A stretch of 64,000 nucleotides of DNA, from NCBI GenBank assembly GCA_018902385.1, contig JABSSW010000014.1, forward strand, positions 1-64,000. Direction: 5' to 3'. Positions 1-64,000 of this stretch are shown piece by piece. Numbering within the stretch: position 1 is the stretch's first letter; every line of letters starts with the position of its first letter. Both the position numbers and the translations under genes were made by a program. The stretch comes from Physcia stellaris. Its lineage: Eukaryota; Ascomycota; Lecanoromycetes; Caliciales; Physciaceae. A model generated the notes under the pieces. It was not told the DNA's origin and did no database searches. It saw only the letters and a program-made list of their open reading frames with translations.

Positions 1-325
1 TTGTTGTTGTTATTGTCGTTTTTTTTTGAAATTTTCGAAAAATGAAAAAAATCGTATTTATTATTCAAATTTTCGCATTTTTGTTTCGTTTTGTAAAATT
101 TGATTTAAAATACGAATAAATCATAAATCGATGCAATCAAAAATAATCAATTAATTTTTTCGTATCGTCGCATGTAACGTAAACACGATGAAATCGTTTT
201 TTATAATATTGATTTTTCGTAATATGATTCATAAAAACAAATAACGTTTAACGTCGAATTTTTAATTTTCAACAAAAAAATTATCGTTTTTTTTTCAATT
301 TTCATTTCGAAAATAATAATTTGTA

Positions 326-2520
326 TTAATAATTTTTAACGTCATCGATATTACGATATCGAACGATTAAACGTTTTTTTTTGACGTCGTAACGTAACGA
401 TCGATTTTTTAAATTTGACGACGAAAACATGAACACGTTCGAAACGTGCATCATTTTTTTTATTTTGACAACGTTGTTCAAATCGTCGTTGCAATTAATT
501 AAAATCAAAAAAAAAAATTTGATTTCGAAAAATCAAAAAACGACATCGTTTCGAAATTTTAAACAATCGATAATTGTGTTACAATCGATGATTGTGTAAC
601 AATCGTTGATTGTGTTGATTAATTCGATTTTGATATTTCGTTTTCGTTCGTCGATTCGAATTTTTTATTCGCGATATCGAACGACGATGAAATTGACGAC
701 GAAAACATCGAATCGTTTTCATCGTTCATGAAAATATTTTCATTTTTATTTGATAAATGATCGAATTGCGTTTGAATCGTCGTCGTAATCGATGTTATTG
801 CAAACATTGATTGCGATAAAAACGATAACAAAATCGTTGAAATTGATAATATTTCAAATTTTCGTCGATTGATTCGCACAAAAAAATACGACGATGAATT
901 GTCAATCGCATCGTCGTAAACACGCGTATCAATTCGATTATCGAACGTAATTGAAATATTGTGTTGTTCAATTATCGAATCAAAATTTGTAACGAAAACG
1001 TATTTGTTAAAAAAATATTCGAAAACACGATGCATGTAAATGCAATTGTCGTATGTTTTTTGATTGACGTTTGTGAAAATCATACAAACAATAAACAAAC
1101 GAATGTTCGAACATTGATTATATAAAAATTCAATTTTTCGATCGTTACATTAAATTAATTGTCATTTTTGATGATCATCGTACGCGTTCAACGAAAAATC
1201 ATTGAAAATTTGAAAAAATTTTTATTTGAATTAAAATAATTGTCAAATTTTGAAAATGCGTAATTTGAAAACGATTTTTATTTTCGAAATATTCGATGTT
1301 CATTTTTATTGTTGTTCGACGTAAATTCGAATATTTTTCACGAAATTACGTCGTCAAACGATTTAAAAATTGTTCATTATTAATCACGATTATCGTTAAT
1401 TTGAATTTCATTTATCGTCGTTTGATTGACAATTCGCGCGCAATTGTTGTCATAAATTATCGTTCGATCAGTCAATTGCGCATACAAATTGATTGAAAAC
1501 GAAATTATTTTACAAATGATTCAAAATTTTTCGATCATGTTGTTGTTGTCGAAAAATAAAAAAAAAAATGTTTTGTTGACGTTCAAATGATTTTATCATT
1601 TTTGTTTCAAATATTCATTTCGTACACGATTTGAAATCAATTTACGATGTTTGCGAAAATTTTTTTGATGATGCGCAATATGATTGTTTATTTGTTGTTG
1701 TTTAAAAAAAAATGTAATGATCAAATTGTTTGACAGAAAATTTTTCGACAATCGAAACGATATATTTGTTTAAAATTCAAAATTTAATTTTGATTTTGAA
1801 TTTTGTCAAAATCAATTATGCGTTTTTTGCGATTAATTTATTATATAAAATTAAACGATTTTTCACATTAATTTTATTAATTTTGAATTTTTACAATTTA
1901 ACGAATACAAACGTAAAATTGATCAAAATTTTTCTCGATTGATCATTCGCGTCAAACGAATTTACTGAACATTTTTTTATAAATTGTGTTTTATATTCTT
2001 GTATTCAATTTTGATTCAACGTTATAACTTTTTAAATTTGATTGTTTCGCGATTAAAATTGTCAAATTTGAATTTTTTATCGTTTTTTCGATTTTTTCGT
2101 CGATTTTTGTTAATTCGACGATTGTTTTTTTCGTTTTTATCGAAATTATTTTCGTTTTTTTTGCGTTTGTTAAAGTCGTCATCAAATTTATTCTGATTGA
2201 CGTTGCGTTGTTTTTTGCGTTGAAAATTTTTTCGTTGTTTGAAACGTTTCAAAATCACGTTTTTATCGTTTTCAATTTTTTGTTCGATTAAAAAGTTTTG
2301 ATTATTTTGAATTAAATTCAATACGAAATTTTGTAATTTTAATGTTGATGAAAATTTCATAATTGAATGTAAATTCGAAAACAAAACGATGCAATGTACA
2401 TCGTAATTTTTTATTAATTGATTGATTTTTTGTTTATAATTTTTATATTTTTCGAAATTATTTTTTTTTGTGAAAATTTTTTTGATGTTTTTTTTGAAAA
2501 AATCGACATATTTTTTTCAG
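326..2520 (-). pseudogene. possible degraded Ty1/copia-like gag-pol relic
   Basis: On the minus strand three open stretches (2,384-2,022, 1,098-619 and 508-326) follow one another and look like pieces of one old coding region. The piece around 2,400-2,022 has a pattern reminiscent of copia Gag (a short helical stretch, then a 'LLS.LP...STL..Q' like segment after allowing for CpY mutation) followed by a very basic tail. The piece at 508-326 faintly resembles the region after the copia protease. I saw no reverse transcriptase or integrase motif, so the class is a guess. It could equally be another repeat whose translation happens to look like this. Confidence 0.22.
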
Positions 2521-3963
2521 ATATTATTTTTTTTTTGAATTGTTTTTGATTTTAACATTTCATAATAATTGTGCAATAAATTTTCTTTTTAAAAAGATGA
2601 CAACAACAAAAAATTTAATTTTGTCAAATTTTTTTACGTAATCGTTCATTTGATTCATGTCGAATTGATTTTTCATTTTTCAAACGTATTGAATTCAATT
2701 TTTATAATTGTTTTTTGAAAATAATTTTGATTTGTCGTTCATTATTTTGATATAAAACGATTTTTTTTTAATGACAAAAATTTGAACGATTGAAAATGTA
2801 AATGTAAATGCATTTTGTAATGTTTTTATTCGAACATGTTGTTGTTGAATGTATGTTCGATATTTTTTCATAATGATATTTGATTTTGATAAATTCAAAA
2901 TAAATTCATTTTCAAAATTCGTGAAAATATTTATATGAATGAAAAATATAAACATGTTATATAAAACACATTTTATAAAAAAATATTTATCGTTTTCTTT
3001 ACAAAAAGTTTATTATCTTATTGAATTAAATCAATCTTGACGAAAAACATCAAAATTTTGATGCAATTTCTTCGCATATTGCACATTAATTAGAAACTTG
3101 ATATAATTTTTGTTTATGTAATCAAAGTTGTAAAATTCAATGAAAAAAATTCAATGTTGCAATATTCGTTGAATTTTTACGTGAACGCATTGAATCATTG
3201 AATTGCGAAATTTTGATCGTATCAATTTCAATTTCAACATCATATTAATTCAAACAAAATTTTTTTAAAAAAAACTTTCGAATTTATTTGTACACGAATG
3301 ATGTTAATTTGTAAATTATAATAATTATTAAAATGTAAAATTCAAGAAATGTGACATCAAAAATGTATAACAAAAATAATTGTATAATTAAATTAATAAT
3401 TGCAAAATTAATTATTTTTCAAATTTTTGTTTATATAATCAATCAATTTGTTCAATCGTACACATATTTCGAAATTTATTCGAAAATATGAATTCGTTGA
3501 ATTCAATCGAAAATTTGATGTTGACGTGATTAAATTGATCGTTTTCGTAATTTATCGAACTTTTTGATCGAATTGTTTGATATAATTTTATCGAAATTCG
3601 ATTCGTAATGTTTTGTTGATTTGAAATCTAAATGTTTTACAAATAAATACACGTCGATTTCGATGATTGAAATTTTTCGTTGATTGATAATGATTTCATA
3701 CGATGTATGCGTTCGTATTGATCGAATTTATTAATTCGTTTCGTTTATTTGATTTGTTCGAATCGTGATATCGTCAATTCATTTCGAAATTGATTTGCAC
3801 GAATCACATAATTCATATGAAAATTGTATTGCATTGCAATAATGAGTTTCGAAATCATCGCGAAATTTTTCGTCGAGAAAATCTTTCATTGCTTATCGAC
3901 ATAAAGTTTAAAAACGAATTATGCAAACTGTATAAACGTTATAAATTGACTTTTTAATCATTA

Positions 3964-4390
3964 AGCAATGAATAACAGTATTTAAATCGATTTTAAATCA
4001 ATTAAATCAATAATATTAAGTATTTAAACAAACGTGAAACGTCAAAAGTCGATAATCAATAATAGAAATTCGACGTTGATTGTAAAAATCTCAATTAAGT
4101 TTAGCGTTTTCGCGTTTTTTGATGTTCGTTGTCAAGAAAAATCAAGAAAAAATAACGAAAAGCGCGTAACGACGTCGTTATCAACGCTATGAAAAAAATG
4201 ATTTTATTTTTGAAAAATTCACGTATTTTTCACATAGAAAGATGTTATTTATGATATAATACGTGTATCATACATTACATAACAATTTTGTTATTAAATA
4301 AAAAAAAAAAAAAATCGACTTTTGACAATTAAATGACTCACATATTTAATATTGTTGACTTAATTGATTTAAATCTTGTTATTCATTGCT
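3964..4390. mobile_element. MITE-like inverted-repeat element inside the AT-rich block
   Basis: Positions 3,964-4,053 and 4,314-4,390 are imperfect inverted repeats. The outer ends read AGCAATGAATAACA and its complement, and the inner ends GTCAAAAGTCGAT and ATCGACTTTTGAC. The 260-bp centre has no coding sequence and contains a 15-bp A run. CT and AG dinucleotides are frequent here (roughly 3,840-4,520), unlike the saturated DNA on either side. So this is either a later insertion or a segment too short to be mutated. Target-site duplication could not be defined. Confidence 0.5.
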
Positions 4391-5336
4391 CAAAGTTGAT
4401 TCAATTGACTTAAAATCGACTTAAATACAGTCACTTTTAATTCAATGTTACGAAAAAACAGTGTTTTTGACTAATCGACTAATCGACTCGAGATCGAATT
4501 TAAACGCATAAATCAATAAAAACTTTTTCTCGACGTCACAACATGAAATTATGTAAAATGTTTTTATTATTGATCAAAACGTATAAAACGAAACGTTGAT
4601 TTGTTTGTAAAACGAAATTTGTTTTTCATACGATCGTGAAATTCGATTGTTGATTCGTCGATTGCATAATGATTTTCAAAAATAATAAACGAAAATAATC
4701 GATTTTTGAAAAACATTCAAAACGATTTCGATTTTTCAAAATCATGATGCATTATTATATAACATATATTGATTAAATTCAACGTTCAAATGACGTTTAA
4801 TGATTTGATATCGATAACGATTAAATAATAATTTGTGAAAAAATTTTTGAAATCAAAATGATTGAATTGTTGCGTTTTTTGAAAAATTTTGAATCAATTG
4901 AATGCATATAACAATTCATTGACGTAATTTCATCATAATGAATGTATTTGATTGATTTTTAAAATATAAATCGTTTGATTGATATAATGAAACAATAAAT
5001 CGAATATCGATTGCAAAAAAATCAAATCAATTGAACGAATTTTCAAAACGTTATATAAACGTGATGCAATTTAAATGATCGATGAATAAATGTAATAAAA
5101 AATATATAATCAATTTCAAACGTTTAAATGATTTTTTTTTGTTTTAATACAATGAAACGTCGTTTTTTCGATTTTGAAATGAAAACGTTTGCATTGACGC
5201 GTGTTTTCATTTTTTTTTGAACGATAATTAATTCGAATGTTAATTCAACAAATAACATGATGATTTTATGATGTAATAAATTTGATTCAGACGATTCAAA
5301 CGACGTCGCAATGATCAAAATAAATATATTATTGAT

Positions 5337-6617
5337 AAAGTAATCGTGATTGCAGATGAAAAGAAGAAATCACGAAATAAACACGCTAAATTTCACTAAT
5401 TGGCGGAGGGGATGACTCCCTTTTTTTAGTTAAAGGTCTACTTGAACCGAGGCCCGAGGCCACCCCTACTAGCGCCGTGGGGGTGCTCTGGTCGCTAATT
5501 TCTAGGCGGCGTCCGGGCGCTAAAAGGAGCCAGCCTTACGAGCCTCCACCAGTGCATGGGATAAAGTACTTAGGGACCAAAAGATGTCTGAACTCTGGAG
5601 ACGAGACTTGTCTATGGTCATTGTCATAGCAAATGGGAGACATCTAAGCCGTCTACTAGAGCAATCAACCGTAGGCTGTGACGTGCTCTAAGCTTTCAAT
5701 TATAAATGTTGAGAAGCTCGAGCAAATCTGGGATCGACATGGCAAGAATGGACATGTAACGTGCACACGCTTTTGAAATGCTAAGTCTCAATCAATCCTT
5801 CCATCAGCAGCTCTGAATAAGCGACACCCGATACCCCGAGATGCCAAAGACTATGCAGGTACGCACGAACTCCTTCCCATGACGGTGAAGTAAATTGGGG
5901 CTGGGGGCTATCCTTCGAACGCCAATCCTCTCGCCGAATATCTCAAGATCTTAACAGGTCACTGGTTTATTGACTCTCTGAATGGTCAAGTCTCGTGGGT
6001 GAGGTAAATGGACCGAAAGGGCTTCTGAGATCTGAATGTAATCTGGAAAACAGGACGATCGCAGGACAAGTCTGCATTTGTAGATGAATCTTGCTACATG
6101 TTGAACTAAGACATCACGGAGGTTCTCAACACTTTCAGTCCTGTTCGGACTGTAGATACCGCATGGTGTTGGATGATAGCATGTTTCGAGGAGCGGACGC
6201 TGCATGATAATCCTTACGGGATGACGGATAACAGGGCTGCTCTTCTTGTGCTAGGGACATGAAAGGATTTGTCTAGAGATTAATTGTGTTATTCTAATTA
6301 CCATTGACGCCCAATATTCGCGTGCTAACAATAGCTCTTCTACCTCACCTTTTTCAAAGAAGTGGATTAGAGAATCGTTATTAGATTTGCGAGACTAGCA
6401 CATGGCAGGTCAGCAACCATATTTTCCAAGAACAGGTGGCATTCAGCACGATCTCTTCGAGGATGCATATTCGCAGCGTGAAGCATTGACGTGGTCAACA
6501 CTTATTCTCGCTGTCTTTCAGTTGACGTTGTGTCAGCTCTGTCTGTCGAAGAACTTTGATAATTATGCGGAGTAGTGGTCAATTCATGCCATGGAAGAAC
6601 AGGTTCGCACTGACCTC
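5337..6617. other. gene-free interval with GC-rich edge
   Basis: The composition returns to normal at the edge of the AT-rich block. A GC-rich patch lies at about 5,450-5,560. A minus-strand open frame at 6,205-5,951 (84 codons) is not recognised and has no partner exon that I could find. It may be a gene relic. Nothing else is supported. Confidence 0.4.
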
Positions 6618-8866
6618 TTAGAATTGCTCTGCGTAATCTGCCTCCACCCAACCAACAACCTGGCCTTTATAATACACCATGAATTCCAATGTCGCATTTC
6701 CCAGTCGTATAATCAATTCGAAGGTGGCATCTCGGTACTTTTGTTTGTTGCTCGAACTCTTATAGCTCTTCTCCATCCACAGTGTATCACATGCAACAGC
6801 CCAGTTGACTGTACAAAGCGGACGGACAGCTGCAGAGCATTGTTGAGTGAGCTTTGCAGTAGGTATTGTAGTGTGATCAATCTGGAACTTACTATTTGTC
6901 TTCCGAGTGGGAGCCCGGGGTTCTTCGGTGTAAAATAGCTCCGATGAGAAATGCCGCAGGCCACTGTCCCGCCAGCTAACTTGTACGGTGCTTCTTATAC
7001 GTGTATTGAGAAAGCGACCTTCTTCAATTTCTTCGCCCTAGGTAGACGATTATTGTTCGCGGCATAAACTGACGGTTTTCATCCAACACTCACCTTATGC
7101 AAAAGCCACCGCATCTGGTTATTAGCATAATAGGTCGACTTCGCCTCGTTAAAAAATCGGTCTTGTACCATGTGCTGGCTCGGGTTCCAGGGTAAGGACA
7201 CCGCGATACCATAACTATAGCGGGATAATCTTGACACGATGGTGGGCTTAGGCTGTACGGATACGCCACCAATAGTTGCTGTTAGCTCAGAATGTTCTAG
7301 GCCCCAAAGCGTTGCCCCACGGCAGATTGACGACCATCTGATCCGGTTAGACCTATTGAAGATTGAATTCTCGGAGACTTTATTCACTCACGCTCCGTTC
7401 ACTTGCATTATCTGCACACCGTCCCGACTGTGGCTCTTCTCCAGGCGATCATAGAGATATCTGCTCTCCCCAAATCCTCCCACAAGGAGAACAGACTGTG
7501 TCCTAGTCAGTTCACACCAAGACGAGATCTTCGAAGAATGGAATTTACCTTGACCTGGAGACCTTTATCTGAGACTTCCGCAATTTGTTTCCGAATAAGC
7601 TCTTCGATTTGCAGAAAGATATAGTCAAACACTGTACGCAAGGCATATCTTGCGCTCGTCAATATTCGATCCATTCATGTAAAGATGGGAATTGGCACAC
7701 TTTTTGACCGTGATTGTATCATCTATTATGCCATTTTCGGGGTCATCTTCTACCCCTCTGAGGTCCACGGAATAGATCTGATCACTCGTTTCGCTAAACG
7801 TTCGTTTTATACCATATTCGAATTCTCTCATCATCTTCTTGCGATTGGTCTCTTTAATCCTATTATACTGAACTTCACCGATCATAGTGGAGATATGCTT
7901 TTGAAATGCCGCGTCGAGGAATACAGAGCCACAAAGCCCGCCTATGTGGGACCATAAGTCAGTGTTTAATGACTCAAATTACGGGCGCTTACCATCACCA
8001 ATAGCACACTCTTTAACTCTCAAAGGAGCAAGACCCTCAACTTTGTAGCTGATCAGGTCCTAGAGACCCATCACTGAGTTTAATTATCCTTTCTTAGGTC
8101 ATGCGAGATACTTACAACTGTACCTCCTCCAGCGTCACAGACCACAAAGGCATCACCAACCTGGAAGCAACGGTCAGATCAACCAAAAAGTGCTAGACCT
8201 TGCCCAACGGGCGGAAACATACTTTAAGACTGCTCTCTTCATCTTTATCTTTGAGAGTAGCAAGTGCTGCAGCTTCGGGCTCCGTCAACAGTGTAATGTT
8301 ATCTGGCATGTTTGCTAGCTTCGCAGCCTTTCGAGTTTTATCCTTTGCCGCTGGACTCCACACAGCTGGGACCGTCAAGATAATCCTAATCGCAAAAATG
8401 GACTCGTAGTCGGGATGGAATTTCCTTATATCATCCTTCGTGTACTCCCACAAGAGTCTCAGATAATCACCGACCACTTCGTACGGTTTTTTGTTAATCT
8501 TTTTGAGCAGTATGCTCGAGTCCTTTACCGGCTCCACTGTTGTGACGTATTTACTGTCTTCCTCGAGAAGAATCTTCATCCACTTGAATGAATCATCCGT
8601 CAGCCCGACAGTATACCCCCATCTTTGCGGAACACCATTAACATAACAGATTGAAGAGGGGACTTTGTCTTTTGAAGCATTTTGAGCGGCTGGATCAGGC
8701 CAGTTATTGATCAGTCGGATCACTTTGGATCCTCCATTCACCGCCCAGGACACGCCTGAGTGCCTAAAGTCTCTTAGTAAGGCCCGTACAGGTTTCTGCA
8801 CTTACGTGGCACTTACGTGGTTCCAAAATCGATTCCAACAACAATCTCCGAGCTTCTTCCACTCAT
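6618..8866 (-). CDS. Hsp70-like ATPase, HSPA12-type fungal family
   Basis: This is a cytosolic Hsp70-type ATPase of the divergent HSPA12-like group, which is expanded in filamentous fungi; substrate unknown. Nine exons join in frame to about 608 residues: 8866-8817, 8763-8223, 8160-8116, 8059-7993, 7941-7701, 7648-7549, 7495-7392, 7352-7094 and 7037-6618. The actin-fold motifs are all present: phosphate 1 loop GIDFGTTHSGVSW near the N-terminus (split by intron 1), VVCDAGGGTVD (phosphate 2) and LLVGGFGES (adenosine loop). The C-terminus is the short beta-rich segment typical of this group, not a full peptide-binding lid. The start is the only ATG before the first ATPase motif. No stop or frameshift remains after splicing, so the gene looks intact. 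It diverges from the GTPase at 9,440 with a 570-bp shared upstream region. Confidence 0.85.
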
Positions 8867-9439
8867 GATATCTTCTGTCGTGGATCCTCTAGAAGGGCGG
8901 ATTACGTCTGCTTGTGAGCACGTCAATTGGTGGATGCTGGGGGAACCTGGATGGCCAGGATGGAGGAAGATTATTGTGCGCTCTCGACTGTGCGATGGTA
9001 CGCTCGTTCTCCTCCGGGACTTAATGTTCGATATGCAAGGCTGAAACACCCAGCGAGGAACTTCGGACTAAAGATTGGTCCACAAAAGCGGCGGCAATAC
9101 GCCGATCTCAGCTGGCAATGTATGTCAGCATTTAGTCCGTGGGATAGACGATAAAGCAAGAGTAGTGCGGGTGAGAAATTGTCTTCCACACGATTCCATG
9201 CGCAAGCTCTGCAGCCTCATGTAGAAGCCGAGAAACCCTCACTGAAAGGCCCAGACCTTTCGATCAGCGAAACCCGTGCAGGTGGGTCAGAACAGGACGG
9301 ATGCGTAGCATCTATTGTATTTCTCTTGAATCCGGCGGGTCCTTGGAAAAGCCAATTTAAGTGATATTGCCAGCGTTTTTCAGCCGAAAAAGATTCCACA
9401 GATCATTGAGACGAAAGTAACATCAATCTATCGATCCCA
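8867..9439. promoter_or_regulatory. divergent upstream region of Hsp70-like and GTPase genes
   Basis: This 573-bp interval separates the start codons of two divergently transcribed genes and must hold both promoters. Open frames crossing it are short and overlapping, and I see no conserved product. No clear heat-shock element (repeated GAA/TTC triplets in alternating orientation) was found by eye. Confidence 0.45.
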
Positions 9440-10527
9440 ATGGCAGAACAGGAGGTGCTAAGCATGATTCTCGTGATGGGTGTGACGGGCGCTGGCAAAA
9501 GCTACTTTATCAACAAACTCGCTGGTACGGACATTGTCAAAACAGGAAGCACATTGGACCCATGTGACTCGTTTCACCCGTCTTGATTTCATTCACTGCC
9601 GCTGAACTCCGTATAGGTACAGCTAAATGTGAAGCCGTGCCCGTCGAGATCGGTAGAAGCAAAGTTCTTCTGGTCGACACTCCTGGCTTTGACGACTCTG
9701 TACGATCGGATTCCGAGATCCTGACAGAAATATCGAGATTGCTTTCAGCACAGTACCAGGGTGGTGTCAGTCTCAAGGGAGTTATCTATCTACATCGCAT
9801 CACAGACATTCGCTATGCTGGCTCCCAGGTCAAAACCCTCAATATTTTTAAGAAAATATGTGGAGACCTAGCTCTGACCAATGTGCTACTCGTGTCGACT
9901 AGGTGGCACGAAGTGGACGAAGCAGAAGGGGCGAGTCGCGAGCAGCAACTCCGTGAGAAATTTTGGGCCTATATGCTCGGCCATGGATCGACCATGGCGC
10001 GATTCTATGGTAACAGAGACTCTGCAATTGGCATTGCAAGTCAGCTTGTCAGCAAAAGGAGCATAATTCTGGAGCTTCAGCGAGAACTCGTTGAAGAGGG
10101 TAAGACTTTGAAACAGACAGCGGCGGGGTCATTCGTCAACGATGACTTGACCGAACTGAAAGCGCAGCACGAGGCAGAGTTGAAGGAAATTGAGCAATTA
10201 CGACAGACGCTTCGAGATAATGATCGAGCTATGAAACGCCAAGTTCAACTGGACTGGCAACGGGAGCAGCAAATACTTCAGACTGCGCAGGAAGACCAAG
10301 AGCGTTTAAAAATCAACATAGCTGCCCAGGTGCGTGCAGAGATCGAGCAAAAGCAGGAGAAAAAGAAGCGAAGTGGTCTCTGGAAATCGATCCCGTTGTT
10401 GCCCATGTTGCTTGGCATTGTCGAGATGTTTGTTGGTATACCGCCAGGTTCGACGTCTTTGCTAACCTCATGGCTTTCCGGTTCAGGTCTAACCGAGTCC
10501 ATTTCGCAGTTTTTCGACAATTTCTAA
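9440..10527 (+). CDS. AIG1/septin-like P-loop GTPase with coiled coil and C-terminal hydrophobic segment
   Basis: Two exons (9440-9563 and 9623-10527) give a 342-residue GTP-binding protein; intron 9564-9622 starts GTGACT and ends TACAG. The G1 motif GVTGAGKS lies at about residues 13-20, G3 is DTPGFDD, and STRWHEVD sits where the G4 (N/T-K-x-D) motif belongs, so it is non-standard. After the G domain comes a long Gln/Glu/Arg-rich coiled coil (about residues 200-285). A hydrophobic stretch (SIPLLPMLLGIVEMFVGI) near the end could anchor it in a membrane. The fungal family is usually annotated as a 'G domain' or AIG1-like protein of unknown role. An ordinary paralogue of a dynamin or septin is unlikely given size and motif order. 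Confidence 0.8.
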
Positions 10528-10969
10528 TAGCCCCGGAGACCGGGAGCCTCGGAGGAGGTGGCACAAATATAGGCCAAGATTACATACTCTCGATAGGCAT
10601 TGGTATCTCGAGCTTGTGATTGCGTTGAATCCTGCATGTACTCATTCCCAAACCTCCAATAATCATGTGCTGAACGATCTCGGAATCTATAGGGGCGTTT
10701 AGAAGAGGGGTTCACGCCACCTCGAGCCACCAATTGGTGGATGAAATTGGTGTGGTTGTACAAGACTCCGCCCGAGTCAGATCGGTAGTCCAATTCGGCG
10801 CCCCAGAAAAGCAAAGTATCGCTGCTTTAGCTAGTGGAGGTCTGAGCCATTGTGCCCACTGATCGTACCAGCTATCGAGTGATCGAGTCTCATCTTACGA
10901 GCCCCAGACAAATATTTTGGTTTTCATCCAAACGACGAAACTTGTGAATTAGCACTTTCAGCTTCCAGA
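10528..10969. other. intergenic, no gene seen
   Basis: The interval holds only overlapping short frames. The minus-strand frame 10,814-10,524 overlaps the end of the GTPase gene and has no recognisable domain. Confidence 0.4.
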
Positions 10970-12787
10970 ATGTCGTCAACCATGAATGATGGCATGACTA
11001 GAAAGGGCCAGAGTTCGCACCGTGGAGACGCAACCTCAGGCTACAACAATGAGTCTCGCGCCCAAGGGTCTATGGATCATCCCGACGAACGATCTGTTGA
11101 TAAGCTTAAGAAGAATTCTAGAGCCGCTCCAAGCCCAGCAGCTGTGGGTGTTGGCCCAGATATCGACTTTCAACCATCTTCAGTCAAGAGAAGCAACTCT
11201 CATGGCCTGGAATCATTTCGGACGTCCAAACCTTCCCTTCCCAGGCGCCTTGACAATGACTGCGGACATGTCTCCGACCTAGACTATCGAGACCAAGGCG
11301 CGTCACGGCCAGCGGAAGCGGTAAGTCGCAATGGTAGATCGGGGGGACGTCGTACCGATACGAGGCAGAAATCAGAACGAGGTCGGTAAACTCGTCCTTG
11401 AAGTGCATGGGGTCCACACTGATAGCCGTGAGCAGATGTGATGTCCTCCAAAAAAAGCGAGCGCTGGTACAAGGTAGATACCTTAAATTATCGCACCTCA
11501 CCAGCCGAGGATGACCAGTATTGATTCTTGCAGTCACCTTTGATACGGAATGTCCGCGATGCTGTAATTGGAGAACCATACCACTCTTATCACGAAGAAG
11601 AGAGACGGGAGGCACAGGAAGACCATTACCTTGCAGATCTGGAAGGGCATGTCCGTATACTCGAGTCGCAAATCACTGGATATAAGCAAACAATCCAGGA
11701 GCTTCAATCAGACCTCGAGGCGGAAACGCAGAACACCAAAGAGGTTAAAATTTCAGCAAACAAGATGGCTTATGCCCTGGAAAACAAGGAGCTTTTCGTT
11801 GGACGGCCAAATAGTGATGATTTTATCTTCGGCGAATACCTGGCGCTGATGAACCAGATCAAAACCTGGTCAGCATCGTTTGCTCACGGGCCACCTGTTG
11901 ACTGCCATAACCTCCCCTCCGATGTTGCTCAAGAGGTTCACGCGGTGGCACCTGCTGGTTTAGGCTTCCTGCAGACTCGGAAAGATCTGAGGCTGATTGT
12001 GCGTGGGTACGTGGGATTGATGTTACAGAGTTGTATCTTTCGTGTGCTCCTGTACAAGCCTCAACGAAATACGTATGGGAAAGACATCTGGATGGACAGC
12101 GCTTTAGCAGACCATTTCTCGCAGATCGAAAACAATCTGTTTGACACGAGTAAGTGGGTCTTTCCGAGTTGCACATCTAAATCCACGAACGTCGAACCAT
12201 ACTTAAAATCTAGTATAGACGCAATATCCGACCATCAATTCCACGACTGGAGAGCACTCACTGCGACGTTGATCTCAAAGCAGTCTGGTTCCAGTAGAAC
12301 TGGAAAAGGTATGGAGTCCCACGTGACAAATTGCGGCCTCCAGATTCTCGCAGTTGTTGGGCGGTGGGCGTCAGAGGAGAAGCACGAAGGCTTGCGCGAG
12401 GGTCTCCAGTCCATTATTTTCCAAGCAGTGAAGCTCTCGCAGATGCTTCGATGTCAAAGAGCCAGTTGGTCCATCCGCAATGCTGAATTGACTAGCGACC
12501 ATGGGACTCTTGTCTTTGACGAGGCCACCATGACTGATAAGCAGGGAGAGGAGGAAGAGGATGAAAACTCTAACGCTAGGACACCATACCGGAAGACCGT
12601 GGAAATCGTTGTTACTCCTGCTTTATTCAAGCGTGGTAATTCGGATGGAGAGCGCTATGAATTTGAGACTTGTATCGAACGTGCGGAGGTCAAGTGTCGC
12701 CCTATGATCATTGCGCAGCAACCGCCTCGCGAGACTTTGATTAATCCGGCGCGGCGGATTCCAGGGGATTTGATGACCACACGATGA
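10970..12787 (+). CDS. conserved fungal coiled-coil protein of unknown function
   Basis: Exon 10970-11320 (117 codons, polar and low complexity, Ser/Arg/Asp rich) joins exon 11534-12787 through a 213-bp GTAAGT...TTGCAG intron. The predicted protein is about 535 residues. The second exon begins with a coiled coil (roughly residues 125-190). A globular domain follows with the signature LMNQIKTWS and a later LIVRGYVGLML segment. I know this pattern from many Pezizomycotina hypothetical proteins, but not a function. A further in-frame intron may lie near 12,150-12,220 (GTAAGTGG...TATAG) that would remove a poorly conserved stretch. A Glu-rich patch at about residues 455-460 is followed by a basic C-terminus. 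Possibly nuclear; that is inference only. Confidence 0.7.
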
Positions 12788-13974
12788 GACTTTTGAAAAT
12801 GCAAAATGTTCGGTGTCTATATCTTCCCTACAATGTGATTACTCATGGCCAGAATAAGTAGTGAACCGCTTGCCTTTTGACATACGTTAAGTTAGAGACG
12901 ACAAATGATTCGAAGTACGCAGCAATTATTCGCTGCTTTTTGTGTGTATTTCCGAGTATTGTCTACACGGCGAAGGACTTGCGTGCACCATACTGAAGAA
13001 ATAGAAATGAGTGAGGAGGTAGGTGCTGGTCTAGAAGCTGGTTTCGCTAACCATGGTAGTTTGGCTGTCTGCTATGCTAGTAAGCTATTCTCGGCCTAGG
13101 GAGGCCCCAGGAAATGGTAGGTGCGGTTTGCCTCGAACACCACTCCATGGGCGACCCTGATATTTTTCAGTCTGCTTTGGCAATGCAGATACGCAAGGAG
13201 AGACATTTTCGAAAGCATGGTTCTGTGTCCGACCATGTGTTCCCATCATTCTGAAGATTTGCTTACTGGGCGATCTGATGGCAGCATTTTGCGGCTGACT
13301 TCTTAGAGACTGCCTGGGAAGATCTCTTGGAGGTAGGGGATCAGAACTGTAGGATGACTGCCACTGTTATCATTGAATCTGTCTATATCAATAATTCCTT
13401 CCGAAGAGTTTTAGAGCTGTTATGGAACGTTCTCCCGTCTTCATTGGATCCCCTGTACCAAAGCTATGCCGAGCGTAGGCTTATCGACCTCAGGAAACTG
13501 CTCGCCAGCTCGACTTGAGGACTCTAGTGAAGGGTCTTTCCGGATATGGGTTGCAAGCGAGACGAAGGCCATTCACGGCTCGGGGAGTTGCTGCTGGTGG
13601 AGATAGCCAGTGATCTGGCATCGGACAAGCCTAGTAATTGCCTCCAGGTGATAAACATCGCTGCCCGCACACAATCGCTTGAAGTGCTGTGCCCTCGAGT
13701 AGTCTGTCCCACAAAGTAGGCTCCTCGGTCTGACCAGAGTGTGGGTTGTTGAGTGCCATTGCGTGATCAACCAATATAACCTGAAGCTCATGGAAGTAAG
13801 GAGCGCTTTGCGTGCGACTGGACTTGAGCCATTGCAAAGGTGGGTAGACTGGAATTACGCGTCCAACAGGAAGCTAACGCACTGACGCCGCTCCTAGATT
13901 TGCCACGACGCGGTATGTGGCAGCTCTATGCCTCTTGGTATTCACTGATTATGAATCGTTGATGAAAAGCACAC
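12788..13974. other. gene-free interval
   Basis: The interval holds several plus-strand frames of 60-65 codons (12,905-13,099; 13,121-13,306; 13,327-13,518). The last one is the most protein-like but has no recognisable motif, and I could not build a spliced gene from them. It may be a remnant. Confidence 0.35.
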
Positions 13975-16298
13975 TCAACCATTTTGGACGCCCATTCCCA
14001 GCCCAATCAATTCAAAGAGTATGGGATTGCCCTCAACAGCTATCCAAGCAATACCTATTTCTGTGTAAGCGTTGTTACGAACTGAACATCAAGATCGTAC
14101 CAGTATAGACGATCAACTTTGTGATGACTTCAACGTCGTACCGTACCCTAGGCTTTTCCAGCTTCGAGAACATTTCGCGGTCCTCTCTGTCATACTCTCT
14201 CCGGTCTTCACTAGGTCGACGAGATGGTGTACTACTAAGGGTGATTGGTGTGAAAGGAGTACACACAGCAGTCTCAGCTCCCATCATTTGCTTGTACAAG
14301 TCCACGTCTGACATGGCTGGGGTGGGGAGTTGACCAGACATGGGTATTCGCGACATTGTGGCTGATATTGCTGTTTCGGGAGTAAAATAGCCGGATGGAT
14401 TCCCTTTTGAATGAAAAATTCAGCTTGATCCCTTCTTAAGTTAAGATCAAATGATGAGTTCAATGTCCACGTATGGAGAAGGTGACACCAGCCATGGAAA
14501 AGACTTGAAGCATGGACAAAAATACCAGCTTGCTGGATCCCCTTTCCGCTGGATCGGGGACTCGCTGACCAGTTGATTTTTTTCAAGACATAAAGTGGTA
14601 ACGCTTACCTTGATTATCGCGTTCCTCCACCAATTTAGGCCTTACCAGCGCGACTTCTGATAGGCTCTCTCTTCGGCGCTTCTCCCGGTATGCGAGAGTT
14701 TCGTAAGCATCAGCCTGTGACTGCGGTCCCATGGATACAGATCGGCTCTTCCTAGGGTGGCGCATTGACGTCCATAGAGAGGGGATTTCGGAGACGTATG
14801 GAATGACGTTATCGTCTTTGAGATCCGTAGGTACTTCTTTGTACTCACTGATGATTAAAATGTCAGCTGTGCCACAACCGAAAATGCTGGAGCCGACTCG
14901 GGAGATTACATATCCCATTGTAGACTTACGAAGCCTGTTTGAAAAACCTTCTGGGTAGATTCAACCCAAGGCTTTCCACAACGCGGAAGACGGGTGGTAG
15001 CACTTTCAGCAAAGTAGGCTTCATGAACTCTCTCCAGGCGAAGATCACCACAACTCCAACCACAATTCTCAAGGTAGCTTTTGGCCAACCTATTTCTTCT
15101 AGCGAAAAGGGCGCAGTTGCTGGCACAGGGTAATCCCATGAGTACCCGCTCCTGGCATGATGCCAATTCCCAAGCTCGACGCCAATCGTGACGCCTGCGA
15201 ATGCGACGCTATCGTCAAAGCAAGGGCAATCATCTGGAATCGATTCAGAGTTAGCTCGTCCACTTCCAGTCTACAAAATTAAACATCGAGTCATGAAATA
15301 TCATGTTGGCTCGCTCTTTCCCAATTAGAGTGTTTAGCAAATGCACATGCACATGGGCAGGAAAAGAATTGGTACCGGAGTTCACATACCAGCAGGTTCA
15401 GGATGAATACGGACGAGGACCAATGTTATCAGAACCACGATGAGAAGTGGTTTGAATGAGCTGGCATGAATGAAATCGTCGAAGTTGTCACCGTAGAGAC
15501 ACTGTATGGCTGAAAGCAGAGCCCCGAGAGCTGTGCCCACGGAAACGTCCAGAAAACCATGCATGCCACAGTAAATTCTTCCTAGAACGATGGATGTCAT
15601 GTACGCATATGACGCAACCTTTAAAGTAATTGACAGCTTAGGATCGATGTTGCTTTCCGGCGAATTGAGGAAAAATAGAGCGTATACTGCGACGGATGCA
15701 GCATTCGTGGAGTGAGTTGAAGGAAAGCCGTACTCGAGACTTGCACTCTTGGAAAGAGTGATACGGTTCAAAGGTGGAGAGAGCGGGCGAGGGATGCACA
15801 GCAAGTCCTTCAGAAAGCCGCTGAAGAAAACACCAGATGCCAGGATATGTACCATGCTAAAATGCCTTCAACGCCTGCTCGATATGATTGAAGCGGGAAC
15901 CCTACCCTCTACCTAAGCTTGTATACCCACACCAGAAAAGGATGGGCAGAACGATCATGAAGAACGTATGGGTGCCTAAATTAGCTGTAATCGAGAAGTA
16001 GGAATCCAGAGCTGGCGAGCGCATGAGATTTTGCAGCGCAGCAAGATACGGCGTCTCCCAGCGAACTAGGGGAATGAGCTTTTGTCGAGGGATATATCTC
16101 CATCTTGGCAGCTTGTTCTTGTCTTTTACATGTCAGTGTCATTTCATGCGGAACGCAGGACAGCTCACAATGGTCTAAGCTTCTCAGTCCAGCGTCAAGC
16201 TTTTCGATGCGGAGGGTTAATGGGGTTGGGCATGGCGACTCGCGTTTCTTGCCTTCTTTCGTTGCACCATTACTGGATCCATGAAATGAAGAGCCCAT
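13975..16298 (-). CDS. LCB3: sphingoid-base-phosphate phosphatase (PAP2 family, Lcb3/Ysr3-like)
   Basis: The enzyme dephosphorylates dihydrosphingosine/phytosphingosine 1-phosphate in the ER membrane and so feeds ceramide synthesis. Seven exons join in frame to 568 residues: 16298-16169, 16122-15906, 15856-15390, 15233-14930, 14847-14609, 14370-14101 and 14054-13975. The three PAP2 signature blocks are visible: KDLLCIPRPLSP (K-x6-R-P), YGFPSTHSTN (P-S-x-H) and GRIYCGMHGFLD (S/G-R-x5-H-x3-D). Multiple hydrophobic segments surround them. The long C-terminal tail (after the intron near 14,850) carries VPTDLKDDNV and EKPRVRYDVEV motifs typical of fungal orthologues, then a last hydrophobic helix ending in VEGNPILFELIGLG. 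The gene is complete. The start ATG at 16,298 was chosen because the preceding frame lacks an ATG. Confidence 0.9.
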
Positions 16299-16595
16299 CA
16301 ATAACCGGACACGCGAACATTGGGTCGAGGTGTCTGTATCGTCGACATCGCGTCATCCGAGGCATCCTCCATCGTTATGACGGTCAAATGCCAAGATATG
16401 TCATCCTGCGATAAAGCTAAGATAATCACCATGCCAACGTTCAAAGTCAATAACCGAACTCATCAATTCTGGCAGATCCCTTCCACCAACCCACAGCTTC
16501 ATTCGTGTGTGCATATTTTTGAAGTCGCTCAGGAAGTGTCTTTGTTGGATTAAGACCAGCACCCGATCGCATATACTATCTGGCATCAACTCACA

Positions 16596-17556
16596 ATGTC
16601 TCAACCAAACACGGAGAACTACGATTTCCTCCGCCGGGGGCGCTCAGTGAAGAATGACTTGGGACCATCGCCTGGCTCAATATCTCCACGACGAAGACCT
16701 CTCAGGCATCAGAGCCATCGAAGCAGTCATGGTACACTCAGTACCGCAACGAGCAACTCAGCAATGTCTGCGGCTACAAATATAACACAGCCACCTTCGT
16801 TTTCGAAGAAGTTTGTTGTCGTGGGGGATGGTGGATGTGGGAAGACTTGCCTTTTGATAAGCTATAGCCAGGGTTACTTTCCAGAGGTATGCCAGCCCAT
16901 CTTAGGACTTAGAATGATCATTCTGACGATGAGCAGAAATACGTACCTACCGTCTTCGAGAACTACATATCCCATACTACCCACCAACCCACCGGCAAAA
17001 CCGTCGAGCTAGCACTATGGGACACAGCCGGTCAAGAGGAATACGATCGTCTTCGTCCTCTTTCATACCCTGAAACCGACCTGCTCTTCGTCTGCTTCGC
17101 AATTGACTGTCCCAACTCCCTAGAAAACGTCATGGACAAAGTAAGCCGCATTCCTCCGCATCTTGCCTAGGGTAATCCATTAACTATCCTCAGTGGTATC
17201 CCGAAGTCCTACACTTCTGTCCAACAACCCCTCTGATCCTCGTCGGTCTCAAATCGGACCTTCGCACCAAGCGCGCTTGCATAGAGCTCCTCAAAACTCA
17301 AGGCCTGACACCCGTCACACCGGAACAAGGTCAAGCCGTCGCAAAACGAATGGGTGCTATGTACGTCGAATGTAGTAGTAAAGAGACCCAAGGCGTCGAT
17401 GAAGTCTTCGAGCTCGCTGTCAACACCGCTGTAGGGCAGGAGATAGAGCGGAAGAGGGAGCGCGACGCGCAGCAGCAGCGAATGACAGCCGCAAGCCCAA
17501 TGGGGTTCGGCGGAAAGGCGAAGAAGTCGAAGAGGAAGGATTGCGTTATCCTTTAA
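16596..17556 (+). CDS. rho4: Rho4-type small GTPase
   Basis: This Rho-family switch GTPase takes part in septation and actin/cell-wall control in filamentous fungi. Exons 16596-16886, 16937-17140 and 17194-17556 give 285 residues. The protein has a long Ser/Arg-rich N-terminal extension (about 70 residues) characteristic of Rho4. Then come G1 GDGGCGKT, switch [11 protein letters not shown]3 [14 protein letters not shown], the G4 region LVGLKSDL and G5 ECSSK. The tail is polybasic (KKSKRKD) and ends in a CVIL CaaX box, predicting geranylgeranylation and plasma-membrane or septum targeting. SDL replaces the usual N/T-K-x-D as KSDL, within the range for Rho proteins. All three introns' borders are GT-AG and in phase. 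Confidence 0.92.
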
Positions 17557-17858
17557 GGGGGTTCGTTGCTGGCATTGGCTGGTGGTTGCATGTAAATGGT
17601 GTTCAACGGCCGGATATGAGTTCTTTGCATAGCGCTTCTTGCGGGCTTTCCTCTGCTGTTGGAGACGTCCATTCCTGTTATCTGTTCCGTGGAGTATATT
17701 TTGGCGCATGTTGCGCGGAGAGTGTGCATATCCGCTTGACGGCAGACGTTTGATATTTACTTCTTGACCAAACCGTTCAACACTCTTCCCAAGCCTCGCT
17801 ATCAGGGTATAATCCAGTCCAATGCGCCCAACGCCAGCGTCGAGGCGAATCATCTTCA
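17557..17858. other. convergent 3' region of rho4 and dad1
   Basis: About 300 bp separate the two stop codons. No gene or clear terminator structure is seen. Confidence 0.4.
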
Positions 17859-18331
17859 TCATCTCTTTTCTCCAATGACGGTCTCCTCTTGCTCTTCGTC
17901 CTGCCCATCGCCTTCTCCCTCATCTTCTTCCCCTTCAACCCCCTCCCCACTCTTTTGGTTTCCCTCCCCCTCATCCTTGGCCATCACATTCTCAAACTGA
18001 CTCCACAGCGCCTCGACAGCACCGAATTCATTCCCGACCTATTTTCCCCCTCAGCAAACTCCCCCTTCCCCCTCCACTCATCATTCGACGGGAGAACCTA
18101 CAGCGATAACCCCCTCCAAACTACGATTCAGTTTATTGATGTTTTGGAGCACAGATTCCATACTCTAAATACGTTAGGTGCCCGTTCATTCTCGTGTGCT
18201 GGGGCGGGTGGAGAGGTGGGAGGGAAAGGGCATACAGCTGCGATCTCAACTAGCAGCGCGGCGCGTTGTTGTTCGAATGAGGGGGTGGCTTTGGGTGGGT
18301 AGTTGGTGGAGGGAGCGGTGCGGGTGGACAT
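17859..18331 (-). CDS. dad1: DASH complex subunit Dad1
   Basis: This is a small subunit of the DASH/Dam1 complex, which couples kinetochores to spindle microtubules. Three short exons are needed: the first from 18,331 (Ser/Thr/Pro-rich start, then [14 protein letters not shown]), the second encoding [20 protein letters not shown], and the third starting [18 protein letters not shown]. The introns are GTATGC...TTTAG and GTAGGT...AATAG. These three blocks in this order match the Dad1 family. The C-terminal tail after the conserved core is long, acidic and rich in Glu/Gly. The gene is tail-to-tail with the Rho4 gene, about 300 bp apart. Larger open frames on the plus strand here are overlaps without homology that I recognise. 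Confidence 0.85.
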
Positions 18332-18453
18332 TTTTGGGCATTGAGAGGAAGGGCAGCTTGGGATCTACTCGTGGTATTTTCGGGACTTGATATGATTGAG
18401 ATTGGAGATGGGATGAGGGAGAAAATGTTTGGGGGGGTCCTTTTGATAGGGTT

Positions 18454-18788
18454 TTCTCGATTTCGAAACGCTTGCGACTCCTTGGCAATTTTTTTTTACC
18501 ACATTACCCGCATTTCTTTCAACGTTCAATTTTCAACTCAATAAAACTCAACAACAACGTGTTCAAATCGTTCAAAAACAACAACAATTGTTTTGTGACA
18601 TGTATACGATCACAATGATGTAAATTTGTATTTCAAAATCAATTTTTGATCGAAATGATAAAATTGAGCTCGTTGAACTCGGCGAATTGTACAATCAGGG
18701 TTAGGTTTGTGAAATAATCTTGGTGAGAAGCGGGGTAATGTGGTAAAAAAAAATTGCCAAGGAGTCGCAAGCGTTTCGAAATCGAGAA
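18454..18788. mobile_element. MITE with perfect 58-bp terminal inverted repeats
   Basis: The arms at 18,454-18,511 and 18,730-18,788 are inverse complements over about 57-58 bp with at most one gap. They start TTCTCGATTTCGAAACGC, pass a nine-T run, and end near CCACATTACC. The 218-bp centre is non-coding and relatively AT-rich, with many CA and few CT dinucleotides. Total length is about 335 bp, typical of a non-autonomous TIR element. I could not define a target-site duplication, and the superfamily is unknown. It lies just upstream of dad1. Confidence 0.8.
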
Positions 18789-19318
18789 TTGCTGGCCAGG
18801 CACGCTACTCAAGCCCTATCAAAATATGTCAAGTGTGGAAATATACGGAGTACTTGTTCAACACTTTTCGACATCATCAACACAGTAGATCCACATAAAA
18901 CCTGCTCTTAGAGTCAGACTAAGTCTAGATCGAGTTTCGCAGCGTAGACCTATCGAGAAGCACCTATACTTGAATAACACAGTGCATCAGGATCCTCGTG
19001 CTAGGGCCGAGAAAACACAGTCATGATATCACCCGAATATTTGTATCACCATTGACGCTCAAATAGCTCTACTCGGATGGGTAGAATTCACACTACGCTG
19101 ATTCGACCTGGGCAAACCGAGCACTGAGATGACATGAACACGTGATAGCCCGTCTTTGGCAAGGAATTCAGTCTCAAAGATCTTTCATACCGTATCGTTA
19201 CATTCATTTACTATTGTCCCGAAGCAGGCTATCACCTTATCATCGTGCTTCACTTGCCTTCAGTACTCGATCTTCTCCGGGGCGAGTGGTTGTGCGGCCT
19301 ACGTTGAAGCGCGATCAA
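18789..19318. other. intergenic, no gene seen
   Basis: This is ordinary sequence between the MITE and the small gene at 19,319. It contains no frame that I can support. A plus-strand open frame from 19,142 runs into that gene and might encode an N-terminal extension. Confidence 0.35.
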
Positions 19319-19595
19319 ATGGCAACAAAACCCCTATTCTCCAAAGAAGCCTACAATTCCGTTAGTCCTTTGTCAGGTATGCCAGTAGAGTGCAGCTGTT
19401 GACATCTGATAGATCCTCTCGAACCTACGAAACACGAAGGCGGTATGGGGTGAAGGCAGCGTTCAGTATCAAGCTTCTAAGGAGATAGCCGAGAGCTATC
19501 TTTCGGACTTGATGCACAGTGATCCTACCTCCGATGTTGTAGACGAGCTCCAGCAAGCACTAGAAGGGTTGAATCTCGATATAGAAAAGCGATAA
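19319..19595 (+). CDS. small conserved fungal protein, unknown function
   Basis: Exons 19319-19360 and 19413-19595 encode a 74-residue protein beginning MATKPLFSKEAYNS and ending in an acidic amphipathic helix (DELQQALEGLNLDIEKR). The intron is GTTAGT...GATAG and removes an in-frame stop, which supports the model. An upstream in-frame extension from 19,142, rich in Arg and Ser with few acids, could be a mitochondrial presequence, so the protein may be up to 133 residues. I do not recognise a named family. Confidence 0.55.
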
Positions 19596-20024
19596 TGCAA
19601 GGAAATCTACCCAGATCTTCATGCATTGCTTATGTGCAAGCACCTCATCGGATGGACTCTGTGATAAGTATGAGGAAGATCTTCATTCGTTGCGTATGTG
19701 CAAAATCCTGATCACACCGTGAAGCAAAGTGACCGATGCGAATCCGTCCCTCCTGGATCGCCCACTCAGCTAACGCCGCAAGCTCCAGTGTCCCGGCATG
19801 AACTTCGTGGTATAGTAACGCCGTTTGCTCTCAAAATCCACTAGAGATAAAATGCCTGTACAAAACTCCCTCCGTCCCGTTCCGTTCCGTTACCTCTTTC
19901 CTCTTTGATGCCCAGTGGATGCAGGGTTTCAGTGGATCTCAGCGGATTCCAATACCGGCTAACGGACCACTCCAGCTGACCCGAAAGCCCTCATAAGACA
20001 AGGTTGGATATGGTTAGAAACAGC
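19596..20024. repeat. intergenic with an imperfect direct duplication
   Basis: Two related segments, about 19,613-19,650 and 19,675-19,712, share AGATCTTCAT...GTTG/GCTTATGTGCAA...CTCATC/CTGATC. They are 62 bp apart. No gene is seen. Confidence 0.4.
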
Positions 20025-21375
20025 CTATTCTATGAGTGGCTTTCTCGTCGTTCCTACCATAGTCATCCCTAACGTATGTAAGGCGTTGTAGTCATTGAGC
20101 TTCACAATTGTTGGTGCTGGCAACATTGGATTGTCGGGTCGAACACTGGCAGCGTCTTTGGCTGCTTGCTCGATGGCTTCCATTTCCTCTTTGCAGCCAG
20201 CGTGGTCCAGCGGACAGACGACGATGGGCTGCCGCAAGAGGATATCCTTCGCTGAAGTCATGTGGGCCTGACGAGGAAACTCAGTCTTCTGAGTACAGAT
20301 TTGAGATAGGCCATGAGACGTACCTTTACAGTCAAGAAATATTCAATTTTGTACAAGCTGCCCGTAGTCGTGAAGCCACTCACAGAGTACATGGGAAAAG
20401 CCTGCTTTCCCCGGGGTATAATGCCATCGCTATCTCGTACATCCTTTGCCGGAAAGACCAATCCAAGATTCGTGAAATATCCGGCCTCCGGCATCCTTAC
20501 GCCTACAGTTTGCGTTTGCTTCGTTAATGTTTTGACCTTCTTTTGTGGTTCGTCGCCTTCGTGGTTGTAAGTTATCTCCTCATCGATGCCTATCGTAATC
20601 TTTTGTATTGTAACCCTCTTTGCCTTGTTCAACCAATCTGGATTTGGGGATAGTTTGATGTAGACGCTGACAGGATCCAATGGACCGTATGACCACCTTG
20701 GTAACGATATGCCCAATGTGACCAGGTGATCTGATATTTGCTCTGCTGACTCTGGACGGTTGTACATTCCGAACGTTGATAGTGTGTCATATCTCGATAT
20801 AGGTACTGGGAAAGGATATTTTTTCTGCTCTGATTGACCCTGCTGGACCATAACCACCATCTCGTAATATGTCTCGGCTGTTCTGCTCGCTAGCTGCAAG
20901 CTTGCTGGAGGCACCCTCCTTGCAGTCTCGTCGCCTCCTCTTCCGAATGGGATGAATATAACAAAAGGCAGATCCATGGTGTAAACCTGCTCGGATTCTT
21001 TTCCTGCAGGGCATCGAAACAGCAGCATTTCCTTGCCCACTATATCCGTAAGCTCTTTCCTTGGAGCGGCGAGATGCTTCTTCGTTACCGAGTCTGCGGA
21101 AGGATGTATGGTTTCGCGCCGCTGCAGGCTTATTGTTACCAAGGATACGGACACTGGAGCCGATATTCCAGCATTGGGCCTGATTTCGACTTTGCCTTCT
21201 ATTCGAGGCTGTACGAACACGTGGGGTTAGCAAGAGCCTATAGACAGGAATAACTCCTCCGGAAGCCTCATATTCCGGACGAGAGTTCGACGCTTACCAG
21301 GGTGGCCGATATGCCTGGATAGCCCACCAGAAAGGCACCATTTGGAGGGCCACAGACGCGGACAAAGGCGGTCAT
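20025..21375 (-). CDS. arrestin-domain protein
   Basis: Exons 21375-21298, 21208-20324 and 20267-20025 join to 401 residues. The arrestin N-like fold is suggested by beta-strand-rich blocks (FVRVCGPPNGAFLVGYPGI, KVEIRPNAGISAPVSVSLV, LPFVIFIPFGRG) and by a second half with VSVYIKLSPNP and a C-terminal YKIEYFLTVK strand. Fungal proteins of this kind recruit ubiquitin ligases or act in signalling. No PPxY motif is visible here, so an Rsp5-adaptor role is not supported. The final exon includes a Pro-rich loop and ends TRKPLIE. All introns are GT-AG and phased. It is transcribed away from the cyclophilin gene. Confidence 0.7.
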
Positions 21376-21842
21376 TGAGGCTCGCAGCTGGACTTAGCCA
21401 CCCCACCACATTCTTCAACAGCTCGCGATGCTAGCGCATCCACGGAAGCAGATTTGCAGTGTTTTTCGATTTGCGATTCGGCCAGCGACTCCCGATGAAT
21501 TTGGGGTACTCTTTTTGTTTCGCAGAGTGAACAGATTTGGGTAGCAAAGAAAGCAACAGCGAGAGTCAGCGGATGGGCTGTCTATAAGGTCGGAACTCAA
21601 TCATCGGGTGGTTAGGAGTTGGGGTGCCTTTGGCAAACAAGTCACTGGTGATGATGAAGGCCATTAATCAGGCCGCGAATGTCTAGATTAGGCGGCGCTT
21701 GGGCCAACCCCACCCTTGACACTTGCACTCCGCACAGGGCTGATCTAAGGTACAGCTACTCCTAACAATGCATTGGTTTCACGACAAGGCGATGTAGGAA
21801 TGCATTGCCTGCATTGGATCATGAGGCGAACCATTCAGCGAT
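21376..21842. promoter_or_regulatory. divergent upstream region, arrestin-like gene and cyclophilin
   Basis: 467 bp lie between the two start codons. The region presumably holds both promoters. I see no gene and no motif that I would name. Confidence 0.4.
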
Positions 21843-22403
21843 ATGTCTGTCACACTTCATACGTCAGTCGGTGACATCAAGATCGAGCTATTCTGCGAAA
21901 GCGTCCCGAAGACCGCGGAAGTGAGTCCTTCTTTCAAGCCCTCCCTACTCCTTACTCTCGCGCCAGGAGCCAAATGCTAATTGATTCTCCGGCAGAACTT
22001 CCTCGCCCTTTGCGCCTCGGCCGCCTACGATGCCTCCCCCTTCCACCGTTCTCTCCCATCCTTCATGATCCAGACAGGTTCACCGGCATCCGGCAACCCC
22101 AAGACCAGCACCTCCATCTGGGGCTCAGACTTCGAAGATGAAATCCGGCCATCGCTGCGTCATAACGCGCGCGGCATAGTCTCAATGGCTAACAAAGGTC
22201 CTAGCACCAATGGCAGCCAGTTCTTCATCTGTTACGCCGCGGCGCCGCATTTGGATGGAAAGAATACAGTTTTCGGACGGGTCATCGGTGGGCTGGATGT
22301 ACTGGATGTGATGGAGGGTATGGAAGTCGACAAGAAAGGAAGGATGAAGGAGAAAATAGTTATTGAGAGGGTAACAGTACATGCAAACCCTATCGCTGGG
22401 TAA
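21843..22403 (+). CDS. cyp10: peptidyl-prolyl cis-trans isomerase, cyclophilin PPIL3 type
   Basis: This is a nuclear cyclophilin-like proline isomerase, a family tied to spliceosome and protein folding. Exons 21843-21920 and 21996-22403 (intron GTGAGT...GGCAG) give 161 residues, the usual size. The start MSVTLHTSVGDIKIELF and the block FHRSLPSFMIQTG (with the catalytic Arg of F-H-R) match the family. So do GIVSMANKGPSTNGSQFFI and the HLDGKNTVFGRVIGGLDVL segment. The GDP loop is slightly altered (QTGSPASGNPKTSTSIWG), as is common in this subgroup. Activity is likely retained. Confidence 0.9.
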
Positions 22404-22918
22404 ATGGTGGTGCTCGTGCAGCGCAAGACGAAGACTAAAGTACTCATACGGCATTCACAGATTTACGGGTAGATAGACTTGAGAGAACGACACACTTGGT
22501 TCACTGTGGGACCACTCAAGCTTTTCGACTTACATGGATGATTTTCCTAATTATGCTGACTATAACGAGTCGCGTTTTACCAACGATCACCTTGACCGTC
22601 AACGCTTATGCCTACTCGATCTAGGAGTAAGAGCATGCCAGCATAAGCTTTGTGAAGATATATTCTGCAGAAGGCCATACTCGCTGATTGAGATCTTGCC
22701 GGTATTGATATATACTGGCTATCGTCGACATGTATCCCATACCGCCAATATCTACGACGCAGATTCTTTTTTACAATGCCTCCTTAACGCCACCATCCGG
22801 GTATGCCCATTTTCGTATTGAATGATAAGCGACCCCCTTAAATGTAACTTGGTCTATAAATTCAAGCAGTTGCTGCCTGTGTTTTCGGAAAATTCTGCGA
22901 TGGTGGAAACACTTGGAA
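22404..22918. other. convergent interval, no gene supported
   Basis: An open frame at 22,534-22,821 (plus strand, 95 codons) is not recognised and lacks supporting splice or codon evidence. The rest is short frames. Confidence 0.35.
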
Positions 22919-24558
22919 CTAGGGCTTCTTTGCTCCGTCCTCCTGTATCATTGGCTTCTCGAACTTTTCCAGCGTTCCAGGGTCTTTGGCAGACTCGGCA
23001 GCGGTCTCCGATTCATACTCCCCTTCCTTAACGAATTTGGTCTTCATATCAGCCAGACCTAGTGTCTCCATTTCGTCGGCCGTCCTGATGTAATCCTCCT
23101 CCTTCAGCTTCGGGTCTGGCTCTGGAGCTGTCAGACTCTGGATGTAGCTATTTCCAAGAGGATCTTGCATAATGCATGTAAAAGGGATCTTGCATGCGAT
23201 AGTTTTGTCCAGTCGTTCGAAGAACTGTGACCACTCTTCCTGCTTCTTCCACTGCATCCCATCGCTGGTGACTTGCTCGTCATCGTCATCGCCGTAGACT
23301 ACCTTTCGAAGGTCATTACGAACTTGTGTCAGAACACCTTCGATGGTTGTAAAGCGTCCACCCATAGTCCCTGCCTCCATCTCAATGTCACACTCTGGAA
23401 TATGCATGGTTGCCGATTCAGACTTGAGGACGTCTCGACTGAGATCTTCTGGCGCAGTGACTTCCAAGGTTAGACGCTTGCCTTTCTCTGGAACTTCACC
23501 ACCAGTTTTCACGTCACTGGTCTTGTATCCACAATGCTCGCAGTTCATAGCGGAAACTACGACTTGTTTGAAGAACGGGATGTCGACTAGCTGGACGTTG
23601 AGTTTAGCAGGCTTAGAGCATCCCGGACACGCAGAATCAAGTTCGTAGACTGCTCCATCAAGAATGTCTACATCAGCCATAGGATCACCACCATTAGACG
23701 GTATCTGTGGCACGAGATGAGCGGTGGGACCGTTTGAAGTAGCCTCGTTAGCCTCGCCCAACCCAAGCGCTGCGTTTTGTTCCCGGCTTCTCGGGTACTC
23801 TTGACGAATGTATTTCCCTTTTTCATCGTCCCTCGTTGAAGGTTCGATCCAAGAGTTTCCAGCTGGGTCATCGATCGAGACCGTAAACGGCATGCCACGA
23901 CCAATCATCATGTCTAGTAGCTTGCTACATATTCGTGCGATCTTCTCGTATACCTCAGGATTCTCGTTCTTTCTTGCCTTCTGGCCGGCTTCGAGGTTGT
24001 TCAATATCTCTGATAGGACTCCCTCTAAGTTGCTGATTTTGCCTTGACCTGAAGGTATCTCGAAATCTAAGTCCTCTATCCGAAAGATCGCAGTTTCAGT
24101 TTTTATTATTTCGCGCTCCATATCGATTGGATGGTGAAGAATGAAGCTATACTTGCAGCCTTTCTGTTGGATTTCCCCGGCATTTGAAACTTCGGTATTT
24201 TTGTACCCGCAGTGATCGCATGAAAAGGATGACAAAATCACTTCTCGGAATTTCGGGATTCTCGTTAGGAGAAGTCGAGTTTCGCCCTGCATGGAATAGT
24301 CAGTTCATGTAAGGATGCATCCGGTCCAGCGAATGGCACACTGACATTGTCCTGGCAATTCATGCAAAGACTCTCGATCTTATCGACGACTCTTGCCTCG
24401 GCTCGTTCGTCCCCATCCTCATTGTCTTCGTCCAAGCGATTTAGACGGGTGGTATCGTCAATTTCCAGATCCTGGACGCGCTTCCCGATAGCGGTGAACA
24501 AGTCGTCTTCGCGTTCGTCGCGGACCTTCGAGCCGTCCACCTCATCGCGTGGTGTCAT
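22919..24558 (-). CDS. zpr1: zinc-finger protein ZPR1
   Basis: Zpr1 binds eEF1A, assists its folding and shuttles between cytosol and nucleus. Exon 24558-24346 (71 codons) joins 24286-22919 (456 codons incl. stop), giving 526 residues, near the family norm. Two tandem Zpr1 modules are present. The first zinc ribbon is C-MN-C ... C-DH-CGYKNTEV and is interrupted by the intron. The second is C-PG-C ... C-EH-CGYKTSDV. Each is followed by its beta-domain (ISNLEGVLSEI and FTTIEGVLTQV). PFTVSIDDPAGNSWI and PFTCIMQDPLGNSYI are the paired conserved strands. The acidic C-terminus is typical. The intron donor GTCAGT is less usual but is followed by a good CAG acceptor in phase. Confidence 0.95.
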
Positions 24559-25340
24559 CTTCGAATATTTCTATAGTACAGTCAGACCTAATTGAGAAAG
24601 ATCCGAACATAATCGAGTGTACAGGTTCTAGTGGAAAGCCAAGCACTTAGAAACAAGGTTGGGACTTTTCTCTTTGAGATAGGTTTAGAGGTACACTGAG
24701 TGATGTGAAGAGTACTTACAGCCGAGCTACTATATCACATAGCAGGATGTTGTAAAAATCGATATAGAAAAGCACTAGTTTTTGAGATCGGCTATCTGCT
24801 CCGGGCCATCTCTCTACCATGCGAACCGAGTGTACCTGCTTTACGGTGTCTATATATCAGTTCAGAACCTCTGATCATCGGTCAATAGGAATGGGTAATG
24901 TGGCTCGAGGATTTATACTGAGTGCATGACTCAACTGAAAAGCTTATCGATAGTAATATTTTAAGCGAGCTGCATTCGGGCACTACGTAATCGCTTCTTT
25001 CCGTCCAACCAAGGAGCGGCCCGGTCGATCATCCGAAGCAGTGGCTATTTCCGAATGAACAGAGAAACAACATCACTTGAACACTTCCAAAGCCGCTCCT
25101 CTCGTAACTTATCATGTGCAAACGGGGCAAATCAATCGCTGGTAATCTCAACTCGTGAAATACCGGCACTCATTTATCTAAGTGGCGGATGATCGCCAAT
25201 CTGGAGCTTCTCACAACACTGCCACAATACATCAGATTACTGTAATTCCTGACTAGGCCACGGATCTTGATATTCCCAGCACCAAGAAGTGCGTCAATTG
25301 TTCGTCAGCAGTTCATAAATCATTCAAAACACTCAACTTT
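24559..25340. other. intergenic, no gene seen
   Basis: The upstream region of zpr1 and of the coiled-coil gene holds only very short frames. No repeat or structured RNA was recognised. Confidence 0.4.
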
Positions 25341-25969
25341 TTGGCAAAGGCACTCAGGAGCCATAACTTCTTACTGTCGCGAAACCTACACCATTTGGCG
25401 CCTATCTATCAAGACAGTGCAGAAATGAGCTACGAAGACTTCGATCGTGCTATGGATAAGCTTTGGAAACTTAATTCTCCTGAACAGGAGGCCTATGCAG
25501 ATATCCTTCGTATAAAGATTTCTAATCAAGAAGCACAAGTTTGTAAGATTTCCGGGGTTCAGGCTGAGGTAGCAAGAAACAAATTGAGGCACCTCAAGAA
25601 AGAGCTTGCGCATGTTGAGAACAGATTAAACCTCGGCTTCGAGCGAAACATTGCTCTCACTCGCTTGTTGAACGCAACTCGGAAGGCAAGGAGAACGAGC
25701 TTTCCAACCCATCAGAGCTTATAGAAGCGCTCGAAAACTGGGATGTCTTCGCTGTGAGGTTAGATCGCCACCTTGCGGAGGCAGCCAAGCGAAGAATACG
25801 AGTTGCTCGCATCAGATGGCCTGATGCTTCTATCAAAGCTCGAGTACAACTCACACGAGGCCTCGCATCATCGTCCTCACGTCGCTGGTTGGTATGGAAA
25901 CCATTGAATTTTCTACTCAGGGGTTTGTCAAAGGTTTCAAGGACGGTTCTCAAAGCGAAATTACCATGA
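25341..25969 (+). pseudogene. small coiled-coil protein gene, probably frameshifted
   Basis: A frame at 25,341-25,724 (127 codons; a better ATG may be MSYEDFD at about 25,425) encodes a helical, Lys/Glu/Leu-rich coiled coil. At about 25,670-25,690 the coding signal passes into another frame: ERNSEGKENELSNPSEL leads straight into LIEALENWDVFAVRLDR and runs to 25,969. The spacing allows no intron (a GT...AG pair would be only 19 bp), so a one-base frameshift or sequencing error is the simplest reading. If intact, the product would be about 200 residues. I recognise no family. Confidence 0.4.
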
Positions 25970-27243
25970 GACCAAAAGAGTTGCCAAGTCTCCAAGTCGT
26001 GACGATGTCGAGCCGAGTGTCAGAATCCTTCAAGCTTTCGGACACCAGTGACAAGTTTCCGACGGCAGTCATCTTTGTATCCCCATCTCGCAATTTATGT
26101 GCTCTGGATAGGTCGGCTCCCCACTTTCCATGTCAATAGTGAGCATGACATGAGCAACATAAAATTGTACTATTGTTCGAGATATCGTAAATGGGTTTGA
26201 TGATACTCCTAACAGTCAGAAAGTATGATGAAAGCTGGGAGATATAGAGCAGGAGCAAGCGGCAAGTCCTCAGCCACCTCTGGAATTTACTAGATATTAC
26301 AAAGGCCTGCAGCTAGCTATGCTCTAGACGAGCTAATCGCTGGACTTGTAAGAGGAGCTGAAGCTTTTGTTCAAGCTCCACAAATTCGGACACTCCCAAT
26401 GGTATCGCAATGTATCCGAGAAAGCCAGAAAAGAAGATGAACTAGCGTACATTCCTTTCGCAGACTTAGTATCCTCAGCTTAGTCATATGCTAATCTACT
26501 CAAGAATTAATGGTGCACAAACGTTTTAGCGAGGGAGAAAGTCCCGCTGATAGCATAGGTGGAGGCCTGACACACCATCAGTAAAGCATTGACCACGGGA
26601 AGCGGGAAGCTACCTGCGTTATGACCGAAGCCTACACTTTATAAGGTTTTATTAATAGAGTGTATGATCTATCCTTTCAAAAGGCGTCATGCTCATGGAT
26701 AGCCAAATCATCAAACTTTCGCCATTGGTACGAAAGGTCGTAAATTGAGGAATCGGTTCATGCGAGACTGAGATAGCATCTACAGTTCTTTGCGTCCTTG
26801 GCAGCATTCGACCTTAGATAAAGTCAAGCCACGGGGAACAACAGCATACAGTTCCACGTCTCGGAGCACGCTACTTTTCGAGAGAACGCACTTCTTCGTC
26901 TTTGGATTCTGCCTTTCGAGCAGTGAACTTGGATGAACCCGACTTTATTCCTTAGTTTGGAGCTATATTACGAGTCCTAAGTGCACTATAATTGCGAGGA
27001 AAGTGACAGCCAAGCGTGTAAAAAGCAATCCTCGTTTGCGCTGCTATCTCCGCGCTCGCGAGGTCGCGCTTCTTCCGAGCAGCTCGTTGCGCGAAAAGCC
27101 AGCGCAAGTACTTTTCCGCCTCCACGCGGGATATCTGCATCCGCCGATACCTTTCTAGAAGTCTGCCCACATTTAGACCGAGTGTCCTGGTCCAGAATGT
27201 TCCTTGAAACGTGATTTCATATCTGGTCAACCCTTATTCGACT
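25970..27243. other. gene-free interval
   Basis: This is about 1.3 kb without a supported gene. A minus-strand frame at 27,230-26,952 (92 codons, Arg/Ala rich) overlaps the next gene's start and is not recognised. Confidence 0.35.
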
Positions 27244-27821
27244 ATGCTGTCATTAAGATTTATCATTATCACACTGGTTTTCCTCCCTTTTCCGCCTCTG
27301 GCCCGTGCATACATTTGCACCAGACCCCACGGCGTCCTACCTATCCCGAAGGACTGCCACGAACTCATCGATTCCATCGAGGCTCTTTCTCTAGTTCCCC
27401 TTTCAATACACCGAAGCTTTGGTCTCGAATCGTTGAAGACACACCAGAGACTATGAAGCTCCCCAAAGACTACTGGCTACAAGGCCGTGGACCAAGTACA
27501 TGTGCCTTCCATGTCGATGTCGCTCCTTGGGGAAATTTGAATGCAAATGATACTTTTTCTTTCAGAGGCATGGCTGTCGCGGGAGAGATCATTGTCGAGC
27601 AGTGTCTTGTGAAGAGGAAAAATTTGGGTTTGGCATACCCAGGTGCGAAAGAGATTGTACAAGTAAGAGTTGTTAGGACGGACGCCCCTTGGTTGAAAAG
27701 CAAAGCCGGAACAGTCAGGAACATCTTCAGGCTTTGGAAGGGGACAAGCCTATTTGAAGCGACGGACGAGCCAACGAAGAGCATGAACATGACAGAGTCG
27801 AACGTTGCAGTGCAACGATGA
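27244..27821 (+). pseudogene. small secreted protein, reading frame broken near 27,405
   Basis: The frame starting at 27,244 opens with a clear signal peptide (MLSLRFIIITLVFLPFPPLARA), then DCHELIDSIEALSLVP with one Cys. It stops at 27,451. A second frame, open to 27,821, takes over from SSPFNTPKLWSRIVEDT and continues PKDYWLQGRGPSTCAFHVDV...TFSFRGMAVAGEIIVEQC. The two halves fit one fungal secreted family (signal peptide, C-x-x-A/L motif, then P..W, C.I.V and FS...A..I...C). No intron of credible length fits between them, so I read a single-base indel or an assembly error. Function unknown. Confidence 0.45.
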
Positions 27822-28218
27822 GTGACTGGAGCATCTGAGATCAGGGAAGATCTAAAACAGTCATCTCAGGGTCAATATTGGAAAGACAAGAGCAAGTGTG
27901 AGGTGTAGATGGATCAAACACAGTCAGCGGCTTGCTCTATGGTACCCTATGGTCTGATGAGGCGTACAAAGTCAGATGGTTATTAAGCGTTGTTTACCAT
28001 ACGTATTTTGCCCTTAGTATTGGGAGTGAGTAGATTTTGAGTAAACCTAACGCAACAGATGACGATCTAGGAGGCTGTGCATAGAAGATCAGCAATGCAT
28101 TTAGAACCACCATTCCCTACTCTTAATTTTCGGTCACTCCCTTTCCTGTCCCTCGGCTTAGCTAACTACTGTACCCATTCAGAATATCAGGATTTGAACT
28201 AAAGACGGCCGTTTATCC
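27822..28218. other. intergenic, no gene seen
   Basis: This 397-bp interval upstream of the HET gene has no supported feature. Confidence 0.4.
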
Positions 28219-30315
28219 ATGTCCTCGTTCGAACATCGCGCTTACCAAGCTCTAAATTCTCGTTCAATTCGTCTTTTACACATCTTCGATATCAGCAGTG
28301 CAGAGGCGACCAGTGGCTACAACCTCGTCAAGGTATCTTTAGATGAGACTCCTATCTACACAGCTCTCTCCTACACATGGGGTTGCCCCTTCTCTCCACA
28401 AGAACAACGGAGCGTCCGGTGGCCCAACCATGAATCATGCCTGATCTTGACAAACGGCCAAACCCTCTCCATTGGCCAGAATCTGTTTTCCGCCATCTCC
28501 AGTCTCCAGTCACTCAGACTATACGGTTATTACTGGATCGACGCAATCTGCATCAACCAATCCGACCTTCAAGAAAAGAACACGCAGGTCGCGATGATGG
28601 GCGACATCTACGGCAACGCAGCGAACGTGCTGATATGGCTTGGTGACGAAGACTGGAACTCAAAAGTTGCCATGGTATTCATAGAGCAGTTCAATCCTAA
28701 ACTGCGGGAGTTGCAGATACGCGAAGGTCGAGACCGTTATCTATCATACAGTGTTAGTGACCCATCGCTTTGGGATCGTTTAGGTGAGCCAAGAATTCCG
28801 GATGAGATGTTCGAGGGTTTGGCCGTATTTTTAGAACGGGCGTGGTTCAAGCGTGCTTGGACATTTCAGGAAGTCGTGTTGGCGAAGGAGTTGGTCATAT
28901 ATTGTGGGGAAAGAAGAGTCGAATACGGGCAATTCATGGAGCTACTCGACTTCTTGGAGGTTTCGGACTGGGACATGCGAGTCCCTCAACTCTCGAAATC
29001 GACGACAATCGCTGCCGATCCGGGTAGACTCATTTACTTGACAATGATGCATCGGCGGATCATTGCTGCAGGTGGCCCCTTGGAACCGGGGCAGCGAGAG
29101 TTACTCACTAGAGTTGCTGATAGCGATGAGCCCGTATCTCTGCTGATGGCCTTCCATGATGCGCTGTTATCGACGATGAGATGCCGCCAAGCGACCGATC
29201 GCCGAGATCACATCTTCGCGGTTTACGGTATCATGTCCAGAATTAGTACTCAGATGGGCATTCCGAACCCTCTAGACGAGCCAGATTACAGCAAGTCGCC
29301 GGCTGAAGTCTATGTTGAGACCTCCAGGGCTATAATCGAGCGCTCGCGAACCCTTCTACTCCTATCGAGCATAGAGCACAGGCCAGATCATGATGATGCA
29401 AATCCTATGAAGCTCCCTTCATGGGTCCCAGATTTCAGCAAGGAATGGGGCAGCGCACTACCCCGAAACGGCAGCGGAGATCATTACCATGCCTCAAAGG
29501 GTCATTCGATTCGACTTCTGCCATCGCCCAACCCGCGAGCTCTGATTCTCGAAGGTTATCACTTCGACGAGATCACAGCTGTGGGGGATAGCGACTTCGA
29601 ACTCGGACGCGGTATGCGTCCCCTGTATGAAAGCGCGAAGATAGTCCTTGGCCTACCATTGGTCTACCATACAGGCCAGGACCGCGTTGAATTCCTGTGG
29701 CGCACACTCATTGCGGACCAAGCCATGGGACAATGTCCCGCCCCAGCGTCGCTTGCAGAAGCTTTTCGATATCATCTCCTTATGCAGAACTCCATGGCCA
29801 TCTTCAATGCAGAGCAAGCTGGCAACAGTGATGGAGATCTCCATCTCCATGAGCCACTGGATGCTCTCTCAAAGGCAAGTACCGAGGCTACTAAACTGAT
29901 ACCATCACTTGAAGAGACCATCCGACGGAAAGAGGACTACACCAGTATAAGAGACGCAAATAGTGTTGCCCAATCAACCAACCGAGACCTCTCACCCGCT
30001 CAGCAATCGCTTCTTCAAATCGTCCTTGCAGATGAAGCGAAAGCCCTTCCCTACGTGCGCCTGCTGGAATCGAACTTCCAGTCTCGAAGGCTTGTGACGA
30101 CTGATAAGGGGTTTATGGGTATAGCTCCCTTGACTGTACGCAAAGGTGATGAGGTTTTCATTTTGCCGGGTGGGAGGATGCCGATGGTGTTAAGATGTAG
30201 AGACAAGGAGGGGTATCAGTTGGTCGGTGATGCGTATGTGCATGGTATTATGCAGGGAGAGGGGTTTCGGTATATGAACGGGAAGGGTTTGGAGAGGAGG
30301 ATTGAGATTGTTTAG
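28219..30315 (+). CDS. HET-domain (heterokaryon incompatibility) protein
   Basis: This is a single-exon gene of 698 residues. The N-terminal HET domain shows its three blocks: YTALSYTWGCP (about residues 48-57), LYGYYWIDAICINQSDLQEKN (about 101-121) and the RAWFKRAWTFQEVVLAKE segment (about 210-228). HET domains act as TIR-like cell-death effectors or regulators in non-self recognition between hyphae. Downstream, FAVYGIMS and YVETSRAIIERSRTLLLLS match the usual linker helices. The C-terminus ends in the familiar VLRCRDKEGYQLVGDAYVHGIMQGE block. No repeat or second domain is attached. The frame is open throughout and there is no sign of decay. Allelic role unknown. Confidence 0.95.
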   Translation: MSSFEHRAYQALNSRSIRLLHIFDISSAEATSGYNLVKVSLDETPIYTALSYTWGCPFSPQEQRSVRWPNHESCLILTNGQTLSIGQNLFSAISSLQSLRLYGYYWIDAICINQSDLQEKNTQVAMMGDIYGNAANVLIWLGDEDWNSKVAMVFIEQFNPKLRELQIREGRDRYLSYSVSDPSLWDRLGEPRIPDEMFEGLAVFLERAWFKRAWTFQEVVLAKELVIYCGERRVEYGQFMELLDFLEVSDWDMRVPQLSKSTTIAADPGRLIYLTMMHRRIIAAGGPLEPGQRELLTRVADSDEPVSLLMAFHDALLSTMRCRQATDRRDHIFAVYGIMSRISTQMGIPNPLDEPDYSKSPAEVYVETSRAIIERSRTLLLLSSIEHRPDHDDANPMKLPSWVPDFSKEWGSALPRNGSGDHYHASKGHSIRLLPSPNPRALILEGYHFDEITAVGDSDFELGRGMRPLYESAKIVLGLPLVYHTGQDRVEFLWRTLIADQAMGQCPAPASLAEAFRYHLLMQNSMAIFNAEQAGNSDGDLHLHEPLDALSKASTEATKLIPSLEETIRRKEDYTSIRDANSVAQSTNRDLSPAQQSLLQIVLADEAKALPYVRLLESNFQSRRLVTTDKGFMGIAPLTVRKGDEVFILPGGRMPMVLRCRDKEGYQLVGDAYVHGIMQGEGFRYMNGKGLERRIEIV

Positions 30316-32611
30316 GTTGGGAATTTACGGTGATAGTATGAGAGGGGGAGTGGGAGTATCTCGATGTTTTTCGTCTGATATGATAGTGGTGTGGATTGGG
30401 TCGAGGGGGCTTAACTATCTAGACTAGAACGAGAGGGCGTGCTGCGATGGAATGTCGAAGAATTGGCTAGGCACATATTGCCTCCAAGACTAGCGATGCC
30501 TAGTCGATTGTCGCATCCTGGTCTCTGAATAAGTGGTGTTCTCCTAATATTACTTCCCTTTATTCGTCATCGCAGGTTAGCATAGTGATTGCCGTGCTTT
30601 TGAACCTAAGCTCCTAGGCGAAAGCAATTTACGTTTAGGATACAGAAAGCACAGAAGTAGAGGATGTCAGTATGCTCCCAGTGAGATATACCACCTCCAC
30701 TCTTTGAAATAGATCTCGATATCCCTCCATATTACATCAATCCTGATACTTTAAAATTTACCAAAACAACACCATAATCATCGTCCAGGAGCAAGCATAT
30801 TCACTGGCTGTAAAAACCTCTTTTGTTTGTATCTATTGGCTTTTAAACATAATATAATCATGCACAAAACTCATCTTCATCCCCTAACGTATTGAGCAGA
30901 TCAAAACCCTAGGTTTGTAAAGGCCAAAAGAACATTTTTCGTACCAAAAAAGCATACTAAGACCATTTGACCTGGTAATAGAGCAAGGGACTATCATCGC
31001 TGGTTTTCTATGCTTTTTGGTGTTGGGTTGTTTGTGGTGGGATTATCAAGACGGTACAATACAGTCTAGTCTGTAGCCATGTGAACTCCGCTGTTGGTAG
31101 AAAACATGGTATATTTCCACGTAGTGAGATCTAGATGGATTGGGTTGTTTGGTTAGGATCGCTCAGCTATGCTATCTAAGTACCACCTCATCCTCCCATC
31201 CAAGATTCTCACCTCTTCCTGAACATCCAACTTCTCAGCCCCCTTCCAACCCCCCAAAATAATCCAAATCCCAATCGCAACTCAGTACTCGTACCCAAAT
31301 CAATCCACGTAACACAAAACCCAACCACAGCATCAATGCCTATACTCTTTCCTTTATCCGTCCAGTCCCGTTTCTAATTTCCTTCGGCCGAATACGAACC
31401 CCTACAAGAACGATCATCCCTTGAGATGCTTTTTAGTCTCTGGATTGCGGTGATCGGAGCTTTGTAAAGAGAGCGGGAGGGAGATTAGTAGAAATTATAT
31501 ACAGTGCGATCTTTGGTGGTATACGGTCAAGATTTAAGGATAAGAGTGGTATCAGTGGGTTGCAGGGTCAGAGCGAAGAGGGAGTCAGCCTACGCGTGTG
31601 GGGTGTGTATTGTGTGCTACTGAAGGATGAGGGTTCTGGAGCCGAAGAGGCCGTGGAGTTAGAGATATATGTTAGACTGGCTAGGAGGATTTGAGATGTG
31701 TGGCTGAAGACAGCTTGTGGAATAGCGTAGAGGAGGCATGTTCTAGCCGGTATTGGTATTCGAGTCGGTGGACTTATTCGCGCTTGGTGATGCATTGAGG
31801 TGGTAGTTGGAGGGAAATGGGGCTGGGGGTTTGACTCGGCTTTTGGCATTTCATGGTGAGCTGGGTAAACTATGACGATTGGAGGCTTGAGTTTGGGTTC
31901 TGGGGAGGTAAGGAGGGCTGGGTGGTTCATGACGAAATATCCCTTGGATCGTCCGTCTGGCAGCACCCCAAAATTTTGGTTATATCTACCCCGCAGTATA
32001 AACGAAATTATGGTGCAATCCCAGGGTGCTGCCAGACGGACGATCTATCTAAGAGATACGATAACACATAGGCTAATATAAATCTACTCTCGGCAAAGAC
32101 GAGAAAAATAGCATCATTGAATCACACAACCTATGAGTAAGAACCGGTCATGGCGTAAATGACGAGAAGGGCACGGGATTCTTCAGAGAACCTGAACGAA
32201 GAAAGAGACGGGTTGACAGCAGTGAGAGTGAAAAGATGGTGGTCAATGTTGGGACTTCGGAACACAATTCTTTTGTATGCACGGGCTGTATTTCTGTTTT
32301 TGTAAGGTATGTGCATTGTAAGGCTAGATGCCAATAAGCCAGTAAAGCAAAAGCAATGGAGGCCACGAACGTCTCCTGCGCTTCCGAATTGGGATACGGC
32401 TCGCTCCATAGCAAAAGTAATGAATGAATACATTTGGCGACACCCATCAGGTCAGCGCTATTGTCAAGTTAGAAAATCTTGGCCCGAGCCTCGATGACTG
32501 ATTTCAGTATCTTGATGTATCGTTTTGTATCGGTAGATTCCCCACCGGTGAGTTGGTAGAGGACAGCCTTTACCCCGAAATTCCTGTCCATTGAACCTAG
32601 TGCGCTTTGTC
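30316..32611. other. long gene-poor interval
   Basis: This is 2.3 kb with no supported gene. A minus-strand frame at 31,966-31,568 (132 codons, Pro/Ser/Thr rich) overlaps a short inverted-repeat element and looks spurious. Frames at 32,131-32,497 on both strands are unrecognised. The stretch 30,700-31,450 is rich in A/T runs and C-rich patches and could hold untranslated regions. Confidence 0.4.
31947..32045. mobile_element. 99-bp palindromic element with 22-bp inverted repeats
   Basis: The arms 31,947-31,968 (GATCGTCCGTCTGGCAGCACCC) and 32,024-32,045 are perfect inverse complements around a 55-bp AT-rich centre. It is too small to code. It may be a tiny MITE or a structured regulatory element. 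I could not assign a target-site duplication. Confidence 0.7.
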
Positions 32612-34018
32612 TCAATACATCTCAATATTATCGACTAAAGTCGAACCTTCCAGGACCTCGAGGTCTTCCTCCAATTTCTGGTGAGATACCCAATTCAGCT
32701 TGATTTGCACACCTGCATTGGCAAAATGCTTTTCATTAATATAGCCTTCTATCATCCTCCGATCGCTCGAAGAATAATGCACCCCGTCGAACATGTATTG
32801 AACCATCTTGAGCTTGGGGACTTCTTGATCTTTGATTCGTAGCAATCTATCCATGAAGTTGTAATAGTCCAGTGCGTCCCACCGATAGTATTTGCGAACT
32901 TTGAGCTGCTCAAGGGTACGAGGTAGCGACTTGGTCATACTAGATAGGCCTACTTTCGAACGGTGCAGGAGTTGAAGTCTCGTTGATAAGCTGTCTAGAG
33001 CTTTGAATTCTCGTAGACTACCCATAGGAGAGTCATCCCATGTATATAGAGTCAATTGTCTCAGCGTATGTTTTGCAAAAGCTAGTAGAGCTTTACAGAG
33101 CCATTCAGCCTCACCCTCGCCGATAATAGGAGTTTCCGCATTGCTGCAGTACTTAAAAGATATGAGACTTGTCGTATTGCTTAGCAGAGCAGACCATGTC
33201 GAAGGGTGGATCCTGCAATTGGCGAAACTCAAATGAGTCAAACGAGAGGGAGGATTAGAGCTCGTGTGGATTGAAGGAGAATGAGTTCGATAGCTGTCTC
33301 GATCATCAGAGCCTTCAGTACTCAGCTTCAACGCGGAAAGTCTCTTCAAGGATGGAAGCAAAGAGAAAAAGACCAATGCTCTATTGTAATGCCGAACCAA
33401 AGGATCTTCTTCGCTCAGCTCGATTACGCTGACTTGCGCCAGCGTTGCAGTACCTATCTTTTGGCTGATTTTATTCATGACATAATCGATGGAGTATTTG
33501 TCGCCACCGTTGTCTAGACGCAATGCGACAAGATTGGGAAGCATTGATAACAGTAGGACATTGGTTGCATTTTCACCTCCTTCGCGAAGATACTTGATCC
33601 ACTCAGTCTTCAAGCTTTGGCAGCCGATCAAGTCACATTTTTCGATGGCCTGACTCAGAATTTCCAAACTATGATTGGGGGTCTCGGATCCTGCGTAGTA
33701 GAAGTCGTCCATCAAGTCGTCTACACGGTGTGCGTAGTCCTTAATAAGCAGCCGCTGCACATATGGCATTATCTCGCTTTTCCGTAGAATTTCTCTTAGT
33801 AAATTCGCAGGTTTACGGTCTCCGAGATCGAAGTAAGCCTTGCTGCAGTGCACGCAATTGGTGTATGCTCGCTTCAGTTCCATGTGTTTTTCAAGAAACG
33901 GTGCCGCGACTGCACGAACATGTTTTGATAGCATGCAAAACGCGTCTGCACCCGCTGGCTGCAGATATTCCAGAATTAGGAGCAGGAGCTCAGCTGGGAG
34001 GTCGGAGAACCGGGCCAT
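32612..34018 (-). CDS. F-box protein with leucine-rich C-terminal region (paralogue 1)
   Basis: This single exon encodes 468 residues. The N-terminus carries an F-box-like motif (LPAELLLLILEYLQ...DAFCMLSK.VR), expected to bind Skp1 in an SCF ubiquitin ligase. The rest is a series of Leu-rich strands and helices (LVALRLDN, LKRLSALKLS, LTHLSFANCRI, LRQLTLYTWDD), a degenerate LRR-like solenoid. A CVHC pair follows the F-box. The gene at 36,405-34,984 encodes a relative with the same N-terminal plan (FLEKHMxLKxxYT), in the same orientation. The target is unknown. The start is the first ATG, directly before the F-box. Confidence 0.8.
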   Translation of the reverse strand: MARFSDLPAELLLLILEYLQPAGADAFCMLSKHVRAVAAPFLEKHMELKRAYTNCVHCSKAYFDLGDRKPANLLREILRKSEIMPYVQRLLIKDYAHRVDDLMDDFYYAGSETPNHSLEILSQAIEKCDLIGCQSLKTEWIKYLREGGENATNVLLLSMLPNLVALRLDNGGDKYSIDYVMNKISQKIGTATLAQVSVIELSEEDPLVRHYNRALVFFSLLPSLKRLSALKLSTEGSDDRDSYRTHSPSIHTSSNPPSRLTHLSFANCRIHPSTWSALLSNTTSLISFKYCSNAETPIIGEGEAEWLCKALLAFAKHTLRQLTLYTWDDSPMGSLREFKALDSLSTRLQLLHRSKVGLSSMTKSLPRTLEQLKVRKYYRWDALDYYNFMDRLLRIKDQEVPKLKMVQYMFDGVHYSSSDRRMIEGYINEKHFANAGVQIKLNWVSHQKLEEDLEVLEGSTLVDNIEMY

Positions 34019-34983
34019 CGTGGAGATAAGCTGATGAAGTCGGGATAGAGATTATTAGCCGACGACGTTCGCGGTAGTGAATCGAAATTCAGATCTCTAT
34101 GATTCAATTGTTTTCGAGTCGGTCTAAATCGTTCTGAGTCGAATAAAGATTGCTACTGAACGTACGAAGTGAGAGACGCTTGAAATATCGAGAATGCGAC
34201 GTAGGAGGTAAGCGATTGAACAATCCGTGTTGATGAAGGTTTGACGGTGGAGCTGGGTGTGATGTGATGCAAAGCAACTTCTACTATTTCTGAGGTTAAC
34301 CCTAGATCACTCCCGTCTTATCGATAATCTTTCGATAAGCTGCAGCGGTTCAGGAGGATTGCAGGTGGCACTTAGAAGAGGGTGTGTGAATTGATATAAT
34401 AGACTTTGCGGGTGGTGACAGTTTATGTAATCTATCACTTTCACCTCATACCGCTTGAGGAGAACATCGAGAAAACCCGTTTTCTCCCAGATAATTTTGA
34501 AGTGATCAGTCATCACTGAATTACCTGGATGTGCTTTGCCCGAACGTTTGATAGAAATTGTTTGACCAAAGGATCAGCAAGATACGGCAAAGCTATACAT
34601 ATCAAGGTGTTCGGTGTCAGTGCTATCAGTGAGGTGTGAGATTCATAGGCCTCAAGTGAACTAGGGACGTTTTATGATTTCGGGAAACAATTTTTAGATC
34701 GAGTTGAAAATCTCCGAGAACATTTAGCTGAGCATGCCTACAACCAGGGAGGAAAACTACAAATCAATACACTTAGGAAAGAAAAAATGCACCAGTCTAA
34801 AGGGTCGACTGCTTTGGTCATGCATTTCTCAGGATGGGACTACTCAAATGTCTCCGATCGGCACCAGGAGTTGATACGCGTAGGCCTTGACAGAGCAGTC
34901 GATGTAAGCTTTTGCATCGAGGCTGGTACCCGCCATTGGGTGCCCCCAAGTGTGTGGACCTAGCCCGACCCAAAGGCTTCAAT
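34019..34983. other. interval between the two F-box genes
   Basis: About 965 bp hold the promoter of paralogue 1 and the 3' region of paralogue 2. A 69-codon minus-strand frame at 34,516-34,307 is unrecognised. Confidence 0.4.
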
Positions 34984-36405
34984 TTAATCTTGATTTTCAT
35001 TTTCATCATCTTCTTCATCTTCATCTTCATCATCGAACATCTTTAACCAATAAGGCTGGCGATTGCATGTAAAGCTGAATTGTATCCCGATCGTGGCAAG
35101 GTCTCCGCTCATGTCGCCCTTCAGATAAGCGCCGCTATGAAAAAGATCGCATGTGCCGCCGTCGCCGTAGAAATTATATGCAATGCTACAGAATTCAGGC
35201 ACTTTCTCGACTTCATATGCCATTAGTTCTCCAAGTATGTGTAAGCGGTGCCATGGCTCCGAAACACAGTGCTCGTACAAAACGACCGATCTGATGGTCG
35301 GTGGTAGCAAGGGCACGAGCTGAAACACTTTCTGAGACGATTGGTCCGCCAACAATTCGAAGTCCGTCGTGAGATTTCTTAGAGCCTTGAAATTTTTGAG
35401 ACTACCCATCGACGTTTTGGGTTCACCGCACCACAGAATCGTAAGCTGTTCAAGGGTATCCGAGACGTGGGCTAGTAAAGCCGCACGGAACCACATGGGT
35501 TGGAACTCTTCGCCACTCAAATTAGGGCTACCAGCGTAGTAGCTGAAGGATTCGAGAGTTTCCGCATTACCTAGGACTTCAGAGAGTACAGCGAAACGGA
35601 GGGAACACCTGGCGAAGGCGACGTGAGTAACAGAGCTTTTACGGTTGCGAGGCTTAATCTGGAGTTCTGGATGCTCGTTCTCCGAACTCCCGTAAGCATC
35701 AAACGCTATAATCCGGTTGACAGATGGGAGGACTGCAAAGTAATTCAAAATACCAATATCTTTACCTTGATAGTCTGTACCCACGTAGGGATTGCAACCA
35801 TTAATTTCGACGGCAAGGAGCTGGGTGAGTATTTCTGGTTCCTCTTTTTCAGTTATCCTCTCCAAAAGTTTGGTTGTGAAATGCGCGTCACAGCCGACTA
35901 GTCGTAGTCCCTTTAGATTTGGGAGTAGTAGAAGCAACAGTGCGATGAGCGGATCCTCATCTCCGACCTCCATAGCGTTGATCATGGCCCCTTTTACATT
36001 GTCTGGAAGCATTGTACAACTTGAAATGGCATCCCTGAAAAGCTTGATTGTCTTTTCTGTATAACTCGTGTGTCTTATTGTGTGAAGGTCGTCTGCTACG
36101 GCCTCATCTTCAAAGTTGCCCATGTGCCCGTAGATGTATAATCTTGTACAGTACAGTGCTCGTCGAGGGTCTTCAAGTATGTCTTTCACCAGATCAGCTA
36201 GCAGACCATTATTCTCCGAACCATCGTCTCGAAAATTTCTGTAGGTGGTGTATTTACTTTTTAGGGCCATGTGTTTCTCGAGAAAAGATTGGGAAGCTTC
36301 GCGAACGCGCTTTGTTAGTTGACAGAATGCATCGACGTCCAGAGGCGACAAGCGATTCAGGATCATAAGAATGAGCTCAATCGGAAGATCACCAAAGTTC
36401 GCCAT
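34984..36405 (-). CDS. F-box protein with leucine-rich C-terminal region (paralogue 2)
   Basis: The frame is open from 36,459, but I start at the ATG at 36,405 because it directly precedes the F-box (MANFGDLPIELILMILNRL) just as in paralogue 1. That gives 473 residues. The F-box region DAFCQLTKRVRE and FLEKHMALKSKYT match the neighbour, and LKGLRLVG and LEQLTILW continue the Leu-rich solenoid. The protein ends in a run of Asp/Glu (about 20 residues) that paralogue 1 lacks. An arrangement as two diverged, same-direction copies 1 kb apart implies an old tandem duplication. Alternative start at 36,459 would add 18 residues. Confidence 0.78.
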   Translation of the reverse strand: MANFGDLPIELILMILNRLSPLDVDAFCQLTKRVREASQSFLEKHMALKSKYTTYRNFRDDGSENNGLLADLVKDILEDPRRALYCTRLYIYGHMGNFEDEAVADDLHTIRHTSYTEKTIKLFRDAISSCTMLPDNVKGAMINAMEVGDEDPLIALLLLLLPNLKGLRLVGCDAHFTTKLLERITEKEEPEILTQLLAVEINGCNPYVGTDYQGKDIGILNYFAVLPSVNRIIAFDAYGSSENEHPELQIKPRNRKSSVTHVAFARCSLRFAVLSEVLGNAETLESFSYYAGSPNLSGEEFQPMWFRAALLAHVSDTLEQLTILWCGEPKTSMGSLKNFKALRNLTTDFELLADQSSQKVFQLVPLLPPTIRSVVLYEHCVSEPWHRLHILGELMAYEVEKVPEFCSIAYNFYGDGGTCDLFHSGAYLKGDMSGDLATIGIQFSFTCNRQPYWLKMFDDEDEDEEDDENENQD

Positions 36406-36856
36406 CCCTTCGTCTGCTTCAAGGACTGTAGCATCAAAGTGCCAAAGATATTGGAACACAACTAACGGCTATGATTAATCATGGGGCCGAATTGTTTGAA
36501 ATCACATCAGAACTTAGTAGCCGACACTGATTTGAGTGGAGTACTCGTTGTTAAACGGTGGATGGTCGAGCGTTTTGTTGGCGAATGTAGCTATTCTTTG
36601 TTGGTGCAGAGTGTAGCTATTCTTTGTTAATATGGGGTGTAGCGTGACTGTACATCCGGCCACGATGAACAAGGACAAACAGTTCAAGATAAGCGCCATT
36701 AGCTGTGAGTGAGTTTTGTGCTGGTTTTTGCTTTGCCATATGATACTACGCTTTAGTCTCACACCCGGAAGGAGAGAAGGCTAATCCTCAAATTACGAGA
36801 TAAGATGGGTTCAGCATTGTTGTGTGATCTCGTCCTCCGATCAGAATATCGAGTAC
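36406..36856. other. intergenic, no gene seen
   Basis: The interval includes a duplicated phrase (GTGTAGCTATTCTTTGTT twice at about 36,587-36,630). No supported gene. Confidence 0.4.
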
Positions 36857-38406
36857 TTAGGGATGTACTGATCTTGTCTTTTGATATATCCGAAATGCTA
36901 CTGCATACATCACGGTCGCGACAACTCCCAGGATTCCGAGGCCAAGTAGTATGTCCGGGAGCTCGGTCACAATCGACCTTGGTGATTTTATCATGTTTTC
37001 TATCTCCTCGTCCAGCTTGTTAGCCATCTTCGTATCCGAGAACTCTTTCAGAACCCGCTGCTGGCCTTGCTGTCCCATTCGATGTAGTTTTTTCTTTGAC
37101 CTGTCATGTAAGGCTTCTCGCATGACCTGAGTCCATGCCGCAGGCTCGTCTACTGATCTCAGCCAGCCAGTCTCCTCATCGAGTATTGTTTCTAGGGGAC
37201 CTCCACTGTTGGCTGCTAAGACTGGGACACCGACCAGCATTGCCTCTAGCGGAACGATACCGAAATGCTCGTTAGAAGGAGTGTACAATAGCATAGTAGC
37301 GGCGTTGAGAAGCATATTCTTCAATTGAGCGGGTACAGAGAGCAGAAAGAGAACTTCAATGTCGTCAGGAACACTTAGTGCACTGACAATATTTCTCGCT
37401 GTTGCATTTTTAAGTTCAAGGGATTCCGCAAGAGACATCAGTTCCCTGTGATACGACACATTTTCTTCAACCAGCAAATCATAGCCGCCTGGGTGGTGTT
37501 AGTCTCAAGCTTCATCACTAGAACAACATCTCCGGTTTACCTGCTAGAACTAGTCTTACGTCTTTTCGGTTCTGCAGCCCAGCAAAAGCCTTGATGGCTA
37601 GACCAACGTCTTTCTTCCTTTCAAAGCGATTGATGCTCAATAAAACTTTCTTTCCCTTCCAAAGCTCATCAGATTGCCGAAATGACTCGTTTCTCCGGTC
37701 TTTTTCCGTTACTTTCTCCTTTTCTTCCCTATTCTGGACATGCACGCAGGGATACACGATCCCTACGCCTCTGTTGCCCCCTATGCCCTTCCAAACACGT
37801 TCAACTACACCCTTGGTAAATTGACTGTTCACCACCACCCTATCTGCTCCTCTGATACCCCAACCTTCAAGCCAGTCAAATCCGAAGCGCCATAATCTTT
37901 TGGACAACCTTTGCCGCCCCTGTACAAGCAGCAGATCGGGAAAATGGCAGTAGAAGAGTATTCGAGTATCCTCCCATCGCCATCTTAAGATTGGTACGCC
38001 AGCTGACAGTTGATCCATAAAGAAGGCATTTGGTTGCAGTCGGCGTAGCTCACCGCTTACCGATACGGCGAAGAGAAGGTGTACTTGACGAAGAATGGCA
38101 CATAGAATTTTGAGACGACGGATGATTGTAGGTGGGATGAGCCAATTACCGCGGACTCTTACATCCAGTGTACCTAAGATATTCGCCCATATCAGCATTA
38201 CGTTACAAGGCAGAGGGAGACACAAAGTGATATATACCATCACGGGCTTCGTCGAAGCAGTGGCTCGGATCGCAATGCGATGTGAAGATGATCACTCTAT
38301 GCCCAAGACGCTGCAAACCGACAGCCGCATCAATTACAAGACGCTCGGCACCGCCTATGCCAAGGTCAGGGTGGAAGAAGACAATTGTCTTCGGAGATGC
38401 AGACAT
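36857..38406 (-). CDS. ALG2: alpha-1,3/1,6-mannosyltransferase ALG2
   Basis: Alg2 adds the second and third mannose to the dolichol-linked oligosaccharide on the cytosolic face of the ER, an essential early step of N-glycosylation. Exons 38406-38238, 38173-37541 and 37488-36857 give 477 residues. GT4 family features are clear: the N-terminal [19 protein letters not shown], the acceptor-side [22 protein letters not shown] and the donor-site E-x7-E block [19 protein letters not shown] followed by [11 protein letters not shown]-terminal hydrophobic helix anchors the protein. Introns are short, GT-AG and in phase. It is divergent from the GH71 gene. Confidence 0.93.
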
Positions 38407-38899
38407 TGCTACGACGATGATGGCGTTCCCAAAAACTTCAATGCAACACCGCGGCGGGCCGAGTCTCTCCGGCTGTCGGAGAAATTTGATTGCTGCAGGT
38501 CCCGAGCCTTCGTTGCAGCTACCCGCGCGCTAGTGAGGCGAAGCATCCTCGGTCCAGAACCTCACGGATGTTTCCGAAGGAAGCCGTCGCTGGAACTCGC
38601 TGTTTCATCAACATCCCCCGCCCAGTCTACTTCATTCCCACATGTCCCGCCCCATGGGCCTGACTTCTTGGGGGTAATCTCCTCTCTTTGTCTCTTGTCG
38701 GCATAATTAGGCGACCATGTCCTTGTCAGCTTTTCATCCGCTTTGTTCGTACCACAGGGCGACTTGCGACTTTGTTCGCAGATTACACTCTTTTACTTCC
38801 ATTCTTTTGCCTACCATTCTATGAGCGCTTAGCAGCTAAACATACCTTCTTTTTCTCCTCGATTTGATATCGAATCAGTGCGCACTAGACCTACGTGAA
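38407..38899. promoter_or_regulatory. divergent upstream region, ALG2 and GH71 gene
   Basis: 493 bp separate the two start codons. Frames here are overlaps or noise. No specific binding site could be named with confidence. Confidence 0.4.
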
Positions 38900-40213
38900 A
38901 TGGTGGTTTCATTCTTTGCGAAGTGCTATGCATTTCTTCTACTTCTTCTCCTCAACACGGTAGCATGCCTGCCTCAATTCTCCCAAGCTATAGCCCAGCG
39001 TAGCTCGTCCGGCCCTCTTGTGTTCGCCCACTACATGCTTATTGAACAACCGCTCAATGGCAACTACACAAACGACATCACCCTCGCCAAAGGTGCTGGC
39101 ATCGACGCATTTGCAATCAACTACGGCGGCTGGAACGCCAATTTCGATCAGCAATCAAGCTACCTCTCCAAATTCTACACTCAAGCCGCAACCCTCGACT
39201 TCAAAGTCTTCCTCAGCTTCGACCTCACCTCCGTAACCTCGAGCTCGATGCTCGTCGACCTCTACAACACCTACTCCAAACACTCCGCCCAGCTCCTCGT
39301 GGACGGGAAACCCATGCTCAGCACCTTCCAAACCACCGACCCAGCCTGGAACTGGCAATCCGACGTCCTCGCCCACCTCGACCCAAAGCCCCTATTCATA
39401 CCAGGCACACTATCCGCCGACGCGGCCTGGGCATACAACCACTCCAGCGCCTACGCCGACGGCGTCTTCCCCTGGCTGCACACCTCGCTCACCACCACCC
39501 AAGAACACGCCACGGACGCCGCATTCGCCGGGAACCGCACAGCAACAGGCAAGAAATGGATCGCGCCGGTCGCGCCCTGGTTCTTCAAGCGCTTCAGCGC
39601 AGACATGAACTGGGCCAACAAGCAAGACGACGGCATCTGGATCCATAAATGGCTGCACCTGCTCCAGCTGCAGCCGGACTTCATCGAGATCGTGACCTGG
39701 AACGACTGGGGCGAGGCTTCCTACATCGGCCCCTCGAACCCGGCGGGCGCGGACGCGAAGGATAATATGGGCTGCTATTGGAGCTACTATGACCACAGCG
39801 CGTTCCTGAAAATGACAAAGGTCTTCGCGCGCGCGTTTAAGGCGCGGCAAACGGCGGTGCAGGTGCAGAAGGGGGAGGAGGATGTATTCATGTTCTATCG
39901 CACGCAGCCGGCGCTCACGAACGGCGTGGATAAAACGCTGCCCCTGCCCGATTACGCGGACTCGATGCATGATGCTGTTTTCGTCGTCTCGTTTCTCAAC
40001 GCCTCCGCTACCGTCACGCTGGATTCCGGGCTCAACGCGCCGGTCAGCTATGTTGCTGGGCCTGGGGTCGGCAAGAAGGCCATACTTTGGAGTTTGGGGA
40101 ACCAGACGCTGACGGCGACGAGGAAGGGGGATGATGGGTTCAGGGTTAATAAGATGGGGGTGCCGGTTAGTGGGCAGTTTCATGATTATAATGGGAATGT
40201 GGTCGCTGTGTGA
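38900..40213 (+). CDS. secreted alpha-1,3-glucanase, glycoside hydrolase family 71
   Basis: Mutanase-type enzymes hydrolyse alpha-1,3-glucan of fungal cell walls. The 437-residue single-exon product starts with a signal peptide (MVVSFFAKCYAFLLLLLLNTVACL). An upstream in-frame ATG at 38,864 would put 12 polar residues before it, so I prefer 38,900. GH71 hallmarks follow: VFAHYMLIEQPLNGNYTNDI, IDAFAINYGGW, FKVFLSFDLTS, KWIAPVAPWFFKRFS and the WNDWGEASYIGPS block. No C-terminal carbohydrate-binding module is present, so this is a catalytic-domain-only form. The sequence has a strong GC/C-ending codon bias compared with its neighbours, suggesting high expression or different ancestry. Confidence 0.92.
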   Translation: MVVSFFAKCYAFLLLLLLNTVACLPQFSQAIAQRSSSGPLVFAHYMLIEQPLNGNYTNDITLAKGAGIDAFAINYGGWNANFDQQSSYLSKFYTQAATLDFKVFLSFDLTSVTSSSMLVDLYNTYSKHSAQLLVDGKPMLSTFQTTDPAWNWQSDVLAHLDPKPLFIPGTLSADAAWAYNHSSAYADGVFPWLHTSLTTTQEHATDAAFAGNRTATGKKWIAPVAPWFFKRFSADMNWANKQDDGIWIHKWLHLLQLQPDFIEIVTWNDWGEASYIGPSNPAGADAKDNMGCYWSYYDHSAFLKMTKVFARAFKARQTAVQVQKGEEDVFMFYRTQPALTNGVDKTLPLPDYADSMHDAVFVVSFLNASATVTLDSGLNAPVSYVAGPGVGKKAILWSLGNQTLTATRKGDDGFRVNKMGVPVSGQFHDYNGNVVAV

Positions 40214-40897
40214 CCACCTTTTCCCTGCTGGATTTTCGGTTTGATGTTTTTGTGTTTGGTGGTGATGATGGTTCTTTTGCAGTTTGCTGGGAGCTTGTAT
40301 ATACTTCAATTCAATTCAATGAGTGCCTTCATCTGGTGCATACTCTGTAGGTATTTGATTTCGACCCTTGTGATCTGGCTTCACCTTGAGCATTCGTCTA
40401 TTAGCCAATCTTGTGAATAGTATTCTGGAATTTGTTTGAGGAACCTCCCCGTGCAATCCATTGCGCTCTTATATTTCCCTAACTGCTGTATTTTTCCAAC
40501 ATTTTCATCGAGTCCTTCTCATCCCACCTCCGAGAAGGGCAGCAAACCGGATCTCGTGAAGACTTCAAGCAGCTTATCTTCATGTCCCTGTGGTGAGGCC
40601 GAGGTTTCGATGGTATGGATGACTGGGAAGTGAAGCCACGCAGGAAACGGGGAAAGCCGAAGGAAATGCTGAATGGTATCTCATGACCCTTTAGGCGCAA
40701 AACGTGGGGCATAAAAGACCATAAGAAAAGAGTGAGATAATATTGACTTCTGCCATTTCGAATATATATATAAAAAAAAAAAAAAAAAGGCATATTGGTG
40801 GGCCTATACTATCGTATTCCGCCGGGACAGCCAGAGCCTCTTCCCCGTTCCGTGCGGCTGCCAACTGTACAACTGTACTCGCCCTCCTTTTTTCTCT
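40214..40897. other. convergent 3' interval
   Basis: The 684-bp stretch between the GH71 and dehydrogenase stop codons holds a microsatellite-like TA/A run at about 40,765-40,788 and no supported gene. Confidence 0.45.
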
Positions 40898-42093
40898 CTA
40901 AGCCAACTTCCCCGGCACAGCAGGATGACCCGCGCTCAAACCCCCATCCACCGCCCACGCCTGCCCATTAACATAGCTCGCCTCCTCACTCGCCAAAAAG
41001 AGCGCCACGCGCGCAACCTCATCCGCCACGGCACCTCTCCTCAGCGGATTCAACTGCCCAATCTTGCCTTCACTGTTCCTCGCGCGCGCGGCCTCGTACA
41101 TCGGCGCCGTCATGCCGGTCTCGATGAGGCCGGGGCAGATGGCGTTGCAGCGGATGCCGGTGCCCGAGAGCTGGTAGCAGGTCGTTTGCATCACCGAGAT
41201 GACGGCTGCTTTGGAGGCGGAGTAGTCTGTGCTGCCGGCGTTGGAGCGCAGGCCCGCGACGGAGGCGGTCGCGAGGATGGAGCCTGAGGGGTAGGGTTTT
41301 GAGGGGGTGGTGTGGAGCATGGCTGCGGAGGCGTGCTTGGTTGCTATGAAGACGCTGGGGAGGAAGTTGGATTAGCCGGCGTGTTCCAATCTTATTAAGC
41401 ATCGGCTTTTTACGGGGTGAATGTAGAGATTGAAAGATGATGGATGATTACGTACCTTAGGACATTCGTTCTCATTACCTTCATGAACTCGTCCGCATCC
41501 ACCTCTCCGAACGGCTTGTTCGTCCCTACTATCCCTGCGTTCGCGAACATCACGTCTAGACGCCCATACTTCTCGATTGCCTCGGCGATCACGGCCTTCA
41601 TAGCTTCTTCATCTGCCGCATCGAACTTGCGTGCGTGGATGTCAACCTCGGGATATAATGATCGCAGCTCCCGTTCATGGACAGGAAGGTACTGGTCGCT
41701 GAAATCGCATATATAAATGGCTCGAGCGCCATTCTGGGCGAATTGGTGGGCTGTTGCTCGACCAATGCCGAGCGGTGAGTTGGTCCCTGATTACAAAGTT
41801 AGCTACAGAAATGGAAGGAAGCAACATTCTCGGGAAGATAGTGAGAACAGTGAAAGGCGGACCTGTGATGATGCATACTTTATCCTTCAATCTCCTATAG
41901 CATTAGGGAGTCAGCTGCTGCAATTATGTGGCAGTCGACATGGAGTTTCCATAGGAAGACAGACTTACGGTCCCGCGGAATCAGGAGCTATTCTTCGAAT
42001 GCGGGGGACGTTTTCAAATGTGCCAGGGTCGGCAGGGGGAACGACGAGCTGCTCGCTGAGCGCCTGAAGACGTCTTTTCGGGCCTGAGGTCAT
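40898..42093 (-). CDS. short-chain dehydrogenase/reductase (SDR)
   Basis: This is an NAD(P)-dependent oxidoreductase with unknown substrate. Four exons (42093-41969, 41894-41863, 41786-41456 and 41354-40898) join to 314 residues. Classical SDR motifs: cofactor loop ITGTNSPLGIG (split by an intron; TGxxxGxG with a Pro insertion), FANAGIVG (NNAG equivalent) and GLRSNAGSTDYSASKAAV with catalytic Ser, Tyr and Lys. The later PGLIETGM and VNGQAWAVDGGLS blocks also match. The roughly 40-residue N-terminal extension before the Rossmann fold is seen in related fungal SDRs. Introns are 74, 76 and 101 bp. It diverges from the NTF2-like gene with about 240-350 bp between starts. Confidence 0.88.
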
Positions 42094-42329
42094 GCTGAGC
42101 TTTGAGCATTGAGCTGGATCTCTATTTACCTAGTCGGAGAAGAGAGTAGGTCACGAAGGCGAGGAAGGGGGTTGTTTGCGGAGGCGGGCTTGGCATTTCC
42201 ACCGAGGCATGCAAGTTTAGGGTTAGATTCGGTCCTTCCTCGGTAAATGGTGCGCTTGTGAGAGCCTGGAAGGTCGTCATCATTCTGGTATGACGAGTGT
42301 ATCATAATTTGGGTAGTGAAGTCATATAA

Positions 42330-42974
42330 ATGTTTACTGCCTCATCTCACGAGCTTCGTTCTTTCATTGACGTTCACGAAAAAGAACCCATCTCAAGACG
42401 CAGTATCGAAGATAGTACACCTCCTTTCCGTACTCTGAACACTATGGCGACTACATCCTCAGTTGGTACACACGCTTCGCGTACACCAAATAATGAGGAG
42501 AAGCAGCTCATCGACGATATCTTACTGCTCTACCAGCTCAACCCTTCCGAGCAAGCATACCGCCACTACGCCCCCAACGCAGTCTTCCATGACCCTGTCT
42601 CCATTGCTGAAGGCCTTGACAGCATAAAGTCGCAATTCAACGGCATGCCAAAGCTCTTCGCCGAGTCCACTACTCAGAAGTGTGACGTCCTTGCAGAGTC
42701 GGCACCTAATACCATCGCCATCAATCTGACCCAGCACTATGTTTTCAAATCGCCTATACCATTCAAGTCCAAGGGCGCAGAGAAGACGGTCAACTCCAAA
42801 GTCACCTTCACGTTGAACGCTGACGGACTTATTGAGGGGCATGATGAGGAATGGGATCATCAGGGTAATAAGACTGAAGAAGATGGCTTCATGGGAAAGT
42901 TGATGGAGTCGAGGAAGAAGACTGGTGCGAAGCTGGTACAGAAGGCTGTGTCATCCGATCCTTCCAAGGTGTAA
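42330..42974 (+). CDS. SnoaL/NTF2-like fold protein
   Basis: The open frame gives 214 residues from 42,330. An ATG at 42,444 (MATTSSVGTHASR) would give 176 residues and matches the usual length better, so the first 38 residues may be untranslated. The core from NNEEKQLIDDILLLY onward has the alpha plus beta cone pattern. There is an early helix, then YRHYAPNAVFHDPVSIAEGLDSIKSQF, and strands FTLNADGLIEGHDEEWD. Such proteins include small isomerases or ligand binders; no catalytic residues can be assigned. The C-terminus is a Lys-rich helix. Single exon, no defects. Confidence 0.72.
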   Translation: MFTASSHELRSFIDVHEKEPISRRSIEDSTPPFRTLNTMATTSSVGTHASRTPNNEEKQLIDDILLLYQLNPSEQAYRHYAPNAVFHDPVSIAEGLDSIKSQFNGMPKLFAESTTQKCDVLAESAPNTIAINLTQHYVFKSPIPFKSKGAEKTVNSKVTFTLNADGLIEGHDEEWDHQGNKTEEDGFMGKLMESRKKTGAKLVQKAVSSDPSKV

Positions 42975-43274
42975 TTGTACATGGTTTTCTGCTTGGATGA
43001 TATTGATACAGGTGTCCTTGGAAGCATGGGTTGAGTGGCATGGCTAAAGCATGGCGATTGGAGGGATTGACATAAGACCAATTCAGAAGGGACATAAATG
43101 GAATGACTTGAGGATTTTACCTACCGGCACATCTATGGTCCGCAATGACTTGAAATCTCAAGTTAATGAACTGCATGCTCCATTGTGCACATTTTCAGTA
43201 CCTGTTCCTGCCTTACTTGTGCTCACGACCCAAAGTCTCTGAATATAATTATACCCGGAGTAGGGCTTTCGCGA
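42975..43274. other. convergent 3' interval
   Basis: 300 bp between the NTF2-like and bcd1 stop codons; no feature seen. Confidence 0.4.
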
Positions 43275-44688
43275 TTATATGCATCTTAAATCGCGCTTGA
43301 GAACTTCTTCGAGTTTCTTTGCGTCTACATTGTCTTCTTGATCAGCGCCCTGTTCAATTTCTCCTTCTTCGTTGCCAGTAAGCTTGGCCATGACACTATC
43401 CCTGAAGCTTTCTTGCTGCATTTGCTTATCGAAGGCTTCTTCTGTGATATAGTCATCCGGCAGTTCTGATGGAGGCGACTCCAGGACATAGATGGTAGGA
43501 AATTCAAGTACAAGATGGTTGCGAAGGTTTGCGGATAGAGTGGAGTCATGCCGAAGGGGAATCAGTACAGGTTGTGGAGACGGTAGGCGTGGGGCGTGGA
43601 GATAGAAATGCAGTGATTGTGTAAGTAGCTGGTCGGCCACCGCCTCGAATGCTTTGTCACTGGACTGCTCTGAAAAAGGATTCTGTTGCTGCTGAAAATT
43701 ATCCCTCCGAGATGATGAAAGGCTATCAGTAGCTCCATCTGTAGGATCTATATCCTTAGGCAAAGTCGCAGGTTGATTTAACGGAGCAGCATCCTGCATG
43801 TCAGAATGTCTGTCATAAAGCGAGGTTTTGGGTATGTCTCTTGAAGCACCATTGTAAGATTTGGGAGAAGCGATAGCGTCGGCTCCTGAAACAGCAATGT
43901 CTTGTATCGGAGCATCCTCCGTCGCACTTGGACTAGTAGCGAGGATGCCAGCAGTGCCTCGTACTCCATGCTTCCTTTTTTTCTTACGCGGTATGTTTTC
44001 TCCTTGATCGGGATCGTCCTTCAGGGTTGTTGTTCGAAGGTGTGCGGAATAAGCGGCTGACAAGGTATCGGATTCAGGGCAAATTCCGATCTCTCTGCGG
44101 CGGTCGCCATGAATCCATTCAACTGTCCATATCAATCGATGCCTCCTAGTCACTGTCAGTAACTTGACGACTTTTGAAGCATGCAGAGACGCACTTTCGA
44201 TCCCATTGAGTGACATTCTGTTTCCGCCTGGCCATACCCTCTGGCGCACGTTCGACAATGACTCCACATCTTTCAATTGCCGCCTTCATTGGCATTTCGC
44301 CTTTCTTCGGTCCATCAAGACCCCTTTGTCTCCATCCCGGTGTCCCGTCATCCCGACCCCCTAATAGAAAGCCTCGTTGTGCAGCATCTCGCTCAGCATT
44401 GTCTAACTGACGTTCGAGGCTTGTGAGGTAATTGTAGTCGTGATCAATTCCACTCGGCGTAGCGAGGTCATCTCGCTTCACGTATACGGTCGGATCTCGA
44501 ACCCCATTACATTGCGACCACTGCTTGTGTCGTTTGGAACAAGGGAGTGAGCAGGTGCGGATAAAGCACCGTGGACAGCGATATTTGTGTGGGTGAACAT
44601 GACTTAGACCAATCAGCCATGAGGAAGTATGATGAGGTTAAGCTCCTAACCATATGGAACAAAGCTCACTCAGCAGTGGATCGGGCAT
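43275..44688 (-). CDS. BCD1: box C/D snoRNP assembly factor Bcd1 (HIT zinc finger)
   Basis: Bcd1 is a nuclear factor needed for the stability of box C/D snoRNAs and thus rRNA methylation. Three exons (44688-44651, 44602-44195 and 44145-43275) give 438 residues. The HIT zinc finger is formed across intron 1: C-SI-C...C-PR-C...C-SLP-C...H...C, ending in the signature HKQWSQCNG. Then DYNYLTSLERQLDNAERD, typical of Bcd1, is followed by a low-complexity Ser/Asp-rich middle. The C-terminal half has LHFYLHAPRLPSPQPVLIPL and LVLEFPTIYVLESPP. Without the first short exon the finger would lack its first two Cys, so the ATG at 44,688 is well supported. Confidence 0.85.
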
Positions 44689-45379
44689 TTCACCTTGCGA
44701 TTCCGGCAAGAGCAGTCGCACTGGTTTCCGAGGAATTTTTTCGAGAAATCATGAAGATAACTTCGGCTTATCGATAAGTCGAGTTTGTTAGGATATGCCC
44801 CATATCGTACTTAACCACCTTGCATGTTGCCCCTTGGCCAATACAGGCTCATAGGCTTACGACGGAGGTATTTAGGTTTAATTGTTCCCCGTTGTTTGAA
44901 AAGTCATTAGCGAGTCCTTCGGTCTTCATCTTCAACGTCCTCCACCTCAAGATTAGTATGGACAGCACAGTGGCCTTTGAGGCCTTCCTCATCGCCACAC
45001 TTTTCGGCTTTTCTACTGGCATCGTCAAACATGCTGCACAAACGCTCAACCACAGCGGAATCGGGTCTTCCGTGGAGTCCTTTTCGGTTGCGGAGGTTGA
45101 GGCGGCCAATCACGGCCGTAGCACAGGCGTACACGGTAGTAAGTAAGCAAGTCAATACACTCACTTGTAGGGTTAAAAGTCTGCACTGCCCCCTTTTGGC
45201 TATACTCCTTCTCCAGTGGAAACACAACTCGACTTGTATCACGAGGAGCACCGTGACAAAATCATGCCTGAGAATTATGAAAGATGTAGCATCGTGAATA
45301 CGAATACATCCAGGTGCTACGGTAGAAATAGACACCATTGTCCTTACTCAGTCATTTATGGATGTACTAATAGATTAGG
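44689..45379. other. intergenic, no gene supported
   Basis: Plus-strand frame 44,820-45,146 and minus-strand frame 45,338-44,907 overlap each other. Neither has a recognisable motif. It serves as the upstream region of bcd1 and the 3' region of the ankyrin gene. Confidence 0.35.
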
Positions 45380-47078
45380 TCAAGGATGATATCCTCCATT
45401 ATAATACTTGGATCGAACAGCGTCTCTCAATGGCGCGGAATCATGATGGATTGCCAACGACGCTGCAACAGCCCCCGCATCTATAGCCAGTGCTATACAT
45501 GCAGCGATTCTTCCGTAGAGGCCTTCGTTCTCTTTCTCACGACGTTGGACTCTCTCGGCTGCTATAAGCACACCTCTTCCACTCTTATCCCTCTTGTTCA
45601 ACTTTGCACCTCGCTCTAATAGAGCCTTCGTAGCACTGAGTTTACCTAGTTTAACCGCCAAATGAAGGGCTGTTTCACCTTTCTCATTTTGTGTGTCGAT
45701 GCTGAGGTCATCGTTGATAAGTGATGCGATATCTTCGTCATCGGAAGGACCAGATCTAATGCGTGCCATTAAGAGGGTTTCATGGGGAAACCCCCTTGAA
45801 CTAGCGGTTGAAGACTTTGACCTGCTGTGTTCCGACGAACTAGATCTAGATGACATCATTAGTATGTCTTCGATAAGCTTTTTCTCCCCAAGGTCGCAAT
45901 CGCCGAGGCGGTCAACCAGGTCCCCCAGATCGCTCTCTGGACGGGTATTAGAAAGCCAAAGGTCTCGATCACGCGTCGACGGAGCAGTCGGGGTGTTGAG
46001 GTCGGTGCGATTTCCAGAACGGCCATTAGGCACTGGATGTCGTGTTTTCGATACCGCCATTGATCCTGACTTATTCCGGCGGAGGTCACCAGTGCTACAG
46101 CGAGCTTCGTGCGGAATGGCTTCCAGGTCAATAGGCTTGACGAGCGGCGAATCTCTTCCCATATCATTGAGAGTAAAAGGTTCTGTCGATGCTGCATGAT
46201 GGTAAGGGCTGCAAAAGGATGGGTGAAACGCAGCTGATGATAGAGATTGAAGCGGGTCGTCGCTATCAGTTACGCTAGTTGGACTCGACATGTTTGAAAA
46301 TGACACAGAAGCGTCATCAATTCGGGCCAATGAATCGAATGTTGATGTGGATATGCTTGTGTTCCTTTCGTGGAAGCCCGTTGGATTGCTGTGTGAGAAC
46401 AGCAAAGATCTTCCATCTGGAATACTGATTCCGATCTCGTCACTTTGGGAAGTGTTCATGAATGTGTCAAAAAACTGCAGATACGTCTGATCATCCGCGG
46501 GCACTGCTGCCGGTTCGGGCTCGACGGACCCTATGGTAGGATCAATTGACGGTCTGGACACGTTATCGACCTTTCGCTTGGTGGCTTGGGACAATTGCTC
46601 TACTACTGGCTGAGCCAGCGTTTCAGATTTCTCATGCATGTAGTTTCCAGCTCGTTGAGATCGTCGCCACAATTGCACTTGAGATATACGTGTTTTCATC
46701 AAATTCTTGTTTTTCGGCCGCAATTCCTTGTATTGAGCGCTGACGAGTCTTTCTAGGATTTATTGAAGAGCCCGAATCCTGTTTGCAGTCAACATCAACG
46801 TAGCTATAAGATAAGCGTGAGATTCCCTACTTCATATCCTTCAATCCGAAATGTAGGACCAATTTCGAAATCGCTTTCCATGGCAGGTTGGTGTATAAGT
46901 AGAGTCTGACGAGTTTTCGTTTCTGTGAAGCCGATAATGTAGGAGGTCTACCTTGTTTGACTTTGTGTACGCGATTCGTTTTTCGTTTTTCAATCCTCAT
47001 AGGCTTACATCGACCGGCCACGGTAGGTACGTCTTTAGCGCGAGACCTGCTTGTCGCAGGCACATCCTCCAAAGCCAT
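45380..47078 (-). CDS. ankyrin-repeat protein with N-terminal helix-turn-helix-like region
   Basis: Exon 47078-46831 joins 46739-45380 (intron GTAGGG...CGTCAG) to give 535 residues. The N-terminal exon is basic and includes GRPPTLSASQKRKLVRLYLY then LPWKAISKLVLHFG, which resembles the HTH of fungal Clr5-type or Myb-like DNA-binding regions. The middle is long, Ser/Asp-rich and disordered. The C-terminal region holds an ankyrin unit NEKGETALHLAVKLGKLSATKALLERGAKLN followed by a second, degenerate one with IAACIALAIDAGAV. I infer a nuclear regulator; no pathway is assigned. The ORF also starts further upstream only with non-ATG codons. Confidence 0.65.
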
Positions 47079-48389
47079 ACTCAGATGATTCAAGTGTTAA
47101 CCTCTCAGGCAAAGCAGGCGGTCAGATGATGTTGTCCGTTGAAATACCCCGGAAGGATGGCACAAATCTTTACGAACTAAATCATATAGATCTGGCGAAA
47201 ACCTGATCATCGTTTTCAAGATTGACTGCCAGCTGAATGGGAGAGAAGTTCAAGATGTTTTGCCTCTTTAGCTCCTAGTCTCCATTGACTCGCTACGAAG
47301 AACCTCATGAGGTCATGTGTATTTAGGGAGTGCTCTCTGCACGGAACACATTGTACTGTTCTGGCATGCCACACATGCCCAATAATAGATATCTCGAGTT
47401 ATGGAAAATGAGAGGGCTTTGGCTTAGTCTTGTGTTTCCCAGCCGCAGACGTTCTCTCACATCTAAATATTTGTCAGGGAAAAGAGTAAGCGATTCTTTC
47501 GTAGCGACTTGAAACGGTCTTAATTTCAAGGAAGACATGGTGCAGCTGTATATGTCATGCAGTGAGCGATTGTCGATGTGCAAAAAGTCGAAGAGATGCA
47601 AAAACTTGCCATTGGTCGAGATACGCTAGTCTGCAGCTCACGTGCTGTGTCACGTGTCTGTCTTTTTGCTAAGGAGGTACCTTACCAGCGACATTCGGGG
47701 TCATCTACTCTGAGCGCCCTGCTTATTAAAAAATATTCAGGAGTCACTCCACAGTATTTTCTATCCGGCTTTACATGATATATCACTTAGGGGTTTGCTG
47801 GGACGATCTGATTATTCTACGCATTACAATGATCTCGAGAAAGAAAGTGGTCACTCATCATAGATCTCCCCCAACTTTTGACATAAGGTTATATGGGGCC
47901 CGCCGTCTATGCTGTCACACTTTCGGCTCCTTTATGCATCGTCTCACATACTGTTGGATTAGTTATTGAAGTCGAGCACGGGTAAGCCAAATGCGAGCTG
48001 CGTTGATAGAACCACACACGGCAAGCCATTTAGCTTTCAGAAGATCGACTCTGATTCTCGATCTGCAAGATCGGACTAACATATATCTTTCTAATCCGGA
48101 CGGTCCAGAACAAGAGCGGGAACAGCACTGCAGAGCCAAAATTCAAAATAGAAACATTCATGTTCTCATTCATGATCACGTGTAATGGTATCTCCTCGGG
48201 AGACTCGTTACGTTTTCACGATATATTGCTTGAGAAAGAAAATGACTAATAGTTTTCGAAATGATCTCCTATTGCGACTTTAAACAAAACGATAAAATCA
48301 TTCTGATCAAGAGTCATTGCACATATCACTCATGAAGTAACTCAAAATGAAAGATTATCAAACATGATTTCATGCATACGCATTTGAAA
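47079..48389. other. gene-free flank of the retrotransposon
   Basis: This 1.3-kb interval holds frames of 60-92 codons on both strands without recognisable domains. The last 200 bp are AT-rich but keep normal CT and AG, so the CpY signature has not spread left of the element. Confidence 0.45.
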
Positions 48390-48520
48390 ATTCGTTCAGA
48401 CTAAACGTGAATGTTAATGCAAAAATGACGAAATGAAAAAAACTTGAAAAAATTGATCTTTTAGTTAAATAGAAAATCAATGTTTCATTTTTTTCATTTT
48501 TCATTTTTTTTTTTTTTTTT
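48390..48520 (+). repeat. A1, left split direct repeat
   Basis: Matches 53,051-53,180 over about 130 bp (TAAACGTGAATGTTAATGCA core, then a T/C-rich run). It is lightly mutated: several CT and AG sites remain that are TT and AA in the partner. One site (48,4xx TTTT versus TTCT in A2) is mutated here only, so both copies were targets. Confidence 0.85.
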
Positions 48521-48968
48521 GCAAATTATTTGCAAAAGTCAATTGTAAAAATTTTTACATCAATTTTTGATGTTGCATATTTCAATTTTTCGATTTTCGC
48601 ACATTTTTTGCTGTAATATTTCGTTCGACTTAATTAAAATTCGATTTCGTTGAATTTTTCGTCGTCGCAATAATGTTCGTCGACATCAAATTCATTTTCA
48701 TTTTTGACAAAAATCATGATGTCGTCGTCAAAAAAAAAATGACAACGAAACATTCAAATTCAAATTCAAATCGTTTACAATTTTCAAACGTGTCATTTTC
48801 GACGTAAAAAATCGTAATCGAATTGAAAAATTTGTTTCACGTTTTCGTTTCATTTCAACGCGTTCATTTCGAAATATTTTTCGTAACGTTCGTTTTCGAA
48901 TTTTTTTTTTTTCGTTTGATCATTTCGAAAATCAAATCGAAAACGAAAACGAAAACGATTTCAACGTC

Positions 48969-49397
48969 ATGATCATCGATTTCGACGACGACGACGACGA
49001 CGCATTCGACGACGACGAATTTCAAACTCGACGATCACGCGCACGCGAAAAATTTTCAAATAACGAAAATTTCGTTCAAAAAAAAAAAAAGAATTTTCGT
49101 CGAAAAATAATTTTTCAAAAAAAAATAAAAAAATATCAAAAAAAATTGAATGAATTCATTTTCATTCAACGTACGTTATTTTCGTTGTTTTTTTTTTCAT
49201 ATTTTTCAAATTCGTATTTCGTCGTTTCGTTCGTTGTTCAAACGATCGAAACTCGTACGAATTTTTTACACATGATTCATGATTCGAAATATTTCAAAAT
49301 GAAACGAACATTTGTCAACGTGTCGTTTCGATTTTTGCAAAACGTTTATTATTGTCGTTTGAATGTCAAAATTTTTTCAAATTCATTTTTTTTTTGA
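48969..49397 (+). pseudogene. possible ORF1/Gag relic of the DIRS element
   Basis: A 142-codon frame begins with an Asp-rich stretch and continues very basic (Arg/Lys/Asn). It sits where DIRS elements keep ORF1. It has no diagnostic motif after mutation, and the Asp run comes from a GAC repeat at about 48,980-49,015 that survives because GAC-GAC contains only CpG and GpA. Assignment is by position only. Confidence 0.35.
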
Positions 49398-49507
49398 ATT
49401 GTATTCGAAATCGTTGTCGATACGCGTTCAGAATTTTTCAAAAATATTTTTTTTTTGTTAATGACGATGAAAATGTATTGCAACGTTGTTTTCGAATTCA
49501 TTCATTC

Positions 49508-49744
49508 TGTTACGAGCATGTCTGGCAGGTAGATCTGGCAGGTAGGTAGTTGGTATGATAGGTGATTAGGCAGATATGCCTGAATCGGATTATGTTCTAA
49601 TTTCCTGACGAAACTAGCGTGGTTTGGGGCTTGACGTCCGCACACTGTTTACAATTTCATCATTCTGTACATACTTGTTTCTGCAGACTTATTGTCTTCG
49701 TCTAGCTAGCCAATAATACGTCTATTCAAGCACGGCTCATGATA
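49508..49744 (+). mobile_element. unmutated 237-bp insertion, possible solo LTR
   Basis: Within the saturated element this island has normal composition (many CT, AG, GG, CC). It begins TGTTACGAGC and ends near GGCTCATGATA(CA), an imperfect inverted terminus. CATTC occurs directly before it (49,503-49,507) and after it (49,745-49,749), as expected for a 5-bp target duplication. It contains a short repeat (TCTGGCAGGTAG/ATCTGGCAGGTAG). I infer insertion after, or escape because of small size from, the mutation of the host element. Confidence 0.6.
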
Positions 49745-50379
49745 CATTCGAATATTTCACATCAATTGAATTTCGTCATGAACGCATATCGCATTCGCAT
49801 TATGAAAACGTATTTTTACAAAACGTGATCGTCGATCGTGACATGACACGAAAAAAATTTGATTCGAATCATTCGTATCGATCAAAACGTTTTCGTTAAT
49901 TGATTGATCAAAATCGATTTTATCGAATGAAAATTCAAAAATATAATCGTTGTTGAATCAAACAAAAAAACGTTTGAATATCAATCAATTTTCATTTTTC
50001 GTGAATTCAAAAATAAACGTATTACAATTCGCATCGACGTTTGTGTTGCGTTCAACAACAATATTCGATGCGAAAAAAATTGCAAATTCAAACATATTTG
50101 TACAAAATGTCAACAAAAAAATCACGACAAATTCGAATGCATCAACAAAATCACAAAATGATTAATCGTTTTTTTTTTTCGTTCATTTTTTTTTCATTTT
50201 TTTTCTCGAATTATTCATCTCGTATGATCATGTCGATCTCGATCGAATGATCGTCGAAAAACTTTTTGTATGACGTCGTTTTCGAAAACGTTTTTAATTT
50301 CGATATCAAAATGTCATTGAAAGCAACGAAATGAAATTTTCGATTAAAAAATGATTTTGATCGAAATTTCGTTAACAAA

Positions 50380-51310
50380 TTGCTTGACATTATTAAACGA
50401 AACGCGAACATCGAATATATCGAAAATAAAAAATTTCGCATTTTCAACAATCACAACTCGATCAACGAAACTTTCGATATATTCATTGTCGATTTCGTCA
50501 AACAAATGAATGTTCATCGATTGTTTAAATTGCGTGACGTTTTTTTTATTCATTACGTTTGCTCGTCGTTGAATTTGATTTCGAAACACGACGACGACTG
50601 AAAACGTATTCATGATTTATCATATTTTAAAAACGATTCAATCAATAAAAACATTATATTCGACGCAAAAATTTTGAAATACGTCACGTTCGATGAAATT
50701 ATTGCAATATTCATATTTTAAAAACGAAATGTTGTAATGTTCAAGAAAAATTTCGCAAACGCGTTCAAACACATTTTTGTGATAATATTGAATCGTTGAT
50801 TATTCGACTTTTGTTGAAACGACGAATTTTACATGAAATTATTTTTATTTTTCGATTTTCGAATCGTTTCATTTTTTTTTTATTTATTTGTTAAAACGTT
50901 GCATTGAATTTTCGTTAAAATAAATCATTTTCGTATCGTTTTTTATTATTTAAACGATTTTCTTATTATCATGAAATTTCACATCGATTTTGAATCATAT
51001 AAAATCATTTGATGAGATATTTGCAACAAATTCGATTTCGAAACAAACGCGAAAAAAAAAAAGTTTGACACAAAATTCGAATTTTTGAACATCGAATTCG
51101 ATAGCGAAATCATGAAAATTCGATTTTTTTCAATTAAATTAACGAAAACAATGAAATTCGTCAACGAAATTTTCATCGAAAATTTTTTCACACATCGTCA
51201 AATCGATTTTCTCGTGAATTTTCTATTTTTTTATGCAAAAATCGTGATTTTTGAACGATTTTTATTTTATTTTTTTGTATCGAATTCGCGATCACATTCG
51301 AAACGTCAAT
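50380..51310 (+). pseudogene. DIRS reverse transcriptase, degraded
   Basis: One plus-strand frame keeps the RT order. SSLNLISKHDDD then RIHDLS marks the N-terminal block (family SPLGLVPKHDGG-RIHDLS), at 50,540-50,625. Next come DAKILKYVTFDE and MFKKNFANAFKHI (metal-site Asp replaced by Asn), a C-x-NDEFYMKLF block, and YYLNDFLII at 50,944-50,970, which is the YLDDF catalytic box. NIEFDSEIMKIR at about 51,085 follows. TGA stops fall at positions where the family has Trp. Active-site Asp of the first metal motif and one of the YxDD pair read Asn, so it is dead. Confidence 0.8.
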
Positions 51311-51369
51311 AAATCATGCAAATTTAACGAAATCATGCGAACAAATTTACGTTGATGACAAACGTTTTT

Positions 51370-51862
51370 ATCACGATGAAACGATATCAAAATGTTGCGA
51401 AAAGTATTTTTACGATCGTCAAATCATATTTGAACAAACGTTTCGAATAATTGAAACATAAACGATTTTTGACTTCGTGTTTTTAACGATGAATTATTCG
51501 AAAATTTCAATTGACGTTATTCAACGCGTTTTCGCAATCGACAATTGAATATTCAAATTAAAAAAATACGAACGATGTTGCACGCGTTACGTCAATGATT
51601 ATTTCATTTCGAAAATAACAAAATCGTCATTCATTGTGACAATCAAATCGTTTGTACGAAATTCGACAAAAACACGATGCGTGATTCAACAATGACATTT
51701 TTTCGTGACGTGATCATGCTGTTCGCTTTTTATGATATTTTGATTGAAATGATGTGATTAAATTCGAAATTTAATCATTTCGTTGATTTGTTTTCACGTG
51801 ATGAATACGATACAATTGTTGACGAATATTTTCAATTGCAAATTCATCATGATCAATTTTAA
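51370..51862 (+). pseudogene. DIRS RNase H, degraded and frameshifted relative to RT
   Basis: It lies in plus frame 2, whereas the RT and recombinase are in frame 1, so at least two indels separate them. Recognisable blocks are RNRQLNIQIKKIRTMLHALRQ, then KIVIHCDNQIV (HCDNQ at 51,632-51,646, with the catalytic Asp), and NHFVDLFSRDEYD at about 51,773-51,811, where the family has N.LADLLSR. Trp-to-TGA stops sit before LFHFE and before LNSKFNHF, exactly where related elements have Trp. Confidence 0.78.
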
Positions 51863-52029
51863 AATTCGATTTTTCGTTCATCGTCGACGCATCGAATTAT
51901 TGATATGTTCAAATCTCATTGAATAAAACGATCGTTCGTTTTTTGTGATGAAATTTGACTTCGAACATTCGAAAAATTCACGATTTTGTCGTCAATTTAT
52001 ACGTGAAATTTTGCGCTTTTGACAAGTTT

Positions 52030-52850
52030 TAAACGTTTTCATTCACATGATTTTGCATTGTCGAATGAATAAACAATTTGAAATCTCGAAAATTCAAATC
52101 GAAAATTATCAAAACATATATCATTGATTTACGTTTCGTTTGCGTCGATCGAAAATATTTTGATTTCAACGTTTTCAATGAATTTTTGTTACAACGCGAA
52201 ATTAACGACATTAAACGTATGTATGACGAAAACGAAAAACGTGAATGCAAAACGATTATTCGTGATATTTTGTTAAAAATTTTGCAATTTTTCGATATTC
52301 GCATCAAAAAAAATGTTACATTGCACGTCGCATTTTGTTTAATCTTTGCAAATTTTTTGCGTATTAATGAATTTACATGATTTGATGTTGATCGCACATT
52401 CAATTTCGACAATTGATTCGTTATTCGTTTTTCGATGATTTTTTTTGACGATCATTTCGTTTTAACGTTTTTTGTTTCGAAAATCGATTCATTTCGCAAA
52501 AAAATTTCGATATTCATTGCAATCACGAACGATACTGTCTGTGCGATAATTTCATTTCGTCATTTGTTTTTGTATTTTTCGATTTCGAAATACGTTTTTT
52601 TGTTTCAAATCGAAAAATCAAAAATTTTCAATGTTCAATTCGTCATCAAAATATTATGCAAAACGATCGAAAATTTAAAACACGATAACAATTATTCGAA
52701 ACATTTTTTTCGACGTGATGCGACAATCGAAATTCGCAATGCAAACGTTTCGAACGATTTGATTCAATTTTTAAAAAAATAAAAATTCGAAACGTTTTTG
52801 TTGTATATCGAAATCAACAAAAAATACGTTTTTCGAACATCGCGTTATCA
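52030..52850 (+). pseudogene. DIRS tyrosine recombinase, degraded
   Basis: Frame 1 carries the recombinase in order. IKTYIIDLRFVC is the core-binding end, LLQREINDIKRMYDENEKRE follows, and then LHVAFCLIFANFLRINEFT has box I Arg (family HAAFCLAFAGFLRIGEFTW). FRHLFLYF and HFFRRDATIEIRNANVSNDLIQFL hold box II H-x-x-R, and ETFLLYIE the Tyr nucleophile at 52,804-52,806. Catalytic Arg, His, Arg and Tyr codons all survive because they contain no CpY. A TGA replaces Trp before FDVD and in the LGRW position. Stops make it inactive. Confidence 0.8.
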
Positions 52851-52924
52851 TCAAAACGATTGAATTGTTTTTTTTTCGTTTTGTTTAAACGACGACGTCG
52901 TTTTTCGACGTGTTTTGAAATTGT

Positions 52925-53054
52925 AAAAAGTAATCAAATTTTGAAAATTGTTTTGTTGAATTGTTTCGTTCATGCAAAAAATTTACAAATCGATCAAATT
53001 CAAAACATCAAAATTTTTGTACATAACAATGAAAAAAATACGAAACATTAATTC
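52925..53054 (+). repeat. B1, mutated copy of the right repeat
   Basis: Aligns with 53,296-53,424 at an offset of 371 bp, differing by about 26 transitions and one inserted A. Every difference is C-to-T at CT/CC or G-to-A at AG/GG. One AG (52,929-52,930) has stayed unmutated. Confidence 0.88.
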
Positions 53055-53180
53055 GTTTAAATTAAACGTGAATGTTAATGCAAAAATGACGAAATGAAAA
53101 AATTTGAAAAAATTGATTTTCTAATTAAATAAAAAATCAATGTTTTATTTTTTTCATTTTTCATTTTTTTTTTCTTTTGT
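53051..53180 (+). repeat. A2, internal copy of the left repeat
   Basis: Partner of 48,390-48,520, starting directly where B1 ends. It is more heavily mutated than A1 (for example TCAGACT in A1 reads TTAAATT here). Confidence 0.85.
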
Positions 53181-53295
53181 TTCGCTCATTCATTTTTTGA
53201 TTTTTTTCGACGTTTTCATTTTTTTATGAAACTTTGTTTGTCATTTTTATTCGAAATTTTTTTGCTTTCGTTTCTTAATTCAGTCGCAAAGACAG

Positions 53296-53425
53296 AGAAA
53301 GTAGTCAAACTCTGAAAGTTGCTTTGCTGAGCTGTTTCGCTCATGCAGAAGGTCTACAAATCGGCCAGACCCAAAACACCAAGGTTTTTGTACATAGCAA
53401 TGAAAAAGTACGAAGCATTAGCTCG
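53296..53425 (+). repeat. B2, unmutated right terminal repeat
   Basis: This is the pristine partner of B1, rich in AG, CT, GG and CC. It is separated from A2 by a 115-bp spacer that shows only partial mutation, so the CpY signal fades to zero across 53,180-53,296. The textbook structure has A2 and B2 adjacent, so the spacer is a deviation. Confidence 0.85.
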
Positions 53426-53709
53426 TGTACTCGGAAGATTGCTCAAGTCGTAATCTGAAGCATCAGATATTCCTTCCATGGCAAGGACGAACTCACTTAG
53501 TAAGGCTGTCCTTTTCTACCGGCCATTGACGTTCCTCACCCATAGATATGTGAACCTCCTCCACGTCTCCTACTCGGTTCTGCTCGACATTTTCATTCTT
53601 GATGCAAATGCGCAATCAACGCATGTTCATGGCAATGGGATAAACAATAAGTCTTCCAGCCTTGGTTGGCTACAGGTTAGTTCATTGGTTCATTGAACAG
53701 AGCTGAGTG

Positions 53710-54168
53710 ATGCTTACCAGCGCGATCATTTCCCTTCATAATCTGCCAGCCGAGGTCCGCTGTATGATATACGAAGAGCTGCTGCGACCCAGCGGTGAAT
53801 GGCTACAAGTAGGAGAAGGCAACGTTCACGAGTCTGTTGGGCGCATCCAGACAATCTCGGCAAGATCAACGCTCTCCAATAATAGAATCTGCAACAGTGT
53901 CGGACGGACGAGATATTACTCAGAAATAGCATCTGACACCACCAGCCATTCCTTAAGCCAGGTCACATACAGAGACCATCAGCGAGCAGGTCTGCCGATT
54001 GTTCAGGATACAGCCAAAATAGTCCACCTAGGCATCTTACGAACCAATAACCTCGTGTGCAAAGAAGGAATGGAGGTTTTCTACAAACAGCAAATACACT
54101 TCGATTGCGCTCCAAGAGAGATGCTAGCTTTCTTCGGTGACGCGCCATCGCAGGCTCCTAAAATGTAG
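53710..54168 (+). CDS. F-box-like (2EXR-type) protein, probably truncated
   Basis: A 152-codon frame starts LTSAIISLHNLPAEVRCMIYEELLRPS, the F-box-like 'LPAEVR..IYEELL' opening of a common fungal family, and includes NLVCKEGMEVFYKQ, its second hallmark block. Members are normally 250-400 residues. Here the frame stops at 54,168, and only a weak continuation (54,210-54,392 in another frame) follows. I suspect truncation by a frameshift or an unmodelled intron. It is the first gene to the right of the retrotransposon. Confidence 0.5.
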   Translation: MLTSAIISLHNLPAEVRCMIYEELLRPSGEWLQVGEGNVHESVGRIQTISARSTLSNNRICNSVGRTRYYSEIASDTTSHSLSQVTYRDHQRAGLPIVQDTAKIVHLGILRTNNLVCKEGMEVFYKQQIHFDCAPREMLAFFGDAPSQAPKM

Positions 54169-54392
54169 CATCGCTACAGGTCCGTCAAAGTCAACTCGAA
54201 GGTTACTCAATGAGTACTGTTCAATGGTCGAAAAAGTGTAAATTTGTTCACTGTCAACTCAGTATCAAGACACTGCATACCGAGTTGACCAAACTCGAGC
54301 GCCAAATATTTGGCGTACCAGCTTTCATACAAATGTCAGCGGTAGTATTGTTCGAGCCACGACGTGCAGAAGATTGCTTGGAAGACGAATGA

Positions 54393-54863
54393 GCCCAAGA
54401 GATGCTGCAGATCCGTAATCTGGACACATTACATGTCGACTTCAGTGGTAGTACTCGAATAGAACGACAAACCGATCTTGCCTGGCTACTGACGTCGAGA
54501 TGACACGCGACGCGCAGAAATCAGCCGCCTGGAGCCCAGGAAACGCTGGCTCTCTGGTACTGGGTACTGGATTAGGTCAAAGAATTCCACGCCACCGCGA
54601 TGACAGTGGACACAGACCCGCAGCTTACCTTTTACCTGGTCATCAGCGAGTGGGAGTCAAACGTCGCTGAAAACCACAATACAAATAATTTCTACTTCTA
54701 TCGCAACCAACCAACTTCAACTTGCTTCCATTCCATCAAATTTGCACCGAAATAAGTGCTTGGATTCTTCAATGTTAACTCTGTGACATATTTATAAGGC
54801 AAAGGAAAGTTCAGCGATACAGGCCGTACGACTCATTTATGCTTTTCAACAATCAAAGCAACT
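54393..54863. other. intergenic, no gene seen
   Basis: Short frames only; probably the remnant tail of the F-box-like gene and the 3' flank of the kinase-like gene. Confidence 0.35.
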
Positions 54864-56372
54864 TTACATGACACATTCAGGTACCTTGTTCAAGTGGGTA
54901 TTTGAGAAAGTCGATTCTCGCGGCGTCTCCTCCAGATTTATGCCCGGTCTGCAGGGTGCTTCATACCCATTAGGAAACCGCTCAACTAATTTCCTCATCT
55001 CATCAATCAATCTAGCAAAGTCAGCATTGCAGTGAACGCAATAACCCGCATGGAAGCGAGTCAATTTCAAGTCGGAGCTTGTCAGATTACTCAGGGATAT
55101 CCAAACAAAGTCATGATGACCTCGAAAATTCACCCATTCACTTACATCTGGCGGAAGCGCGGGTTTGCACGGAACAAACATGAGTCGTGCAACCTCGAGC
55201 GACTGGTCGCGGTTAGCCGTGTCTTGACTACCATGCTAGTTATACGGACATAGAGTAAAGCGAGTTCCTATCCGCATGATCCTCTAATGGTAGGGCTATT
55301 GGATAGTTCCTATGATACGCTTTGAGATAAGCGCGTCCAAATTTGAAACGGACATCTGGTCGCATCGTCCTGACTTCATCTATGGTTTATAGCCTTAGTA
55401 TTCAGTTGTGTAGGGAAAACTTACGATGTACAGTATACAGCTTACATTCATTGTGGCCATAGAAAGCCGAGGCGTCAAAGACTATTGGCTCCTCTGTAGC
55501 AATATCCGTAGCAGCGTTTCCGTACCACATGTCACCGCTTCGCTGGATCAGCGCCTCGTTTCGTATCGGGATTGAGCATACTGTACTGAATCAGACATGG
55601 CTTGACTTTGCGTCCTTCCGTCTCGAGGGGTCTAAGAAGGCGAGGGATAACCATCTCAAGCATCGAGGAGGTCAATGAAATTTGTTCCTCCGTAGGCGGT
55701 CCTTGCGCTTCCTGCTCGAGCTCGATCATCCTTCGAAAGTTGTTGGAGAAATACTCTTCCCAGGAGTCTGTCCATCTGTTGTCCTGCGGCAAGATGCCAT
55801 TGTAGGTTGTCAAATGGTACCCGACTTTTCCATTCGGGGACGTGGAATTACGATGCAGCTCAGCAAGCCTGGCTGTAAATCTATCTACGTCGGGTAATTC
55901 GAGGTCCATTTCGTGGAAGTCGCAAAGGAAAAAATGCAGGTCTTCATTCGTTTGAAAAGTACCCCAGGCGATAGGCCTTGGTACAAAGGTCGGACTGATG
56001 GCATATATTGACTGCATAGACTCATACTCTCCTAACATCATACCACGACCACGGTCTCCTTCAGCAACCTGGAACCTTCTCAGCTTTGGTAGCCTATGAA
56101 GAGAACATTGTGGCCAAGACCTTCAAGAAATAATCTTTCGCCGTGCCATCAGGCAGTTCAGTCACCACTCGCGCTGTTCTCGTCCACGAGCTGGCGCCAT
56201 GTCCGGAAGCAGATATGACCCGTGTGCCGGCAGGAAAGCCTTCGTTCGAATCTGTCAGTGCCTGCAAATAGTATTGTAGCGCCATTGACTGACAAGCTAT
56301 GACATTAGGATCAACTTCGATGTTTGTAAAGCCTGATTGAGGCGTCGGCGTAGCTTCAAACAAGTCAGTCAT
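54864..56372 (-). CDS. fructosamine/ketosamine-3-kinase-like protein
   Basis: This family phosphorylates sugar-derived Amadori adducts so that proteins can be deglycated. Exon 1 (56372-56121, 84 codons) ends at DYFLK with the ATP-binding Lys. Exon 2 starts at 56,068 with VAEGDRGRGMMLGEYES and runs to VKPCLI. An intron GTACAG...GCGAAG then restores IHGDMWYGNAATD, the catalytic HGDxW-N loop, followed by IVFDASAFYGHNEYEVRTM with the metal-binding Asp. Later exons read RFKFGRAYLKAYH and, at the end, LIDEMRKLVERFPNGYEA, as in fungal members. The last intron (about 54,990-55,250) is uncertain. HGDLW is HGDMW here; activity is plausible but unproven. Confidence 0.7.
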
Positions 56373-57401
56373 CTCTCAGCTACTGTGGGCACTGCTACTT
56401 GAAAAGAAGCCAGGGGGGACATACGGAGTATTTGAACACCCTCAACTGCGGCATTGTGTATGCAACTAAGAGGCTCGATAAATTTGAACAGAAATAGATC
56501 GCTCGTTTGGCGTGCACAAGAGGATCCATTGAGCAGTCCGATAGGACCACGACAGGTGCATGATTATGTATTCTACTGCACGCCAAAAGCAGCATCAAGG
56601 ACACGGCTACGCGCTTTGATTGCTTGAAGCCGGCGAATAGCCGACTAGACTATGTCTATGTAGGGGCAACTCTGAACATGAGTGGCCTCTGGACTCAAGT
56701 GTACGAGACTACGACAACGAGAACGGTAAAAGAGTGACGGATGCACTTGCCGGGCCCGCACAGTCATCGTCTAAGAGTCTAGACGCCGAGCCTGGGTGAC
56801 AGCCATCAGTCATGGCTACTCGATCTCATTCGTATGCAGTAAGACAAGACGGAAGAAGTCATCAACACAGGTTGGCAATCAATCAAATCACCCAATGTAG
56901 TTGATGCGCCTAGAGGAGATATTTTCGTTTCCTCTTGAATTGCACAAATGGCGGTTGAGACTAGCTGAGACCTTAAGCTTAGCGATAGGTTGTTGCTGGT
57001 AGGGCCGGGTTTGTGCAGCAAGGCTGTCCAGTCATCTCAGCCTTCAGTCGACGAGATCCGAGGTGGGGTAAACGCTTGGGTTCAGCAGCCGCGAACTCTG
57101 CATATTATTGAGCCAGCGTTTCCTCGAGAGATTTGACACGCTATAAACCTCCATGGGTTATTCCAGATCGCTGTCAATGGACTCTTTACAAGGCAATGAA
57201 CATTTCCCGAGTGCCATCGTGACGTTTGATCATGCCTAAGGTTCTGGTTCGAAGCTGCAACGGCGGATCCAATGGAATAGCTTCCCATGGTATTCGCTCA
57301 GCTCTATCTCTCGTTGAGTCGGTCCTAATTACGATGATTAGTTCGTTCGCCGAAGAAGCAAGGCGAGCGCCTCCTCGCGTCTTTCTCTTTTAGATAAGTC
57401 T
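56373..57401. other. gene-free upstream region of kinase-like and NLR genes
   Basis: This is about 1 kb between divergent genes. Several frames of 68-71 codons occur on the minus strand with no recognisable domain. The first coding exon of the NLR must lie here, because no ATG is in frame in its second exon; candidates include ATGs near 57,155 and 57,325, but I cannot choose. Confidence 0.4.
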
Positions 57402-60400
57402 TTGCGCGCGGTCGTTGTTCAAGGTACAGGGACCGAGAAGGAGCTTGATGTGAAAGGGTCCCTAGGATTATGTCTGCTTTATGAGCCTTCCGAGCCGTTG
57501 GTAGACCTTATTTTCGTCCACGGCCTTCGCGGAGGCTCACGTAAGACCTGGAGCAAGACCGATGAGCCCTACCATTTTTGGCCCAAGGAATGGCTTCCCC
57601 GGGACCCGGATTTCAAATATGTGCGGATCCATAGCTACGGCTACAACTCGGACTGGGCGGAAACTCGGCAGAGCTTTCTCAACGTCAATGACTTTGGAAA
57701 GTCTCTGTTGGGTGCTCTTTATGATTCGCCGTTGTTAAGGAGCAACAACGATGTATGCGCCTGATGCCGTAGTGTCTCTATCACGAAATGCTGTTGCTGA
57801 GAATATGTAGACTCCAATAATCCTTGTTGGACATAGTATGGGTGGTCTGGTAATCAAAAAGGTATGTTTTGTACCATAGTCCTTGATTGGTAGCTGAAAA
57901 AAGGTTGTGATAGATGTATGTACTGGCCCGTCAAGATGCAGCATACGAAATTTTCGCCAAACGCGTCCAAGCAGTGGTGTTCCTTGCGACGCCTCATCGT
58001 GGCTCTGACTCTGCACAGCAGCTTACAAATATTTTAAAAGCATCCATGTCTCACGGGAGCAAAGCGTACGTGAGCGACTTGGAACCTGGATCCTGGGCAT
58101 TACAATCCATCAATGAGGACTTCCGTCATTATTCGAATGATCTGCAACTTCGATCATTCTACGAGACACTGAAAACTCAGATAGGCATGAGCTCGACACT
58201 CATAGTTGACAAACAGTCTGCCACTTTAGGCTACCCAAATGAGAAAAGTGCATTGTTGAACGCATCGCACCGTAGCATCTGCAAATTTGACGCCCCATCG
58301 GATCCGAACTTCATCACCCTCAGAAACTCGCTGGTCTCCTGTATTGATGATATGACGAAGAATAGTAAGTTGCCAGGTGATGACCTGGCTGCACGAAACT
58401 GATAAGAATCAAATACAGCATTTGTTCGAAAGCGGGAATACTACCAAAACCAGATGCGGTCTCTACAAGCGTACCTAGGCGTGCAAGAAAAACCAGAAGA
58501 TGATTTGATCTCACTTGAGGATGCACGTGTAACAAACTCATGCCAGTGGTTCACATCTAAGCAGTCGTTCCAGGATTGGATCGATACAATACAGATCCAT
58601 ACGAGGCACTACTGGCTAAGCGCAAAGCCAGCTACTGGGAAGTCGGTTCTTGCCGGCGCTGTTATTGATATCTTGGAGGACCTCAATTTGGACTGCAGCT
58701 ACTACTTCTTTCACCACAATGATATAGCAAAGTCCACGCTCAGCGGCTGCTTGAAATCTTTAGCCTTTCAAATGGCTCTAAGTAATTTCAGAGTCCGCCA
58801 AAGGCTCTTAGAGATGATCGCCGATGATATTCATTTTGAGCCGCATGATGAGCGCGTCATATGGCGTAAAGTTTTCATGAATGGCATCTTTCAGGCTGAA
58901 ATATCCGATCGGCCACATTACTGGGTAATTGATGCCTTGGACGAGTGCAAGAGTCACGGAAATTTGTTCTCATTCCTAGCAAAAGCCGAAAGCTCGTTTC
59001 CACTCAAGGTTTTCATCACCAGTCGATCCTCGAATGAATTCGATAAACACTTCACGATACTGGGTGACACGGTCATTGCTGACCAGATCTGTGTGGAAGA
59101 TACGCTTCAGGACATTCGACACTATGTGCAAGCCAAAATTGAACATCTCCCGTTAGATCAGGAGCGCCTCGATATCGTCGACACTATTGTAAACAAGTCC
59201 TCGGGCTGCTTCCTATGGGTAGTGCTGGTACTAGAAGAACTGCAAAAAGTCTACACTCAGTCTGATATTTTACAAGTCCTGGAAGAGGTTCCTCCTGGCA
59301 TGGAATCATTATATCGTCGCAGCCTAAGAGCTATGTCTGAGAACGTAAGAAGTAAAACACTTATCAAAGCGATCATAGTGTGGGTCATGTGTGCAACACG
59401 CCCACTGTCTGTTACCGAATTGGCTAGTGCCCTGAATATGTCTCCTAATATATCAGTGTTGCCTCAAGCATTGGAAAGCTCCATCCGCATGGAATGCGGC
59501 CAGCTAGTGTTCATTGACAAGTCGAATAAGGTACAGATGGTCCACCAAACAATACGAGAGTACTTGTTAAGCAAAAACCACGAGTCCGAATTCGGTATTC
59601 AAGGCCCGCTGGGTCACGCGTTCATAGCGACTACCTGCCTCAAATATCTTATCAGCGAGGAATTGCGACCTCCCAGAAACCATCTACTTATCAAAATCGC
59701 CTCACGGCTCACGAAGCGATCGACCTTCTTAGAGTACGCAAGTAACTCCTTCAATTGCCATATTCGAAGGGCTCACTCTAGCGACGACGCTTTGTTGGGT
59801 TTACTTGACAGCTTTCTCACCACAAATGTTCTCTGCTGGGTCGAGGTGATTGCGATGTCCGGAAACCTCTCTCAGATTACCAGAACAGCAAAAGATCTAA
59901 AAGCCTTTCTTAACGCGCGAGCAAAGTACAAGTCGCCTATCGGGTTACCCGTCCAGAGGGTCGATATGTGGAGTAATGACCTTATTCGTATAGTCGCTAA
60001 ATTTGGTGAAAAGCTCGTGAGCATACCTTCTGCTATCTACTATCTAATACCACCTTTTTGCCCACCAGAAAGCGCTATCGCAACCCAATATGGCGGGCCC
60101 TCAAGAGGCATGGCCTTGGTAGGGCTGCCTAGATCAGACTGGGATGATCGATTATGCTGTTTCTCATATGGTAACAAACAAGCAGTGGCCATAGCGTATG
60201 CTGACAAACATTTTGCGGTGGCACTGTCCGACAAAACCGTGACTCTATATTATGCTTTGACATTCCAGGAATCCAAATCGTTCTTACACGTTGAACCGAT
60301 CAAGGTCCTTGCGTTCAGTACGTCTGGCAGACTTCTCGCTTGCAGCGGGCGGAAGCGCGTCCAAATCTGGGATCTGGCATGCGAAGAACAGAGTACTATC

Positions 60401-62206
60401 TTTGACGTAACTCATGAACCGTTGTCACTTCTCTTTGTGGAGCAAGAGACCGTCGTCAAGGCATTGACTCGAGACAACACCATCTATTCTTGGGACCTAC
60501 CAAGTAAACTTGCCCAAGCTCTACGAATCGGACAAAATCCATTCGAGGAAGAGACAGACAATTTCCGGCGCCCACTGACTGCTGCCACTTGCTCACCAGA
60601 CTTGAATATGTCGGCTGTCGTGTATCGTGGTCGGCCTATCTGTCTCTTTGATCTCGACTATGATATTTTCTTCGGCTATTGCAGCAGAGACGCAGTCACG
60701 GATCAAGAAAGCAGTAATCTCGAAGAAGCCGGTGTCACCCCTGTGTTGGACCTTGTCTTTAACTCAAATCCTGATATCAGTCTTCTCGCAGCTACCTACA
60801 TCGATGGAGATCTGGCCTTGTTCGAGCCTTGCGAGTTGAGTTTGCTCATTGTTGTTCAAGCTGATGCGACAATACTCTCATGCAGCCCGAACGGACGTAC
60901 ATTAGCCACCGGGAGTTCAGATGGGGTAATTCAACTATATGAATTCGAAACCCTACGATTACTCTATCGCATTCAAGCCGATGATTACGCCATACGAGCT
61001 ATTGCTTTTAGCAGCGACAGTCTTCGTTTTACCGATGTCCGCGGCCCACAAGCTAGCGTTTGGGAGCCTTCGGTCCTCGTTCGAAGCGAAGCATCAGAGA
61101 CCGAGAGCGTCTCTGATACTACTCTACCAGTCCCCAAAACTGTCGAGACTAGTGAGCTTGATAGTTTAGTGGAGATCACGACCCTTGTATGTCATGCAAA
61201 TGGGAAGGACATCTTTTGTGGCAAAGAAGATGGAACGATCGCAGTCTACGATACAGTTACAGGCCAGCAAGTCCAGATTTTGTACCAGCATGTCGGAGAG
61301 ATGCCTGTGCTCAACATGGTCTGGGGAGAAAAACAGCAGATCTTAGCTTCTGTTGATGCATCCAGCAGCATCATCGTGAGAACGCTGAACCAAACCTCCA
61401 AATTATGGCAAGTCCAGGACTTGGTTTTAGACGCTCGAGTTGACAATTCAGTTCGTCAATTAATCCTTGACCCGGACAATAAATATTTACTTGCCTCGAC
61501 CGCCGAGTTGGATACACTTTGGGACCTCAAATCTCTAACATCTAGTACTCGTACCTTTCTTGGAAGACGGGTGTGGAGATGGGTTAACCATCCTATGCAA
61601 GCAGACTCCCTGCTATTGGTAGACTCCAAAGCGGTCTCTATATTTAAATGGCAACAACTTGAGCCGGTCTCTCGTGGCTTCGAGGCAAATATCAGTTGCG
61701 ACGCAATCAGGGAAGGAGGTCTATCAAGCGTCAGTGTCTTTGTTAAGGGCAGATATGTGTCTATCAACTTCGAGTCTCAAGCTCGCCATCAATCCAACAA
61801 GGAGTTCCTTGTGTTCGACCCATCCCAGCTTCAATTCGATCCTGAGAAGGTCATGCCATTGGGGGACTTCCAAGACGCCTCTGGAAAAGTTAAGCACATC
61901 ATTGGAGGGGTCGGATCGAAGGTCCTGTTCCTGGATCATCAACTCTGGGTTTGTTCGCTGAACCTAGTGGAGCAGAAGGGCAGGATCAGTCGTCACTTCT
62001 TCCTTCCTGACGAATGGATTACGACAAGTCGCAATCTACTTTGCCAGGTGACTTCACAGGGTTTCTTGGTGTTTGTCAGACACCACTCCTTAGCCATAGT
62101 CCATCGAGGTCTGAAATTCGAGGAAATCATTTCTGGACCGACGTTGCAGAGACCGCGAGGTACACTGCCTTTACTACACCACAAGGCACAGAGTGCACCT
62201 TCATGA
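57402..62206 (+). CDS. NLR-type protein: SesB-like hydrolase, NACHT and WD40-like repeats
   Basis: Exons 57402-57752, 57811-57861, 57914-58364 and 58419-62206 join in frame to about 1,546 residues. The true start lies in an undefined upstream exon. Residues about 1-290 form an alpha/beta hydrolase of the SesB type: LIFVHGLRGGSRKTW, the nucleophile elbow GHSMGG, LATPHRG and a late ASHRSICKF carrying a likely catalytic His. NACHT follows with Walker A AKPATGKSV (about residue 355) and Walker B YWVIDALDECKS. The C-terminal 750 residues contain divergent WD-like blades (LACSGRKRVQIWDL, LATGSSDGVIQLYEF, IFCGKEDGTIAVYD). Such fungal NLRs trigger cell death upon non-self recognition. No frameshift is seen. 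The blades are diverged, not the near-identical tandem repeats of fast-evolving NLRs. Confidence 0.85.
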
Positions 62207-64000
62207 ACGGTGAGGAAGCGCCTGCGCAAAAACAAATACAATTCTGTGGGAGTGGGAAACCTGACGACAAAGGAGGTCAGGTTATCAAAGGCCTACGAAC
62301 ACCAGACTGTAGAACTGTTAAAGCCTAAGCATGGGCGAACGCTTGATAAGAGCTCTCGTTGCATTGGCAATTTCTTGCAAGATTGTATGCTGTCTGTGGA
62401 GAACATGGCCACTACGATTTGCTGTCACAAAGCTCTCCTGTCTACATGTTTTTGGTATCCAAAGACGTGTGAGGGTCTACGATCTCAAGATCCAGGTCTT
62501 ACTCAGGGGCGTTTTTCGGGAGTACTCAAAACTAGGCTCATATAGGCAAAGCTTGAGTACTCCCGAAAAACGCCCCTGAGTAGGTCCAACATCAGCGATG
62601 AGCGGGGTCGAGGGTTGGCAGGGTCCGGGAGCTACAGCCCGCCCATTAGCAGCACCAGTAGGGGGCGGCCGGGCGGCGACGGCGCAATCTCCGCCGGGGA
62701 GCTACTTGATGGGGTGAAACATTAGCGTGCTTGTGGCGGAGAGGGGCTCATTGAGGGGCACCTCCATCTGGTCCTGGAGGGTACTTGGTGCTTAAGGTAG
62801 GCAAGAATGCATCATACTAGAGTATATTGTAGAAAAGCTAGCGATTATTGTCTCATCCATCAAGCCCTGAAATCATGTGAACTTGAGAATTAGAACAGTA
62901 CACTCACAGTTGACGATATCGTAAGGCAGAAGGACGTGGACAATGGTCACCCAATGACTGAGATGCCTCCAAAGACTATGCCAAAGATAGTTGAGATCTC
63001 GGCATTGAGTTCTCGTGAGATGATTATCTTGAGTCCCCTTTCAACTGCTTGAATTGCCAAAAGTTTCCCGGCCCAACTCTTCGGCGAAGTTAATCTGGAA
63101 AGGCCGCCTTGATTGGTGCATAACCCGAGCTTTTGACTTCACGATCAACACGCACAAGTCTTTCACCCTTATTTCCTTCCGAAACAATGCACCTTTGCTC
63201 TTTCGATTGCTCTTAAACCTAATACCTGATACCACTCGGAACTCATAGACCTCTTCATAGCTGCAAATACGTCCTACACCTGGGTGCCACACCTCGCATG
63301 TGCAAATGGCGGTACTCCTACCGTAGGAGCTTGGTCTTTGCACGGTTCGGTCATCGAAACAAGACGACAGTCGTCAGCTCCTCGGACGCCAGGAGCATTT
63401 GGTGATCGTCGTCTTTGGCTTACGATCAACCTCCCGTACTAAGGTAATGCATTTTGCTCTTCGCCCAGCACGAGGGCACCTTGTCACCATTCACCAACGA
63501 CCTGCAAGCATCCCGTTTCCCGACGAAGCCAATGCGCCGGCTCAGGATACCCTGCCGAGCCTGCTCGCGCGGTATCACATCACTGAGACTGGTTAGCAGG
63601 CACTTTGGGGATCGTGCTTCCCGTCACACGCTAACCAGCTATTGGTCCATACCCCCATTCATGACCTTGCAAACCTCACCACGTTATTCTCGTGCGAAGT
63701 CACTCTTCCTCGCTCACTGCAAGTCTCGGCCTCTGCTCTCGAGAATAACCCTCTCACCCCTCCTGATACCTCCTCTTTCTCCTCCTCGTCTGTCAGCACT
63801 ATCAATTGTTGTTCGCCTTGTTCGAGCGGTGTAACCGTCCTGCGCCGTCGTCGTGTGGAGAGGAACATCCCACGTGTGAGTTGCCTCATCCTGTGAGCTG
63901 CCTCATTTGTGACCTACTTGTGTTGCATTGTTGCACTACATCAAGATAGTAGCGCAGAGACCTCCGTGGCTACTGTACCGCAAACCTGCTTGAGCAATTT
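62207..64000. other. gene-poor end of window
   Basis: No supported gene. A GC-rich patch lies at 62,640-62,700. A minus-strand hydrophobic stretch around 63,037-62,955 (GLKIII...then TIFGIVFGG) may be the last exon of a membrane protein, but no upstream exon could be joined. Frames at 63,343-63,041 and 63,454-63,834 are unrecognised. Confidence 0.35.
62500..62582. repeat. 83-bp hairpin with 30-bp perfect arms
   Basis: 62,500-62,529 (TACTCAGGGGCGTTTTTCGG, then GAGTACTCAA) is the exact inverse complement of 62,553-62,582, with a 23-bp loop. It lies about 300 bp after the NLR stop codon. It could be a minimal MITE, or a transcribed hairpin in the NLR 3' region. Confidence 0.8.

Follow-up and report, generated by a model that had tools for sequence, protein, structure and literature searches.

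A RIP-like process mutating repeats of Physcia stellaris in the context order CpC > CpT >> CpA, CpG

Repeats in this genome (44 Mb in 147 contigs) have been altered by a RIP-like process that mutates cytosines in the order CpC > CpT >> CpA, CpG. The window analyzed here comprises positions 1-64,000 of contig C14; the LTR retrotransposon lying at its start was probably killed by a mutator that resembles RIP, is directed at repeats and depends on an unusual 3' context. The direction of the mutations, their dependence on the 3' base and the small influence of the 5' base were all established by aligning one retrotransposon family to a little-mutated copy.

Positions 1-1469 of the window contain no CT, CC, AG or GG dinucleotide, confirming what the first-pass annotation had read from the sequence, and the counts expected from composition were 72, 24, 71 and 28, respectively. 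When this stretch was shuffled 10,000 times, the four dinucleotides together had a mean of 195 and a lowest value of 156, against 0 in the real sequence. CA, TG and CG, also described as common, were indeed plentiful (68, 85 and 118), and the CpG observed/expected ratio was 4.57. The TpA/ApT ratio was 0.48 and the substrate index 1.03. DNA free of CC and GG extends well beyond this run and a second block of the same kind exists; therefore, the run at 1-1469 is just the cleanest portion of something larger (Table 1).

Both blocks of the window are made of multicopy repeats, the first with short gaps, and the two CC/GG-poor areas coincide with them, the tracts ending within about 200 bp of the repeat borders. 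At the edge at 5414, the number of CpY dinucleotides per 100 bp jumps from 12 to 37. The second area almost without CC/GG covers 48269-53351, and its two CC/GG-free runs (48269-49524 and 49735-53351) flank an insert of 237 bp; on the left side of the block, mutation tails off across some 200 bp of DNA flanking the repeat, and on the right side it does so about 200 bp inside the repeat. The insert has an 85% match on contig C38, directly adjoining a match to the retrotransposon family called family 2 below, and from its sequence it looks like a solo LTR of that family. It would have been spared either as a later arrival or as a piece too short for sensing. HET, NACHT-type/WD40, ZPR1 and GH71 genes were found in the window, a set that would suit a filamentous ascomycete; a HET-domain gene (28219-30315) and a large gene (58454-62206) combining an NPHP3_N domain with WD40-like repeats are probably of the heterokaryon-incompatibility kind. 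Rfam and tRNA scans of the 64-kb window gave no matches.

Table 1. Repeat blocks, mutated tracts and control DNA in the 64-kb window.
Feature	Position	Strand	Evidence or remark
Longest CpY-free run (no CT, CC, AG or GG)	1..1470		Within retrotransposon remnant; dinucleotide count
CC/GG-free tract	1..5402		Ends just inside the repeat-block edge at 5414
Family 1 LTR retrotransposon, 3' part, truncated by contig start	1..1897	+	22 genome matches (self included); blastn against 12 longer copies
Family 1 LTR, 183 bp	1713..1895	+	91.8% to 5' LTR of the complete C23 copy; end of a 92.9% match to the C23 3' part
Hypermutated repeat of a different family	1993..2963, resuming 3291-3647		Matches of 83-94% identity
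Nested hypermutated repeat segments; right edge of first repeat block	3642..5414		Repeat matches and CpY step at edge
Gene-bearing control DNA between repeat blocks, without signature	5415..48387		CpY/CpR = 1.00
Hypermutated repeat, left part of second block	48388..49507		Long matches, 74-95% identical
Insert in second block, 237 bp, not hypermutated	49508..49744		GC 0.43, 49 CpY (computed on 49509-49745)
Hypermutated repeat, right part of second block	49742..53426		Long matches, 76-95% identical

The element at the start of the window belongs to family 1, which has a complete copy on contig C23 that is about 7.15 kb long, is bounded by LTRs of 183 bp and contains a reverse-transcriptase match (C23:659587-660033). 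The signature was observed in 13 copies on 12 contigs, i.e., the window copy and 12 other long copies of about 1.9 kb each, in which we counted 0-3 CC+GG, 5-72 CT+AG, 220-246 CA+TG and 120-143 CG. The position of the feature at a contig start might suggest a quirk of base composition or an assembly or sequencing artefact, an explanation whose probability we consider negligible given the 13 copies on 12 contigs, the existence of graded copies and the signature-free DNA neighbouring the feature on the same contig. In the columns of the family 1 alignment that still keep a C, 83% of the cells read T at CpT, against 17% at CpA and 10% at CpG. The C/T-variable columns (n = 378) were distributed as 167 CpA, 129 CpT, 79 CpG and 3 CpC. 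We read CpA as the commonest variable class because CpC and most CpT had already been lost in every copy, and this count, taken alone, would be misleading. The old copies do show a weak loss of CpA, and the context is a strong bias, not an absolute rule. A hypermutated family 1 copy on contig C42 holds about 1.5 kb of DNA with a GC content of 0.41-0.56 and rich in CC/GG, lying in an insert flanked by repeats of about 176 bp that are 81% identical; this is presumably a later or unsensed insertion.

Family 2 has little-mutated copies, and therefore the direction and context of mutation could be measured in it. The search for it gave at least 30 match rows, with 26 of 353 candidates scored: one copy had a normal composition over 6 kb, a second was 96% identical to it, and the remainder were 81% identical or lower. 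The copy of normal composition served as the yardstick to which copies on contigs C1, C95 and C5 were aligned, over 3.5 kb each, and the context rates thus describe three copies of one retrotransposon family. In the fully mutated C1 copy, C had become T at 474 of 483 CC sites (98%) and 363 of 438 CT sites, compared with 28 of 457 CA and 12 of 455 CG sites. The half-mutated C95 copy showed the same ranking, with changes at 384/480 CC (80%), 190/432 CT (44%), 12/458 CA and 8/457 CG, and the C5 copy, 96.8% identical to the yardstick, gave a background of 18/483, 15/439, 10/457 and 8/455, respectively. CpA and CpG in C95 were at this background (p = 0.83 and p = 1 against the C5 pair). On the hazard scale, and with confidence limits included, CC exceeded CA at least 31-fold and CT exceeded CA at least 11-fold, while CpC was mutated faster than CpT with an odds ratio of 5.1. 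The 5' base had a small effect at CpC (0.85 for ACC, 0.81 for CCC, 0.76 for GCC and 0.79 for TCC), and the +2 base had little influence on the rate. C-to-T transitions on both strands predominated, as in RIP in the broad sense.

These alignments, in which CpC and CpT are the major changes, support the proposal of the first-pass annotation, a RIP-like mutator of cytosines that prefers a pyrimidine on the 3' side. That proposal would have failed had CpA-to-TpA been the main change in repeat alignments, and this was not found in the one family aligned. The pyrimidine preference stands; the wording 'strict' CpY context was too strong, because CpT lags behind CpC and the fully mutated C1 copy has also lost some CpA, slightly more than the little-mutated pair (28/457 versus 10/457, p = 0.004).

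The C1 copy carried 877 C>T/G>A changes against 34 other substitutions, a disproportion that indicates a burst and no clock; the two signature-free copies differ by 51 and 60, respectively, and C95 had 594 against 44. In C95, the changes were arranged in strand blocks, where one strand was 6-26% mutated and the opposite strand 71-85%, and none of 2000 shuffles was as extreme. No strand blocks were detected in C1 (682 of 2000 shuffles as extreme) or in C5 (1633 of 2000), since the former is saturated and the latter unmutated. The blocks of C95 look like the trace of an enzyme moving along a single strand, and strand-biased tracts are a feature of Neurospora RIP. They are a poor fit to independent single-site decay, and so weigh against slow deamination, in which CpC and CpT methylation of silent repeats, by a DIM-2-like enzyme or another, would decay over time with no burst. 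We regard this reading as unlikely, although a DIM-2-like enzyme is present in the genome, Neurospora DIM-2 favours CpT according to the available part of a review (PMC13297926), and the weak extra loss of CpA and CpG in family 1 could be such a slow process. With 98% of CpC changed against 34 other substitutions in 3.5 kb of C1, the C-to-T changes did not keep step with other substitutions, and in Zymoseptoria it is CpA, not CpY, changes that Dim2 promotes, as stated in the portion of PMC8016269 at hand.

Canonical CpA RIP was rejected, with CpA changed at only 12/458 sites in C95 and 28/457 in C1 and no AT-rich window passing both RIP indices, and MIP as in Ascobolus, i.e., methylation without mutation, was rejected because mutations are present. 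A related possibility is that classic CpA RIP had run to saturation and left only CpT and CpC looking active, an artefact of comparing heavily mutated copies. A CpT 'dominance' has been reported where CpA was already depleted, e.g., in Copia elements of Colletotrichum truncatum with a TpA/ApT of about 1.6 (PMC6180176, in the text available). Here, CpA and TpG are kept, with a TpA/ApT of only 0.48 in positions 1-1469, and CpA is at background in the half-mutated C95 copy; saturation is contradicted for family 2 by the alignment and for family 1 by the retained CpA, and we give it almost no credence.

Mutation in the window is bound to repeats, as a homology trigger would have it, yet a family 2 pair escaped. 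These two copies (C12:57500-63500 and C5:1163700-1169709) are 96% identical over 6 kb and 96.8% over the aligned 3.5 kb; one has a normal composition and the other shows no CpY excess over that 3.5 kb, whereas the other two relatives examined were heavily mutated. Therefore, not every repeat is at present a target of the mutator; the pair may be recent arrivals, may come from another strain, or may have escaped or been shielded from the mutator.

The breadth of the signature was assessed in 605 windows of 500 bp, taken from 33 stretches and the 64-kb window after eight were dropped for N; this sample amounts to 308 kb of the 44 Mb, mostly around repeats. Among the 388 sampled windows with a GC content below 0.35, 379 had a CpY/CpR below 0.35, the other nine lay at 0.40-0.59, the median was 0.05, and CC+GG was zero in 353. 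The 208 windows with a GC content of at least 0.40 had a median CpY/CpR of 1.00. The loss of CpY thus tracks repeats, in line with the first reading, and an equal depletion of CT and AG in unique AT-rich DNA, which would have spoken against that reading, was not found in this sample, which lies mainly around repeats and holds little single-copy AT-rich DNA. None of the 388 low-GC windows passed the canonical two-index RIP call, and 27 passed the substrate index alone, bearing out the expectation that standard RIP indices are blind to such DNA.

Stop codons pointed the same way. At 150 scored reverse-transcriptase places out of 527 candidates, we counted 250 TGA, 33 TAA and 3 TAG stops, with 10 places free of stops, and ten DDE_1 transposase matches had 44 TGA, 3 TAA and no TAG. 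The excess of TGA fits CpY mutation, because on the opposite strand this turns TGG into TGA and yields no stop from CAA, CAG or CGA. A CpA process is excluded by these stops, since mutation of CAA and CAG would give TAA and TAG; a CpG process, which would turn CGA into TGA, is excluded by the alignments instead. From their stop codons, numerous further retrotransposons, and DNA transposons in some cases, appear to have been mutated likewise. The DDE_1 transposons with the same stop spectrum also speak against an APOBEC-like cytidine deaminase editing retrotransposon cDNA, as do the mutation of both strands and a context that is set by the 3' base and depends little on the 5' one. The targets measured by alignment are all LTR retrotransposons, and the C-to-T changes in a CC context resemble those of APOBEC3G; even so, such editing seems very improbable.

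A search of the genome for PF00145 gave four matches, which were read as three genes, one DIM-2-like and two RID-like. The DIM-2-like gene, on contig C3, is an open frame of 1118 aa carrying a DNA methylase domain together with a sub-threshold BAH match, and its product matched PDB 9bap, which we take to be Neurospora DIM-2, with an E value of 4.6e-188. RID/Masc1-family methyltransferases, which RIP calls for, are represented by the two RID-like genes (C6:791557-792528 and C5:498855-499792); these share 40% identity across 174 aa of their catalytic parts, and the former has FCGGGG at the place of FSGAGG in the latter. The RID label was assigned from known motifs, the PF00145 match, the mutual similarity of the two genes and their difference from the DIM-2-like gene. 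Stops inside the catalytic parts are probably introns, one of them at the same position in both genes, and the domains are apparently intact. A single Pre-SET match (C37:394263-394601) may mark the DIM-5 histone methyltransferase, and the genome also has a MAT alpha-box match. It is plausible that a changed RID or DIM-2 enzyme lies behind the altered context. The set of one DIM-2-like and two RID-like genes, the latter ending without a long tail behind their catalytic domain, gives a hint of resemblance to Botrytis and Sclerotinia (PMC2432034 and PMC4352252, as far as their available text goes). As those two fungi likewise have two RID homologues (PMC2432034, same portion), a pair of RID-like paralogues is not unique, and the second paralogue is therefore only a candidate.

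In the following comparison, the cited papers are represented by the parts of their text that were available. The process resembles canonical RIP of Neurospora crassa in that C-to-T changes fall on both strands of repeats, are dense and strand-biased, have edges near repeat borders and accompany RID-family genes. It differs in context, the Neurospora order being CpA>CpT>CpG>CpC (PMC5496416) against CpC>CpT>>CpA,CpG here. Trichoderma reesei also departs from the Neurospora order, with CpA and CpG about equal, then CpT and then CpC, and so the dinucleotide least used there is the one most used here (PMC5496416). RIP is directed to CpA in Leptosphaeria, to CpA and CpT in Magnaporthe, Botrytis and Sclerotinia, and to CpG in others (Amselem et al. 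2015, PMC4352252). The second group shares the mutation of CpT with our genome, but there CpT goes along with CpA and the available text names no CpC signature, whereas our genome puts CpC first and spares CpA; basidiomycetes and truffles share a non-CpA context, but their target is CpG, which is the best-preserved C context here (PMC4352252). Dim2 of Zymoseptoria tritici is likewise a case of C-to-T changes in transposons, linked there to a DNA methyltransferase, and it acts on CpA and mitotically, in contrast to the CpY, burst-like changes of our genome (PMC8016269).

Changes at CpT and CpC have been recorded before. CpT-to-TpT is the dominant form in RIP-capable controls (PMC7882544), and short rDNA repeats of Stagonospora nodorum have high CpT-to-TpT and no CpA RIP, a case in which the authors doubt RIP; their tool already counts CpC changes (PMC2621366). 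In Monilinia, CpC-to-TpT double mutations occur alongside CpA RIP (PMC8959702). Among the matches listed in the PubMed Central RIP literature, including PMC5555474, PMC10998396, PMC4188875, PMC3017866 and PMC5148876, the text available describes no CpC-first, CpA-sparing process, and Clutterbuck 2011 (Fungal Genet Biol), an earlier survey that several of these papers cite, could hold a precedent. CpT-rich RIP is thus already known, and a CpC-led, CpA-sparing form was not found in these portions of the literature.

The signature works like RIP but fails on CpA, and we therefore regard it as a variant of RIP and not as canonical RIP. The mutator converts C to T where the C precedes another C, which is fastest, or a T, about three times more slowly, and essentially spares C before A or G. 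It would act premeiotically, on DNA recognised as duplicated. Either of the RID-like DNA methyltransferases would be the actor or, with lower probability, the DIM-2-like enzyme, and the target site of the enzyme at work may have been altered to read a 3' pyrimidine. On balance we favour a RIP of inverted specificity, which may extend to a lineage of filamentous ascomycetes. In it, a member of the RID family, possibly the second of the two paralogues, would recognise a pyrimidine on the 3' side (CpC>CpT) and discriminate against purines by a factor of about 30 or more.

A survey of 1,239 fungal genomes concluded that a CpA preference is common to RIP-like defences (PMC12543289, in the portion available), and this genome contradicts that preference as a general rule. 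CpY mutation makes stops mainly from Trp codons, and it inactivates genes by a route other than that of CpA RIP. The RIP indices were negative in all 388 low-GC windows despite the change of 98% of CpC in C1; therefore, other cases may have been called RIP-free. If RIP of inverted specificity is indeed at work, fungal RIP would be undercounted by surveys that rely on CpA indices, and the choice of dinucleotide would be a trait of the enzyme's target site that can evolve. Since no catalysis by RID has been detected in vitro, according to the accessible part of PMC13297926, a natural process with the opposite context would offer a direct handle on how RIP chooses its target.
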